The notes beneath the pieces are model-generated. The model was not told the DNA's origin. It did not search any database and saw only the letters and a program-made list of their open reading frames with translations. The position numbers and the translations under genes were made by a program. From the NCBI GenBank assembly GCA_036365515.1, contig CM070876.1:125871810-125935809 (forward strand): a stretch of DNA of 64,000 nt, in the 5' to 3' direction. Positions 1-64,000 of the stretch are shown here, piece after piece. How positions within the stretch are numbered: position 1 is the first letter of the stretch; each line of letters opens with the position of its first letter. This DNA is from Torymus aiolomorphi (taxonomy: Eukaryota > Arthropoda > Insecta > Hymenoptera > Torymidae).

Positions 1-267
1 TTTTTTTCTAAAATTTGACAAAATAACAAAGAAATTCCTTCTTGAATTTCAAATCGATCAAAAAACAAGCCGCACAGAATTTTTCGAAAATAGCCATTTT
101 TTGACAATTTTTCGAAATTCAGCAAGTGTAGCTGTCTCAATATTGGATATGGGGAGCTAATATTGGGGTTTTCTCACTTTTTTTATATGTACTTTCACAG
201 GAAAAATCAGCGAGGAAAACGATTGACCCCCTGCGACCGGTTATGACCGAAAAGTACAAGAACGACC
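1..267. mobile_element. Terminal fragment of a TIR DNA transposon
   Basis: From about 164 to 267 this matches, with substitutions and small gaps, the right end of the transposon at 10813-17691. Both share TATATGTACTTTCA, then a GAC/CCCC-rich stretch, then AAAGTAC and AGAACGACC, and both stop at a (TA)n tract. The rest of the element lies before the window. It is more diverged than the copy at 17.6 kb, so it is an older copy or a related subfamily. The final C of the terminal CCC is missing. Confidence 0.6.
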
Positions 268-284
268 TATATATATATATATAT

Positions 285-1382
285 TGTAACGGGGCTGGCG
301 TCGCACAATTATTCGCTTCTTCTAAGCGGATTTGCCGATGAACGGCGCAACAATGCATGGGGCGCGAGCACTTGCTCGTGCGAACCCTCGGCGAAATCTC
401 CTCCTTCTCGCCTGCGCGCCGTCGCTTACCGTCGGCTGCCTTCCTCGGCAGCCGTACCTGCCGGCGTTACAACGCGCGACTTCGCTGTCGCGCTCTCTCT
501 CTCGTGCGTGCTTACTCGGCTGCTCAGAAATGTGCGAGCACCGCGTACTCGCGCCCGCGGAGGCCGGTGGTATTCTATACCACCGCGCCACCTACTAGAA
601 AAAAGGATCCGGGACTACGCGTCAAATAATGCACGAACGCATGTGAAAGATGAAAGAAGTTTATTGCCCCTTCGGGCGTAAGGAATAATACACAAGCGGC
701 GCGTATCCTTTATACGCGCCGATACGGGTGGTGCGCCCGCGCTCTAGTTACGTGTGCGCGCGGTCGCACACATGCACTCGTCAAAGCGGCCCGCGTCGAC
801 GTTGGTCGATCGCCGCGCGCGATTGACACACGCGCGCGCGTCGGTGAGCCTCGCTCGCTCGCGCGGGAGTCACTCTCCGGACGCACGTCGCCCGCGGGGA
901 GAGCGCGCTAGCGCCTGGCTAGGACTTACCTCGCGAAGACTCGGCTGATGCAGGGAGTCAGGCCGAGCGGTGCTGGACGCCTCGTTCGTCGTATCTCTCT
1001 CTCTCTCTCGCTCCTTAGCTGGCAGTTCGGCGGTAGCAGAGTAGCGACCGGCGTCTCTCTCTCTCTCTCTGCCTCTCGGCTACGCTGCTGCGGCTCGCTC
1101 GCGCTCACTCACGGCACTCTCGCGTTCGTTGGTTCGCACTTTTCTCTCTCTCTCTCAGTGAGGGCTATTGCTCGCGGCGATGGCCGAAACGATACTGCCT
1201 GCCTGCTGCTTCGTCGGCACGCGCAAGCATCTCTCGGCCTTGCCCTTCGCGTAAGGTTGAGAGATGTTTACATTTTCCGTGTTTGCGCGTGCCGTCGCGG
1301 TGTGCTGAGACTCGCCTCGAGTCTCATCAGCGCACACCGATATACACACACATGCACGCACGCACACGAGCCATCCGTTACA
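285..1382. mobile_element. Solo LTR (TGTAAC...GTTACA), 1098 bp
   Basis: The block starts TGTAACGG and ends CCGTTACA, a perfect inverted terminal match of the kind that bounds LTRs. It sits inside an (AT)n tract with ATAT on each side, consistent with a 4-bp target duplication, although the repeat makes this ambiguous. It is much more GC-rich than its surroundings and contains several CT microsatellites. No gag, pol or primer-binding site follows on either side, so it is read as a solo LTR left by LTR-LTR recombination. The short open frames inside it have no recognisable domain and are not annotated. Orientation cannot be determined. Confidence 0.65.
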
Positions 1383-1413
1383 ATATATATATATATATAT
1401 ACATTTCTCGAAA

Positions 1414-1624
1414 GGGGTTTATAAAGCCCACTTTTTTATAGATAGGGGTTTATCGAGCCCGATTTTGATTATGCAGCCCGGGCTTCATAATATTTCTAAA
1501 TATAGGGGTTTATGCGGCTCGACCTAGAGTCTAGAACCCCAGGGCCCATTATTTCTGTAGTCACTTGCCATAGGGAACTCTGGGCTGTAGGTACTAATAT
1601 ACAGTCTTGGGCTACATAAACCCC
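1414..1624. mobile_element. Small palindromic MITE-like element
   Basis: The element starts GGGGTTTATAAAGCCC and ends GGGCTACATAAACCCC, which are imperfect inverted repeats. Internal GGGTTTAT and GGGCTC motifs recur. No coding capacity and no clear target duplication are visible. An internal stretch at 1536-1590 resembles 20600-20655. Confidence 0.5.
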
Positions 1625-1689
1625 GATAAGTGTATATATTGCATACATATATTATATATATATATAGAAGAAATCCCAGAATATTGTGT

Positions 1690-2400
1690 TATGTATATAT
1701 GGGAGCGTCCAGCAGAAACGGGCCGCCGAGCGCGCGCGGTGCCTTTTTTCGCGTAAAAGGCGCTCTGTTTAACTCGCTCATAATCGTATGCTGCGTTTTT
1801 GAAGAAAGAAACAAGGACCTATATCGATAGATTTTTTTCTGCTCTTTCCAATTGCGCCATTGTTTTTATTGCGAAACGCGTTCTTCCGGACGAAAACTCG
1901 AGTTGAATATTGAAAGCCATTTTTCTCAAAGTATATCATGTTTTTTTTCAAAATAAACTACACCATTGGAAAGTACAACTCTTAAGCTTCAAAATCCTAT
2001 CTTGAAGAAGTTGGAGAAATAAAGGGTTTAAAAGTAACAACATGAAAAATACAGCGCCGAGGGTCCGCGCGAGCCCCTCGCGCCCGTGCGTACGGCACGT
2101 TTAAGTGCACGCTCTATTCAATTCGCTAATAATCGTGTACCAAGTCTCTGAAAAAAGAACTAAGGACGTATATCGATAGATTTTTTTCTGCTCTTACCAA
2201 TGGTGCTATTATTTTTATTCCGAAATGCTTCCTTCTAGTTGAAAATTCCATTTGAATGTTTAAACTCTATTTTTTCAATAAAATATCAGTCTTTTCTTCA
2301 AAATGAATTATATTCTTCAAAAGTACAAGTCTTAAACTATAAAATATTATATTTTTAAGTTGAAACATGAAAAGTTCAAAAATAGTAAGATCAAAAAGAC
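1690..2400. repeat. Diverged tandem duplication, period about 350 bp
   Basis: Two successive units share the order: a GC-rich CGCGCG-type block, CTCGCTCATAATCGTA or ATTCGCTAATAATCGTG, TATCGATAGATTTTTTTC, and a run ending in AAAGTACAA. The ATCGATAG landmark occurs near 1825 and 2175. The units differ at many positions, so the duplication is old. No coding capacity was recognised. Confidence 0.6.
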
Positions 2401-2862
2401 AGCGGCTGCCCGAACTTTTTACGCTATGCTCAAGGGCGGATTAATACACGCGATGTGCTATTTCGCCCTTTCTTTTTTGTAAATATAAAATGTTTTGTAA
2501 GTTACAATGCCAATGTGTGGACATAATTTTGTGGATCTAGTTGTAACAGTTAGTATAATATTACAATGAACTTTGTTCATTTATATAACAAAATTTGAAA
2601 AACATAATATATTAAACATAAAAATATCCATGAACGCACTGAAAGCAGTGTAACAGAAATTTAAAATAACCTTATAGATTGTTTAATCTGGCATAACAAT
2701 ATTACCTTTTCCTTTAAATTCTAATTTTTTTACATTTTTTTGATTTTATAAGAATTGTCCTTTTTGCGACATCCGCTTCTTTCTTTGTTTGAGTTTTAGA
2801 TTGTTTAATCTGGCTTAACGATATTATCTTTTCCTTTAAATTCTAATTTTCTTACATTTTTA
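2401..2862. repeat. AT-rich stretch with a short direct repeat
   Basis: No gene is seen. A segment of about 70 bp at 2672-2743, beginning AGATTGTTTAATCTGG, is repeated at about 2793-2863 with few changes. Nothing else is recognisable. Confidence 0.5.
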
Positions 2863-2863
2863 A

Positions 2864-2866
2864 AGT

Positions 2867-2925
<59 letters not shown>
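2864..2925. repeat. (TA)n microsatellite
   Basis: A near-perfect alternating TA run of about 58 bp. Confidence 0.95.
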
Positions 2926-2927
<2 letters not shown>

Positions 2928-2984
2928 GTGGTGTAATGCATTTTGAAAAAAAAAATTGTATACTTTGAGACAAAAAAAGACCCT

Positions 2985-5900
2985 CCCCTCCCTTTCTCCA
3001 CCTGCCGCTCTCTCGCCCTCTCCCTCTCGTCCTCTCTTTCCCTCCCCTCTCTATCTCACTCTCTCCCTCTCTCTCTCTCTCTCTCAACATCCGTCAAACT
3101 GAGTACCAAAAACATTAATGAGGGCTTCAATATTTTTTTAAAACAATCAACACGTTTTTTAAAAGCTAATTTTTTAAGTACGTTCTCTCACAACACAATT
3201 TCTCTAGTCCTTTTAATTCTTCTAGTCTCGTCTATTCAATAAGCACTTTTTACAAATGGGAATAATTTTTTTCATGACTGTACAAATAATAATATTGTTA
3301 ATATAAAACTTTCTACGAAAGTATAAAATGAGGCAAGTATAGACGTTTTTTCTACATAATCTATAAAAAAAAACTACCCAATTTGACTAGACCTTCTATT
3401 TATTCGAATCTCATCTATTCAATAAGCACTCTCTGCAAATGGTAATCATTTTTTTCATGATTGTACAAATAACAATAATATTGTTAATATAAAACTTTCT
3501 GCAAAAGTATAAAATAACGCAAGTATAGACGTTTTTTCTGTATAATATCTATAAAATAATAATATTTATGATTTTGTAAAAGAAATCAAATAAATACCAG
3601 TGAAAAAGTCTCTTATTTCTTTGACTCATTGTATGCTGAACAAATTATATGTAAGTAAGTACATTCAAATTGTTCACTGCAAATCAAACAAACGAAAGTT
3701 GTGAAATCAATTATCAATAGACAAGTAATGCAAATAACTCTCGAAAACTACTGTATGACTGTTCTCAGAAATTTATTCAAATTTGTTAATCTTTCTATAC
3801 AAATTAAACACAAGAAAGTACTGAAATAATATAAAACTTTCTACGAAAGTATAAAATAAGGCAAGTATAGACGTTTTTTCTGTATAAATCTATAAAATAA
3901 TAATATTTATGAATTTTTAAAAGAAATCAAATAAATACCAGTCAAAAAGTCTTTCACTTCTTTGAGTCATCGTATGCTGAACAAATTATATGTAAGCATT
4001 CAAATTGTTTACTGCAAATCAAACAAACGAAAGTTGTGAAATCAATTATCGATAGTCATGTAATGCAAACATCTCTCGGAAACAACTGTATGACTGTTTT
4101 GAGAAATGTATTCAAATTTGTTCATCCTTCTATACAAATTAAACACAAGAAAGTATTGAAATCAATTTATTGTAGTCAAGTACCCATGAGATAACTTGAC
4201 TGACATAATAGAACTTTTCGTACCTTGCGTGTAAAATTAGATTTTATGCCCACGTTGTAACTTCAGAAATATTCAGCCAGTGGGCATAAAGTATTACTTA
4301 AGGCCGAAGAGGTGCAATAGCTCACATACTCCTATACAAAACCTTATAGAACCTACGCACTTTACGCCCGTGTACGTGAAAATTATTTTATGACTATTAT
4401 GCTTTCTTTTCATTTCTAAAATTCATAAGAATTTTTTCAGATATTTACGAAAAGTCAAAATTTTGAACTTTCTATAGTTCTATAATATTACGCATCTTGG
4501 GAGGACAAGAGAAGTCTAGAGCTGCTCTAGCAGGGGTAGTTCTCCAATCTCCCACATATACTTGGCGGGCCCGACGGGTTGCAGTTCAAGGTGTAGACAT
4601 ATGATCATTTTCATATATAAAGATCAGATAAAATGTATAAATGGGTTGCATTTACATATTAAATACTGATCCATGGATGTATCACTCTGTTTTTAAATAG
4701 AAATTGCAAACCCGCGTGAAAATATCATATGAGATCTCATATATGTGAATATCGGACATCAGATCTCATATGAGATTTCATATGAGATCATCCCATAATA
4801 TATAAAATTGCAGATAACATTATATATTATATGATTTCATATGAGATCTGATGGCTGAAATACTCACATGAGATCTTACATGATATTTACACGCCGGAAA
4901 AGGATAAAAAATAGGTGGCTTATAAAATGGTTAGTAAAATCTAAAGCACTTTTGAGTAGATTTGTTAGTACAATTTATATGCATTTTTATTTCATTCCTG
5001 TTTAAAAACAACGGACACAAGGAAAAATATTTTGAGTAATGTAAGTAAATCATGAGATTCTGCACATATGTAGGGATAATATATTTGAAAAGTATCAATT
5101 AAAAATTAGAGTCATTGTAATTATTTATTAAATATAGTGGACTTATACGTATAAACATTTTTAATGAATTTATGCAAAAATTTAGATTTCTATATTTACA
5201 AAGCCCACCGGTAAACTGCAAACCGTCGGGCCCGCCAAGTATGTGTGGGAGATTGGAGAACCACCCCTGCTAGAGCAGCTCTAGACTTCTCTTGTCCTCC
5301 CAAGATGCATAATATTATAGAACTATAGAAAGTTCAAAATTTTGACTTTCCGTAAATATCTGAAAAAATTCTTATGAATTTTAGAAATGAAAAGAAAGCA
5401 TAATAGTCATAAAATAATTTTCACCTACACGGGCGTAAAGTGCGTAGGTTCTATAAGGTTTTGTATAGGAGTATGTGAGCTATTGCACCTCTTAGGCGTT
5501 AAGTAATACTTTATGCCCACTGGCTGAATATTTTTGAAGTTACAACGTGGGCATAAAATCTAATTTTACACGCAAGGTATGAAAAGTTCTATTATGTCAG
5601 TCAAGTTATCTTATGGGTACTTGACTACAATAAATTGATTTCAGTACTTTCTTGTGTTTAATTTGTATAGAAGGATGAACAAATTTGAATACATTTCTCA
5701 AAACAGTCATACAGTTGTTTCCGAGAGATGTTTGCATTACATGACTATCGATAATTGATTTCACAACTTTTGTTTGTTTGATTTGCAGTAAACAATTTGA
5801 ATGCTTACATATAATTTGTTCAGCATACGATGACTCAAAGAAGTGAAAGACTTTTTGACTGGTATTTATTTGATTTCTTTTAAAAAATCATAAATATTAT

Positions 5901-6842
5901 TATTTTATAGATTTATACAGAAAAAACGTCTATATTTGCCTTATTTTATACTTTCGTAGAAAGTTTTATATTATTTCAGTACTTTCTTGTGTTTAATTTG
6001 TATAGAAAGATGAACAAATTTGAATACATTTCTGAGAACATGTTCTCATACTGCAGTCATACAGTAGTTTCCGAGAGTTATTTGCATTACTTGACTATTG
6101 ATAATTGATTTCACAACTTTCGCTTGTTTGATTTGCAGTGAACAATTTGAATGTACTTACTTACATATAATTTGTTCAGCATACAATGAGTCAAAGAAGT
6201 AAATGACTTTTTCACTGGTATTTATTTGACTTCTTTTACAAAATCATAAATATTATTATTTTATAGCTAGATATTATACAGAAAAAACGTCTATACTTGC
6301 CTTATTTTATACTTTCGCAGAAAGTTTTATATTAACAATATTATTATTATTTGTACAATCATGAAAAAAATGATTACCATTTGTAGAGAGTGCTTATTGA
6401 ATAGATGAGATTCGAATAAATAAAAGGTCTAGACAAATTGGGTTGTTATTTTATAGATTATGTAGAAAAAACGTCTATACTTGCCTCATTTTATACTTTC
6501 GTAGAAAGTTTTATATTAACAATATTATTATTTGTACAGTCATGAAAAAAATTATTCCCATTTGTAAAAAGTGCTTATTGAATAGACGAGACTAGAAGAA
6601 TTAAAAGGACTAGAGAAATTGTGTTGTTAGAGAACGTACTTAAAAAATTAGCTTTTAAAAAACGTGTTGATTGTTTTAAAAAAATATTGAAGCCCTCATT
6701 AATGTTTGGTACTCAGTTTGACGGATGTTGAGAGAGAGAGGGAGAGAGGGAGATAGAGAGGGGAGGGAAAGAGAGGAAGAGAGGGAGAGGGCGAGAGAGC
6801 GACAGGTGGAGAAAGGGAGGGAGAGGGAGGATGAGAGAGAGA
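2985..6842. mobile_element. Large foldback element with 1.6-kb inverted arms
   Basis: The left arm (about 2985-4586) is repeated in reverse complement as the right arm (about 5213-6842). Landmarks pair through the whole length. CTCTCCCTTT-type pyrimidine tracts at 2990-3087 mirror purine tracts at 6727-6835. AACATCCGTCAAACTGAG at 3088 mirrors CTCAGTTTGACGGATGTT at 6715. GGGCCCGACGGGTTGCAG at 4566 mirrors CTGCAAACCGTCGGGCCC at 5215. Arm similarity is high by eye. Each arm also holds a direct duplication of about 340 bp (3490-3830 and 3832-4165 on the left). The 0.6-kb spacer has no ORF. Open frames in the arms are low-complexity or antisense and carry no domain. It resembles foldback-type transposons or an inverted duplication. 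Confidence 0.85.
4591..5212. other. Spacer (loop) of the foldback element
   Basis: Unique AT-rich DNA between the two arms. It contains clustered self-complementary motifs of the type CATATGAGATCTCATATA (4727-4890). No ORF longer than background is present. Confidence 0.7.
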
Positions 6843-7749
6843 CTAATACTTGCCTTAGTTTAAACTTTGGTAAAATGTTTTTTGAGATTGATTTCACAAC
6901 TTTTTAAGAGAAAATAATAATTAGATTGCGTGATAACGTTATGAGAGTTCATTAAGGTATATTTTTAATATCATTATTAAATATGGGTCTAAAGTTTGCA
7001 TCGTTGGAATGCAACGAAATAATTTTTTACGATTAATTAAAGTTATTAAACAATGGAAATTTTATCTAAACCTCTGTTTTAAAGTTAATTTATACTATAA
7101 AACACTAAATCTACACGCAAAATTAATATTATTTAATATAAACGTGAAGCAAAATGAATTACTTTTTTTATTTCGTTACACTTTAACGTTGCAAACTTCA
7201 GACCCATTATTAAATGGTAGTACTGTTATTCACAAAAGTTTTAAATTAGTTTTTACTTTTGTAAAAAAATTTTTTAGAGATCGAGATTTCACAACTTTTT
7301 AATTAAGCGTAAAAGTACATTATAAATAATGTTTGCTAAGTATAAAACTACATGGAATAGTAACCAAACTTATTCTTGCCTATAAGTTTTTACTTTTGTA
7401 AACAAATTTTTTAGAGAGATTTCACAACTTTTTAAGAGTAAAAGTACATTATAAATAATGTTTGTTAAGTATAGAACTACACTTTAATTGATTTCACAAC
7501 TTTTTTGGGTTTGACTTTCAGTATCGGCGTGAAAGAAATTTAGTTCGACTTTAGAACGCAAAAATTTATTATTGATTTGTAGAATTCCTTTTCATAAAAT
7601 AAAACGTAAATAATTTTTTAGGATATTGTATAGGTTTCGGAAAATAATTCCTATGGTTTCCGAAAAAATTCTTATCGTTTGTAAAAGTTTCTGTAAAGTG
7701 ATTGTAAAGGTTTTGGAAAAGAATTTCTCGTTGCTTGCAAAATTTTTTT
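6843..7749. repeat. AT-rich region with a tandem repeat near 7.25-7.48 kb
   Basis: The segment at about 7248-7350 (TTTTTACTTTTGTAAA, GATTTCACAACTTTTT, AAAAGTACATTATAAATAAT) is repeated at 7386-7475. Short phrases such as GATTTCACAACTTTT also occur in the neighbouring foldback arms, so this may be a decayed extension of that repeat family. No gene is supported. Confidence 0.5.
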
Positions 7750-7960
7750 TTGCCTAGCGGGCCGAAAGTACCACTTTGGCTCTCGGCGCCCGATCGCGAA
7801 GGTTGTATTTTCAACCTCGCTAGGCAAAATATAGTATACGCTCCACGGAAGTAAAATTGGCCAGCCCAGAGCTCGTGTTTGCCTTCGGCTCGGGTGGCAA
7901 TTTACACGAGCTGTGGACTGTCCAAGTTTTTTCCTCCCTTGGTGCGTAATATACTATTAA
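7750..7960. mobile_element. Short double-palindrome element, copy 1
   Basis: It contains a first palindrome (TTTGCCTAGCGGGC ... CTCGCTAGGCAAA), then a second one bounded by AGTATACGCTCCACGG and CCTTGGTGCGTAATATACT. A second copy lies at 51914-52131 with the same order and the shared inner phrase ACACGAGCTGTGGACTGTCC. It is non-coding. It is read as a MITE-like or other non-autonomous repeat. Confidence 0.65.
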
Positions 7961-9277
7961 AGGATTGTAGAAGTTTTGTAAAATAATTTATTAAAGGATT
8001 TTTTAAAAGATGTAGTGATGGACCATTTTCGGAGATATTTTGTAGAGAAAATATAATAATGAATAATTTACAGAAATGATTTGTTATTGGAAGTACGACT
8101 TCAATTTAATGAGTAATATTACAGATAAGAAAAATGATTTTTGTAAGAAAAAGAAAACATTTTCATAGCAAATACATACAAAAAAATATTGTAAAGAGAT
8201 AATTTAAATAGCAAAAATCAGTTTTGTGAGAAATAGAAAATGTTTTTTAGGAATTATAGAAAATAGTTTAAAAAATATTTTTTAAAAGTGTTTATTATAT
8301 AATTGTTTCAAAAAGCATTTAAGCTTCCGTCAAGTTCTTTGTAGAGAGTTGGACAGTTGTTGAGAGCAAGATTGTTTGGATAAAAACATTAAACTTATAT
8401 TAGTATTTCAACAGAGAATTTGAAGTTGTTAAAAAAGATAACAATAATATATTTTTTCTTTGTAGCTATTGCAAGGAATAAAAAACAAAAGTACAAGTTA
8501 TCAGAATTACAATTCAAATCTCTGTATCACCAGCTGATTCTCTTGCTTTTATAAAACTCGAAGCTCAAAGTTGGCTGAAAAGTTGAGCTCGCATGTCAAC
8601 TGCCATTTCCATAGCAGCAGGCGGTACAAAGTTTTTTAAAAACTACTCTTTCGCATCTATTTCTCTGAAGTCACCTAATCCTCTAGCCTAAAAATGCGAA
8701 GCTGAAAGTTTGCCAAGTTAACTACCATTATGTAACAGCACCTGATACCAAGTTTTTTCACAAAACACTCTTATGCATCCATTTGCTCTTGTTTTTTGAC
8801 AAATTATTATTACATTATTAAATTTGTGTTAAAATTTACCTCTAGCCTTCTATTGCACATTCTAAAGCTGGAATTCGTTTCATTATTTTCACACATTTCT
8901 TTTTCATAATATTTTTTTTTCATCATACACATAATCTTGTAAAATTAAAAACACAACCAGTTGATGAATTAAACATTATTATTATCTGAATCTTGTATAA
9001 AAAAATATGTACTAAAAACTTCTCTGAAACATTTTGACATCTCCTACCATGAGAAAATCATAAAATAGATTACTGAGCACTTTCATTCCTTGAAATTTTC
9101 GCAATAAAACATCATTTTTGCTCTTTTCAGTACTTCCATGTTCATTAGACATAATCTTTTCATTGGCACTTGAATAAATATGTACAACAGCATAGCACTG
9201 ATATCGACTAAGTTTTTTAAAGATTACAGATGCTTTTTAAATCAAGGCTCAGACCACAATATTTCAAATAGGCATCA
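7961..9277. other. AT-rich, nothing recognised
   Basis: No long ORF, tRNA-like sequence or clear repeat was recognised. Composition is AT-rich, like the other unassigned stretches. Confidence 0.5.
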
Positions 9278-9720
9278 TAAATTATATTGTATATTTATAA
9301 TCCTCACGTGTCACTCAGCAATATTTTCTTCTATGCCAAAGCTTATTATGAAGTGTATGAATCTCATAACGCGTAATTATTTATTAATACACACTTGAGC
9401 TATTTTCAAAACATTTGAAACTGATTTTTAATAGAAGTTTTAAGAATTGATTATAAACACTTCACGTAACACATCATACCAGTACAATATTTTATTTATT
9501 ATTAGACAAAACTCTGAAAATTATATTGTATATTTATAACATCGCGTGTCACTCAGTAATATTTTCTTCTACGCAAAATCTTATTATGAAGTTTATGAAC
9601 CTCGTAACACATAATTATTTATTAATACACACATGTTCTATTCTCAAAACATTTCAAACTGATTTTAAGTACAAGTTTTAAAATTTGATATAACACTTCG
9701 TGCAACACATTTTACCTGTA
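9278..9720. repeat. Tandem duplication, period about 245 bp
   Basis: 9278-9485 is repeated with roughly 80-85% similarity by eye at 9521-9720. Shared landmarks are ATTGTATATTTATAA, GTGTCACTCAG, AATATTTTCTTCTA, ATTATTTATTAATACACAC and AACTGATTTT. No coding function is seen. Confidence 0.65.
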
Positions 9721-10344
9721 TTTTATTTACTAGATAGATGAACTATGAAAATCACAATTTCTTTTTCCTATTTTTTAAAAACTTACTTCAAAACATAATA
9801 CTTTTTTCGTACTTTGAATCCAATACTGTCTAAATAAACATCTTAGTTGTTGTTTGTGTTATGTGTTATTCATTGAAAGCAATGAAACTGTCATTTTCTT
9901 CATGGACATTCAAGTCCTCTATTCGTCCTGTCAAATACGAAGACAAATTTTTAATATTCTTCCAAAATTATATCTCATGAAAAATTTTCATGTTGAGAAT
10001 ACATAGATACACCTTGAAAAATATTGTATTGTAAATAGTATTTGCCTGCTCTTCCGTAGGCTAATATTGGTTTTGTTTTTCTTTCTTGAGTTAGTACTAT
10101 ATTCTTACTATCTTCTTTAATATAATTCAATTCTTAAACGTCTGTTCTTGTATTAAAATAACTTTTTCTTTCCATTAATAACAAAATAACCAGCAGGGCG
10201 CTCGTTCATTTTTGCTAATTCAAAATTAGATTTTTCAGACAGTACACAATTAGAACTCCTCAACATTATTGGCTATATTACATATTCAAAATAGAATGAA
10301 TAAGGCTTTCAGCATTTGTCTACATTGTACAACCATCCAAGTTA
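9721..10344. other. AT-rich, nothing recognised
   Basis: No gene, tRNA-like structure or strong repeat was recognised. Confidence 0.5.
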
Positions 10345-10660
10345 ATTCAAAATCGAATTTCAATGACTGTAAACAAATCTTGTATAATCTGTAAATATAA
10401 AAAAAATTCACACAAGTATCAATTTTTTTAAAATGATTGTAGCCATTTAACATTTTGCTGTTCAATACTTATCTAATAAAATCCCCGTTGATTGATATAT
10501 GAATAGATGAATTCTTCTACCACCAATTGACTACTTGAGATCTTTGAATATATATTAATTAACTAATTTTAATTTTAAAGTAACTCACGACGATATGATA
10601 ACATTTGTAACATCTGCGTATGTATATAAGATGTGTAAGGTTAGGGCGTCGTCACCCAGG
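10345..10660. repeat. Left member of a direct repeat flanking the 10.8-17.7 kb transposon
   Basis: Ordered landmarks recur at 17735-18020: TTGTATAAT with TCTGTAAA, AAGTATCA followed by a T run, CATTTAACATTT, CTTATCTAATAAA, TTGATTGATA, AATTCTTCT, TTGACT, GATCTTT and GTAAGGTTAG. The copies have diverged to roughly 65-75%. The transposon therefore sits between two old tandem copies of a unit of about 300 bp. Confidence 0.55.
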
Positions 10661-10690
10661 CACGGGAATATATATGTATATAAGACATTG

Positions 10691-11844
<1,154 letters not shown>

Positions 11845-12710
11845 ATGCGTGTTGGACAAAATATTTAAAATACTTAAAATGATAAATAATATCATTTCAC
11901 TACGATATTATTGACGATATTATTTATCGCTAAATATAGATCTACTAACTGATCTACTACGATTGTTCGGAATTGAAATATCCAAAGTGCCCGCTAGATG
12001 GCAAGCGTCCGATGCGCTCCCACTATGAAAAACATCACCCAGCGGGCTTAAATAGAGTCCTGCGGCGCCTAGTCGCTACGTGCTTTATGCACAATCCTTT
12101 TACCTTACCACTTTCCCTTTTACCTATACAATGCCTTATTGCCTGTTTACTCGTACGCATAAGCGTTCATACCTTTTTCTGCAATCAACTTTCACTTTCG
12201 AGTAGAGTTGGTTGCATAGACTCTTGAAGTCTAATTTTCCCGTTTATTTCTTCTCGCTGACAAACCCTAATAATATAAACTCACGTTTACGTTCAATCGT
12301 ATACAACGATATTATTTATCATTTTAAGTATTTCAAGTACTTTGTGCAAAACGTATGGCTTGTCGCATGCGCGCACCGGTTGCGCTTCTCGCATACCTAG
12401 TATAGACATGGTCTTAAATGCAGGTTTTCTATAGTTTTACGTGCGTTATAAGTATAAGCTCAGGTTAAATGAATCCATTTTTCTGTGCGAGACACCTGTG
12501 AACCCGTCATCCGTTACACGACACACGGCACGGAATGTCCTTAAACAATGAGTACAAGTTACAATAAAAAATGAAATGAATATTTCTAAGTAGAATTGTG
12601 AAGGTAGTTGAGCAGAACTATTACCAAGTATATCAGTATTGGTTCGGTTGAGTTTTATAAATTGTATAATTGTGTTTTGTAAGTGCTATCTTCTCAGGAA
12701 TTGAAAGAAA

Positions 12711-15700
12711 ATGATGGGCTATATTGGTGAATTGCATGAGGATGATAAATGTCATTTAGAGCATTACACAAGAAATAAATCTCTTAATCTAATTAGTAAT
12801 CTTAGTAATGAATTAAAGCTGTATTTATCATTTAGGATTAAAAATTTTGATATTAATGTAGAAAATAAATTTATTTGCGACCATCATCTTCATAAATATG
12901 ATACTCGATATACAAGTACACAAAATCCATTGAGAATAATTTAGTAATGATTAGTGCTGATAAATGTAATAAATTTCGTAACATTTGTAATATAAATTTA
13001 GATCCAGGTAATAAGTACTGTAAAAACTGTGAGTTCAAAATTACATCAATAATAACAAAAAATGCAGAAAAAGATGAAAACACTGGGAATGATGGTTTAA
13101 ACGTAAATAATAATGAGCAGCTTTCTTCAAGTAGTCAAGTTTCTTCAAGTAGCCAAGTGTGTACATCAGAAAGTTCAGAAGATATATTATTGAGCCAAGG
13201 ATTTCAACGTTTAAATAAAATGCTCGATGGATTTGATGAACCTCCTCTTAAACGAGAGAAACTTAGTGATTATCGCTTGGAAAATAAAACATACAGTGTT
13301 TTAGAATCAATGAATACGAAATTTTGTACAACAGTTAATAAAACATTGAATCTTAATTTGCCAACTCAATGCAATCTTAAACAGCTACAAGAGGATAGTA
13401 TGTCATTTCACGGAATGATTGGAAACATAATTAAGTGTTATAATGAAGAAACTAATTTTGGTAAACAAATATCGTTATTCACATTACTTCCAAATCATTG
13501 GAAATTTGAACAAGCAAAACATTATTTCCAATGTTCACGTTATATGTTTAATAAAGCAAAAGAACTTAAAATTACTGTAGGTAAGTTAAAAAATGGGTTG
13601 TAATAAATTCTTAATATCTTGATTATAGACATAGTGTAAACATATAGAATCGATAATCCTTTATACATTAGGTTACATATATTATATTACACTTGAGAAT
13701 TATTAATAGAAAATTTTAGTTTAATTTATTAAAATCTATGTAAGTTTTGTTCAAGCAACTATAATGATAAAAGGTACCCCTATAAAATATTTAATTTAAA
13801 ATCCTCATAATTATTTATTTATATTACTCATGTATTATTACTTAAGTATTATTATTTATGTATTACTTACGTATTGCTTACGTATTGCTTAAGTATTGTT
13901 TACGGATTAAGTAAAATAATACATGAATTGTAATTTAAACATTTAAATGAAATCCGATTTAATTAGAAAGAATCTATATTTGAGAAATCTCAATGTTCTC
14001 TCTGTTTACAAGCTGTAATCTCATATTTTTTTTTTTAATTTTTTAACATTGAGGAACGGGAGAAAAAAATAATTTTCAAAAAATACGATTTTTAGGCCTT
14101 ACTGGTATAAGGAGGGGAGATAGGTCCCCGGAAAAATTGTAGAAAATTCTTTTTTTAGTATACTTCTATGAAATTACTGTCATTTTTCGCTTTCATTAAT
14201 AGTGCCATTTTGCCTATCTTAACATGGGGTACCCTTCGTTATTCATTATTAGATAAAAAATAATAAAGTAATTATTGGATTTTAAAAGATATATTAAAAT
14301 TAATATAAAAAAAATAATAAAAAAAATAAATTAATTCTAAACTATTTCTTTTCTTCCAATATAACAAGTCATAGTAATTAAAATAGAATAAACCTTGAGC
14401 TAAATTTTATCGTCTTGATAATCGTTAAATTAAAAAACATAATATTGTTATTATGATTTTATTTTGTGATTAAGTATACACTATTTGAAATTAATTTCAA
14501 AATATATTTTTCCAGGTGTCTTAGGAACTATTAAGCGTAAAGTGTACAGCATTCATTCTAATGAAGTTAGAGAATCTGTAACTCAGTATTATAGAGATGA
14601 AAACAATAGTAGAATATGTAGCGGCATTAAAGATTGCATCAGTGTTAAAAATCCTATTACTAATATCACAGAGAAGTTACAAAAAAGACTGTTGATGTAT
14701 GATTTGAAGGATCTATACAACAATTGGGTGGAAGAAGAATATGAACAGCATTTTAAAGATCAGCGCAAACCAGGTTTCAGTATATTTGCTTCTTTAAGGC
14801 CAAAAGAATGTATTAGTGCTGGAGCACCTGGTACACATACAATTTGTGTATGTCCTATACACCAAAATGTCAAATTAAAATTGTCTGCCATCAACAAAAA
14901 TTTAGCCTACCGAGTAATTTTAAATGATTGTGTTTGTTCAACAGATTGGAGCGATTGTATGCTACATCTTTGTGAAAACTGTCCTGGTAAAGCAGAAATT
15001 CTGAAAATATTGGAATCAAGCTCATGCGAAGATGTTTCAGAGATTGAATATCATAATTGGGTAAATAATGCTGAATCACAATCTAATAATAGAGTCAGTC
15101 TTATTATGGTAAAAGAACCTACAAGAAATTTTATTATAAATTTAGCCAATGACTTATGGGAGTTAACAAAGCATCATTATGTGACTGAAATGCAAAAATG
15201 TTATTTAGAACATTGCAAAACAATTATTACTCTAGATACATATATTATACTTCAAGATTTTGCTGAAAATTTCTTATTTGTTTGTCAAGACTCGATCCAA
15301 GCATTTTATTTTAATAATACACAAGCAACTGTACACCCGTTTGTAGTGTATTATAAAGAAGACAATAACGACAAATTACAAACCTTATCTGTATGTGTTA
15401 TTAGTGATTGTTTAAAACATGATGCTTGTGCAGTTAACACTTTTCAAGGGCAACTCATTGCACTTCTAAAACGAGATTTTCCGTTTATTGAGAATGTACA
15501 TTATATGTCAGATGGAGCACCTACCCAATACAAAAACAAGTAAGAGTACTTTTATTGTAGTATATTAATACGTATTATATGAACAAAATAGACACCTTTA
15601 GATTTTTGTTCATTAAATGACCTGAAAAAATTTAATTTTAATTATTAAGAATATGTCAAAGTAATATTCTGAAAGTATGTTTAATTTGTGTGAAAAACTA

Positions 15701-16472
15701 TTTTGAGACCCAGAACATCAAAATCCATAAAGATCCTGGACCTGCAGGTTACACCCGAGTTAAAATTTTACATTATGTAGAAAACAGCTTTAAAGATAAA
15801 ATTACTAAAACAGTTCTTTATTTTTTCTGTATATCAAATTTAAAAAAAGCAACAACTTCTACGATGCAAGTTCAAATAATTTGTATTCTTATGTACGCAA
15901 TATTAAACAGATTTATTTTATTTTTTATAATTTTTACCTTCAAGATAGTATTTATTTACTGTAGGAACAATTTCATTAATATCTGCCATCATGAGGAGGA
16001 TTTTGGCTTAAAAGTTAAGTCGCACAACTTTTTTTCTACTAGCCATGGGAAAAGTCCGTGTGATGGATGTGGAGCAGTGGTTAAACGAACAGTAGGCAGG
16101 GTATCCTTACAAAGAACATCAAAAAAACCAATTTTAAATCCAAAAGACATGTATGATTACGTTAGTGAAAATATTGATGGAATAAGGTAAAAATAATATA
16201 ATTTAGATTTTTTGACTATATTATTTGATTATGTATTTGAATAATAAATCATTATGTGTTATAAAAATATAGAATATTTGGTTTTTAGATCTATTTGGGT
16301 GAGTCAAGAAACAATTGAGAAAAGGCGTAAAGTACTAGAATGCCGTTTTAAATTGACCCGAACTATACAGAATACAAGAAAATATCACTGCTTTATACCC
16401 ATTGATGATACAACATTAAAAGCAAAACTTACTTCGTTTGATAATGATTATAAAATAGTTAAAATAAAATGA
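12711..16472 (+). CDS. Putative transposase, four exons (12711/12947-13580, 14516-15539, 15965-16186, 16289-16472)
   Basis: Three introns can be read directly. They are 13581-14515 (GTAAGT...CCAG), 15540-15964 (GTAAGA...GTAG) and 16187-16288 (GTAAAA...TTAG). All junction phases match, and from the ATG at 12947 the exons total 2064 bp, exactly 688 codons. Motifs in order are VISDC near 15400, SDGAPTQYK near 15510, CHHEEDFG near 15985 and FFSTSHGKSPCDGCG near 16030. I recall this SDG...QYKN / HHEEDFG / HGK..CDG pattern from uncharacterised arthropod and cnidarian proteins. Asp residues in the first, second and last motifs are candidates for an RNase H-like catalytic triad (inference). Cys-rich pairs near the N-terminus could bind zinc. 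An upstream frame (12711-12944) with CDHHLHKY-type residues probably belongs to exon 1 but is cut off by a frameshift near 12905. The C-terminus ends in exon 4. Its place between the TIRs supports transposase. The superfamily is not assigned. Confidence 0.72.
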
Positions 16473-16569
16473 ATATTACAAAAAAAATTTTACTTAAATT
16501 CTTATTTTCAACTTTAATTATCTATAAAGTCTGCATAGGTAATTTAATCAACCTAAAGCCATTACTATC

Positions 16570-16660
16570 GCTTGCTCGCGTCGCATGCGCGCATGGCTTG
16601 CTCGCGTCGCATGCGCGCATGGCTTGCTCGCGTCGCATGCGCGCATGGCTTGCTCGCATC
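16570..16660. repeat. GC-rich 26-bp tandem repeat
   Basis: Three full units and one partial unit of 26 bp starting GCTTGCTCGCGTCGCATGCG. They lie where the right TIR ends and are derived from the MITE end sequence. The motif CGCATGCGCG is itself palindromic. Confidence 0.85.
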
Positions 16661-17691
16661 GCTTGGGCTGATCGCACGTGCTTCTCGCATAGTGTAGACA
16701 CGGCCTAAGATCTTCAAAATATGCAGCCTCAGCACTTTTTTTAGGACAATTATGCCAAACTTATGGTTGATCTTGTAAATAAAACTTTTCCTATATTTCA
16801 CAAGCTCTAATTTTACCACTTGAAAAATATTTTTTTATAAAAACGGCTATAACTTTGGCTCTAGTGGTCCTAGAAAAATCAGCGACTACGGATTTTAAAG
16901 GTCTAGGAACCACCTTTGTATCTATGTTACGTATACGTGTCAAAAATAATTATAAGATGGTAGAATTCATGTCAGTAGAGAGCCATTTTTGATTATTTTA
17001 GGTATCGAAAAATTAGATATTATAATGCTCGACAAAAAATTATTTTTTGACTTTTTCCTATGATAGGAAAATAGTATAGTTAGATAATATCATATTCTAA
17101 TGAAAACTACTTTTGTTAATGATTTTTAATTAAAATTCGGTTGACACTGTGACCATGAACACGGTTGATTTTCGCGATTTTTGATAAAAACGTCAACTTC
17201 AAAAGGCTGTATCTTGAAGTCTATTCAATCAATTTAGGTCTTCAAAAAAAGAAATTAAAGATCTCGTTGAGACAAAAAAAAATGAGACCTAGTGAGCTCA
17301 AAAATGTGGAATCAGTTACGAGATATAGAGGTTTAAAGATGATCTAAAAATGATGAAATGCAATGGCCATATCACAGATCGCCAATAAAACCTAATTCAT
17401 CATTTCATATCAGTGTATTTTTTTTTCTCAAAATTTGAAGAAAGACAAGAAAAATGAGACCTCACCGACCTCATTTTGTTAAAATTTCAGCCTTTTAGAA
17501 TTTTTTGAAAACTGGCTAAAAACAGGTCAAAATCAGGGTTTAAAAAAATTCCAGCAGGAATTAGGAATGAGATAAGGGGCTGAAATTTTGCACAAGCTAT
17601 TTTTTTTATATGTACTTTCATAAAAAAAAATCGTCGACAAAATCGACGACCCCCCCGCGCACACTTTTTAAAAAAAGTACAGGAACGACCC
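16647..17691 (-). repeat. Right terminal inverted repeat
   Basis: Inverted copy of 10813-11844 with only scattered differences. The outer end is CAGGAACGACCC next to an AT repeat. The inner part carries a fragment of the MITE that sits in the left TIR. Confidence 0.9.
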
Positions 17692-17734
17692 ATATATATA
17701 TATATGTGTGTGTTTTCAAATCTGTATATATATA

Positions 17735-18020
17735 TATCTCCAAATGACTTGAAAAAGATATTGTATAATAGATCTCTGTAAAAATAAAAAATCAAACAAA
17801 GTATCATTTTTTTTAAATGAGTTTAGCAATTTAACATTTAGCCATTGAATTATAAGTATACTTATCTAATAAATACAAGTTATTTTTCCCATTTTGATTG
17901 ATACACACGTGTAGATACATAAATTCTTCTCACCATTAGTTGACTTTTTCAGATCTTTTTGAAATATACTTTTTGAAATATTATTATCAACAACTAATAT
18001 GTTATTATGCGTAAGGTTAG
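17735..18020. repeat. Right member of the flanking direct repeat
   Basis: Same landmark order as 10345-10660, in the same orientation. It also contains a GTAAGGTTAGG phrase matching the left copy. Confidence 0.55.
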
Positions 18021-18548
18021 GTCGACCAGATATATATAGATATACAAGCAAGATAGACGACAAGCGGAAGTGTCGTAAGAGCTGCAAACCGGATATCGGA
18101 ATAACAAGAAGAAAAGTTCGGAAAGGAAAACGAACATAAAAATATTCAGTTGTCTATATCTTTTGAACGAGATAATCTTTTTAAATAAAATCTTTTGATT
18201 TGAGTACAGCAATGAAATAGCTTTCGATTAAGAGGGATACGTTATGTAGTTAAAACTAACGCATAGGTATATAAGCGAATTGAATTTCTCGTACATCCAT
18301 TTCAATGTATATGTAGCACGGGCCGCTCCTTTTAGGCTTCTTCTATACTTGCCTTCGGAGTGCTCCAGCGCTCCTTTTTAAATTTTACTATTTATTCCTT
18401 ATTACATATCCGAGATATCTACATTAGAGATCTACATTTGCCTTCGTAATTTATTCGTAATTTACATTTCCTCTGTTTTCTCTTTAATACTTCCTCTATA
18501 ATATTTCCTCTTTAAATATTAATTACTTTCAGAAAAAGAGTGATTATT
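18021..18548. other. No gene recognised
   Basis: AT-rich sequence with short runs related to the repeats that follow. No domain-bearing ORF is present. Confidence 0.5.
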
Positions 18549-19600
18549 TATGGCTATTGGTGAAGGATACCACGTAAAATAATAATCCAACGCGTCCATG
18601 AACAGTACCGCCAGGGTGACGTGGAAAACTGTTCTTCTCTTCAACCACTCTTTATAGTCACGTCAATTAAAAAAAATAATAATTTAAAAATAATTTAATA
18701 TTTTTAGGGTAATATTTACAAGGATTGCATATAAATATACAAAGGAACGATACATTATGATTTTGATATTCAACCAGTTTAGTGCTTATGTAGGGCTCTT
18801 GGCGAAGGATACCACTTTAAATAAAAATCCAGCGCATCTATTAACAGTACCTCTAAAGTGACGTGGAAAACTATTCTTTTGCTTATGCTTATTCCCTTTA
18901 TAATAAAATATTTCAATGAGAGAAAGCCTCTGACTATTAACACTAACTATTCTTTTGTTTATACCTATTCCCTTTATATTACAAATAATCGTTTAAGGAA
19001 TAGCTTAAGGGAGTTCTCTCGATTTTAAATTAGAACAAAATTTGAAGAACTGGTTAGTACCTCTATCTCTTCGACTCTGTCTCAATGTCTATGTCTCTCC
19101 AACTCTGTCTTTACATCTCTGTCTCTATGCATTTGTCTCTATGCGTCTGTCTCTACATCTCGGTCTCTTCGTCTCAACCTCCACGTATCCATCTCCACGT
19201 CTCTGTCTCTCCGACTTTGCCTCTATGTCTCTGTCTCTCCAACTCTGTCTTTACGTCTCTGTCTATGCATTTGTCTCTACGCGTCTATCTCTACGTCTCT
19301 GTCTTTTCGTCTTTGCCTCTATGTCTCTGTCTCTCCGACTCGGTCTCTATGACTTTGTTTCTGCTGGCCTGACTCTGCGTCTCTGTCTCTACGTCTCTGT
19401 CTCTACATCCATGTCTCTACGTCTCTGTCTCTGCGTACCTATTCCCTTTATTAAAAGAAATATATCAAAATATAAATCTAACGCGTCTATGAATAGTGCC
19501 TCCATGGTGACGTGGAAAACTATTCTTTTGCTTATGCTTATTCCCTTTATAATAAAATATGCTAATGAGAGGAATCTTTTAACTATTAACACTCTTTTTT
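18549..19600 (+). repeat. Three diverged copies of a repeat ending in GTGACGTGGAAAACT
   Basis: Units near 18549-18650, 18793-18975 and 19434-19595 share GAAGGATACCAC (first two), the phrase AACGCGTC or AGCGCATC, AACAGTACC or AATAGTGCC, GTGACGTGGAAAACT, and for the last two CTTATGCTTATTCCCTTTA. A minisatellite separates the second and third. No coding capacity is recognised. Confidence 0.65.
19074..19440 (+). repeat. Pyrimidine minisatellite, TCTCTACGTCTCTG type
   Basis: Dozens of 6-12-bp variants built from GTCTCT, ACGTCT and CCGACT. Open frames across it are simple-sequence artefacts and are not annotated. Confidence 0.9.
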
Positions 19601-19669
19601 TTTCTTTTAATGAAGGGAACAATTTATAAAAGTGAAAACTATTCTTTTATTTATACCTGTTCCCTTTAT

Positions 19670-20263
19670 TAAGGACGCTTGGTCACAAAATGAGTTTCTA
19701 TAGAATCTTATGAAACTTGCAGGGTAGATTCTTATTGTTATTATGTGCAACATCTGCAAACTTCAGAAAGCCTAGCAACACCGTTCATGAGATATAAGCT
19801 ATCAAAGTTAGACAATTTAATACGGTGTCTTATGAAAAAGTCGTGAAAAAATTAACGTTTTCATTAATAACGCCAAAAGTTTTCTATAGAATTGAACGAA
19901 AAAAAATATTTTACTAATGATGATATTTTAAATAAGCTCTCCAAAATCCAGAAAGCCTAGCAGCACCGTTTTCGAGATACAGTTGTTTAAAGTAGGTAAC
20001 TTCGGCCGCGCGTGTCCTTGTGTGCGTGTAAACAAACCAATGGCGTGCCCGCGCGCTGCGCGTGTTCTACACAAACGGAGCGCTTCGATGTGAATGTACA
20101 CACCGATGAAGCGGCGCCATGTGTACGTGTACAGTCTCGCGAGAAATTTTGAGAGTGGGGAGACCCGAGAGAGCGCTAGGCATACGGCGTTCAACTCGGC
20201 GTACTTTTGGTTACGATTGCAATGAGCAAGCGCCCTTAAAAGAAAATCGAGGAACGATGTTGG
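19670..20263. repeat. Pair of related segments around CAGAAAGCCTAGCA, then GC-rich tail
   Basis: CAGAAAGCCTAGCAACACCG near 19766 recurs as CAGAAAGCCTAGCAGCACCG near 19950, each followed by a GAGATA phrase, suggesting a diverged tandem unit of about 185 bp. From 20000 the sequence becomes GC-richer (GCGCGCTGCGCG). No gene is supported. Confidence 0.45.
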
Positions 20264-20422
20264 GGATTAAGGGGGTGAATTGAGGGGGTATGAGGGGGGG
20301 GGATTGAGGGGCTTTTGAAGAGTCTAAAACTCATATATAGAGACGTATTTTAACGGTGTTTTGAGGGGGGTAGTGAGGGGGTGAGGGGGGATAGTGAGGG
20401 GGGTGGGGGGCGAGGGGGCTGA
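20264..20422 (+). repeat. G-rich tract
   Basis: Repeated runs of four to nine G separated by short A/T spacers (GGGGGTGAATTGAGGGGG and variants) over about 160 bp, all on the plus strand. Confidence 0.9.
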
Positions 20423-20499
20423 TCGGTCAACTTTCTGAAACAACTATATAATATAGGAAGATATTTACCTCGAATGGTACGTTCCGGGACGCGAAAATG

Positions 20500-20852
<353 letters not shown>

Positions 20853-21046
20853 GTAATCGTATCGACATAACCTCAGGCATCTCTAATCTCTAATAAACAA
20901 AAACAATGTTATTATGAAATATGTACATACACAATATGTATATACTATCACGGATTAATATTTAAATTATATCAAAAATCTCAGAAAGAGGACTGATGAA
21001 AAGAATTTATTTACGAGCATCATCAATGAGACAACTTTTTAGATAA

Positions 21047-21725
21047 ACTTAGTTGTAGACGCTGATGGTAGAGTTGTTTAATAATAAGTGTATTCTGCTC
21101 TCCCAAGCTGCTCGCGTTCAATGATAATTTTTATTGAGGGTGTAGTGAATTCGTACACCATAGATCCTTTCGAGCATCATAAATTTATTGGTACACCGAC
21201 GTTTCGGGAGTATAATTAACTCCCCTTATCAAGGCTAAGCACAATGAACATACAAAAAATATTAAACATAACGGCAATTATAACATTTCTTGTCACATTA
21301 AAGAAAAAACTTTCTTTTCCCTTACCATTCGAGGTGGTACATCAATTTACAAATTTATAAAGCGGCCATAGCGTGGACTCCACGTGTCAAACAGTTTTTC
21401 TTTTTACAATAGATTTTGATTACATCACCAACATTTGTAAAGCAATACCTGTATAATGAGAATATTTAGAAAATTAAATTGTATTAAAGAAAAAACCCAA
21501 AATAAGAAAAAAAGCATGAAAATTAAAAAAAAACTTACATGTTACAAATCAGTCGTTTAGTCATAACGTTTGAAGCTGTTTTACCCAGGATGATGTAATC
21601 TCACTGTCCAAAAGAGACAATAAAAGTTACGGGCATCTCCGGGGCTATTTATACGGAATAAAGTAGTGGGGATAGAAATTTAGTAAGGAAATTGACTTAG
21701 TAACGCAGTGCCCACCAATGAAAAA
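21047..21725 (-). mobile_element. PLE1 3' untranslated region and pseudo-LTR
   Basis: Reading on the minus strand, this follows the GIY-YIG stop codon and ends in the AAACGTCGGTGT phrase and a pseudo-LTR (about 21121-21215). It is the inverted counterpart of 35114-35705, with the same TTATTCCGTATAAATAG and CACGTGGAGTCCACG landmarks. Confidence 0.75.
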
Positions 21726-22754
21726 CTACTCTCTGCTGCGTAACCGACGAGAATTTATGAATTTGTTAGGTTTGTTACGAATGTTCGTTGATCTATTAAC
21801 AATGTCGACTGTGGATTTATAACAATTTTTTAGTTTGATAGTATCAAACTGTCTATTCATATTATTATTGGTACTATAAATGTGTAACATCTCAGAAAAC
21901 AATCTTTTATTCTTATAACTTTCGTGATCAGCGATATTGACCTTATTAAAATCTATTTTATGATTATAAAAGTTTGCATGTTCGGCTAAAGCCGACGTGG
22001 TGTCACCATTCTTAACACTACGCTTGTGTTCATTAATGCGTAATCGTAATTGTCTACCTGTCTGTCCAATATATGACATTTTACAATCAGCACAATTCAC
22101 TTTGTAAACTACACCACTTTTTTCAAACTTATCAACATTATCCTTACCTAATTTAATATATTTAGAAAGTTTATTGCATGGTTTTTGTATAACCTTATAA
22201 CTATTACGAGACAGAATTGATTTCAATTTGTAACTGAGATGTTTAACGTATGGGATAACGATGAGTGATTTTTTAGAATCATCTGCAGTATTCGAATCGT
22301 TTATGTCAATTTGTAATTTTTTTGTAAAAGATAACCTACGTTGTATACCCTTGTTAATAAATTTTAACGGATAACCATTCTCAACAAGTAATTGTTTTAC
22401 AATATTTAAATTTTGTACATGAAATCTACTGTGTGATAAATTAATAGCTTTATCAACCAAACCATAAACAATCGCTCTTTTTTGTGATAAAGGATGATGC
22501 GAATCAAAGTGAACGAATCTACCAGAATAAGTACTTTTTCTGTAGCAATTTGAAATAATTTTATTACCTTCTCTTATTAGAGACATTTTTAAAAAATTGA
22601 TAGATTTATTCTCTTCATTTTCCATCGTGAATTTCAAATGTTCATTAAACTCATTAAATTCACATAAACATCGATCTATATCATTTTCCTTAATAATCAA
22701 TAGACAGTCATCAACATAACGTTTATAGAAAACAACACTATTTTTAAGGACATT
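21726..22754 (-). pseudogene. PLE1 reverse transcriptase C-terminal part plus GIY-YIG endonuclease
   Basis: Minus-strand frame starting at the LTR insertion. RT motif C appears early as YKRYVDDCLLI. A Lys/Arg-rich connector follows, then a zinc-binding C..C pair (VNCADCKMSY) leading into the GIY-YIG domain: VVYKVN, SYIGQTGRQLR, and RINEH with the conserved Arg. PLE enzymes combine RT and GIY-YIG for target-primed retrotransposition. This half is uninterrupted in frame down to its stop codon. The N-terminal side lies at 31766-32170, beyond the inserted LTR element, and is itself truncated, so the copy is dead. It shares almost all residues with PLE2. Confidence 0.85.
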
Positions 22755-22759
22755 GAGAC

Positions 22760-24265
22760 TGTTACGTGCCAATATATTTATTCTTAATTTATTAATTTTA
22801 ATTTATTCAACTTATTGTTAGCCGAGTAGCTTGCCATTGCGCAAAAAAAAATTAGGAAATAAGAATCGCGCGATGTCCAGAAATCGCTGCGCTAGCGGGG
22901 CAACGGCCTTGATCCGGCGCGACGACCGCGAGGAAACTCATACGAGCGCGAGGAGAACAGGCGCCGCGCTCGACCAGTGGCAGTACCTCCCGGCCACCTT
23001 TCGCGCTCCCTGCCTTACCTGCGCCGATAGCCGCTGCGGGAGCGAGAGAGACAGCGAACGACCGTAGTGGGAGCGAATTTTCGCGGATCCAGGTGTGCGA
23101 GCGGCGAAAATTCGTTGCCACGACAGTCGGAAATAATTAGTCAAAAAGTACAGTCGTTAACTTTTATCGGGAATATATGTTGTTTAAGAGTAATTTTTAT
23201 AAGTTCGTTAGGCGCTAGAATATTGACATCGTGTATTAGAATATTACCAAATTTACCACTATTATACGGGACCACTGGACTATAATTGAAGGAAAAATAA
23301 AAGAAAAGGAAAAAACTGACATATTGGTGAATATTTCATTTCAATTTCCGAAAACCCATAATTCCACACATTATTCCATTCTTCAAGGAATCCATCGAGT
23401 TACAACAAAAGGTGAGAATCTTTATTTATAACAATTCATTCATTTGGAAATTATTCGTTCGCGTGCAAGAATTTTAAAGATTGTTTTCTTCGGGCATTTG
23501 TTCATAATTTTCAATTGTTGTTAATCGCGTACTTGTTATTCGTAGCTGATATAGGAGCGTTTATTCCGTAAATTCTATAAAACTACTGTGAGACCGGCCA
23601 TAACTACGGGGTAATGGATCAGGGTTTCTAGTGCCGTGCGATTTCGTTATTGGCATTTTGCTCGTTAAACTAAAAATTTACGATAAAATTGTTAATGCGG
23701 ATTACCGAGAATTAATATCAATAGAAACTTAATAATTAGTAATAATCTAATAATATAGTAATTAATAATAACGAAAATATACAATATTAATAACAATAAT
23801 ATGATTAATAATAACCTTAATTGTTTTTTTTTACAAATAGTTGTTAATGAATTTAACCCTTTTTTTTCCCTAATAATTAATCATTAATCTAACCTAACTA
23901 CTATAAAACCATCTTACTAAACCCTAGCCCGGATTTCCCTCATGCATTAAGAAGTTGAGAGGATCATTATAGCATGATCGTCTAAACTTCCGAAGATTGA
24001 GGTGTACGATCCGTCGAGACTTAGGACTAATACGCGCATGAGATCAACAAAAATAAAAGCCAGGATTATGAAGACAAAGGGAAGAGCATGAAGAAGAAGG
24101 AACTATCAGCCCTTTCTCTACGATCGAAATATACCGTCATTAGATACCCGTAGTAAGGCGATTAGGATCTCTTAGGTAAAAGGAATGATAGATGTCCTGG
24201 GCGACATCCCAAAATAATTTATGGTTCTGCCCTTACGTGCGAGTATCTTAACCTCTCACGTAACA
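22760..24265 (+). repeat. 5' LTR
   Basis: 1506 bp, starting TGTTACGTGCC and ending CTCACGTAACA. Near-identical to 30253-31760. It contains a GC-rich block (22865-23100), ATTA-rich repeats and the sequence CTAACCTAACTACTATAAA. Open frames inside it are present in both LTRs and show no domain. Confidence 0.95.
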
Positions 24266-24274
24266 GCAGAATTA

Positions 24275-24292
24275 ATGGTAGCAGAGCGTGGT
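24275..24292 (+). promoter_or_regulatory. Candidate primer-binding site
   Basis: TGGTAGCAGAGCGTGG begins ten bases after the LTR. A TGG start fits the complement of a tRNA CCA end. I cannot name the tRNA from memory with confidence. Confidence 0.45.
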
Positions 24293-24386
24293 TGTTCGCT
24301 CTAACCTAAAAAAATTCTAATTCGCCTTCTTTTTGAGGAGAAAGATAAATATTTTTCGTCGACCCTTACGCGACCCTTTTAGCCCT

Positions 24387-24398
24387 TTTAGGTGAGTT
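24387..24398 (+). promoter_or_regulatory. Strong 5' splice site in the leader
   Basis: TTAG|GTGAGT, with GT at 24392-24393, lies 126 bases after the 5' LTR and well before the gag ATG. Together with the 3' splice sites upstream of the distal ORFs, it suggests spliced subgenomic RNAs for env and the accessory genes. Confidence 0.55.
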
Positions 24399-25047
24399 CT
24401 ACAGTAACATTCGAAAACTTAATCTAAATTTACTCTAATAATCTTAGACCGATATAAAATTCCATTGGAAAGTTGATTTATCTATATTTGGAGGTTAAGT
24501 GTATTTTTATATATGCAACAAATATTTTTCTTTTCGCGAACTAGAGGCATCTAATGATACAAGGAAGTAAATCGTTATAAGACATTTGTCTTTTTATTAA
24601 AAAAAAAAAATAAATAAAAAAAAAAATCTCAGCACTATTTTCGGATTACTAAAGAACTCTCTTAAGTAATTTTAATTCGATCCGGGTTGACCTCGATCCT
24701 CGGTTACTTTAACTTTTGCCGCCCTTTTTTTACCCCGACATTCTAAAGAATTTCCGACTAATCAAGAGGAGTAACTTCCTTTGAAGGGCTAATTAGGGAA
24801 AAGAAGAGGAGAACGATTTTTATCAACAACCCAGCATTAGGTTATTTTTTTTATTATTTGGCATTCTATCGATACCTCTTCTATTTATCATTTGTTAATT
24901 CCTCAAATATTGAAAGTTTTCAAACCGCTTTGCTTATTCTTATTACCTTTCGTATCTTTCGCCTGTTCCTGCCCTTGCTTGTCGGACTCAGGTGGAATTT
25001 TCTGAAGGGATGGTTAATCTTGCGTATCACTACTATTTCTTTTCACC

Positions 25048-26484
25048 ATGGTATTTCCTATTTTCGACGGATATAATATGCTCGTTGATGAGTTTATAGA
25101 AATAATCGAGCATGTGACCAGAGGAGTATCATCCCTATTTATGCAAAATTTCATAACCGATATTTTAAGCAGTCTCCGTGGGAAGGCAAGAAATATCGCT
25201 CTCCAATATTCCTATAAACATTACTTAGACGTCGAGGATCTCCTTTACGATCATTTTGGCCAGCAACCTGGTTGCGAAGAGATATTTCGGGACGATCTTA
25301 GGTACTGGTTGCCCTTATATGACGGCTATAACCTTTCCTTCCAGGACTTTGCTTATGAAGTGACGAAAACCGCATCTCGCGTGCCACATCGATTTTATGT
25401 AATATTTCTAGACGTTCTTCTAGAAAAATTAATTGGTAAGGCAAGAGAATCCATAGAATATATTAACGGGTTCAGGAATCATATGGACCTTCTAGACGAG
25501 TTGGGTGGGGTTTTCAGTGACAATCACGCCAGAAATTTATCTAGAAATTATCAACATGATGACCCCAATGAAGATGAAAATATCGTTGCTGATATTGGAC
25601 CTCCATGCCAACGCTCGACCGCTGGAATCTCTAATGATAGCAGTGTTCGGAATACCCTCTCACCGCTAAGTTATTCAGAAGAACAAAATATTACAGAATT
25701 GATAGAGATATGTGAACCACTGACATTAACAGCACTCAATCCAGTCACGATCGAGGCCATCGAAGCAAGTTCTGATTTTAACACCCCCGGCATCGTCGAA
25801 CACGGTGTCACAGAATGCCCAGTTATTGTGACTAATGCATTAAAATTAGGATTAGAACGCTTCGCCAAACCATTTCAAGTTCAAAACCATCGTAGCATGA
25901 ATTTGGAATATAGCATTCTCCAGTTAAACACCCACGATACTACGGAACCCCCGATATCCTACGAAGCAACTATCTTAACCAAGCCAGAAATACGCCCGGA
26001 GATCAATCTTGCCAACCATTCAATTAATCTTCACAATGTACGAACACACATCGTCCCTATATCCTTCAATAATGACAGCCGAGAACAGGTTTTCACCAAC
26101 ACCATCACAGATATATTGACAACTATATCCCTAGAACGACCACTAACCAGTTGTTTAGAAATTCAAGAGCCCATTTCTGACTCCCCCGCTGCAGTCGAAA
26201 AGATAACATGGACAGTAAGTGAGGCCCCCGTAATGGAAAATTCCGGTACTAGAAATAGACCCGACATCCAAACGCCTGAGGGTCACCAACATTCTTACAT
26301 AACTCCCCTTCGTACGTATGCGAATGAACTACTGCCTAGGCACTCAAAGAACTTTATATATTCTCCTAAAAGAACTTCTTCTAACGCGCCAAATGATACT
26401 CGACTTCAACACCCGAATTTTAAGTATAGAAAGAAAAGGTACTATAACATCGCAATCGCACACGCCATCAAAGAAATAGGATAG
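25048..26484 (+). CDS. gag: Gag-like protein, 478 aa, with duplicated core domain
   Basis: The ATG sits in CACCATGG context. Residues 1-75 and about 87-155 are two copies of one domain. Each shows the order hydrophobic-F/YDGYN, F, a helical stretch, L..L.GKAR, then a C-terminal LL/L...F helix. A PxFDG start and a GKAR-like turn are typical of the gypsy-type Gag capsid N-domain, so the capsid region appears to have duplicated. The remaining 300 residues are polar and low in known motifs, ending in a basic tail (RKKRYYN). No CCHC zinc knuckle is present. The frame is intact. It would form the particle, and RNA binding may rest on the basic tail (inference). It could alternatively be a Gag-like accessory product. 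Confidence 0.7.
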   Translation: MVFPIFDGYNMLVDEFIEIIEHVTRGVSSLFMQNFITDILSSLRGKARNIALQYSYKHYLDVEDLLYDHFGQQPGCEEIFRDDLRYWLPLYDGYNLSFQDFAYEVTKTASRVPHRFYVIFLDVLLEKLIGKARESIEYINGFRNHMDLLDELGGVFSDNHARNLSRNYQHDDPNEDENIVADIGPPCQRSTAGISNDSSVRNTLSPLSYSEEQNITELIEICEPLTLTALNPVTIEAIEASSDFNTPGIVEHGVTECPVIVTNALKLGLERFAKPFQVQNHRSMNLEYSILQLNTHDTTEPPISYEATILTKPEIRPEINLANHSINLHNVRTHIVPISFNNDSREQVFTNTITDILTTISLERPLTSCLEIQEPISDSPAAVEKITWTVSEAPVMENSGTRNRPDIQTPEGHQHSYITPLRTYANELLPRHSKNFIYSPKRTSSNAPNDTRLQHPNFKYRKKRYYNIAIAHAIKEIG

Positions 26485-26688
26485 ACACTCAGTGCAATGT
26501 TCAATATGTTCAATTTCTTAATGATCGAAACCAACAAAAACCACGTTGCATGAGAACTCGCCCTGTCGTCCAGCAACCGGAGGCGAGTATAGATCATCTG
26601 AGGCGGTATAACAAAAGAGCTTCCGACTAGCTTCATCAACATAACCAAAAGCACTGAGGAAGCAGTGAGATTGTATTAATTAGTATAT
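26485..26688 (+). other. Junction where pol would be expected
   Basis: Only about 200 bases separate gag from env. No protease, RT or integrase remnant is visible. A possible acceptor (CGCCCTGTCGTCCAG) lies near 26560, and TTAATTAG lies just before the env ATG. Confidence 0.5.
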
Positions 26689-28366
26689 ATGGTAGCAAGG
26701 TTGTCACCGACTCTTTACGAAATAACACCTATTAATTCCAATCCTGGAATCTATTATGAAAAATTACCATCAATCCGGATTCAGAGAGGAAATTTGAAAG
26801 TCATTATCCATCTAGATTTGCATGGGTTTCTTAAGGAACATGACCCTACTCGAATGTACAATGAACAATTGACCAAATGCGTAATCCACCTAGGAATTGA
26901 CCACTGCAATGCCACCCTAAATAAAGATCTTATGGAGGTGAAATTGACGACCCTCAGTCACGTACATGGGGACATAAAACAAGCAGCCATGTCTATAGAC
27001 ACTCAGCCAATTGACGACCCATCATCAATTAAAAATATTCGAGCACGCAGAATGGCCCCTCTTGGTATCATAGGAAGTGTAAGCAAAAGCTTGTTCGGTC
27101 TCATCACAACGGACGACGCGGATGCTATTAACAAGAACGTCGATCAGCTGTTTAGAGACCAAAAGAAACTCGTGAAACTCTCAGTTGAAAAGACACACCT
27201 CATCTCGGGCAATCTCGAAGAGCTGTATAACATCACCACCTTGCATCGAGAGACTATGAAGAAGATGGGTGAGACTTTGAATAACAAACTTAATGCAGTC
27301 TTGACCGAAGCTAACGAGAACCATCTAGCATGGGAACTTCCTACATTTGCTCGGCAAATGGAAACAAAGTTAGACCATCTGATACACTGTAATAGGGAGA
27401 TCCTAACGATCCTCAATACGCTGATCGAGAGGAAAGCTTTTGCGAAATGATGTACTCCACCAAATCGCCGTAGATATCCATATTTCTCCATCCTACCCTT
27501 ATTTGGCCGTGAAAAGGGACTTGCAGATGTATTTGAAACTCACCGAACAACATCTACAAGAATGTATCCGGACTCATTATGGACGCATTTGCCCACCTAA
27601 GGGCCCTTTATTTACCATCTCCGAACGAAAGAAATGCGAAGTGGAACTCTTACTCAATCCGCATCCTGACGTCCTCAAGTCGTGTGATATAATGATATCT
27701 TCATTCTCCTCGACCCAATGGCGTTACTTAGAACTAACTGATAGTTGGCTATACTCCATAATCAAGGAAGAAACGGTCCGAATCACATGCCCAGGGGAGA
27801 TCTCTTACACTCCGACTATTAAGGGCACGGGCCTGTTGAGGTTGGCCACTGGTTGCTCCGCCAGAACTCATACAGTGGAACTACCTGATAACCAGGATCA
27901 GACTGCCAAGTCTCAATACATGTACGCTCCAGACGTAGGCCTAAATATTACGGTCGTACATCCAGAGCTATGGCAACACATGAACGAGTCCACACCTTTA
28001 GAAATAGGACAACCGTCACCGGACACAGTCTTTACACCAAGGATGGAGCGTCTCACTAATATTGTCTTCCGTATGAAAGAGATAGGGGAACATAAAAGAG
28101 ACACTTCGTTCACTCGATCTCTAATATATGGAGGGATATCTTTTCAAGGCATAACAATTATACTTGGTGTAATCTCGTTTTTCCTCTATAGAAGGACAAT
28201 AGGGAAACGACACCAACCCTCATCGCGATATACTGGGAAAAGAGACACCGCAACTGTAGAAACTCCATTAACTTATGTAGCTATCCAACCTGTTCCTACC
28301 CGCTCAGTATCTACTCCCATCCTAATGTCACCCGCACTCCCACCCCAGTTGGCGGAACTCGATTAA
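26689..28366 (+). pseudogene. env: F-type envelope glycoprotein gene, broken by one frameshift
   Basis: Frame 1 (26689-27450, 253 aa) holds a furin-type RARR site at residues 118-121 followed by a Gly/hydrophobic fusion-peptide-like stretch (GIIGSVSKSLFG) and a long heptad-rich helix. Frame 2 (27440-28366, 308 aa) continues with the Cys-rich ectodomain (IC, CE, SCD, TCPGE, GCS), a transmembrane segment at about 228-250 and a short basic tail. This is the layout of insect errantivirus Env and baculovirus F-type fusion proteins. The two frames overlap by 11 bases, and a 1-nt indel near 27425-27440 separates them. An in-frame TAA lies 12 bases before the ATG and no signal peptide is visible, so the true N-terminus may come from a spliced leader. 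The broken frame makes this copy unlikely to encode a complete protein. Confidence 0.82.
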
Positions 28367-28377
28367 AATCATATATA

Positions 28378-28392
28378 TCTTCCTTTTCAGAT
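28378..28392 (+). promoter_or_regulatory. 3' splice site before the RRM-like ORF
   Basis: TCTTCCTTTTCAG ends at 28390, 30 bases before the ATG at 28421. A pyrimidine tract plus CAG is a good match to an animal acceptor. Confidence 0.5.
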
Positions 28393-28420
28393 CGAATAAA
28401 TAAAAAGAAAAAGAAAAAAA

Positions 28421-29107
28421 ATGGACCCTTCAACAAACCCTCCTCATTTCATCACCGTGATTTATCAAACGGACCTGGGACTCGATGGACTTATAACCTG
28501 TTTTAAACAGGCCGGACCTATTACTATTGTGGAAGTCATATCGGAAAGTTTAACTACCCAAACAACTAAGATCACATTCAAGAATCAAAAGGACGCCACG
28601 GTAGCAGAAAAATCTAAGGACCTTTGGCTATTGGAAACCACTTTGGCCTTCGAGAATGAAAGGATGCCTATTCCACCACGAAAAGCAAGGAAACGAACCC
28701 ATCCATCCGAACCCGGAACCAGGGAGAAGACTCGTATCTTTTGGCAAATACCCTGGCCAAAAGATCAGGGAAGGACGCAGGAACAATTGGAAGAAGAGTT
28801 TTTTTACCATTTTGCCCATTTTGGAATTCTAGAATATGTTCATACAATAAAAGACAACCAAGATCGGCTTTCTCATGGTTTCGTCAAATACCTGGAGGAG
28901 GAATCCGCACAAAGAGCTCTACAGAGAAGCGACATCCGATACCGAGCGATACCTGCGCGACCACAGTACTCCAAATCTATCTATAATATAAAGATTAAAC
29001 ACCAGAAATGTGGAATTGAAATCGACCGTCGAAATTTTGGACTACACGAAAAAACGTGTCATCGACAACGAGCATTAGGACCAAAAGCCTCCCTTCCCGG
29101 ATTTTGA
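28421..29107 (+). CDS. RRM-like protein, 228 aa, accessory ORF
   Basis: Residues about 103-180 read like an RNA-recognition motif. There is a beta-1-like RIFWQIPWP, a helix with EELEEEFFYHFAHFG (typical F..FG ending), and an RNP1-like SHGFVKYLEEESAQRAL. Residues 8-80 may form a second, weaker RRM-like fold (FITVIYQTD, LDGLITCFKQAGPI, TKITFKNQKDA). The tail has Cys and His (KCGIEI, HEKTCH) that could bind a metal. The frame is intact, starts AAAAAATGG, and lies between env and the coiled-coil ORF. RRMs are not a normal component of LTR elements known to me, so host-gene capture is plausible (inference). It might bind the element RNA and aid export or packaging, like accessory regulators of complex retroviruses. 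That role is speculative. Confidence 0.6.
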   Translation: MDPSTNPPHFITVIYQTDLGLDGLITCFKQAGPITIVEVISESLTTQTTKITFKNQKDATVAEKSKDLWLLETTLAFENERMPIPPRKARKRTHPSEPGTREKTRIFWQIPWPKDQGRTQEQLEEEFFYHFAHFGILEYVHTIKDNQDRLSHGFVKYLEEESAQRALQRSDIRYRAIPARPQYSKSIYNIKIKHQKCGIEIDRRNFGLHEKTCHRQRALGPKASLPGF

Positions 29108-29220
29108 AATTCATTTCCCTTGGACGATCCCGAAATTCCCCCCCCCCCCCCCGAAAACCAAAAAAAAGAAAAAACAAAAAAGAAAAAAAAAAGGACTAAG
29201 GACCCCGGACCTTACTTTTG
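29108..29220 (+). repeat. Poly-C and poly-A tracts
   Basis: About 15 C at 29138-29152, then an A-rich run to about 29192. Non-coding spacer between two accessory ORFs. Confidence 0.8.
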
Positions 29221-29228
29221 TTTCAGGC
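29213..29228 (+). promoter_or_regulatory. 3' splice site before the coiled-coil ORF
   Basis: CTTACTTTTGTTTCAG ends at 29226, six bases before the ATG at 29233. Strong pyrimidine tract. Confidence 0.5.
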
Positions 29229-29232
29229 CAAA

Positions 29233-29569
29233 ATGATACCGGACAGTCATCCTGTTTTCGCAGAAAGTCGACTGATTTATAGAGTCATAGAATTGGAGCA
29301 AGAATTGGTGAGACTACGGGCCGTCCACGAAGATCAATGGGCAACAATAAGTTACCTGGCGGATCAGGTGAAGGAACAGGAGGAAAAGTTTAAAAAAAAA
29401 CGCCATGATTATTGGTGTACTCTTCACAGAACGAACCGTGATGAAGAGCACAATGCATAAAATACTCGCTAAATCGGACAAAGTTCGGCAACATCTAGGC
29501 CATCTCACAAACTCAACCCTCCAACGGCTCACTGTTCTCGACAACCGAGTCAACAACCTGGAAGAGTAA
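29233..29569 (+). CDS. Small coiled-coil ORF, probably split by overlap or frameshift
   Basis: From the ATG at 29233 the first frame gives 75 residues with heptads rich in Leu, Val, Gln and Glu (VIELEQELVRLRAVHEDQW, then LADQVKEQEEKFKKK). It stops at 29460. A second frame (29441-29569, 42 aa) overlaps it by 20 bases and continues the heptad pattern (LTNSTLQRLTVLDNRVNNLEE). Either one coiled-coil protein was split by a 1-nt change, or two overlapping small proteins exist. I do not recognise a family. Its position after a good 3' splice site supports expression. Confidence 0.45.
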
Positions 29570-30235
29570 GTCCATGAGTTGACTTTGTCCTTTGCCCGCC
29601 TAAGTGTGAGCAACAAATCACCGCAAGACACGCAATAAACTTACGGACATCCGGACTTATCGACCACACTTACCCTAACCGACCCCCTCATTATTTAAGA
29701 AGGCCCTTTCGATCCTTCCCTTTCTTTTGTTCCAGAAAATGGTCAGCAAAGGAGAAGGCTATCGAGAGTCGTCTTGGGAGTTATCTTATTAGTTATCTAG
29801 GAGACAGACCACAAGAGGTAGCCGCAGCATAAAGATGCCGTACCTGAAATTAGTCCAGTCCATAGCGAGGCTTCGAACTGGACTAAGATTAATTCCTCGA
29901 ACTAGAAACAGCCAATCAATTAATTATAAAATTAATACATTAGGTCTGAAAAATCTATGGTTATCTTAGTCGAATCGGTGACCATAAATACCTACCCACT
30001 AAGAGGTTCGAAGCGCTTTTGTAAACCCGGCTATCAAGACAAGTGAACTGCTCTCAACCTTCGGATTCTCCCAAGATCTTTGTACCTCCTAAACTTTAAT
30101 AGCGACCTCTCCTCTGTTTACTAATTCCTAATAACAAATCGGGCAAGGACTTATATTGCGTCAAAATTATTGTGAATTCTGTTTGTAACCATTATTGTAA
30201 CCTCGTACTCATCGCACTTGCTGGGACGACAAGTA
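29570..30235 (+). other. 3' region of the pol-less element with another possible splice acceptor
   Basis: CCTTTCTTTTGTTCCAG ends at 29735, and an ATG follows at 29739 opening only 17 codons. No longer frame is supported. The rest up to the polypurine tract looks non-coding. Confidence 0.45.
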
Positions 30236-30252
30236 AAATAAGAGGGGGGTTA
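30236..30252 (+). promoter_or_regulatory. Polypurine tract
   Basis: AAAATAAGAGGGGGG followed by TTA directly before the 3' LTR. This is the expected position and composition of a plus-strand priming tract. Confidence 0.8.
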
Positions 30253-31760
30253 TGTTATGTGCCAATATTTTTATTCTTAATTTATTGATTTTAATTTATT
30301 CAACTTATTGTTAGCCGAGTAGCTTGCCATTGCGCAAAAAAAAATTAGGAAATAAGAATCGCGCGATGTCCAGAAATCGCTGCGCTAGCGGGGCAACGGC
30401 CTTGATCCGGCGCGACGACCGCGAGGAAACTCATACGAGCGCGAGGAGAACAGGCGCCGCGCTCGACCAGTGGCAGTACCTCCCGGCCACCTTTCGCGCT
30501 CCCTGCCTTACCTGCGCCGATAGCCGCTGCGGGAGCGAGAGAGACAGCGAACGACCGTAGTGGGAGCGAATTTTCGCGGATCCAGGTGTGCGAGTGGCGA
30601 AAATTCGTTGCCACGACAGTCGGAAATAATTAGTCAAAAAGTACAGTCGTTAACTTTTATCGGGAATATATGTTGTTTAAGAGTAATTTTTATAAGTTCG
30701 TTAGGCGCTAGAATATTGACATCGTGTATTAGAATATTACCAAATTTACCACTGTTATACGGGACCACTGGACTATAATTGAAGGAAAAATAAAAGAAAA
30801 GGAAAAAACTGACATATTGGTGAATATTTCATTTCAATTTCCGAAAACCCATAATTCCACACATTATTCCATTCTTCAAGGAATCCATCGAGTTACAACA
30901 AAAGGTGAGAATCTTTATTTATAACAATTCATTCATTTGGAAATTATTCGTTCGCGTGCAAGAATTTTAAAGATTGTTTTTTTCGGGCATTTGTTCATAA
31001 TTTTCAATTGTTGTTAATCGCGTACTTGTTATTCGTAGCTGATATAGGAGCGTTTATTCCGTAAATTCTATAAAACTACTGTGAGACCGGCCTAACTAAC
31101 TACGGGGTAATGGATCAGGGTTTCTAGTGCCGTGCGACTTCGTTATTGGCATTTTGCTCGTTAAACTAAAAATTTACGATAAAATTGTTAATGCGGATTA
31201 CCGAGAATTAATATCAATAGAAACTTAATAATTAGTAATAATCTAATAATATAATAATTAATAATAACGAAAATATACAATATTAATAACAATAATATGA
31301 TTAATAATAACCTTAATTGTTTTTTTTTACAAATAGTTGTTAATGAATTTAACCCTTTTTTTCCCTAATAATTAATCATTAATCTAACCTAACTACTATA
31401 AAACCATCTTACTAAACCCTAGCCCGGATTTCCCTCATGCATTAAGAAGTTGAGAGGATCATTATAGCATGATCGTCTAAACTTCCGAAGATTGAGGTGT
31501 ACGATCCGTCGAGACTTAGGACTAATACGCGCATGAGATCAACAAGAATAAAAGCCAGGATTATGAAGACAAAGGGAAGAGCATGAAGAAGAAGGAACTA
31601 TCAGCCCTTTCTCTACGATCGAAATATACCGTCATTAGATACCCGTAGTAAGGCGATTAGGATCTCTTATGTAAAAGGAATGATAGATGTCCTGGGCGAC
31701 ATCCCAAAATAATTTATGGTTCTGCCCTTACGTGCGAGTATCTTAACCTCTCACGTAACA
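30253..31760 (+). repeat. 3' LTR
   Basis: 1508 bp, TGTTATGTGCC...CTCACGTAACA. It differs from the 5' LTR by about a dozen substitutions or short indels, e.g. ATATATT/ATTTTT near the start and a small insertion at GGCCTAACTAACTACGG. Confidence 0.95.
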
Positions 31761-31765
31761 GAGAC

Positions 31766-32170
31766 AATGAAGTTCTAAACATTCGAGAGCTAACTCTCCA
31801 AACCACGGACTAGAACAACCATCCATAGGAGCCCCATGAATTTGTTTGAAGTACTTGCCATCAAATTTAAAATATGTAGAAGACATAAGAAAAATAACAC
31901 CATCAAGAAACTCTTGTAAACTTAAATTAATTCTGCACTTTAAATATTTCCATATACGTCCGATCCCCGTAAGCACTAAATCAATATTTATGTTAGTGAA
32001 TAATGAAACAACGTCAAAGGAAACTAATCTACAATTATCGGGTACGTTAATTTTTGAGACAGAATCTAATAATTCGTAACTATTTTTAAGTGAGGATTTA
32101 GGTTTCGGCAAATACTTTATAAAAAATGTAGAAATAGCTTTATCAAGTTTATACGTTGGCGAGTTAATAA
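31766..32170 (-). pseudogene. PLE1 reverse transcriptase fragment (5'-truncated)
   Basis: Minus-strand RT core with NSPTYKLDKAISTFF, then VSFDVVSLFTNI (motif A with catalytic Asp) and HGAPMDGCSSPWFG (motif B region). It resumes across the LTR insertion at 22754. Homology to PLE2 ends abruptly at 32170, so about 460 N-terminal residues are missing. This suits 5' truncation during retrotransposition. The open frame continues to 32468 only by reading the antisense of the PLE2 leader. Confidence 0.8.
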
Positions 32171-32176
32171 TAATAA

Positions 32177-32313
32177 GTTTATCAATAAATTTATGATGCT
32201 CGAAAGGATCTATGGTGTACGAATTCACTACACCCTCAATAAAAATTATCATTGAACGCGAGCAGCTTGGGAGAGCAATAACCTTTTGAATATACAGGCA
32301 TTGGATCTGAACT
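32177..32313 (+). mobile_element. PLE2 upstream pseudo-LTR
   Basis: Matches the PLE2 3' end at 35637-35703 (ATGATGCTCGAAAGGATC ... CCCTCAATAAAAATTAT) in the same orientation. It lies directly between the head-to-head PLE1 and PLE2 copies. Confidence 0.7.
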
Positions 32314-35113
32314 ATGATGCCAAATTGTGAAGAGGAGGCAATGAACTGCAGATATAAACAAAAGACGCAGCCTACGGCTATGATAAATACCGAGCGGACG
32401 TTGACATCTATGCGGATTTTGACATCTAAGACACGTGCGAATATCAATGCTGAATTATACTCTCTCATACAGAGTGATCAGGTTAATAACTTAGTTATTT
32501 TTCGTTTTATACAAACCGAAATTAGTATTACCGCAAAAAAATCGTTTATTCAACTTTCAAAAATTTTACATTCGATAACAAAAATCAACTGTGATATAGA
32601 GTTTTTATCCAAATGTAAGAAATATGACGTTTTTCCTAAACACATTGTTAATACTACCAAAGCTTTTAGTTACATTAATTTGGATAGTAATATTTCAAAA
32701 AACAAACTTAATAGCTTAACAAATCTAGTCTTGAACAAATTGCTTAAATTGGAAATTACTGATTTTTATTCAAAGATAAATAGATTGCAAAAGAAAAAGA
32801 ATGATTTGTTTGTTATGACTAAGAAATTTACTAATTTAAAAATAGTTAAAGCTTTTATTAAACATTATAAGAATTCTCTCTCTTCTATCAAACTCAAATG
32901 GCAATACGTACACAACAAAAAGTTTTCCAAATTATTTTATGATAAATATAATTATGATTATCATTATGATAATTTCCAACGGAATTCTGCGGACGATAAC
33001 TCACAGAGAAACTGTCAAGTATTAACAATGTGTAACTTTAATAATAATATCTGTGATAATGGTGATAATACTAATGATAACAATAGGTATGACAAATGGT
33101 TTATAAACCTAACGGAAAATCACATTCCACAACATATACAGGACATTGTTAGGCTAGGGCAGAATTTTAATTTTACATGCAATCCGAGTCAGAGCACATA
33201 TTTTCAAATTCTTAAAAATTTGGATTGTTATATTACAGATGTGTCTGATGAATCTAATAAATTACGCGGTGAGTTAGTTAACTGTGTAAATTCCTTTGCA
33301 AAAAAGAAATTACATTTGCCACATACAGATGCAGTTATTATGAGTAAAATTTCAGCTACTGACAAATTTGTTAAAGATAACAAAAATATATTATTTACTA
33401 AAGCTGACAAGGGAAATGTTACGATTGCAATTGACAGGGAAAATTATAATAAAAAAGTCCTTGAAGTTCTTTCGGATGATAAATATTATAAGCAACTTTT
33501 CAAAAGACCACTTAACATTCTAAAAAAGTCAGTAGATTTATTAATAAAAAAGTGGATTAATCGTGGCGTTTGTGACCTTGATTCCAGCTTTGACATTTTG
33601 AAAACAAACAATAACAATACAGATCTAGCGCGTGCATATGGCTTAATAAAGATCCATAAAAAAGATTTGCCAATCAGAATTATTGTTTCGACGGTTAACT
33701 CGCCAACGTATAAACTTGATAAAGCTATTTCTACGTTTTTTATAAAGTATTTGCCGAAACCTAAATCCTCACTTAAAAATAGTTACGAATTATTAGATTC
33801 TGTCTCAAAAATTAACGTACCCGATAATTGTAGATTAGTTTCCTTTGACGTTGTTTCATTATTCACTAACATAAATATTGATTTAGTGCTTACGGGGATC
33901 AGACGTAAATGGAAATATTTAAAGTGCAGAATTAATTTAAGTTTACAAGAGTTACTTGATGGTGTTATTTTTCGTATGTCTTCTACATATTTTAAATTTG
34001 ATGGCAAGTACTTCAAACAAATTCATGGGGCTCCTATGGGTGGTTTGGAGAGTTAGCTCTCGAATGTTTAGAACTTCATTGTCTCAATGTCCTTAAAAAT
34101 AGTGTTGTTTTCTATAAACGTTATGTTGATGACTGTCTATTGATTATTAAGGAAAATGATATAGATCGATGTTTATGTGAATTTAATGAGTTTAATGAAC
34201 ATTTGAAATTCACGATGGAAAATGAAGAGAATAAATCTATCAATTTTTTAGAAATGTCTCTAATAAAGAAGGTAATAAAATTATTTCAAATTGGTACAGA
34301 AAAAGTACTTATTCTGGTAGATTCGTTCACTTTGATTCGCATCATCCTTTATCACAAAAAAGAGCGATTGTTTATGGTTTGGTTGATAAAGCTATTAATT
34401 TATCACACAGTAGATTTCATGTACAAAATTTAAATATTGTAAAACAATTACTTGTTGAGAATGGTTATCCGTTAAAATTTATTAACGAGGGTATACAACG
34501 TAGGTTATCTTTTACAAAAAAATTACAAATTGACATAAACGATTCGAATACTGCAGATGATTCTAAAAAATCACTCATCGTTATCCCATACGTTAAACAT
34601 CTCAGTTACAAATTAAAATCAATTCTGTCTCGTAATAGTTATAAGGTTATACAAAAACCATGCAATAAACTTTCTAAATACATTAAATTAGGTAAGAATA
34701 ATGTTGATAAGTTTGAAAAAAGTGGTGTAGTTTACAAAGTGAATTGTGCTGATTGTAAAATGTCATATATTGGACAGACAGGTAGACAATTACGATTATG
34801 CATTAATGAACACAAGCGTAGTGTTAAGAATGGTGACACCACCTCGGCTTTAGCCGAACATGCAGACTTTTATAATCATAAAATAGATTTTAATAAGGTC
34901 AATATCGCTGATCACGAAAGTTATAAGAATAAAAGATTGTTTTCTGAGATGTTACACATTTATAGTACCAATAATAATGTGAATAGACAGTTTGATACTA
35001 TCAAACTAAAAAATTGTTATAAATCCACAGTCGACATTGTTAATAGATCAACCAACATTCGTAACAAACCTAACAAATTCATAAATTCTCGTCGGTTACG
35101 TAGCAGAGAGTAG
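32314..35113 (+). pseudogene. PLE2 reverse transcriptase/GIY-YIG polyprotein gene, frameshifted
   Basis: 32314-34056 encodes 580 aa. A long Lys/Asn-rich N-terminal region is followed by the PLE RT: KADKGNVTIAIDRENY, YGLIKIHKKDLPIR, VSFDVVSLFTNI and HGAPMG. A 16-bp deletion relative to PLE1 at about 34041 shifts the frame. The next frame contains YKRYVDDCLLI, and a second frameshift near 34270 leads to the frame at 34379-35113, which holds the zinc pair and GIY-YIG domain. In the endonuclease the conserved Arg of RINEH reads Cys (CINEH), so even that domain is probably inactive. Full length would be typical of PLE proteins (about 900 aa). Confidence 0.87.
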
Positions 35114-35705
35114 TTTTTCATTGGTGGGCACTGCGTTACTAAGTCAATTTCCTTACTAAATTTCTATCCCCACTACTTTATTCCGTATAAATAGCCCCGG
35201 AGATGCCCGTAACTCTTATTGTCTCTTTTGGACAGTGAGATTACATCATCCTGGGTAAAACAGCTTTTGACGTTATGACTAAACGACTGATTTGTAACAT
35301 GTAAGTTTTTTTAAATTTTCATGCCTTTTTTCTTATTTTGGGTTTTTTCTTTAGTACAATTTAATTTTCTAAATATCCTCATTATACAGGTATTGCTTTA
35401 CAAATGTTGGTGATTTAATAAAAATCTATTGTAAAAAGAAAAACTGTTTGACACGTGGAGTCCACGCTATGGCCGCTTTATAAATTTGTAAATTGATATA
35501 CCACCTCGAATGGTAAGGGAAAAGAAAGTTTTTTCTTAATGTGACAAGAAATGTTATAATTGCCGTTATGTTTTTTGTATGTTCATTGTGTTTAGCCTTG
35601 ATAAGGGGAGTTAATTATACTCCCGAAACGTCGGTGTATCAATAAATTGATGATGCTCGAAAGGATCTATGGTGTACGAATTCACTACACCCTCAATAAA
35701 AATTA
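35114..35705 (+). mobile_element. PLE2 3' untranslated region and pseudo-LTR
   Basis: Inverted counterpart of 21047-21725. It ends with CCCGAAACGTCGGTGTATC and CCCTCAATAAAAATTAT, the PLE terminal phrase. Confidence 0.75.
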
Positions 35706-36020
35706 TAATAATAAGTGTAGTTGATCCTAATGGCCGTATCTACCAAGTGGTGTGTTGATTGTTATGGCAAAGGTTGCAATAAAACACAACACATCTATAT
35801 ATTTTCTTTAATCGACGTTTCGGACATTTTTTATTGCATGTCCCTCTTCAGAAGCTAATTTTTAACAAAATTATTTTACAAATTAATACACATGTATGCT
35901 TTTTTACAACAATAACTTCGATTACAACATATTACAATATAAAACTTACATAAAAACTTAGTCAACGGACGTACATCACAGGAAGAGACCCCACTTGTCA
36001 ATGCTTAATGATTAAAATTT

Positions 36021-36319
36021 TTGTATATGTATTATATTATATATGTAGTATACCAAATAAAATGTAAGGATTGTAATGCGTCTTATGTTGGGCAGACAAG
36101 TAGGCGGTTGATTGTCAGAACCAAAGAACACGCAAAAAAACATAGAGATAAGGATCTTAATTCCGGATTATTTTCACATACGATAGAAAATAATCATTCT
36201 ATTGATTTTAATAACATAAAGATATTAGACATTGAAAAAAATAATGGAAAGAGACTATTTTCTGAAGCTTTGTTTATACATACACAGAAAAATTATATGA
36301 ATAAACAATATGAGATAAA
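36021..36319 (+). pseudogene. PLE3 GIY-YIG endonuclease fragment
   Basis: VVYQIKCKDC, ASYVGQTSRRL and RTKEH give the zinc pair, the GIY-YIG core and the conserved Arg. The RT portion is missing. The original frame is interrupted at 36320 by the palindromic element and is still open for about 15 codons on its far side (37109 onward), ending in a stop near 37155. Confidence 0.8.
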
Positions 36320-36321
36320 TA

Positions 36322-37106
36322 CCCTATTAAAAATAATCACGTGAGTATTCACGTGAGTTTTTCGACCGTATTCTCACGTGAGTACTCACGTGAGTACTCA
36401 CGTGAGAAGTAAAAAAAATGGTTTAAAAAAAATTAGTAATCAATGTTTTTTTTACTAAACTATTACATAAATATTTTAACTTTAATTTTTGCATATACCT
36501 TTCAATCCTTAAATAGTATAGGAAGATATCAAAAGCGAGACAAGCCTCGTAATTATAACTCTTTTAAAAGAGTCGCGGTATTGACTAAGTCTTATGGCTT
36601 TATGTATTCTCGCCGGTGTTCATTTGCCTATGGAAATCGAGAAAGGGGTTGCCGCCTGGCGGTTAAAAGAGTTACTAGACGTGGAGTTCAGACGGGTCCT
36701 ATCAGTTCCGCCGGTGACCGCCAGGCGGCAACCCCTTTCTCGATTTCCATAGGCAAATGAACACCGGCGAGAATACATAAAGCCATAAGACTTAGTCAAT
36801 ATCGTGACTCTTTTAAAAGAGTTATAATTACGAGGCTTGCCTCGCTTTTGATATCTCCCTATACTATTTAAGGATTGAAAGGTATACGCAAAAATTAAAG
36901 TTAAAATATTTATGTAATAGTTCAGTAAAAAAAACATTGATTACTAATTTTTTTTAAACTATGTTTTTCACTTCTCACGTGAGTACTCACGTGAGTACTC
37001 ACGTGAGAATATGGACGAAAACCTCACGTGAGAGCTCGCGTGAGAACTCACGTGAGCTCTCACGTGAGTAGTCACGTGAGTACTCACGTGATTATTTTTA
37101 ATAGGG
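36322..37106. mobile_element. Near-perfect palindromic element with CACGTGAG clusters, TA target
   Basis: Ends are CCCTATTAAAAATAATCACG and its inverse, flanked by TA on both sides (36320-36321 and 37107-37108). The two halves are complementary over about 350 bp around a core of 50-60 bp near 36690. Five CACGTG sites lie near the left end and eight near the right. Its mirrored open frames are one sequence read on two strands and are not genes. Confidence 0.8.
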
Positions 37107-37271
37107 TAGACTACCTAATGAATATAATTCCTTTATAAAAACTTGTAATTTGTAATGTTCTGATTTCAAAATGATATTATTACTGTGTCTCTGCGATGAG
37201 AAAGTATTAGGATCGCATGTTGGTGAGAGGTTCATTAAACGGTCTGTAGGCTTACGTACATTCTATGACCA

Positions 37272-38312
37272 CCCTGGCGGAAGTAAAAACTGCACATATT
37301 AGACTTTTGTAAAGAAATGTGCAAAAATGTGCAGAAATGTGCAGAAGTGTGCGGTTATGTGCGGGAATGTACAGAAATGTACAGAAATGTACTCTAATAT
37401 GTACAAATGAATGTTTATTTATCATACTAAACGAAACAAGAATTTCATTTTCTTCAATTCAAAAAACATTTTCTTAAAGTAAGAAAATATTTACAGAACG
37501 AAAATTTGAAAAATATAAACTTCTTTTTTGATAACACTCTAGAATAAAGCCAATACCAAAGAAGAAAATTTAGAGAATATATTTTCAGTACTGGTCTGAT
37601 TTCTACTTTACCGGCACTAAATTTGTTAAGTAAATCGAATTTAATTAATTAATGTCTTATCATTAAGTTATTCATTTTCTTAAAATATTGTGTAAATATA
37701 AAAAATTATTAAAAATCATTAATATATTAGATGAATAATCAAAATGTAATATCAATTAAATACGGATAATGCACCTTATGTAGATGAAAATGCCCAAATT
37801 CTTTAATGCGAGTGATAGCGTAACGGTTTGCGTGCGTGTGTAGTAACCCAAGGGTCGTGGGTTCGATTCTCGGTCAGAGAGAAAATTTTATGTAAGATTT
37901 TTTCTGCGATAATTAAAATGCAATTTAATTGATAATAAACAATTTCTAATGAACATGCGAAGTTTTTATACATTTATGAAGCTCATTAATTTTTCATCTG
38001 ATAATTATATTGAATTGTACCTACATCTTTGTATATTTTTGCAAATTTCTGCACATTTTCGTACATTTCTGTACATTTCTACACGTTTCTGCACATTTCT
38101 GCATATTTCTGCACATTTTTGCATATTTTTGTACAAAAGTCTAATAAGTGGACAAAATGTGCAAAAATGTGCAGAAATGTGCAGAAATGTGCAGAAATGT
38201 GCAGAAATGTGCAAACATGTACAGAAATTTACAAAAATGTGCAGAAATCTACATAATTGTACATATATGTGCAAATATGTGCAGATATGTGCAGTTTTTA
38301 CTTCCGCCAGGG
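37272..38312. mobile_element. TIR element with TGTGCAGAAA tandem repeats
   Basis: Ends are CCCTGGCGGAAGTAAAAACT and its exact inverse. Next to each end lie tandem 10-bp units of the type TGTGCAGAAA (37318-37390 and 38157-38300), plus inverted units at 38030-38130. The middle is AT-rich. Open frames over the repeats are low-complexity. An internal copy of the sub-terminal AGACTTTTGTAC sequence near 38130 points to a nested or duplicated end. Confidence 0.7.
37806..37884 (+). ncRNA. tRNA-like Pol III promoter sequence (possible SINE head)
   Basis: TAGCGTAACGG at 37816-37826 fits the A-box consensus, and GGTTCGATTCT at 37860-37870 fits the B box, at normal tRNA spacing. The acceptor stem does not close, so it is not a functional tRNA. 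It may be a SINE head or tRNA pseudogene inside the TIR element. Confidence 0.45.
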
Positions 38313-38959
38313 CAGCATTGGCCGAATTCCCATCTCTACGAGCACATGTCTCCCTACTACCTCGCGCCTGTCGCTACCGCTGAAAATTGCGTCCCCCACC
38401 AGTACTATAGTCACTTTGTATTAGTATTGTCTGTTATATACTCCTGACTTACACAAACATATACACTCAGTATATAAGGCCAAAAATTTTAATCATTAAG
38501 CATTGACAAGTGGAGTCTCTCTCTGTGATGTACGTCCGTTGACTAAGTTTTTATGTAAGTTTTATATTGTAATATGTTGTAATCGAAGTTATTGTTGTAA
38601 AAAAGCATACATGTGTATTAATTTGTAAAATAATTTTGTTAAAAATTAGCTCCTGAAGAGGGATATGCAATAAAAAATGTCCGAAACGTCGATTAAAGAA
38701 AATATATAGATGTGTTGTGTTTTATTGCAACCTTTGCCATAACAATCAACACACCACTTGGTAGATACGGCCATTAGGATCAACTACACTTAACTTTTTA
38801 GATAAGTATTTTAAAATATACATTGACAGTAGAAAGCAGAGATCAAGATGTAGTTCTGTTTTTATTTTATTTATTATTACTGTCAGATCAGATCTTAGAA
38901 ATTGAGTCTATCCCAACTATACGGCTACTACAATACAAGAGTTTAGATAAGTATAATTT

Positions 38960-39430
38960 TCAAGTAATTTGTCACAAAGACATTATCTCTCATAATGTAA
39001 GCTAAGCGAGAAGCTCCAAAACCTATTTCATTCATCGTAAAAAATTTTCAATGTTTTATGTTTGCAACATGACCAGTCGGGTGAAGGCTTTTCTTGAGAT
39101 AAAGTTTATATTCTGCGTGTAAATGGTTTATAGTTATGATTTGAAAAGTATCAAACATAAAAATTTTCTAATTTTAATTATTTTAAAAAACAAGTTATTC
39201 CACAATGCCATTTCACAATAAATTTTTATATTTTCTCACTTTTCAAATCATAACTATAAACCATTATATGAAGAATATAAACTTTGTCTCAAGAAAAATC
39301 TTCAGCCGACTGGTCATGTTGCATAAATAAAACATTGAAAATCCTTTACGATGAATGAAATAGGTTTTGGACCTTTTCGCTTAACTTATATTATGAGAGA
39401 TAATGTCAAATGTGACAAATTACTTGCAAT
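38960..39430. repeat. Inverted repeat, arms about 200 bp
   Basis: 38960-39190 pairs with 39235-39430. CAAGTAATTTGTCACAAAGA at one end meets the complementary TGTGACAAATTACTTG at the other, and CATTCATCGTAAAAAATTTT meets its inverse. It is related to the repeats at 54640-55470 (shared ATAATGTAAGCTAAGC). Confidence 0.7.
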
Positions 39431-40512
<1,082 letters not shown>

Positions 40513-40595
40513 CTATAGACAAGTATATTTTTGTGACATAGAAATATGGAATTATTTTTATAACAAAAAATCGTAAGTACTACTAAAAATAAACT

Positions 40596-41921
40596 CATGA
40601 AACTGGTGGAATGAATTAAGTGCAGGCAAGTCAATTATTATAATAAAGAGAATTTTTAAAATAAAATTTGTTTAATATATATTTACTATAAAAATTTGTA
40701 TAAAAAATAATTATGTCTAACAAAAAATATTACAAAAATACTAACATAATAACTGTAATTGAAACACAAAAAGTTAAAAAATTTTTGCGTAAACATTTTC
40801 GAAGTATACATCATAGAAGTCACCACACTCTAAAATAGTTTAACCATGAGCTGTTATACATCATAAATTCATGTAAGTTTTTCTTACACAAGTCAATCTA
40901 CCTATTATCTGCAAATATGAATTTTAATTAAACATCTTCTTAAACTGTTAATGTAATTTTTTAAATTTTGGGAAATTTTCTTTTAAAGACAGAAGATACT
41001 TGCCGGACGCATCGTTTTGTAGTATTTAGGTAATCTATCAAATATTTATTTTTATATCATTATTCTTTGGAATAAGATTTATATATTATATTTTATAAAA
41101 ACTTTTCAATTATATTATATCTATCTATTATATCTACTAATTTCACAAAAATTTTATATGAATCTTTATAATTTCTATAATTATAATTTCATTATAATTT
41201 CATTGTAATATCTTCATTATACAAATTCATTATACAAATTGAATTATTATTAATTCTATAGTAAGATAATAATATTTTTTTTTATATTGCCTATGTACAT
41301 CTATATATTACGTATGCTTGTTCCTAACATTATATAACGAACAAGTTTTGTGTAAGTTTTGCTCTAGTCAAATATCGAAATATACTTATTTTCTTGAACT
41401 GTTATTACCATTTTATTTTAATTATTTACATACTACGTGATCAATAACTAAATACATAGAAGGTTGCGATTCCGTCCTACGCACCTTGAACTACAAAACG
41501 ATCGTCCGGCAAGTATCTTCTGTCTTTAAAAGAAAATTTCCCAAAATTTAAAAAATTACATTAACAGTTTAAGAAGATGTTTAATTAAAATTCATATTTG
41601 CAGATAATAGGTAGATTGACTTGTGTAAGAAAAACTTACATGAATTTATGATGTATAACAGCTCATGGTTAAACTATTTTAGAGGGTGGTGACTTCTATG
41701 ATCTATACTTCGAAAATGTTTACGCAAAAATTTTTTAACTTTTTGTGTTTCAATTACAGTTATTATGTTAGTATTTTTGTAATATTTTTTGTTAGACGTA
41801 ATTATTTTTTATACAAATTTTTATAGTAAATATATATTAAACAAATTTTATTTTAAAAATTCTCTTTATTATAATAATTGACTTGCCTGCACTTAATTCA
41901 TTCCATCAGTTTCATGAGTTT
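40596..41921. mobile_element. Foldback element, arms about 430 bp
   Basis: 40596-41023 is inverted at 41491-41921. TGAATTAAGTGCAGGCAAGT meets ACTTGCCTGCACTTAATTCA, and inner ACTTGCCGGACG meets CGTCCGGCAAGT. The core is AT-rich and non-coding. No target duplication was identified. Confidence 0.8.
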
Positions 41922-43244
41922 TACAACAAAATTGTAAAACTATATGTCCTAACGCATTAAGACAAAAATTTCGAATAAAAAACTCATGAATTTTTAGTAT
42001 TTTTTCTCATTTATTTTTTATTTTTATACTTGAAAATAAAATATTTAATAATCGAAATATCGTGAAATGCAAACTTGTCTGATAAATTTTTTGAGTACAG
42101 AAAAAATGAAAAAAAAAAAAAAACAAAATAAACAAATGTAACAGTTGCTTGGCTTTGCTTTAGGCCTAAGAACATGAGTAAAGATTTCAAGTTCGAGAAT
42201 CATTTAATTTCAATTTTCTACAACATTATAAAGTGGGTCTTCCCGAACCCATAAGGTCGTAACGGGTTAAGATACCAATTGCCTAATAAAACCTATATTT
42301 TTTATAGTGTTAAATAAAAAAAGTACAAATAAACTTTTTTTTCTGTTTTATCTCTCAACAATTAATTATATATTTTGATGTTATTTAAAAAAAAGTTTGA
42401 AATTAAAATAACGAAACCAGTCTAAGTTGTTTAACAACAGCGTATTTATTGTAATCTTCAATTTTGTATGAATAAAACGTTCGTTACATTCTATTAATAT
42501 GTATTTCTTAAAATATTCAATTTAAAACTCAAATTAAACGATTGTGATATTAAAAGCTTAAGATACCTACGTTAGGGTGATTTACTTCACATAATAATAA
42601 TAATTTTGTATTTAAACTCAGTTTATATAAAATAACAATTATGAAAAAGAAAAACAACATCATAATTTAATGAAATTAGTGTTTTAACAGTATTACTTTA
42701 ATTACTTTAAAATTTAAAAAATACAATTACCAGTACTTGTATGTAAATTTGGAGAAATAAATTAATGATAATAAATTACGATATATTTCAATATCTAAAT
42801 ACACATATGTTTTTATGAAGATATTGCCAATTCTAGATATATGTATATGGTGGCTACACAAATAATAATTTATAAGTATTTTTTATTATTATATATTTTT
42901 AAATATTTTGAATAATCTTTAATTATTATTTTTCAGCTTATAACACTAAAATGTACTGACAATACGAAATATAAAAAATAAATCAATCGATGACTAAACC
43001 GTTTGTTTTCTTTTTAAGATTTTTAAGACTAGTCATCATATACTAAATACTAGGCTACACCCCTAGAGTTTTATTATTTCAGATTTCTGCATGAGGGATG
43101 AGTGCTTGAGGGCATTTTAGGTAAGGGGGAGTCCACACATGTACTATATTGCGATACACTCTAGTGCACCTACATTACCTACATTATACATACTTAATGG
43201 TTGCTCATTTAAAAAAAATCAACCAATAAACAATGTAGCAATGC
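41922..43244. other. AT-rich, nothing recognised
   Basis: Long AT-rich stretch without domain-bearing ORFs or clear repeats. Confidence 0.5.
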
Positions 43245-43380
43245 AGATTGCCAGCGCCGGTCTTAGAGCAGGGCGAGAGGGACAGTCGCGCCGGGCCCCG
43301 CGCTGACAGGGGCCCCGCGATGCAGGCCCGGACTGGCCATCGGGAATTCGGGAGAGCTCCCGGTGGGCCGCGTGCCCTTA
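43245..43380. repeat. GC-rich repeat fragments
   Basis: GCGCCGGTCTTAGAGCAGGG and GGCCCGGACTGGCCATCGGG resemble GC-rich ends of dispersed DNA repeats (hAT-like, from memory). They stand out sharply from the AT-rich flank. Confidence 0.4.
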
Positions 43381-43466
43381 GGGACTATGTACATAAGAGC
43401 CGTGTCGAGCTGTGTCGTGCTGTGCCTTGCCGTGCCGTGCCTTGCTCTTGTGCCCTAATCACATAA

Positions 43467-44350
43467 TGCCCTGTCTACAACCACCGATTTTTTTTTTGCG
43501 CATGCGCAAAAATTACCAGAGAGGGTTAGTGATGTAAGAAGAGCCAATCATAAAAAAATTAACCCTAAATATTGAGTTTGCGTTGAACACACCTAAAAAT
43601 CAAAGAATACGAGTTTCTGCTTTCTAAACTGAAACCTAGTCTGGAATGATTTGGTGAATAGTTGAAACATCAATTGCATAAAACAATGCATTTTTTTGTA
43701 CACAATCGCCATGTGCTAAATAGCTGTAAAAATATATGTAAATTAACATTCAATCTAAACTTGCATTTATTATATTTACTAACTTTAGCGTTATACACAG
43801 TCTTAACTCTGGAGAGGTATTGGTACTCTCCGACTATATTTTGTTATTCTATCTTTAACTAAATTACATAAATACATAAATGCTTGTACATTCATTCTAG
43901 TAAAATTCATGAACTCTTCTTCGTCATTCATCTTAAAATACGTAAAAACTCTCTCATAAGCACCATATCCTGTTAAGTAATTATTTCTAATTAATGGTTT
44001 GTACCACCATCTTCTGAATTTTTTTCGATTTCTTAGTAATTGTATTAATCGAAGGTAATTAATGCTTATTTCCAGTACTTCAACAACCAGATTATGATCA
44101 TCCATTTTACATTAATTGAAAAATCTTCTTATAATAAAATCTCTAAATCACTAATCTTCTTCCAACACTTGACTCTTTGTTAATGTTAGAAAGCAGAAAC
44201 TCATGTAGTCATGTTTTGATCTTTTTAGGTGTATTCAGCGAAAACAATATTTAGGGTTAATTTTTTACAGTTGGCTCTTCATACATCCCTAACCCCCTCT
44301 GGTGATTTTTACGCATGCGCCAAAAAAAATCGGTGGTTGTAGACAGGGCA
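43467..44350 (-). mobile_element. PIF/Harbinger element, internally deleted (884 bp)
   Basis: TIRs are TGCCCTGTCTACAACCACCG and its inverse, with target duplication TAA at 43464-43466 and 44351-44353. The TIRs extend over 100 bp, including GCGCATGCGC and TTTAGGGTTAATTT. It inserted into the left arm of element B. It carries only the start of a transposase on the minus strand. Confidence 0.85.
43803..44105 (-). pseudogene. Harbinger transposase N-terminal fragment
   Basis: 100 aa with KKFRRWWYKPLIRNN, GAYERVF, EFMNFTRMNVQAFMYL and VKDRITK. These match the RRWWVRP ... F.N..RM....F..L...V...I.K pattern that precedes the DDE domain in Harbinger transposases. The frame ends in a stop and the DDE domain is absent, so this copy cannot supply transposase. 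Confidence 0.8.
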
Positions 44351-45183
44351 TAACCGCGTACAATCGCGTACGTCTACGTACAACCGCGTCCGACGTTAAG
44401 AAAGAATCTAGTGATTTTCGCTGTTGCCAACAGCGGCAATGTCAGTGCAATAACTAGTACTTTCGAGGAACAGACCTACTCACACGAAGTGCAGTAGATC
44501 GGAGTAACGCTTGCTTGTTTATGTCTGTTGTCGTTGGTGTAGTAGCCGACTTTCGTATACGTAGGTCTGTTCCTCGAAAGTACTAGTTATTGCACTGACA
44601 TTGCCGCTGTTGGCAACAGCGAAAATCACTAGATTCTTCCGTAACGTCGGACGCGGTTGTACGCAGACGTACGCGATCGTACGCGGTTATGTGATTAGGG
44701 CATTGCCGTGCCTTGCCGTTTCGTTCTTATTTCTGTTGGTCAATAAACATGTATTCTATATCTCTGTAGGAACGAAACGGCAAGGCACGGCAAGAGCAAG
44801 ACACGACACGGCAAGGGCAAGGCAAGGCAAGGCACAGCACGACACGGCTCTTATGTACATTGTCCCGAAGTTTGTAACGTTACAACATTGTAATTTCGAG
44901 GTTTCCCGGCCGAAAAAGTCGGAGAAAAAAGTTATAAACAATTTAATTGTTTAAAAGGTAATACCTCCGAAGTGAAATATCGCAGCGAGCTGAAACTTTT
45001 TTCAAAACATTGGTTTTTTTTATTTAGAAACTTTTTTGTTCTTATACTTTTTTAGCTATGTCTGATAGTTTTAAAGATATCAATCATAAACGCCTTTTGG
45101 ATCAGTAATGAAATAAAACGTTAAATATTTCTACGCAGACAAGTAAAATATTCACCTGGAAGCTTGTATGCAATACACAAATT

Positions 45184-45472
45184 TATGCGGGTGCTCCTGC
45201 TCTCCCGCCTCGAGTATGTGTGAGTAACGAGGGACGAGGAACGGGAGATGAAAGGATCGCAGTTAATGAAAGTCAACGGCACTTTGTCGTATGCACCGGA
45301 GTGCAGTTTATTCAGTCAGTGTTTATCTCTACTATTTACAGAAAGGGGCGCATTGCGCGCGCCCGTGGACGAAGCCTTCTTCAACGCTAACGCCAGAGCT
45401 ATGGCGTGAGCGCGGTGCTTGAGGAGTTCGGGGTTGGACCGTCCTGCTTGAAGCTGAGATGGCGACCGAATG
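45184..45472 (-). repeat. Truncated 3' LTR
   Basis: Matches 48785-49072 with few differences and ends at the deletion junction after GCGACCGAATG. Confidence 0.9.
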
Positions 45473-47113
45473 GTCTCCTCCCTCCCGTATGGGCTGTAGT
45501 TCTTCTCTGCGGGTGTGAGCTTCTGTGAGAACAGGTCCAAAGGACGCCAGATGTCTCCTTGGAGCTGGTCTAAAGCTGCGCCGATGCAGGTAGATGAGGC
45601 ATCAGTTGACAGTATGAGCGGTGCATCGGGGGCCAGGAAGGTCATCCTAACTGCCTCTGTGATGCAGAGTTTGCAGTCGTTGAACGCTGCCACAAGTTCT
45701 GGAGTCCACTCGATGGTTCGCAAGTCTTTCTTTTTTTGCGATCCTTGAAGCAGATCGGTTAAAGGTGCTTGAAGCCTTACTGCTCTCAGAATTACTGCTC
45801 TGTAAAAATTAAAAATTCGGTTGAACCTCCGCAGCTCTGCAATGGTAGCTGGCTGGGGATAGTTGATGATGGCTTCGATACGATCTTCTGGCGGCTTGAA
45901 TCCGTCAGCGTTGACGTGGTAGCCTAGGTAGACTACTTCCGTGCTGGCAATGGTACATTTGCCTGCGTTGAGTGACAGTTTGCTGCGCTCCAGTATCTTA
46001 AAGACTGCTTGAAGGTGCTCCAAGTGCTCGTCTAGATTGGGTGAGGCAATGAGAAGATCGTCGATCAGGTAGATCTTGACAAATGGCAGTTCCTTGAAGA
46101 GCTGGTCCATGTGTCGTTGGAACGTTTGTGTTGCCTTCCGGAGTCCAAGTGACATGCCGATGAATTCGAACAACCCAAACGGGGTCGTGACTGCCGTTTT
46201 GGGTATGTCTTCCAGAGCAACTGGTATGTGGAAGTATGCACGATTTAGGTCTAGTTTTGTGTAGTACTTACTCCCGTGAAGACTCAGCAGGAGATCTTCA
46301 ATTCTTGGTATTGGGTAGCGATCCGGTGTGGTGATCGCATTTAGTGCTCTATAGTCTCCTGATGTTCTCCATCCGTTCTGCTTCTTGATCATGTGGAGCG
46401 GGCTCGCCCACTGACTGCTGGAGGGACAGATGGTGCCTTGCAGCAACAAAAGGTGGAAGTGCTGCTTGGCTGCTGCTAGTTTGTCACAGATGAGCCGTTG
46501 CGGTCTGGCGAAGACCAAGACAGGCGGGCCTGTAGTGACGATGTGATGCTGAACATCTGCAGTGGGGTCTGTACCAGGCGTGGCATGTGGTGAGAAGAGA
46601 GCGTTGTAGTCGTTGATGAGCGCCTGAAAACGCTCGTCTAGAAGTTCGGTTCCAGGCGGCTGGGATGTGGTTACGTGGACGCCATATAGATCTGTAGCGC
46701 ACGTGAACCCTTTGGTGATGAAAGGAGGCTGTGAGTCGGCGAGTCGTTGATTCCGCAGGTCAACTATGAAACCGTAATGTGCCAGCAGGTATGCTCCTAT
46801 AATGGCGCACTTGACGTCGGCCAGGATGAAGAGCCAGGCCAGTGCTCGTCGGAGACCCAGGTCGAGCATGAGAGCTCGTCGTCCATATGTGCTGATCGGC
46901 GTTCCGTTCGTCGCTGTGAGCTTCAGTTGGCCTGGGGTGAGGTGTTGACCTGCAAGTTTATGCGGAAGCAGAGAAATTGTTGATCCTGAGTCGATTAGGA
47001 ATGTGATTCCTGAGGCTCGATCGCTAAAGTGGAGACGTCGTTCTGGCAGGCTGTGCGAGGGTCCGCCTGAGCTGCCATCTGCATCCAGTGTGGAAGGCAG
47101 CCTTAGCAGTTTC

Positions 47114-47159
<46 letters not shown>

Positions 47160-47364
47160 ATTGGAGCTGAAGTTGCATGGAGGCTTGCACCGTCGTACGT
47201 CGCAGCCGAAGATGCGGTGATACCAGCAGACCTCTCTGGCTGTTTGGTTGGCTGATGACGATCTCGATCGTCGATTTCCGCTGTTGCCTCTGCTGTTGCT
47301 TCTGCCTCTGCCTCTGGAGTGTTGTTGTTCGACACCTTTCCCAGGATGTCTCTCGAGACACCAA
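45473..47364 (-). pseudogene. pol: Pol fragment: protease, RT, RNase H start
   Basis: The frame includes a poly-Ala run from the CTG repeat, then protease FLIDSGSTISLLP. RT follows with SSQWASPLHMIKKQNG, YRALNAITTPDRYPIPRI and LDLNRAYFHIPV. The active-site box reads YLIDDLLIAS, one residue longer than the usual Y-x-DD. RNase H starts at LILSTDASSTCIGAAL and breaks off after NYSPYGRE, where translation runs into LTR sequence. Integrase is absent. It lies in the gag-proximal frame of a minus-strand gypsy element. With no integrase this copy is non-autonomous. Confidence 0.85.
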
Positions 47365-48756
47365 TGAGCTGCGCTAGGAGAATCCTGATTCCTTCCTGGC
47401 CGTCCTGGCGCTGAGTTGCGTATAGGCCAGGCGAGGGTGACTGTGACTGGATGGGGCTCGGCGTGGAGTTGGTGCTGTTGACGGAGAATGGGTTCATTCC
47501 AATTGGTGTCTCCATCAGTTGATCCGCTGCGATGATAGTCTCGTTGAGGCTCTGCGTTTTGAAGATCTTCAGCACGTTCTGTACGTAGGGTGGCAGGAGC
47601 GACAACCAGCGTAGTCTGAGCACGTCCTCTGGAGCTCTACCTTCGGCGAGCTCGAACATCCTTCTGTAGAGCTCGGATGTTTTTGATCGCCAAGTTGTAT
47701 CTCATGAAGCAGTATGTTAAGCTGCTTGTCCGGGGAATCCATGAGGCGTTCGAGGATGCACTCCTTGAGCTTCTTGTACTTGTCCATTTGCGGTGGTGAT
47801 CTGTAAATGTCCGAAACGGTGGTTAAAGTATCTTCGTCCAGAGCACTAATGGTTAGGTGGAACTTCATATTGTCCGAAGTAACACGATGCACTTCCATCA
47901 GTGATTCGAACCGTTCGAACCAGACTCTTGGCTTGGCACACCAAAATGGTGTCGGACGGCAGGCTGCTGCTGATGCTATTAGCGCCATCATGCCGTAGTC
48001 CATGGCTGCCATGCGGTCGTCGAGCTCGCTGGAAGGAGGTGGTGCTGTGCCCTGCGGCGGGGGCTGCTGCTGATGCGCGACCGGGTGTTGACCTTGGCGA
48101 GGCTGGGCGATGGTTTGCTGTCCTGGCTGCGTTGTCACCGGCGGCAGACCGGTGCCAGCTAGTGTGGGCAAATGCTGCTGTGAGTTTGTCGCAGGTAGCA
48201 TGCTGGATGGCTGCGTCACCGACGCTGTGTCTGTACTTGTCGGCGGCGGCTGCTGCGCGACGTTGGACGCGGGCGCGTGCTGTTGCTGTTGAGCGGCGAT
48301 GGATGCGGGCGCGAGCTACTGTTGTGCGGCGTCGATGAGCGCGGGCGCGAGCTGCTGTTGCTCGGCGTCGGTAAGCGCGGGCGCGAGCTGCTGTTGCTGT
48401 GCGTTGATGAACGCGGGCGCGTGCTCGCTTGCGTCGCTCTCCGTCTCGTCTCGCTGGACGATGGTTTGTTCGAGCGCATCACACTCGTCGTCCGGCGACT
48501 CCTCCGGGGACTCTACCGGGTCGACTTCCGTCGGTTGATTGCGGCGGGGAGATCGGAGCGGTGTCGACGAGCTGGCTTTGCTCGGGAGCCTTGGCGCATA
48601 CCCCGGTGCGACCTGTTGCTCGGTTCTTTTACGCAGCTGCCATCTTGAGCGACGCGGCGGCCATCTTGGGTTTCTGCCGCGTGGTCTTTTTTCCGGCCGG
48701 CAGAACTTTTCACTCCCGAACTCGCGCACAGAGTATATTGTTTGTTTTTTACTCAC
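47024..48756 (-). pseudogene. gag: Gag of the CsRn1-like element, one nonsense and one frameshift
   Basis: Reading from the ATG at 48756, a Pro/Gln/Ser-rich N-terminus with QQQQLAPAL repeats runs to a TAG at 48316, where the repeat pattern predicts CAG. The same frame resumes to 48219 and onward through PTPFWCAKPRVWFERFESL and LLHEIQLGDQ, the conserved start of this Gag type (PPFWxxxPxxWFxxxE). Near 47680 the frame shifts, and the next frame (ELAEGRAPEDVLRLRWLSL) carries the Gag core end. No zinc knuckle is seen, as usual for this lineage. Confidence 0.75.
47117..47156 (+). repeat. (CTG)n microsatellite within pol
   Basis: About 13 CTG/GCT units, read on the minus strand as a poly-Ala run. 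Confidence 0.95.
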
Positions 48757-48772
48757 TGTTTGCTGGAGAATT

Positions 48773-48783
48773 CGGGGTCACCA
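48773..48783 (-). promoter_or_regulatory. Primer-binding site, tRNA-Trp type
   Basis: On the minus strand TGGTGACCCCG directly follows the 5' LTR. It complements CGGGGTCACCA, the 3' end of animal tRNA-Trp with CCA. Confidence 0.75.
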
Positions 48784-48784
48784 A

Positions 48785-49193
48785 TATGCGGGTGCTCCTG
48801 CTCTCTCGCCTCGAGTATGTGTGAATAACGAGGGACGAGGAACGGGAGATGAAAGGATCGCAGTTAATGAAAGTCAAAGGCACTTCGTCGTATGCACCGG
48901 AGTGCAGTTTATTCAGTCAGTGCTTATCTCTACTATTTACAGAAAGGGGCGCATTGAGCGCGCCCGTGGACGAAGCCTTCTTCAACGCTGACGCCAGAGC
49001 TATGGCGTGAGCGCTGTGCTTGAGGAGTTCGGGGTTGGAGCGTCCTGCTTGAAGCTGAGATGGCGGCCGAATGAAAGCGAGCAATGGGAGAAATCCGGCT
49101 CCCCGATGTCTCGCGGCACAAGGCGCTGCTTGCGCCGCTCGCGCATGCGTGAAGGTGGCGTGGCGATAATGTCGCCGTGGGCGAAGGCGCCAC
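48785..49193 (-). repeat. Complete 5' LTR
   Basis: 409 bp. On the minus strand it starts GTGGCGCCTTCGCC (or one base earlier as TGTGG) and ends CACCCGCATA, next to the primer site. Confidence 0.85.
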
Positions 49194-50248
49194 AAATTAG
49201 TATTTTTGATTGTCGAATGGATCATTATTTTGGCAATTATGCGATGGAGAATATATTTATACACTTCAAATTATAAAATCTACTCATTTTACCTAGTAAA
49301 AATTGTAAGCGCAAAGACGAGAGGCGGCGCGTGGCGGCCGCGCGTGGTATAGTAAATAGCAAAGGCGCACCAAAAAGCCTTTATTGTTGATATCTTTAAA
49401 GCTATCAGACATAGCTAAAAAAAGTATAAGAACAAAAAAGTTTCGAAATAAAAAAACAAACGTTTTGAATAAAGCTTCAGCTCGCTGCGATATTTCACTT
49501 CAAAGATATGGCCTTTTAAACAATTAAATTGTTTCGAAATTTGGATTCAGCAGGCCAAATTACGCCTAGAAAACTATGATTCAGGCGGGGACAAAATTTG
49601 GCCACGAAATGTATTATCGGCGCCTAAATTTGATGGATTGGGCGCTCGAGCAGCTCTAGCGGCATGAGTATAGCGCGCGCGTTCAAACGGCGAGCGCACG
49701 AGTACGCGGGTGACGCGAGGTCCACACATACAACGGAGTTACGTAGATGTGCGAAACTAAGCGAGACAATTATTAACATTATTTCTAAACTCAAGTAGGC
49801 GGGGGTTGTGAGGTCCCCGCATGTAAAAGAGTTACGTAGAAGTGCAACACGATTATTTAAATAATTTTTAAATCCAAGTAGGCGGGGGATATGAGATCCA
49901 CGCATATTAGGGAATTACGTAGACGTGCAACAGTAAGCAAGACAATTATTTAAATAATTTTGAAACCCAAGTAGATAGGGGTATGAGGTCTACGCATGTA
50001 AGGGAGTAATGAAGACATGAAAAATAAGCAAAACGATTATTTAAATAATGTTTAAACCCAAGTAGGCGGGGGATATGAGATTCACGCATATTAGGAAATT
50101 ACATAGACGTGCAACAATAAGCAAGACAATTATTTAAACAATGTTTAAAGCCAAGTAGCCCGGGTATATGAGGTCCACGCATGTAAGAGAGGCATGTAAA
50201 CGTGAAAAAATATGCAAACCGATTATTTAAATAATTTTTAAACTCAAG

Positions 50249-51358
50249 TATTATTAACCCGTTTTGGTCCGGAACTCCAAAATTTTCGTCTGATTTTCGA
50301 TACGGTAACTTTTTATGTTTCAAGTGTTTAAAAAACTTGAAGAATATGATTTCTGACGTAAATTTTTATGTACTTTCAGAATCCGTCCTCAAAATTGCAA
50401 TACCATCGATATTTAAAAAATTATAAGCCGTTTATCCAAAAAACACAGTTTTCTCGAAAAAAATTGTTTTTGATCGGAATTTTCGTACCGAAACAGAATT
50501 GATTCGTGAGTCTAACCAGTGAAAGTTTTGGAGTAATTATCTATACTTTGAAGTGGCATAGGTCTGAAATCGAATTGCAAAAGAGCGGCCACGGGAATGG
50601 TAATTTTTCAGCGAAAATCTTATAAAATACTTTGCAATTTTTTCCTTGAAAAGGATTAACTTTGCAAAACATTTTTACAGATTAAAAAATATTTAGAACT
50701 ATTCAAAGAACACGTGGAAATTTTTTCAGAATTTTTCGCATAATTTTTGGATTTTTCGGAATTAGCCATTTTTTCAAAAATCCAAATATGATCTAAAAAA
50801 ATTCTGAAAAAATTTCCACGTGTTCTTTGACTAATTTCAAGTACTTTTTGTTGTATAACATTTTTTTGCAAAGTTAATCCTTTTCAACAAAAAATTGCAA
50901 ATTATTTGTAACCAATATGCTACCATATGGTTTGCTTAAAAACGATTATTAATTTATACATAATCCTTAATCCTTTTCGAGAAAAAAAATCGCAAAGTAT
51001 TATATGTGATATTCACTGAAAAATAATCATTCCCGTGGCCGCCATTTTGAAATTCGATTTCAAACCAATGCCACTACAAAGTATAGATAATTACTCCACA
51101 AACTCACGGATCAATTCTGTTTCGGTACGAAAATTTCGATAAAAAAAAAATTTTCGAGAAAACCGTATTTTTTTGACTAAAATGGCTTATAATTTTTTAA
51201 ATATTGATGGTATTGCAATTTTGAAGACGGTTTCTCAAAGTACATAAAAATTTACGTCAGAAATCATATTCTTCAAGTTTTTTAATCACTTGAAACATAA
51301 AAAGTTATCGTATCGAAAATCAAACGAAAATTTTGGAGTTCCGGGCCAAAACGGGTTA
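50249..51358. repeat. Inner palindrome of the foldback element
   Basis: ATTATTAACCCGTTTTGG at 50249 pairs with CCAAAACGGGTTAAAATAAT at 51340. AATTCTGTTTCGGTACGAAA at 51113 mirrors the sequence near 50486. The axis is near 50805. No ORF with a domain. Confidence 0.8.
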
Positions 51359-51913
51359 AAATAATCGTTTTGCTTATTGTTTCATGACTACATGACTCCT
51401 TCATATTCGTGGATCTCGCGTCCCCCGGCTACTTGGGTTCAAAAATTACTCAAATAATCGTCTTGATTACGTCTCACGTCTACGTAACTCCCTTATATGC
51501 TTGGAACTCGCGTCGCTCGAATACTTGGGTTTAAAAATTATTTAAATAATAGTCTTGCTTATTAATGCATGTCTACGTAATTATCTAATATGCGTGGACC
51601 TCGTATCCCCGCCTACTTGGGTTTAAAAATTGCTTAAATAATTGTCTTGCTTATTATTCCATGTCTACATAATTCTCTAATAAGCGTGGACCTCGCGTCC
51701 CGCAGCTACTTGCGTTTAAAAATTATTTAAATAATAGTTTTGCTTATTTTTTCATGTCTACACGACTCCCTTACATGCGCGGATCTCATAGCCCCAGCCT
51801 ACTTGGGTTTAAAAATTATTCAAATAATCGTCTTGCTTACGTCTCACGTCTACGTCACTCCGTTATATGCCTGGAACTCGCGTCCCCCCGGATACTTGGA
51901 TTTAAAAATTATT

Positions 51914-52131
51914 TTCGCCATACCCCGGCTGAAAGTACTACATTCCCTCCCGGCGCAAAAACGGAAATGCGGTATTTTCGGCCTGGGTATAACGAAAAAC
52001 AGTATACGCACCACGGGAGTAAAATTAGACAGCCCACAGTTCATGTTTGCCACCCTCGCCTTCAACTCGGGCAGCAATTTACACGAGCTGTGGACTGTCC
52101 AAGTTTTTTCCTCCCATGGTGCGTAATATAC
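51914..52131. mobile_element. Short double-palindrome element, copy 2
   Basis: Same organisation as 7750-7960: TTTTCGCCATACCCCGGC, AGTATACGCACCACGGGAG, ACACGAGCTGTGGACTGTCC, CATGGTGCGTAATATACT. It interrupts a foldback sub-repeat, which continues with AAATAATAGTCTTGC on the far side. A short ATT duplication is possible. Confidence 0.7.
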
Positions 52132-52338
52132 TATTAAATAATAGTCTTGCTTATTAATGCATGTCTACGTAATTCCCTAATATATGTGGACCTCGTATCC
52201 CCCGCCTACTTGGGTTTAAAAATTGTTTAAATAGTTGTCTTGCTTATTGTTGCACGTCTACGTAATTCCCTAACATGCGCGGACCTCATATCCCCCGCCT
52301 ACTTGGGTTTCAAAATTATTTAAATAATCGTTTTTATG

Positions 52339-52763
52339 GAGGGGGACCAAAGTTTCGACGATTCACTATAAAATCGAGCCAACTAACGATTTTTATAGAT
52401 TCAACATAAGTCGTTGTCGAATGTACATAATTCCGAAATTTTAAATGATGAAAAAGGTATTTTCGAATGTAACAATTTACCTACTGTTCAAAATATCGAA
52501 TTTCAAACTACAGAAATTTAGTAAAGAGATCATTAATATATTTCCAAATAAATCATTAGAAACTAGCTACATCTACATTAAAAGTCTGTAGTTTGAAATT
52601 CGATATTTTGAACAGTAGGTAAATTGTTACATTCGAAAATACGCTTTTCGTCATTTAAAATTTCGGAATTACGTACATTCGACAACGACTTATGTCGAAT
52701 TTATAAAAATCGTTAGTTGGCTCGATTTTATAGTGAATCGTCGAAACATTGCCCCCCCCCCTG
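52339..52763. mobile_element. Palindromic hAT-like MITE, 8-bp TSD
   Basis: TTTTTATG flanks both ends (52331-52338 and 52764-52771). The ends read GAGGGGGACC and, inverted, CAGGGGGGGG, close to the CAGGG ends of hAT elements. Arms of about 200 bp pair (GACGATTCACTATAAAATCG, CGATATTTTGAACAGTAGG). Non-coding. Confidence 0.75.
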
Positions 52764-52800
52764 TTTTTATGTATACATCGACTCCCTTGACTATATTTGT

Positions 52801-53049
52801 ATTTTTTTGACAATATTTGTACTTTTTCAAGCAATTCCGAATTTCATTAGGAAAATCCTCCCCGTAAGTAGGTCCCGCAATAAATATTTGCCCCAGGTCT
52901 CACAATACGTAAGACCGGCGCTGCAGATTGCTATTAACAAGCAGCAGTTTCTAAAGCTGAAATCAGATAGTCCGGATTAGATTAGTGGTACGGAATAGAA
53001 GCTGCGTCAGAGCGAGTCCACATAAGAGGCACGGGCGCACAGGAGTAGT
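52801..53049. other. Nothing recognised
   Basis: Mixed-composition sequence without a gene or repeat that I can name. Confidence 0.4.
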
Positions 53050-53191
53050 TATTGTGGCACCATGGGGCAGAACAACAAACCCCCACCACTGCCCATTCCC
53101 CTACCACTGGTGAGAGGGGATGGGGTGTATAGTACACCCTCCCACCAGTGGTGGTGCGGGTTTATTATGTCTGCCCCATAGTGACACAATA
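53050..53191. mobile_element. 142-bp palindromic MITE-like element
   Basis: TATTGTGGCACCATGGGGCA pairs imperfectly with TGCCCCATAGTGACACAATA. The inner arms CCACCACTG and CCACCAGTGGTGG also pair. Non-coding. Confidence 0.6.
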
Positions 53192-53195
53192 TTCA

Positions 53196-53310
53196 AAATT
53201 TAACTCTATACTTTGAAATTTAACTCTATGATTAAAAATTTAACGCTATTATTTAAAATTTAACTCTATAATTTAAAATTTAATTCTATGATTTAAAATT
53301 TATAATATCT
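53196..53310 (+). repeat. 20-bp tandem repeat
   Basis: About six units of TTTAAAATTTAACTCTATAA with one to three changes each. Confidence 0.85.
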
Positions 53311-54281
53311 AACTTTAGAATAAGGGGTATCTTAGGATAGGAGTGTGAAAGGTAAGTGAAAACAAGTTTGATACATTTAAATCTTTTTATTCATTAAAAA
53401 TATAATATTTTCTAAATGTAATCCCTACTGAAAAAAATCGCGTGATTAATCGCACAATTACTCGCGCGATTACTCCCGTCTATAATCGCGTCATGTTATC
53501 GATCAAATCATGACGCGATAAATCGGAAAATTTTTATAAAAAAATATACACCAAAAATATGTATAAAAATTACTTTTACTAAGAATGAATTACTTTCAAA
53601 AGTTATAGTTTATACTGAAAAAATTTAGCTGATTTCAGCTGGACATCATGCCAGAACGTCACCTGATTATCAGATGATTAGCACCTAAAAATCATGTTGA
53701 TATTACCTCTTAAATAACATGGTTTTTACATTTTGCTATGAAAAATCGAGTTTTTCTCGCATTCAAAGCAATTAATTAAATATTTAAACTTTTATCTATG
53801 ATTCACATATGTATTTAAACCATGATCAGTCACATGATTTCTTCCAGAATCTAAAATGTGTTTAGCTGAAATATTAGAATAAATTATATTTAGCAATTTA
53901 ACAGTATTTATAAAAATAATAGTTTAATGAAATATTTGTAGAGAAAACATTATTTATACTGGTATTGTATTTACATATAGGTACGGTACTTACAATTTTT
54001 TCGAAGACAAAAAAAGGCAGAAAAGAGAAAGACGAGACGATGTTTAACGAGTCTCGGGCTCGCGCTACTCGACGCCGACCCGTAATATCAAAAACACGCG
54101 AGGCCAGCATCGAGCGCGCCCTCGAGTACTCAATATAGTAGCTACCTTGATAGGCGTCGGAGACAACTGTGGAATAGGGTTTGCGTACCCCAGGTCCCCA
54201 CCACACATATACACATAAAGACCTGCACATGTCAATACTCTCTAATATATGTGAAGTTATTTTATAAATATGTGTGAATAG
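53311..54281. other. No gene recognised
   Basis: AT-rich with a GC-rich island at 54040-54190. Short frames cross it, but none shows a domain. Confidence 0.4.
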
Positions 54282-56152
54282 CCCTGATAGAAAATTAACC
54301 ATAAGTTGACCAGACCATAAGTTATGGTGAAAATTCTGGCCAGAAACCCCGCGTACTCATGGCGACAGTTTCTGGTCAGAATCTGACGAATTTCTGGTGA
54401 AAAAAAATAATTATATTTTAGGTTATGCTTTATATACATAATGATGCTCACTGCAACACTCATCTGAATGCAACAGGCATAATGAATCTGTCATTTTTTA
54501 GTAAATAGATTTTTTTCGATTATACTCCATTTTACATCAAAGCGGAGCAGTAATGAAAAAAATACAATTACAATGATTTTCAATGTATCATAAAATTTGC
54601 ATTGTGAAAATAAAAACATAATTAGAATTATTTTTAAGTAATATATCATAAAGACATTACCTCTGACAATGTAAGCTAAGCTACAAATTCCTAAACCCAT
54701 TTTATGCATCGGTAAAATATTTTCAATATTTTGTCTTTGGTATATAATACTAATCGGGTGATGGATTTTCATGAGATAAAACTTATATCCTTCATATTTT
54801 GGTCATATTTATGATTTGAAAAGTTGCAAATATGAAAATTTCTTTATTTCAAGGTTTCTTATACCTGTTATGATTTTTACCATTTAAAAATGACTTATTG
54901 AAGTAATTTATTGTAGTGCAACTCTTCGAAAGACAGTAACTCTCATAATGTAAGCTAAGCTAGAAGTTTCGAAACCCATTTCATTCATAGGTAAAGCATT
55001 TTCAATATTTTGACTTTTGTATATAACCAAGCGCGAAAAGGATTTTTATGAGACAAAGATTATATTCTTTGTATTTTGGTCATAGTTATGATTTGAAAAG
55101 TTTCAAATACGAAAATTTCTTAAATTTAAGTTTTCTTATATCTGTTAATGGATAATGTTAACCGGATAATGGATTTTTGAGACAAAGCTTACGTTTCTTG
55201 TATTTTAATCATAGTTCTGGTTCGAATAGTTGTACTTCAATAAATTACTTCAAAAAGTCATTTTTAAATGGTAATAATCATAACAGATATAAGCAAAATT
55301 AAATTTAGGAAATTTTCATATTTGAAATTTTTAAAATCATAACTATGACCAAAATACAAAGAATATAATCTTTGTCTCAAAAAATCCTTTACCCGGTTAG
55401 TTATACACGAAAGTCGAAATATTGAAAATGATTTATCTACGCATAAAATGATAATTCTAATTATATTTTCTTCGTTCATACAGGGGACATTGATGTAAAA
55501 TCCAAAGCTTTTATATTCCTTTAACTTATTTGCATTACTGAGTTAGGTTAATGTATAATACACTATTTAAGATTAAGACTATTTGTACTGATTCTTAAAT
55601 ACACTATTTAAGAATCAATACAAAGTTTTTTGTAATAGTATCAAGCTAAACAATTTTAAATAATATATATTATATTTGCATCTGACTCGTAACAGTGAAA
55701 ACAAAATTTAGATATTATGAATTTTTTTCCAATACACCTCCCTGCTTACATTAAAATAAAAATAAAAAACATTTCGTATAAGCATATGATTCTATTTGTG
55801 ATAGTATATCACACATTTTATATTTTATATTCGTAAAATAAATTTTTTTAGTTAAATGTAATAGTTGTTATTTTAGTCATTATTTCATCTATTTTATTTT
55901 ATATTACATTTATGTAAATGATACATTACATAAAATATATTAATAAACATGTATAAAAAGAGGTTAAGTCGGTATATGGGAGATCAAACTTTTTTTAAAT
56001 TAATGTATTTAGAGGTTATGAACCGCATCTGTCAATCGTTGTTCACCAGATTCTGACCAGATTTCTGGTTAATTATTGACTAACTTATGGTTAAATGTCT
56101 GGTCAATAGTTAGTGAACCGGTCAGAAAAGATGGTTAATTTTCTACCAAGGA
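54282..56152. mobile_element. TIR element with TCTGGTCAGAATCTG motifs
   Basis: The left end CCCTGATAGAAAATTAACCA and the inverted right end CCTTGGTAGAAAATTAACCA match. Sub-terminal sequences at both ends are rich in variants of CTGGTCAGA and ACCATAAGTT. The interior is AT-rich and non-coding. No target duplication was identified. Confidence 0.6.
54640..55470. repeat. Tandem and inverted units within the TIR element
   Basis: Units at 54650-54910 and 54930-55140 share ATAATGTAAGCTAAGCTA-like sequence, TTTTCAATATTTTG and TTATGATTTGAAAAGTT. An inverted copy lies at about 55200-55470. The family also occurs at 38960-39430. Confidence 0.6.
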
Positions 56153-56229
56153 GGTAATAATTTTAAATGCTTTATATTTCTTTTACCGAATAAACTGATA
56201 TTCAATCTTATAATGAGTTAGAAAATTGA

Positions 56230-57492
56230 AAAAATTGGACATCCAACGAGTACCGCGCCGATGATGATGGGATTCGCGCGGGGAAAACATTACGCAGTTG
56301 GAATTTAAAGTTTAACGGTAAGGGGACTAAGAGAGCGGCGGAGGAGATACTGCATCAATTGAGTGATTACAAAGCGGGTAATCATCTCAGTGATGCTGGC
56401 ATGCTAGGCGCGCTACCGGGCGTTTTTACGGGTGAGGCGGCGACTTGGTTTAGGTTAGAAAAGGCGTGCATTAATTCGTGGAAGTCGTTTGAGAAGGCGT
56501 TTAAGCGTCGATTTATCGGAGAATACGACAGGCAGGATCTTCTTGACGATCTGCGCCAACGAACGCAGGGAAAGGGGGAATCGGTTGAGAGTTATATTGA
56601 AAATTTTCGATTGATAGTTTCGCATTTTAAACGACAGCCGAGCGAGAACAATCAGGTTGATCGTGCTTACCGAAATCTCTTGCCGGAGTATCGTCACGCG
56701 ATGGTGGATGAAGTGGTCGAAACGTTAGACGACATCGTTAAGTACGGTCGGCATTTCGAGCGACGTAAGGAAATTGACAGCCGTTATGCACCCCCTCCGC
56801 CCGCGGAGAACATGCACATACAAAGCGCTGCTTTCACAGGCCCGTCGAGTGCGATTAAAACAAAAGTAGCTGCCGCAGGGGAAGAGAGCGCGCCGGTTGA
56901 ATTATCGAAGCCAAAGCGTAAGAGCAAGAAGCGAGATGAGAAGGGAGGTGCGAGCGACGCCAGCGCTAGTGCAGCTGAGGTGATGGGGGTGCAGCAAGGG
57001 CCTGCGAGAACGAACCCGATCCGCGACGGACAAGGCGCGACGTATGCGGAGGTAACGCGAGGAAATCAGCGAGGCGGAAACAACGCGTACGTTCCGGGAC
57101 AGAACGCACAGCCTGTTCGTCAGCCTGGAGTTACGCCGAGCGGGGATAGACAAACGTATGAGCCGTGTGCGCAGGCTAATCTGACGAGCGGACAGCAGGG
57201 TGGACAGGGGCCTCGCGATAAGCCTGACTCTAAGCGCGACGAGGGGAAGTCGAAAAAGCCGTTCGTGGGTCCGTGCTTTACGTGCCAGGGAGTGGGGCAC
57301 TGCGCCTCCGAGTGCCCGTATGTTGTGTGTTATTGGTGTAGGCAGCGAGGGCACGTAGCGCGTGAGTGTCTGCAGCGAGCGAATTTAACGTGCAACAAGT
57401 GCGGAGCGCCGGGAGTGACGGTGCTAACGTGCGCGCGCTGTGCGCCCTTAACGCCGGCGCCGGGAAACATGCAGGGCGCGGGGCCAAAGTAA
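56230..57492 (+). pseudogene. gag: Gag, 5'-truncated, with zinc knuckles
   Basis: The frame is open from after a TGA at 56227. It holds the gypsy Gag capsid domain (WNLKFNG, VFTGEAATWF, FKRRFIGEYDRQDLLDDL, RTQGKGESVESYIENF, LPEYRHAM). A basic, low-complexity linker follows, then two CCHC knuckles, CFTCQGVGHCASECP and CYWCRQRGHVAREC, and a third Cys cluster CNKCGAPGVTVLTCARC. Knuckles bind genomic RNA during packaging. It ends at 57492, overlapping the pol frame, which lies at -1 relative to it, as expected for ribosomal frameshifting. Confidence 0.85.
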
Positions 57493-60400
57493 ACCTCGCT
57501 TCCCGCGCTGGTAAATTCCCGTTAGCGAGGGACGATAGTTTAGTGTTAGATTTAGCGGGTTTATTACGCATCTTAGAGAAGAATAAGGCCCCGGAACTTG
57601 CGGATAAAGGGGTCGAGCATACTAGTAAGAGCGAGATTACTAGAAATGCTGAGAGCGTGTGTGAGAATAAGCGTGAGAATAAAGAGGGAGACTTAAGCGA
57701 AAATTAGCAGCTGTGCGAGAAAGCTGATGGGATAGTGATAGGGGAAGTGAGTATAGAGAGTAAAATTAAAACGAGCGGAGAATCGATAATTGCTAACGCG
57801 TGTCAGTCTGAGGGCGCAGCGCGCGCGCTGCAAGTACACGAGGCTGTACTGTCGGAGACGCACGACGTGAGCGGGGCGGAGCGAGCGGCCCCGTGCTTAG
57901 CGAACAATGATTTTGATCACGAATTAGATGAACAGCTTAAACTCGCCGCCGAGGAGATGATGCGCGAGCTGCACGAGGAGTGTGATCGTAAAGAGCGCGC
58001 GAGAGCAGGCAATATTGAAGCACCGATTAGCAGCGAAAATCAGAGCAAAAACGTAGAAAGCGAGCAAGCGGATAATAGTGGTGTCGCGGGCATGAGGATA
58101 GATAACCGGTATTATTTGACAGTAATGCTAGGCGGGCAGGAGTATAAAGCATTGTTTGATCCGGGAGCAACGTTATCCCTCGCAGGACCGCGTGTTACCG
58201 AGTTAGTTAAAAGCCGATTAAAAGAATATGATTCGGTGATTAGATCGGTTAATGGAAAGGTAACGCCGGTAGTGGGTGTGCTCGACTTGATGCTCGAAGT
58301 CGACGGGGATTCGAAGTTGATTAGCGTGAAGGCCGTGCCCGAATTAGATCACGACTTAATTTTAGGTATAGATTTCTGCAAGGAGTTTGACATCGACGCG
58401 CGGCTAGCGAGAGGCGAGTGGCGTTCAAGCGACGGAAGTTGGAGGACTTTTGCGGGAAGAGAAGCGAGCGAAGAAGCGCCAATTTATGCCGAATGCGCGG
58501 GCATAAGCGAAGTTGCGACTAGTGAGCGTGAGCTAGTGGAGCAACTTGTAGGTAGACTCTTGCCTTCCGAGAGCGACGTACCGGGTGTAACGGACCTAGT
58601 CGAGCATCATATAGATATGCAGGGTGCAGCGCCGGTGCGACAGAAGCCCCGGAGAATGTCGCCGAAAATGTTCGAGTTTGCAAACGGTGAGGTAGAGAAA
58701 TTACTTAAAGCGGGTATAATAGAGCCTTCAGCGAGCGACTGGCGAAGCGCGCCAGTGATTTCGTGGCGGGATGATAAGGGTCGCATGTGTTTTGACTATC
58801 GTGATGTCAATAAGGCCATGAAGAAAGACGCGTACCTAATTCCGAACATCGATGCGATTTTAGACCGTTTGCGTAACGCTAGGTATATTTCAAAAGTAGA
58901 CCTGCGCCAAGCGTACTATCAGGTGCCGCTGGAGCGTTCGAGTAGAAAGTACACGGCTTTTGCTTTGCCAGGATCGGGGTTATGGCAGTTCACACGAATG
59001 CCATTCGGCTTAGCAAATGCGCCGGCGACCTTTCAACGACTAATCGATGCGCTTTTCGGACCGGAGTCCGAGCCGTACGTATTCTGCTATTTAGATGATA
59101 TAATAGTAGTAACAGAGACGTTCGACGAGCATTTAAAGTGGTTAGAAATAGTATTGCGTAGAATTACTGATGCGGGGTTAGCAGTACAGCGGAAGAAGTG
59201 CGAGTTTTGCTGTGAGCGTGTCACATATCTCGGCTATCTGTTGGATTACGAGGGATTGCGGCCAGATCCAGAGAGAATAGCGCCGGTATTGAACTATCCA
59301 GCACCGCGAAATGTGAGCAAGGTCAGGACGTTTTTAGGAATGGCAGATCGGTACGCGCGTTTTATTGAGAATTACGCGGAGATGAAATGCATAGGCATTT
59401 CATCTCCGCGTAATTGATAGCAATAGACTCACGTTTAAAGAGCAGAAATGAGAGTGGGGAGAAGAGCAGGAGACAGCGTTAAAAACATTAAAGATGCTCT
59501 GACGCGAGCCCCTGTTCTTGCGCGGCCGGATTTTACAAAGCCGTTTATTATTCAGTACGATGCGAGCAATTCCGCGTTAGGCGCGCTTCTCGCGCAAATT
59601 TTTAAAGACGGAGAGCACCCGATTATCTATGCGAGCCGGACATTGACGTCAGCGGAGCGTAACTATTCAACGACAGAGAAGGAGTGTCTCGCGTTGTTAT
59701 GGGCGATCAAAAAGTTTAGGCCGTATGTAGAGGGATATAAATTCACGGCGATTACAGACCACAGCGCGCTGAAGTGGTTAAGGAATCTGAAGGAACTGTC
59801 AGGGCAATTGGCGCGATGGGCGTTAGAGATGCAGCAATGAGACTTTGAAGTTCAGCATCGCAAGGGTTCGTTGCATCAGTTTCCCGACGCGCTCTCGCGA
59901 ATGTACGATCAAGTAGAGATAGAAGCAGCTGCGTTTGAAGAAATTCGTGATCCGTGGTATCTGCGTATGTTGAGCGAGGTACGAGAGACGCCGCTTAAGT
60001 ACAAAGATTAGATAGTGGAAGAGGGAAAACTCTATAATTATCGCGAGGATCCGCTTTTAGGGGAAATTATAGATGGCGAAGAGAAGTTAAAATTAGTACT
60101 GCCGGTCGAAGTAAGAGAACGAGTTACGTCAGACGCGCATAGCACACCTTCGTCAGGGCACCTCGGTGTAGAGAAGACGTATGATCGTATTGCGCGTGAA
60201 TACTATTGGAAGGGTATGTATCATGACGTAAATAATTTTGTGCGAGCGTGCGAGCAATGTCAAAAATATAAGGTAGTGCAGACGGGAGCGCAGGGCTTGA
60301 TGGGTAGTAGAATAGTAGAGAGGCCATGGGTAGTAGTAGCCGCGGATTTAATGGAGTTTCCGCCGAGTAAGAGTCAGATGAAGTACTTAATTGTGTTTCA

Positions 60401-61205
60401 GGATTTGTTCACGCGGTGGGTGGAGTTGAAGCCGATTAGGAAAGCAGATGGAAAGTCAGTAGTGCGCGCATTAGAAGAATTAATTTTATTCCGATGGGAG
60501 ACACCGAAGTATTTATTGACTGATAATGGACGCGAGTTCGATAATCAGACGCTGTGTAAAGTCTTAGAGGAGTACGGAGTAAAACACGTAACGACGCCGC
60601 CGTATTATCCTCAAGCGAATCCGGTAGAGAGGAGTAATAGGACACTGAAAACGATGATTGCCGCGTTTGTAGGAGCAGATCATCGTAATTGGGATGCGCA
60701 TATTCACGAATTGCGCCACGCGATTAATACTGCAATTCAAGCGACGACGTGCGTGTCGCCAGCTTTCCTAAATTTCGGTAGGCACCCGCGTTCAGTAAAG
60801 AGTCTGCGCAGGGAAATCGAGGGGGCGCGCCCGATTTTAAGAGTGCCGCCGGAGGTTTGGGTGAATAGAGTTAAACGATTAGATGCATTGCGAGATTTGG
60901 TGGCGCAACACATTGATCAGACGCGAGAAATGCAGACGCGAGAATACAATAAAAACAAGCGAGATGTCCAGTTTAGCGAGGGAGATTTAGTTATGCGGCG
61001 AACGCACCCGTTATCTAATGGGATTAATAAGTTTTCTGCGAAATTAGCACCGAAATACGAGGGGCCGCTTAAGATTGTAGAAATTAAATCGCCGACGGTG
61101 TACGTTCTCGAGAGTGTAGGTGGAGGCACGCGGCGTATCGCGAAAGCGCACGTATCGGAACTTAAGCGATATATTCCCCCTAGGGCCGCGAAAATTATAT
61201 CTTGA
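57366..61205 (+). pseudogene. pol: Pol: protease, RT, RNase H, integrase, with multiple lesions
   Basis: All segments share one frame. Protease shows LFDPGATLSLAG near 58155 (Pro where Ser or Thr is usual). RT shows WRSAPVISWRDDKGR, VDLRQAYYQVPL, PFGLANAPATFQRL and FCYLDDIIV near 59090. RNase H shows IIQYDASNSALGALL and TITDHSALKWL-like sequence. Integrase shows an HHCC finger (60138-60260), then Asp in AADLMEF, Asp in TDNGREF and Glu in NPVERSNRT, and a C-terminal AKLAPKYEGPLKI (GPF/Y-like) module. Lesions are TAG at 57705, an inverted duplication at 59370-59415 ending in TGA, a TGA and a 1-nt loss near 59450-59490, TGA at 59838 and TAG at 60009. Confidence 0.88.
59370..59415 (+). repeat. 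Perfect 21-bp hairpin inside pol
   Basis: 59370-59390 is the exact reverse complement of 59395-59415 with a 4-base loop. It replaces conserved residues after ENYAE in the RT-RNase H linker and creates a stop. It looks like a templated inverted duplication. Confidence 0.9.
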
Positions 61206-61238
61206 GCGAATTCTAATTCAGTTGTGTTTCTAGGAATC

Positions 61239-62525
61239 ATGGAGGGCGAGGCGCATCCAGCCGCCGAGGGAGAAGAGGCGAGGCCGCCTTCCCCATTGGG
61301 AATGGAGGGGCCACCAACTCCCCGCGGCGAGCCAGTATTGGAGCCGAGCATGGAAGGAAGTCGCCCGCAGTCGGAGCTCAGCTGCTTTGAGCAGGACCAG
61401 CTGAAGAGGGAGGCCGAGAGGGCCACGAGCGGCTTCCTGGAGGAAGTGTTTATCCGGGCAGAAGAACGGATTGCGGCCATGGAGGCGGAGCGTGAGCTCG
61501 TCATGAGGCGGGAGCTAGCAGCGGAGGCTGCATTGCGCCGCCTTCATGACCCGATACTCGTCATCGAGGACGACGAACAGCCGAGAAGTGGTGCCGAGAG
61601 AGAGAGTTTGGAGCAGGCCAGGGTCCTCGACTGCGCGAGCGTCGAAGAGAGCAGACGCGCCGAGGACGAGCTCCAGCGTTACTTGCTCGATGACAGTGAC
61701 GCGGAACCAATGGAGCTCGAAGCTTGCACCGCAGCCAGTCCGACGCCACCCGAGGCGTGTGTCGCGAGAGACAGCCCCTTGCTGCCTGTCGAAGCAGCCG
61801 CCGGTCCAGCGTCGTCGAGCGACCGAGCCCCGGAGCGCAGAGCGGAGCGCTATGATCCGCCAGCTAACATCCGAGTGTGGCCTTATGCGGATGAGAATTA
61901 GGACTCGGATGCGGAATTAGATGAGCCCCATGCGAGGCCGCAGGAGCTGGTCGTGCCGCAGGAGGAACGGCGAGGAGTAGCGCCGCCGCGCATGAGCCGC
62001 ACCCAGCGGCGTCGCGCGCGCCGGTATAATCCAAACCGCCAGCCAACGTTGGAGGATTACGTCTCGCGACGCCCCTCTCCGCCTCCGGAGGAGCACCCTG
62101 GCGCGCCGTGCAGGAGAGGACGATTGCCCTCCCAGCGGAGGGAAGGGCCGCGCCGATGCTTGGCCGTCGACGCGCGACCCCTATCGCCGGCTGGCGAGCG
62201 GCAAAGGAGGCGAGCGCGAGAGACGGAAGGAAGAAGGGAGGACGTCCGAGCGCAGAGGGGTGAAGCGCCAGCCGTCCGACGGAGCGGCGTAATGTTTGGT
62301 GGGCTGAGGGCCATCCCCACCGACCCTGCGGTGGACCCACCACCATACCACTGCTATAACTGTTGGCAGCACGGCCATGGCCTGGCGCGATGCCCCCGTC
62401 CGCGAGTGAGGGCATTTTGCAACAACTGCGGGAGGCATGGCGTTGACCTCCGGGATTGCCCCAGGTGCAGCGTGGCACACGACGAGTTCGTGCGGGCGAA
62501 CTTCGCCAACGAGCGGGAGAGATAG
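61239..62525 (+). pseudogene. Third ORF: acidic/coiled N-terminus with two CCHC knuckles, one TAG
   Basis: The ATG at 61239 follows TTGTGTTTCTAG, a good 3' splice site, so it may be expressed from a spliced RNA in the place of env. The first part (to 61898) has a Glu/Ala/Arg-rich helical stretch with coiled-coil character (EERIAAMEAERELVMRRELA) and acidic patches. A single TAG at 61899 interrupts it. The same frame continues to 62525 with an Arg/Pro-rich segment and two knuckles, CYNCWQHGHGLARCP and CNNCGRHGVDLRDCPRC. No transmembrane segment or Env motif exists. It may be a Gag-like nucleic-acid-binding protein. I do not recognise the family. The C-terminus and stop come from the adjoining LINE tail. 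Confidence 0.6.
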
Positions 62526-62543
62526 ATAGATAGATAGATATTT
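62521..62543 (-). repeat. (TATC)n tail of the LINE
   Basis: Five GATA units on the plus strand, at the exact 3' end of the LINE. Short microsatellite tails replace poly-A in several LINE clades. Confidence 0.8.
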
Positions 62544-63035
62544 ATTTATTGTGTTTGGTTCACAAAGTGTACAGAATAAAATAATACAATAAATCGCCAC
62601 AGTTAAGATAAAATAAAAAAATATCACAATTTAAATACTAATAGAAGATATCACAGTCAAAATAATACACATCAAAATAATACTAATAGAAGATATCACA
62701 GTCAAAATAATACAAGTGTTTACAAGTGATATCACAGTTGCAAAATGTGACGACAGTCAGAGTTATATAATAATAATACTGAATACAGTAAGTCATAGAG
62801 GCGAGCACCGTAATAAAAACACAATATTAGCAATAAAAACATTTGGAATACCTATCAGTCAAGGATATTAAAACTATAAAAACTTTAAAACTCATACATT
62901 CATCCAGTACATTCGTTCGTCCAGACATACTTATAAATTACAGTCATACAACTAACCTAAGAGTACGGACAAAACGAATAAATAGTGTATATGGGACAGC
63001 ACAAGAATACATGTATCTGTCCCTTTCAAGGTGAC

Positions 63036-64000
63036 CTATTCTATGTCAGATATGTGCCTCTTTACTGCACGCTTGAACCAACTGAGAGATGGTAGATTAC
63101 GAATCTCAGTGGGTAGGGAGTTCCATAAATGCGCACCTCGCACCTGGAACGATTTAATTCCGTACGACTTGCGCATCAGAGGGAGCTCAAGTTCTTTTAT
63201 CGCTCCTCTCACATTACCTCTGGGCACATATCTAGTAAAGAGGCCTACTAGACAGTCCGGAACGTTCATTCGCACGATTTTGTACATCAGTACAGCCATA
63301 AAATATTGCCTCCTCGAATCAGTGCGTAGTCAGCCCAATGAGGTTCTGTGAGGAGTGATGTGATCATCCCTCCTAAGTCCCACTACGTACCTCACACCTG
63401 AGTTCTGCAGAACCTGCAGTCGGATCCTCAACTTCTGAGAGGCATTCAACAATACGACAGAACAATAATCCAGATGAGGGAAAAGCAACGCCTCAACAAG
63501 CTGTTTGCGAAGAGTCTCGGTAGTGTACTTTCTGAAAAATCTTAGATGGTACATGATCCTGTTGCATTTTTTAGTTATTTTATCGCAATGATTTTTCCAG
63601 GTTAGCCTGGAATCTAGTACTACACAGAGACTCTCAACAGAATCTGAAAAGGGAACCTTCGTACCACAGCCTATGTCAATGCAGAGCGAGGAATCGCTTT
63701 TAACGCTATTGATGTATCGATTGTTACCGAAAACAATCGCTTTCGTCTTACCTGCATTGAGTTTGAGTGAGGCACGAATAGCCCATTCCGATACTGTCCT
63801 TGCACCCCGCTGAATCTGTGCCACCCCCTCCTCCAGTCCATCGCGTCTAATCTGGCAATAAACTTGCAGGTCATCTGCATATAATAAATGTTGAACACCC
63901 AACGCACCGAGTTCACCCGCCAGGTCATTGATATAGAGGCAAAACAATAAGGGTCCTAGTACTGACCCCTGTGGGACTCCTAAGTTTATGCTAAGCCATG
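63036..64000 (-). pseudogene. LINE reverse transcriptase, partial, one nonsense codon
   Basis: From the window edge the frame reads LGVPQGSVLGPLLF and then YADDLQVY, the RT motif B' and catalytic YxDD region. A thumb with LNAGKTKAIVFG and SRLTWKNH follows, and the CR1/Jockey-type C-terminal signature RGAHLWNSLPTEIRNLPSL ends the protein at 63036. A TGA at 63330-63332 interrupts it in the segment usually reading LxWL, so it is probably a Trp codon change. The frame is otherwise continuous. The endonuclease domain would lie outside the window. Confidence 0.85.

What the first reader, a model, noticed from the sequence alone, without database searches (positions are those of the whole stretch)
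22760..31760. Recently inserted LTR element that has env and accessory ORFs but no polymerase
Seen: matching LTRs, GAGAC duplications, intact gag, an env frame pair, two further ORFs, and no protease, RT, RNase H or integrase motif. Known: non-autonomous LTR elements usually lose everything, or keep gag and sometimes pol. Keeping env and extra genes while losing pol is unusual. Inference: a parasite of an autonomous relative, possibly still packaged and spread by it.
Basis: partly seen in the sequence, partly recalled or inferred. Interest (0 to 1): 0.88.

Follow-up and report, generated by a model that had tools for sequence, protein, structure and literature searches.

The report
Polymerase-less retroelement carrying RBM45-like gene
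A retrovirus-like element that lacks its own copying enzyme sits cleanly inserted in another mobile element, carrying a broken envelope gene and an intact gene resembling the cellular RNA-binding protein RBM45; it likely moves by borrowing a relative's enzymes.

Summary
Element: 22760-31760, LTRs 1506/1508 nt, 11 substitutions in 1505 aligned sites, GAGAC duplications. A nearby Penelope-like copy shows the unfilled site with one GAGAC, so integration was genuine. Pfam on all 61 internal frames of 40+ aa finds no pol domain, yet finds RT in both other gypsy-type elements of the window. Corrections: ORF1 sits where gag should but matches no gag family. Env (Baculo_F) is frame-broken and lacks 72 residues seen in relatives. 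The main 'further ORF' is an intact two-RRM protein whose best solved relative is RBM45, with eight database relatives at 43-78% identity. P0001, from an unnamed source, fuses ORF1, a short env-like match and RRM in one frame: these genes look linked in a second lineage, but this does not prove that lineage lacks pol. Most likely a non-autonomous element moved in trans. Copy number and helper are untested: the genome search did not complete. Precedent for env without pol: rotifer TelKA2n. New variant of a known kind.

The parts
22755..22759 (.). 5' target site duplication GAGAC
   Evidence: empty site
22760..24265 (+). 5' LTR, 1506 nt, TGTTAC...GTAACA
24276..24287 (+). likely primer binding site TGGTAGCAGAGC (initiator-Met-tRNA type, recalled), starting after a 10-nt spacer from the LTR
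   Evidence: the tRNA match is recalled, not tested
24389..24397 (+). only splice-donor-like site of 8/9 or better in the internal region (last exon base 24391)
   Evidence: consensus only
25048..26484 (+). ORF1, 478 aa, intact, in gag position; N-terminal unit of about 66 aa repeated in tandem; no gag-family match
26680..27450 (+). env piece 1: Baculo_F N-terminal part with RARR cleavage-like motif (motif read by eye)
   Evidence: PF12259, 37.5 bits
27425..28366 (+). env piece 2, other frame: Baculo_F C-terminal part with a membrane-like segment (by eye); 72 residues of relatives absent near its start
28421..29107 (+). RRM ORF, 228 aa, intact: two predicted RRM folds and a Cys/His tail; RBM45-like
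29233..29460 (+). small ORF, 75 aa, charged and helical-looking by eye, unknown
29372..29569 (+). overlapping small frame on the same strand, unknown
30240..30249 (+). likely polypurine tract AAGAGGGGGG
30253..31760 (+). 3' LTR, 1508 nt
31761..31765 (.). 3' target site duplication GAGAC

Best explanation
This is an integrated LTR element with no polymerase gene that carries a gag-position ORF, a broken F-type env and an intact two-RRM gene resembling RBM45, and it was likely copied and inserted by the enzymes of a pol-bearing relative. Shown: LTRs, target duplication, empty site, absence of pol domains, the env lesions, the intact RRM ORF and its relatives. Inferred: its RNA starts in the 5' LTR, is packed into particles built with or without ORF1 protein, is primed at the Met-type PBS and is reverse-transcribed and integrated by a helper's RT and integrase. 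Inferred too: the RRM protein, probably taken from a host RBM45-type gene, binds the element's RNA and helps its export, splicing control or packaging, which would give a polymerase-less parasite an edge in competing for the helper. Env in this copy is not expected to give a full-length protein by ordinary translation, so cell-to-cell spread would depend on other copies or a helper.
For: Complete LTRs and TSD, candidate PBS and PPT. Unfilled site in a Penelope-like copy, junction continuous with one GAGAC. No pol domain in 61 of 61 internal frames of 40+ aa, with a positive control in the same window. ORF1 identical to P0001 at 353 of 477 columns. RRM ORF continuous and alignable over 96-97% of its length with P0002-P0004, P0007 and P0008; the other three of eight are shorter; PF00076 in 9 of 9 members. 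P0001 carries ORF1, a 12-residue env-like match (8 of 12 identical; 0 of 1000 shuffles of that 24-residue stretch as good, against each of five env sequences) and 56 aligned RRM residues (42 of 56 identical to P0003) in one reading frame.
Against: No second copy with this junction and no helper was seen, because the genome search did not complete. P0001's join lies elsewhere, so pol could have been lost there with the join. ORF1 has no gag-family match, so particle formation is unproven. The whole P0001 tail did not exceed the best of 300 shuffles against any of six env relatives; only the short stretch, chosen after looking, did. The splice-site scan found fewer strong acceptor-like sites on the plus strand (5) than on the minus strand (11).
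Confidence: 0.55

Rival explanations
1. A lone internal deletion: an ordinary gag-pol-env-RRM element lost pol, before or after insertion, and left no pol-less family.
For: Env carries two lesions and the small downstream ORFs lie in two frames, so the copy is decaying or was already damaged. P0001 is itself an internal join (or a spliced message), so such losses may happen in this group.
Against: ORF1 keeps its own stop, and env keeps its N-terminal part (Baculo_F match from profile position 22 of 609), with only 195 nt between the two frames, so a single random deletion would have had to be clean. LTRs differ by substitution at only 11 of 1505 sites.
Confidence: 0.28
2. The family is a stable two-part system: pol sits on a separate partner element with the same LTR ends, PBS and packaging signals, and the ORF1/env/RRM part is an obligate companion rather than a parasite.
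For: Intact ORF1 and RRM ORF with no pol; relatives of ORF1, env and RRM exist at overlapping identities (74%; 73-89%, the 89% over 12% of the query only; 43-78%).
Against: No partner seen. By blastn, LTR, ORF1, RRM and tail match nothing else in the window at E 1e-3 except a short inverted match inside the LTR. The overlapping identities also fit an autonomous family.
Confidence: 0.1
3. A provirus remnant that the host keeps for use of ORF1 or the RRM protein (domestication).
For: Two intact ORFs beside a broken env.
Against: Near-identical LTRs and an insertion in another mobile element leave little time for domestication.
Confidence: 0.04

Closest known systems
TelKA2n, non-autonomous LTR family of bdelloid rotifers (PMC5408684; passages seen)
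   Same: Keeps an env-like ORF while missing most of pol.
   [quoted passage not shown] here ORF1 is whole, env is of Baculo_F type and broken, and an RRM gene is present.
Errantiviruses / insect endogenous retroviruses (gypsy, ZAM; PMC13172572 abstract and passages)
   Same: LTRs and an F-type env after the gag-side ORF (the layout of errantiviruses is recalled).
   Different: Those encode pol (recalled); here there is none, so the lineage cannot be placed by RT.
MDG1-group retrotransposons with sORF1/sORF2 (PMC11952523; outline and one section)
   Same: LTR elements with accessory ORFs, one of which is reported to matter for cell-to-cell transmission.
   Different: Those have gag and pol; their small ORFs lie before gag and are not described there as RRM proteins.
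TR-GAG and other non-autonomous plant LTR elements (search listing only; definition recalled)
   Same: LTRs and no pol.
   Different: TR-GAG keeps gag only; here env and RRM genes are present and ORF1 matches no gag family.
RBM45 (PDB 7csx, 7csz)
   Different: The element protein is short (228 aa) and ends in a Cys/His tail; many other RRM proteins lie within 1 Z unit, so fold alone does not single out RBM45.

Membership tests
LTR retroelement | Two direct LTRs with TG...CA ends and a target site duplication | tested here: met
LTR retroelement | PBS after the 5' LTR and PPT before the 3' LTR | tested here: inconclusive
   Candidate sites at 24276-24287 and 30240-30249; tRNA match recalled, no tRNA gene found in the window
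Autonomous errantivirus / Metaviridae | pol with protease, RT, RNase H and integrase | tested here: not met
   61 of 61 internal frames of 40+ aa without a pol domain; tblastn; positive control
Autonomous errantivirus / Metaviridae | gag of a known family | tested here: not met
   No match of ORF1 in Pfam up to E 10; its repeat units only vRNAP_dom at 0.036, below cut-off; no gag chain in the PDB. Position alone suggests gag
Baculo_F env | Match to PF12259 above the curated cut-off | tested here: met
   37.5 and 64.4 bits against 24.1; pieces scanned apart
TR-GAG | gag as the only gene between the LTRs (recalled definition) | tested here: not met
   env and RRM present
TelKA2n-like env-bearing non-autonomous element | env kept, pol lost, present as a family | tested here: inconclusive
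   env kept though broken, and pol absent; copy number not tested as the genome search did not complete
RBM45 | Best sequence match among solved proteins is RBM45 tandem RRMs | tested here: met
RBM45 | Orthology or direct descent from the host RBM45 gene | not testable with these tools
   No host RBM45 sequence at hand

The most novel reading that the evidence does not exclude
A polymerase-less satellite retrovirus that traded pol for a captured RBM45-type RNA-binding protein and uses it to steer its own RNA into a helper's particles: a virus-of-a-virus among LTR elements, conserved in more than one lineage.
Probability: 0.25. Interest if true: 0.82.

Novelty: new variant of a known kind. Interest (0 to 1): 0.6.

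Why it matters
If other copies share this layout, it gives a case where an LTR parasite keeps structural and accessory genes but no enzymes, against the common pattern of loss, and where a host-type RNA-binding protein has become an accessory gene. That would make testable how non-autonomous elements compete for a helper: by a protein that marks their RNA, not by sequence alone.

Tried and rejected
Own-genome copy search: eleven requests to the genome search did not complete, so copy number and helper stay open. Related loci in viral contigs for ORF1, RRM (single and alignment A1) and env piece 2 and in genome contigs for A2 and A1: pattern matches but 0 relatives each; these collections hold viral, bacterial and archaeal sequence, so this says little. 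Phage records: no ORF1 match. Rfam and tRNA scans of the window: 0 hits. NCBIfam gave no match above a cut-off for six element frames and P0001. ORF1 structure model: pLDDT 30.8, not used. Splice-acceptor idea: pyrimidine-rich CAG sites lie before the ATGs at 28421, 29233 and 29739 (first exon bases 28391, 29227, 29736), but a crude scan gives 5 strong sites on the plus strand against 11 on the minus strand, and 3 against 6 with an ATG close by; kept only as a hint. The minus-strand ORF 29317-29640 has no family match above a cut-off and lies opposite the small ORFs; not counted as a gene.

I first took P0001 as proof of a pol-less relative (note); its join lies between the end of ORF1 and a mid-env match, so the lost stretch may have held pol, and I withdrew that. 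The last part of P0001 (from residue 531) matches five env sequences no better than shuffles do (73 to 870 of 1000 as good).

Papers: ten searches. Among the titles and abstract starts listed, none describes an LTR element with an RBM45-like or RRM accessory gene; most searches list only a part of their hits. 'errantivirus' with 'RRM' gave two papers, both on beet, and 'RBM45' with 'retrotransposon' gave nine listings on other subjects. PMC12440569 was seen as abstract and outline, PMC6338049 as outline only, PMC12992720, PMC8672886 and PMC6431247 as passages only; the passages of PMC12992720 held nothing on pol loss.

Full report
What is there. The two repeats at 22760-24265 and 30253-31760 align as LTRs over their whole length: 1495 of 1510 columns identical, with 4 gap columns, in an alignment that runs one base past the 3' end of each LTR; 8 transitions and 3 transversions in 1505 ungapped sites, K2P 0.0074. 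They begin TGTTA and end TAACA and are flanked by GAGAC on both sides. The element lies in a Penelope-like element on the minus strand. A second, inverted copy of that element lies at 33695-34779, and the joined flanks of the insertion match it straight through the junction with a single GAGAC, 1074 of 1102 columns identical. That is direct evidence of one integration event with a 5-bp duplication. The LTR distance points to a young insertion; no rate was measured, so I give no age.

No polymerase. One search lists 61 stop-free frames of 40 aa or more between the LTRs, both strands. Pfam was run on all 61: five, ten, forty-six. The only families above their cut-offs were Baculo_F (two pieces) and RRM_1. 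Three pol ORFs of two other gypsy-type elements in the window, used as tblastn queries, gave no hit below E 0.61 in the internal region. As a control, the same Pfam library gave RVT_1 in both gypsy-type elements, RNase H in one, integrase in the other, and a protease match there just below its cut-off. A decayed remnant in shorter frames could remain; a working pol could not.

ORF1. The 478-aa ORF at 25048-26484 is open. It stands where gag stands, but no gag family matches: nothing in Pfam up to E 10, no PDB chain up to E 10, no gag chain for a profile of its repeat units. Pfam did recognise the gag of the gypsy-type element at 56230. Residues 1-85 and 86-175 are related: score 77 against a highest value of 51 in 2000 shuffles, and the same duplication is in the relative P0001. 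The one relative among 5380 candidates is P0001, identical at 353 of 477 columns. The structure model is too poor to use. I therefore call it a gag-position ORF.

Env. Both pieces match Baculo_F above its cut-off. Six relatives among 475 candidates were found with piece 2. Four of these six (P0010, P0013, P0014, P0015) cover, in whole or part, a stretch of 72 residues that is absent here next to the frame change; P0014 and P0015 run through the place from the piece-1 side to the piece-2 side. The gene is thus broken in this copy in two ways, while relatives continuous there exist.

Linkage in a second lineage. P0001 is one continuous 575-aa protein: ORF1, then 12 residues like env (8 of 12 identical), then 56 aligned RRM residues that are closer to P0003 (42 of 56) than to the element here (27 of 50). 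This shows that ORF1 and RRM sequence travel together in a lineage 26% diverged in ORF1; env between them is likely but less sure. The whole P0001 tail did not exceed the best of 300 shuffles against env proteins; the short stretch did, 0 of 1000, but it was chosen after looking. The join leaves out ORF1's last residues and the first part of env, so whether pol once lay between cannot be told. It may be a deletion or a spliced message, as the source is not named.

How it most likely works. With ends and priming signals in place and no enzymes, the element would need RT and integrase from a pol-bearing relative. The RRM protein would be made from its own message and bind the element's RNA. These steps are inference. 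The Met-type PBS is recalled from general knowledge. Splice signals are only hints.

Against what is known. Env kept with pol lost is not without precedent: TelKA2n in rotifers (PMC5408684, passages). In zebrafish the pol portions of ERVs are said to be retained more often than gag and env (PMC8672886, passages), so the pattern here is against that trend. LTR elements are known to pick up further ORFs, also after env (PMC6431247, passages). In the listings of ten paper searches I did not see an LTR element with an RBM45-like gene.

Verdict. A real, young, pol-less LTR element with an unusual accessory gene; new variant of a known kind. Whether it is a family or a lone deletion is the open point that one genome search would settle.

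Noticed in passing
21121-22802, 31761-32477 and 32311-35709: Two Penelope-like element copies in inverted orientation, arms 96-98% alike in the listed pairs; one is the target of the LTR element. GIY-YIG match E 9.5e-4, below its cut-off.
   Followed up: partly
45184-49073: Another pair of direct repeats, 289 nt and 97% alike, around an ORF with RT and RNase H on the minus strand: looks like a short LTR element.
   Followed up: partly
56230-61205: Gypsy-type element with zinc-knuckle gag, RT and integrase ORFs and a protease match below cut-off, followed by two further ORFs at 61206-62525; the second has no Pfam match, the first was not scanned.
   Followed up: partly
11210-11849 and 16642-17281: Inverted repeats of 640 nt, 99% complementary, flanking ORFs 12902-13603 and 14470-15543 without Pfam match at E 0.01: looks like a DNA transposon.
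   Followed up: no
25048-25557: ORF1 starts with a tandem duplication of a unit of about 66 aa, shared with P0001; its function is unknown.
   Followed up: partly
19062-19449, 37298-38328, 49668-52339: Tandem arrays with units of 14, 10 and about 93 nt.
   Followed up: no
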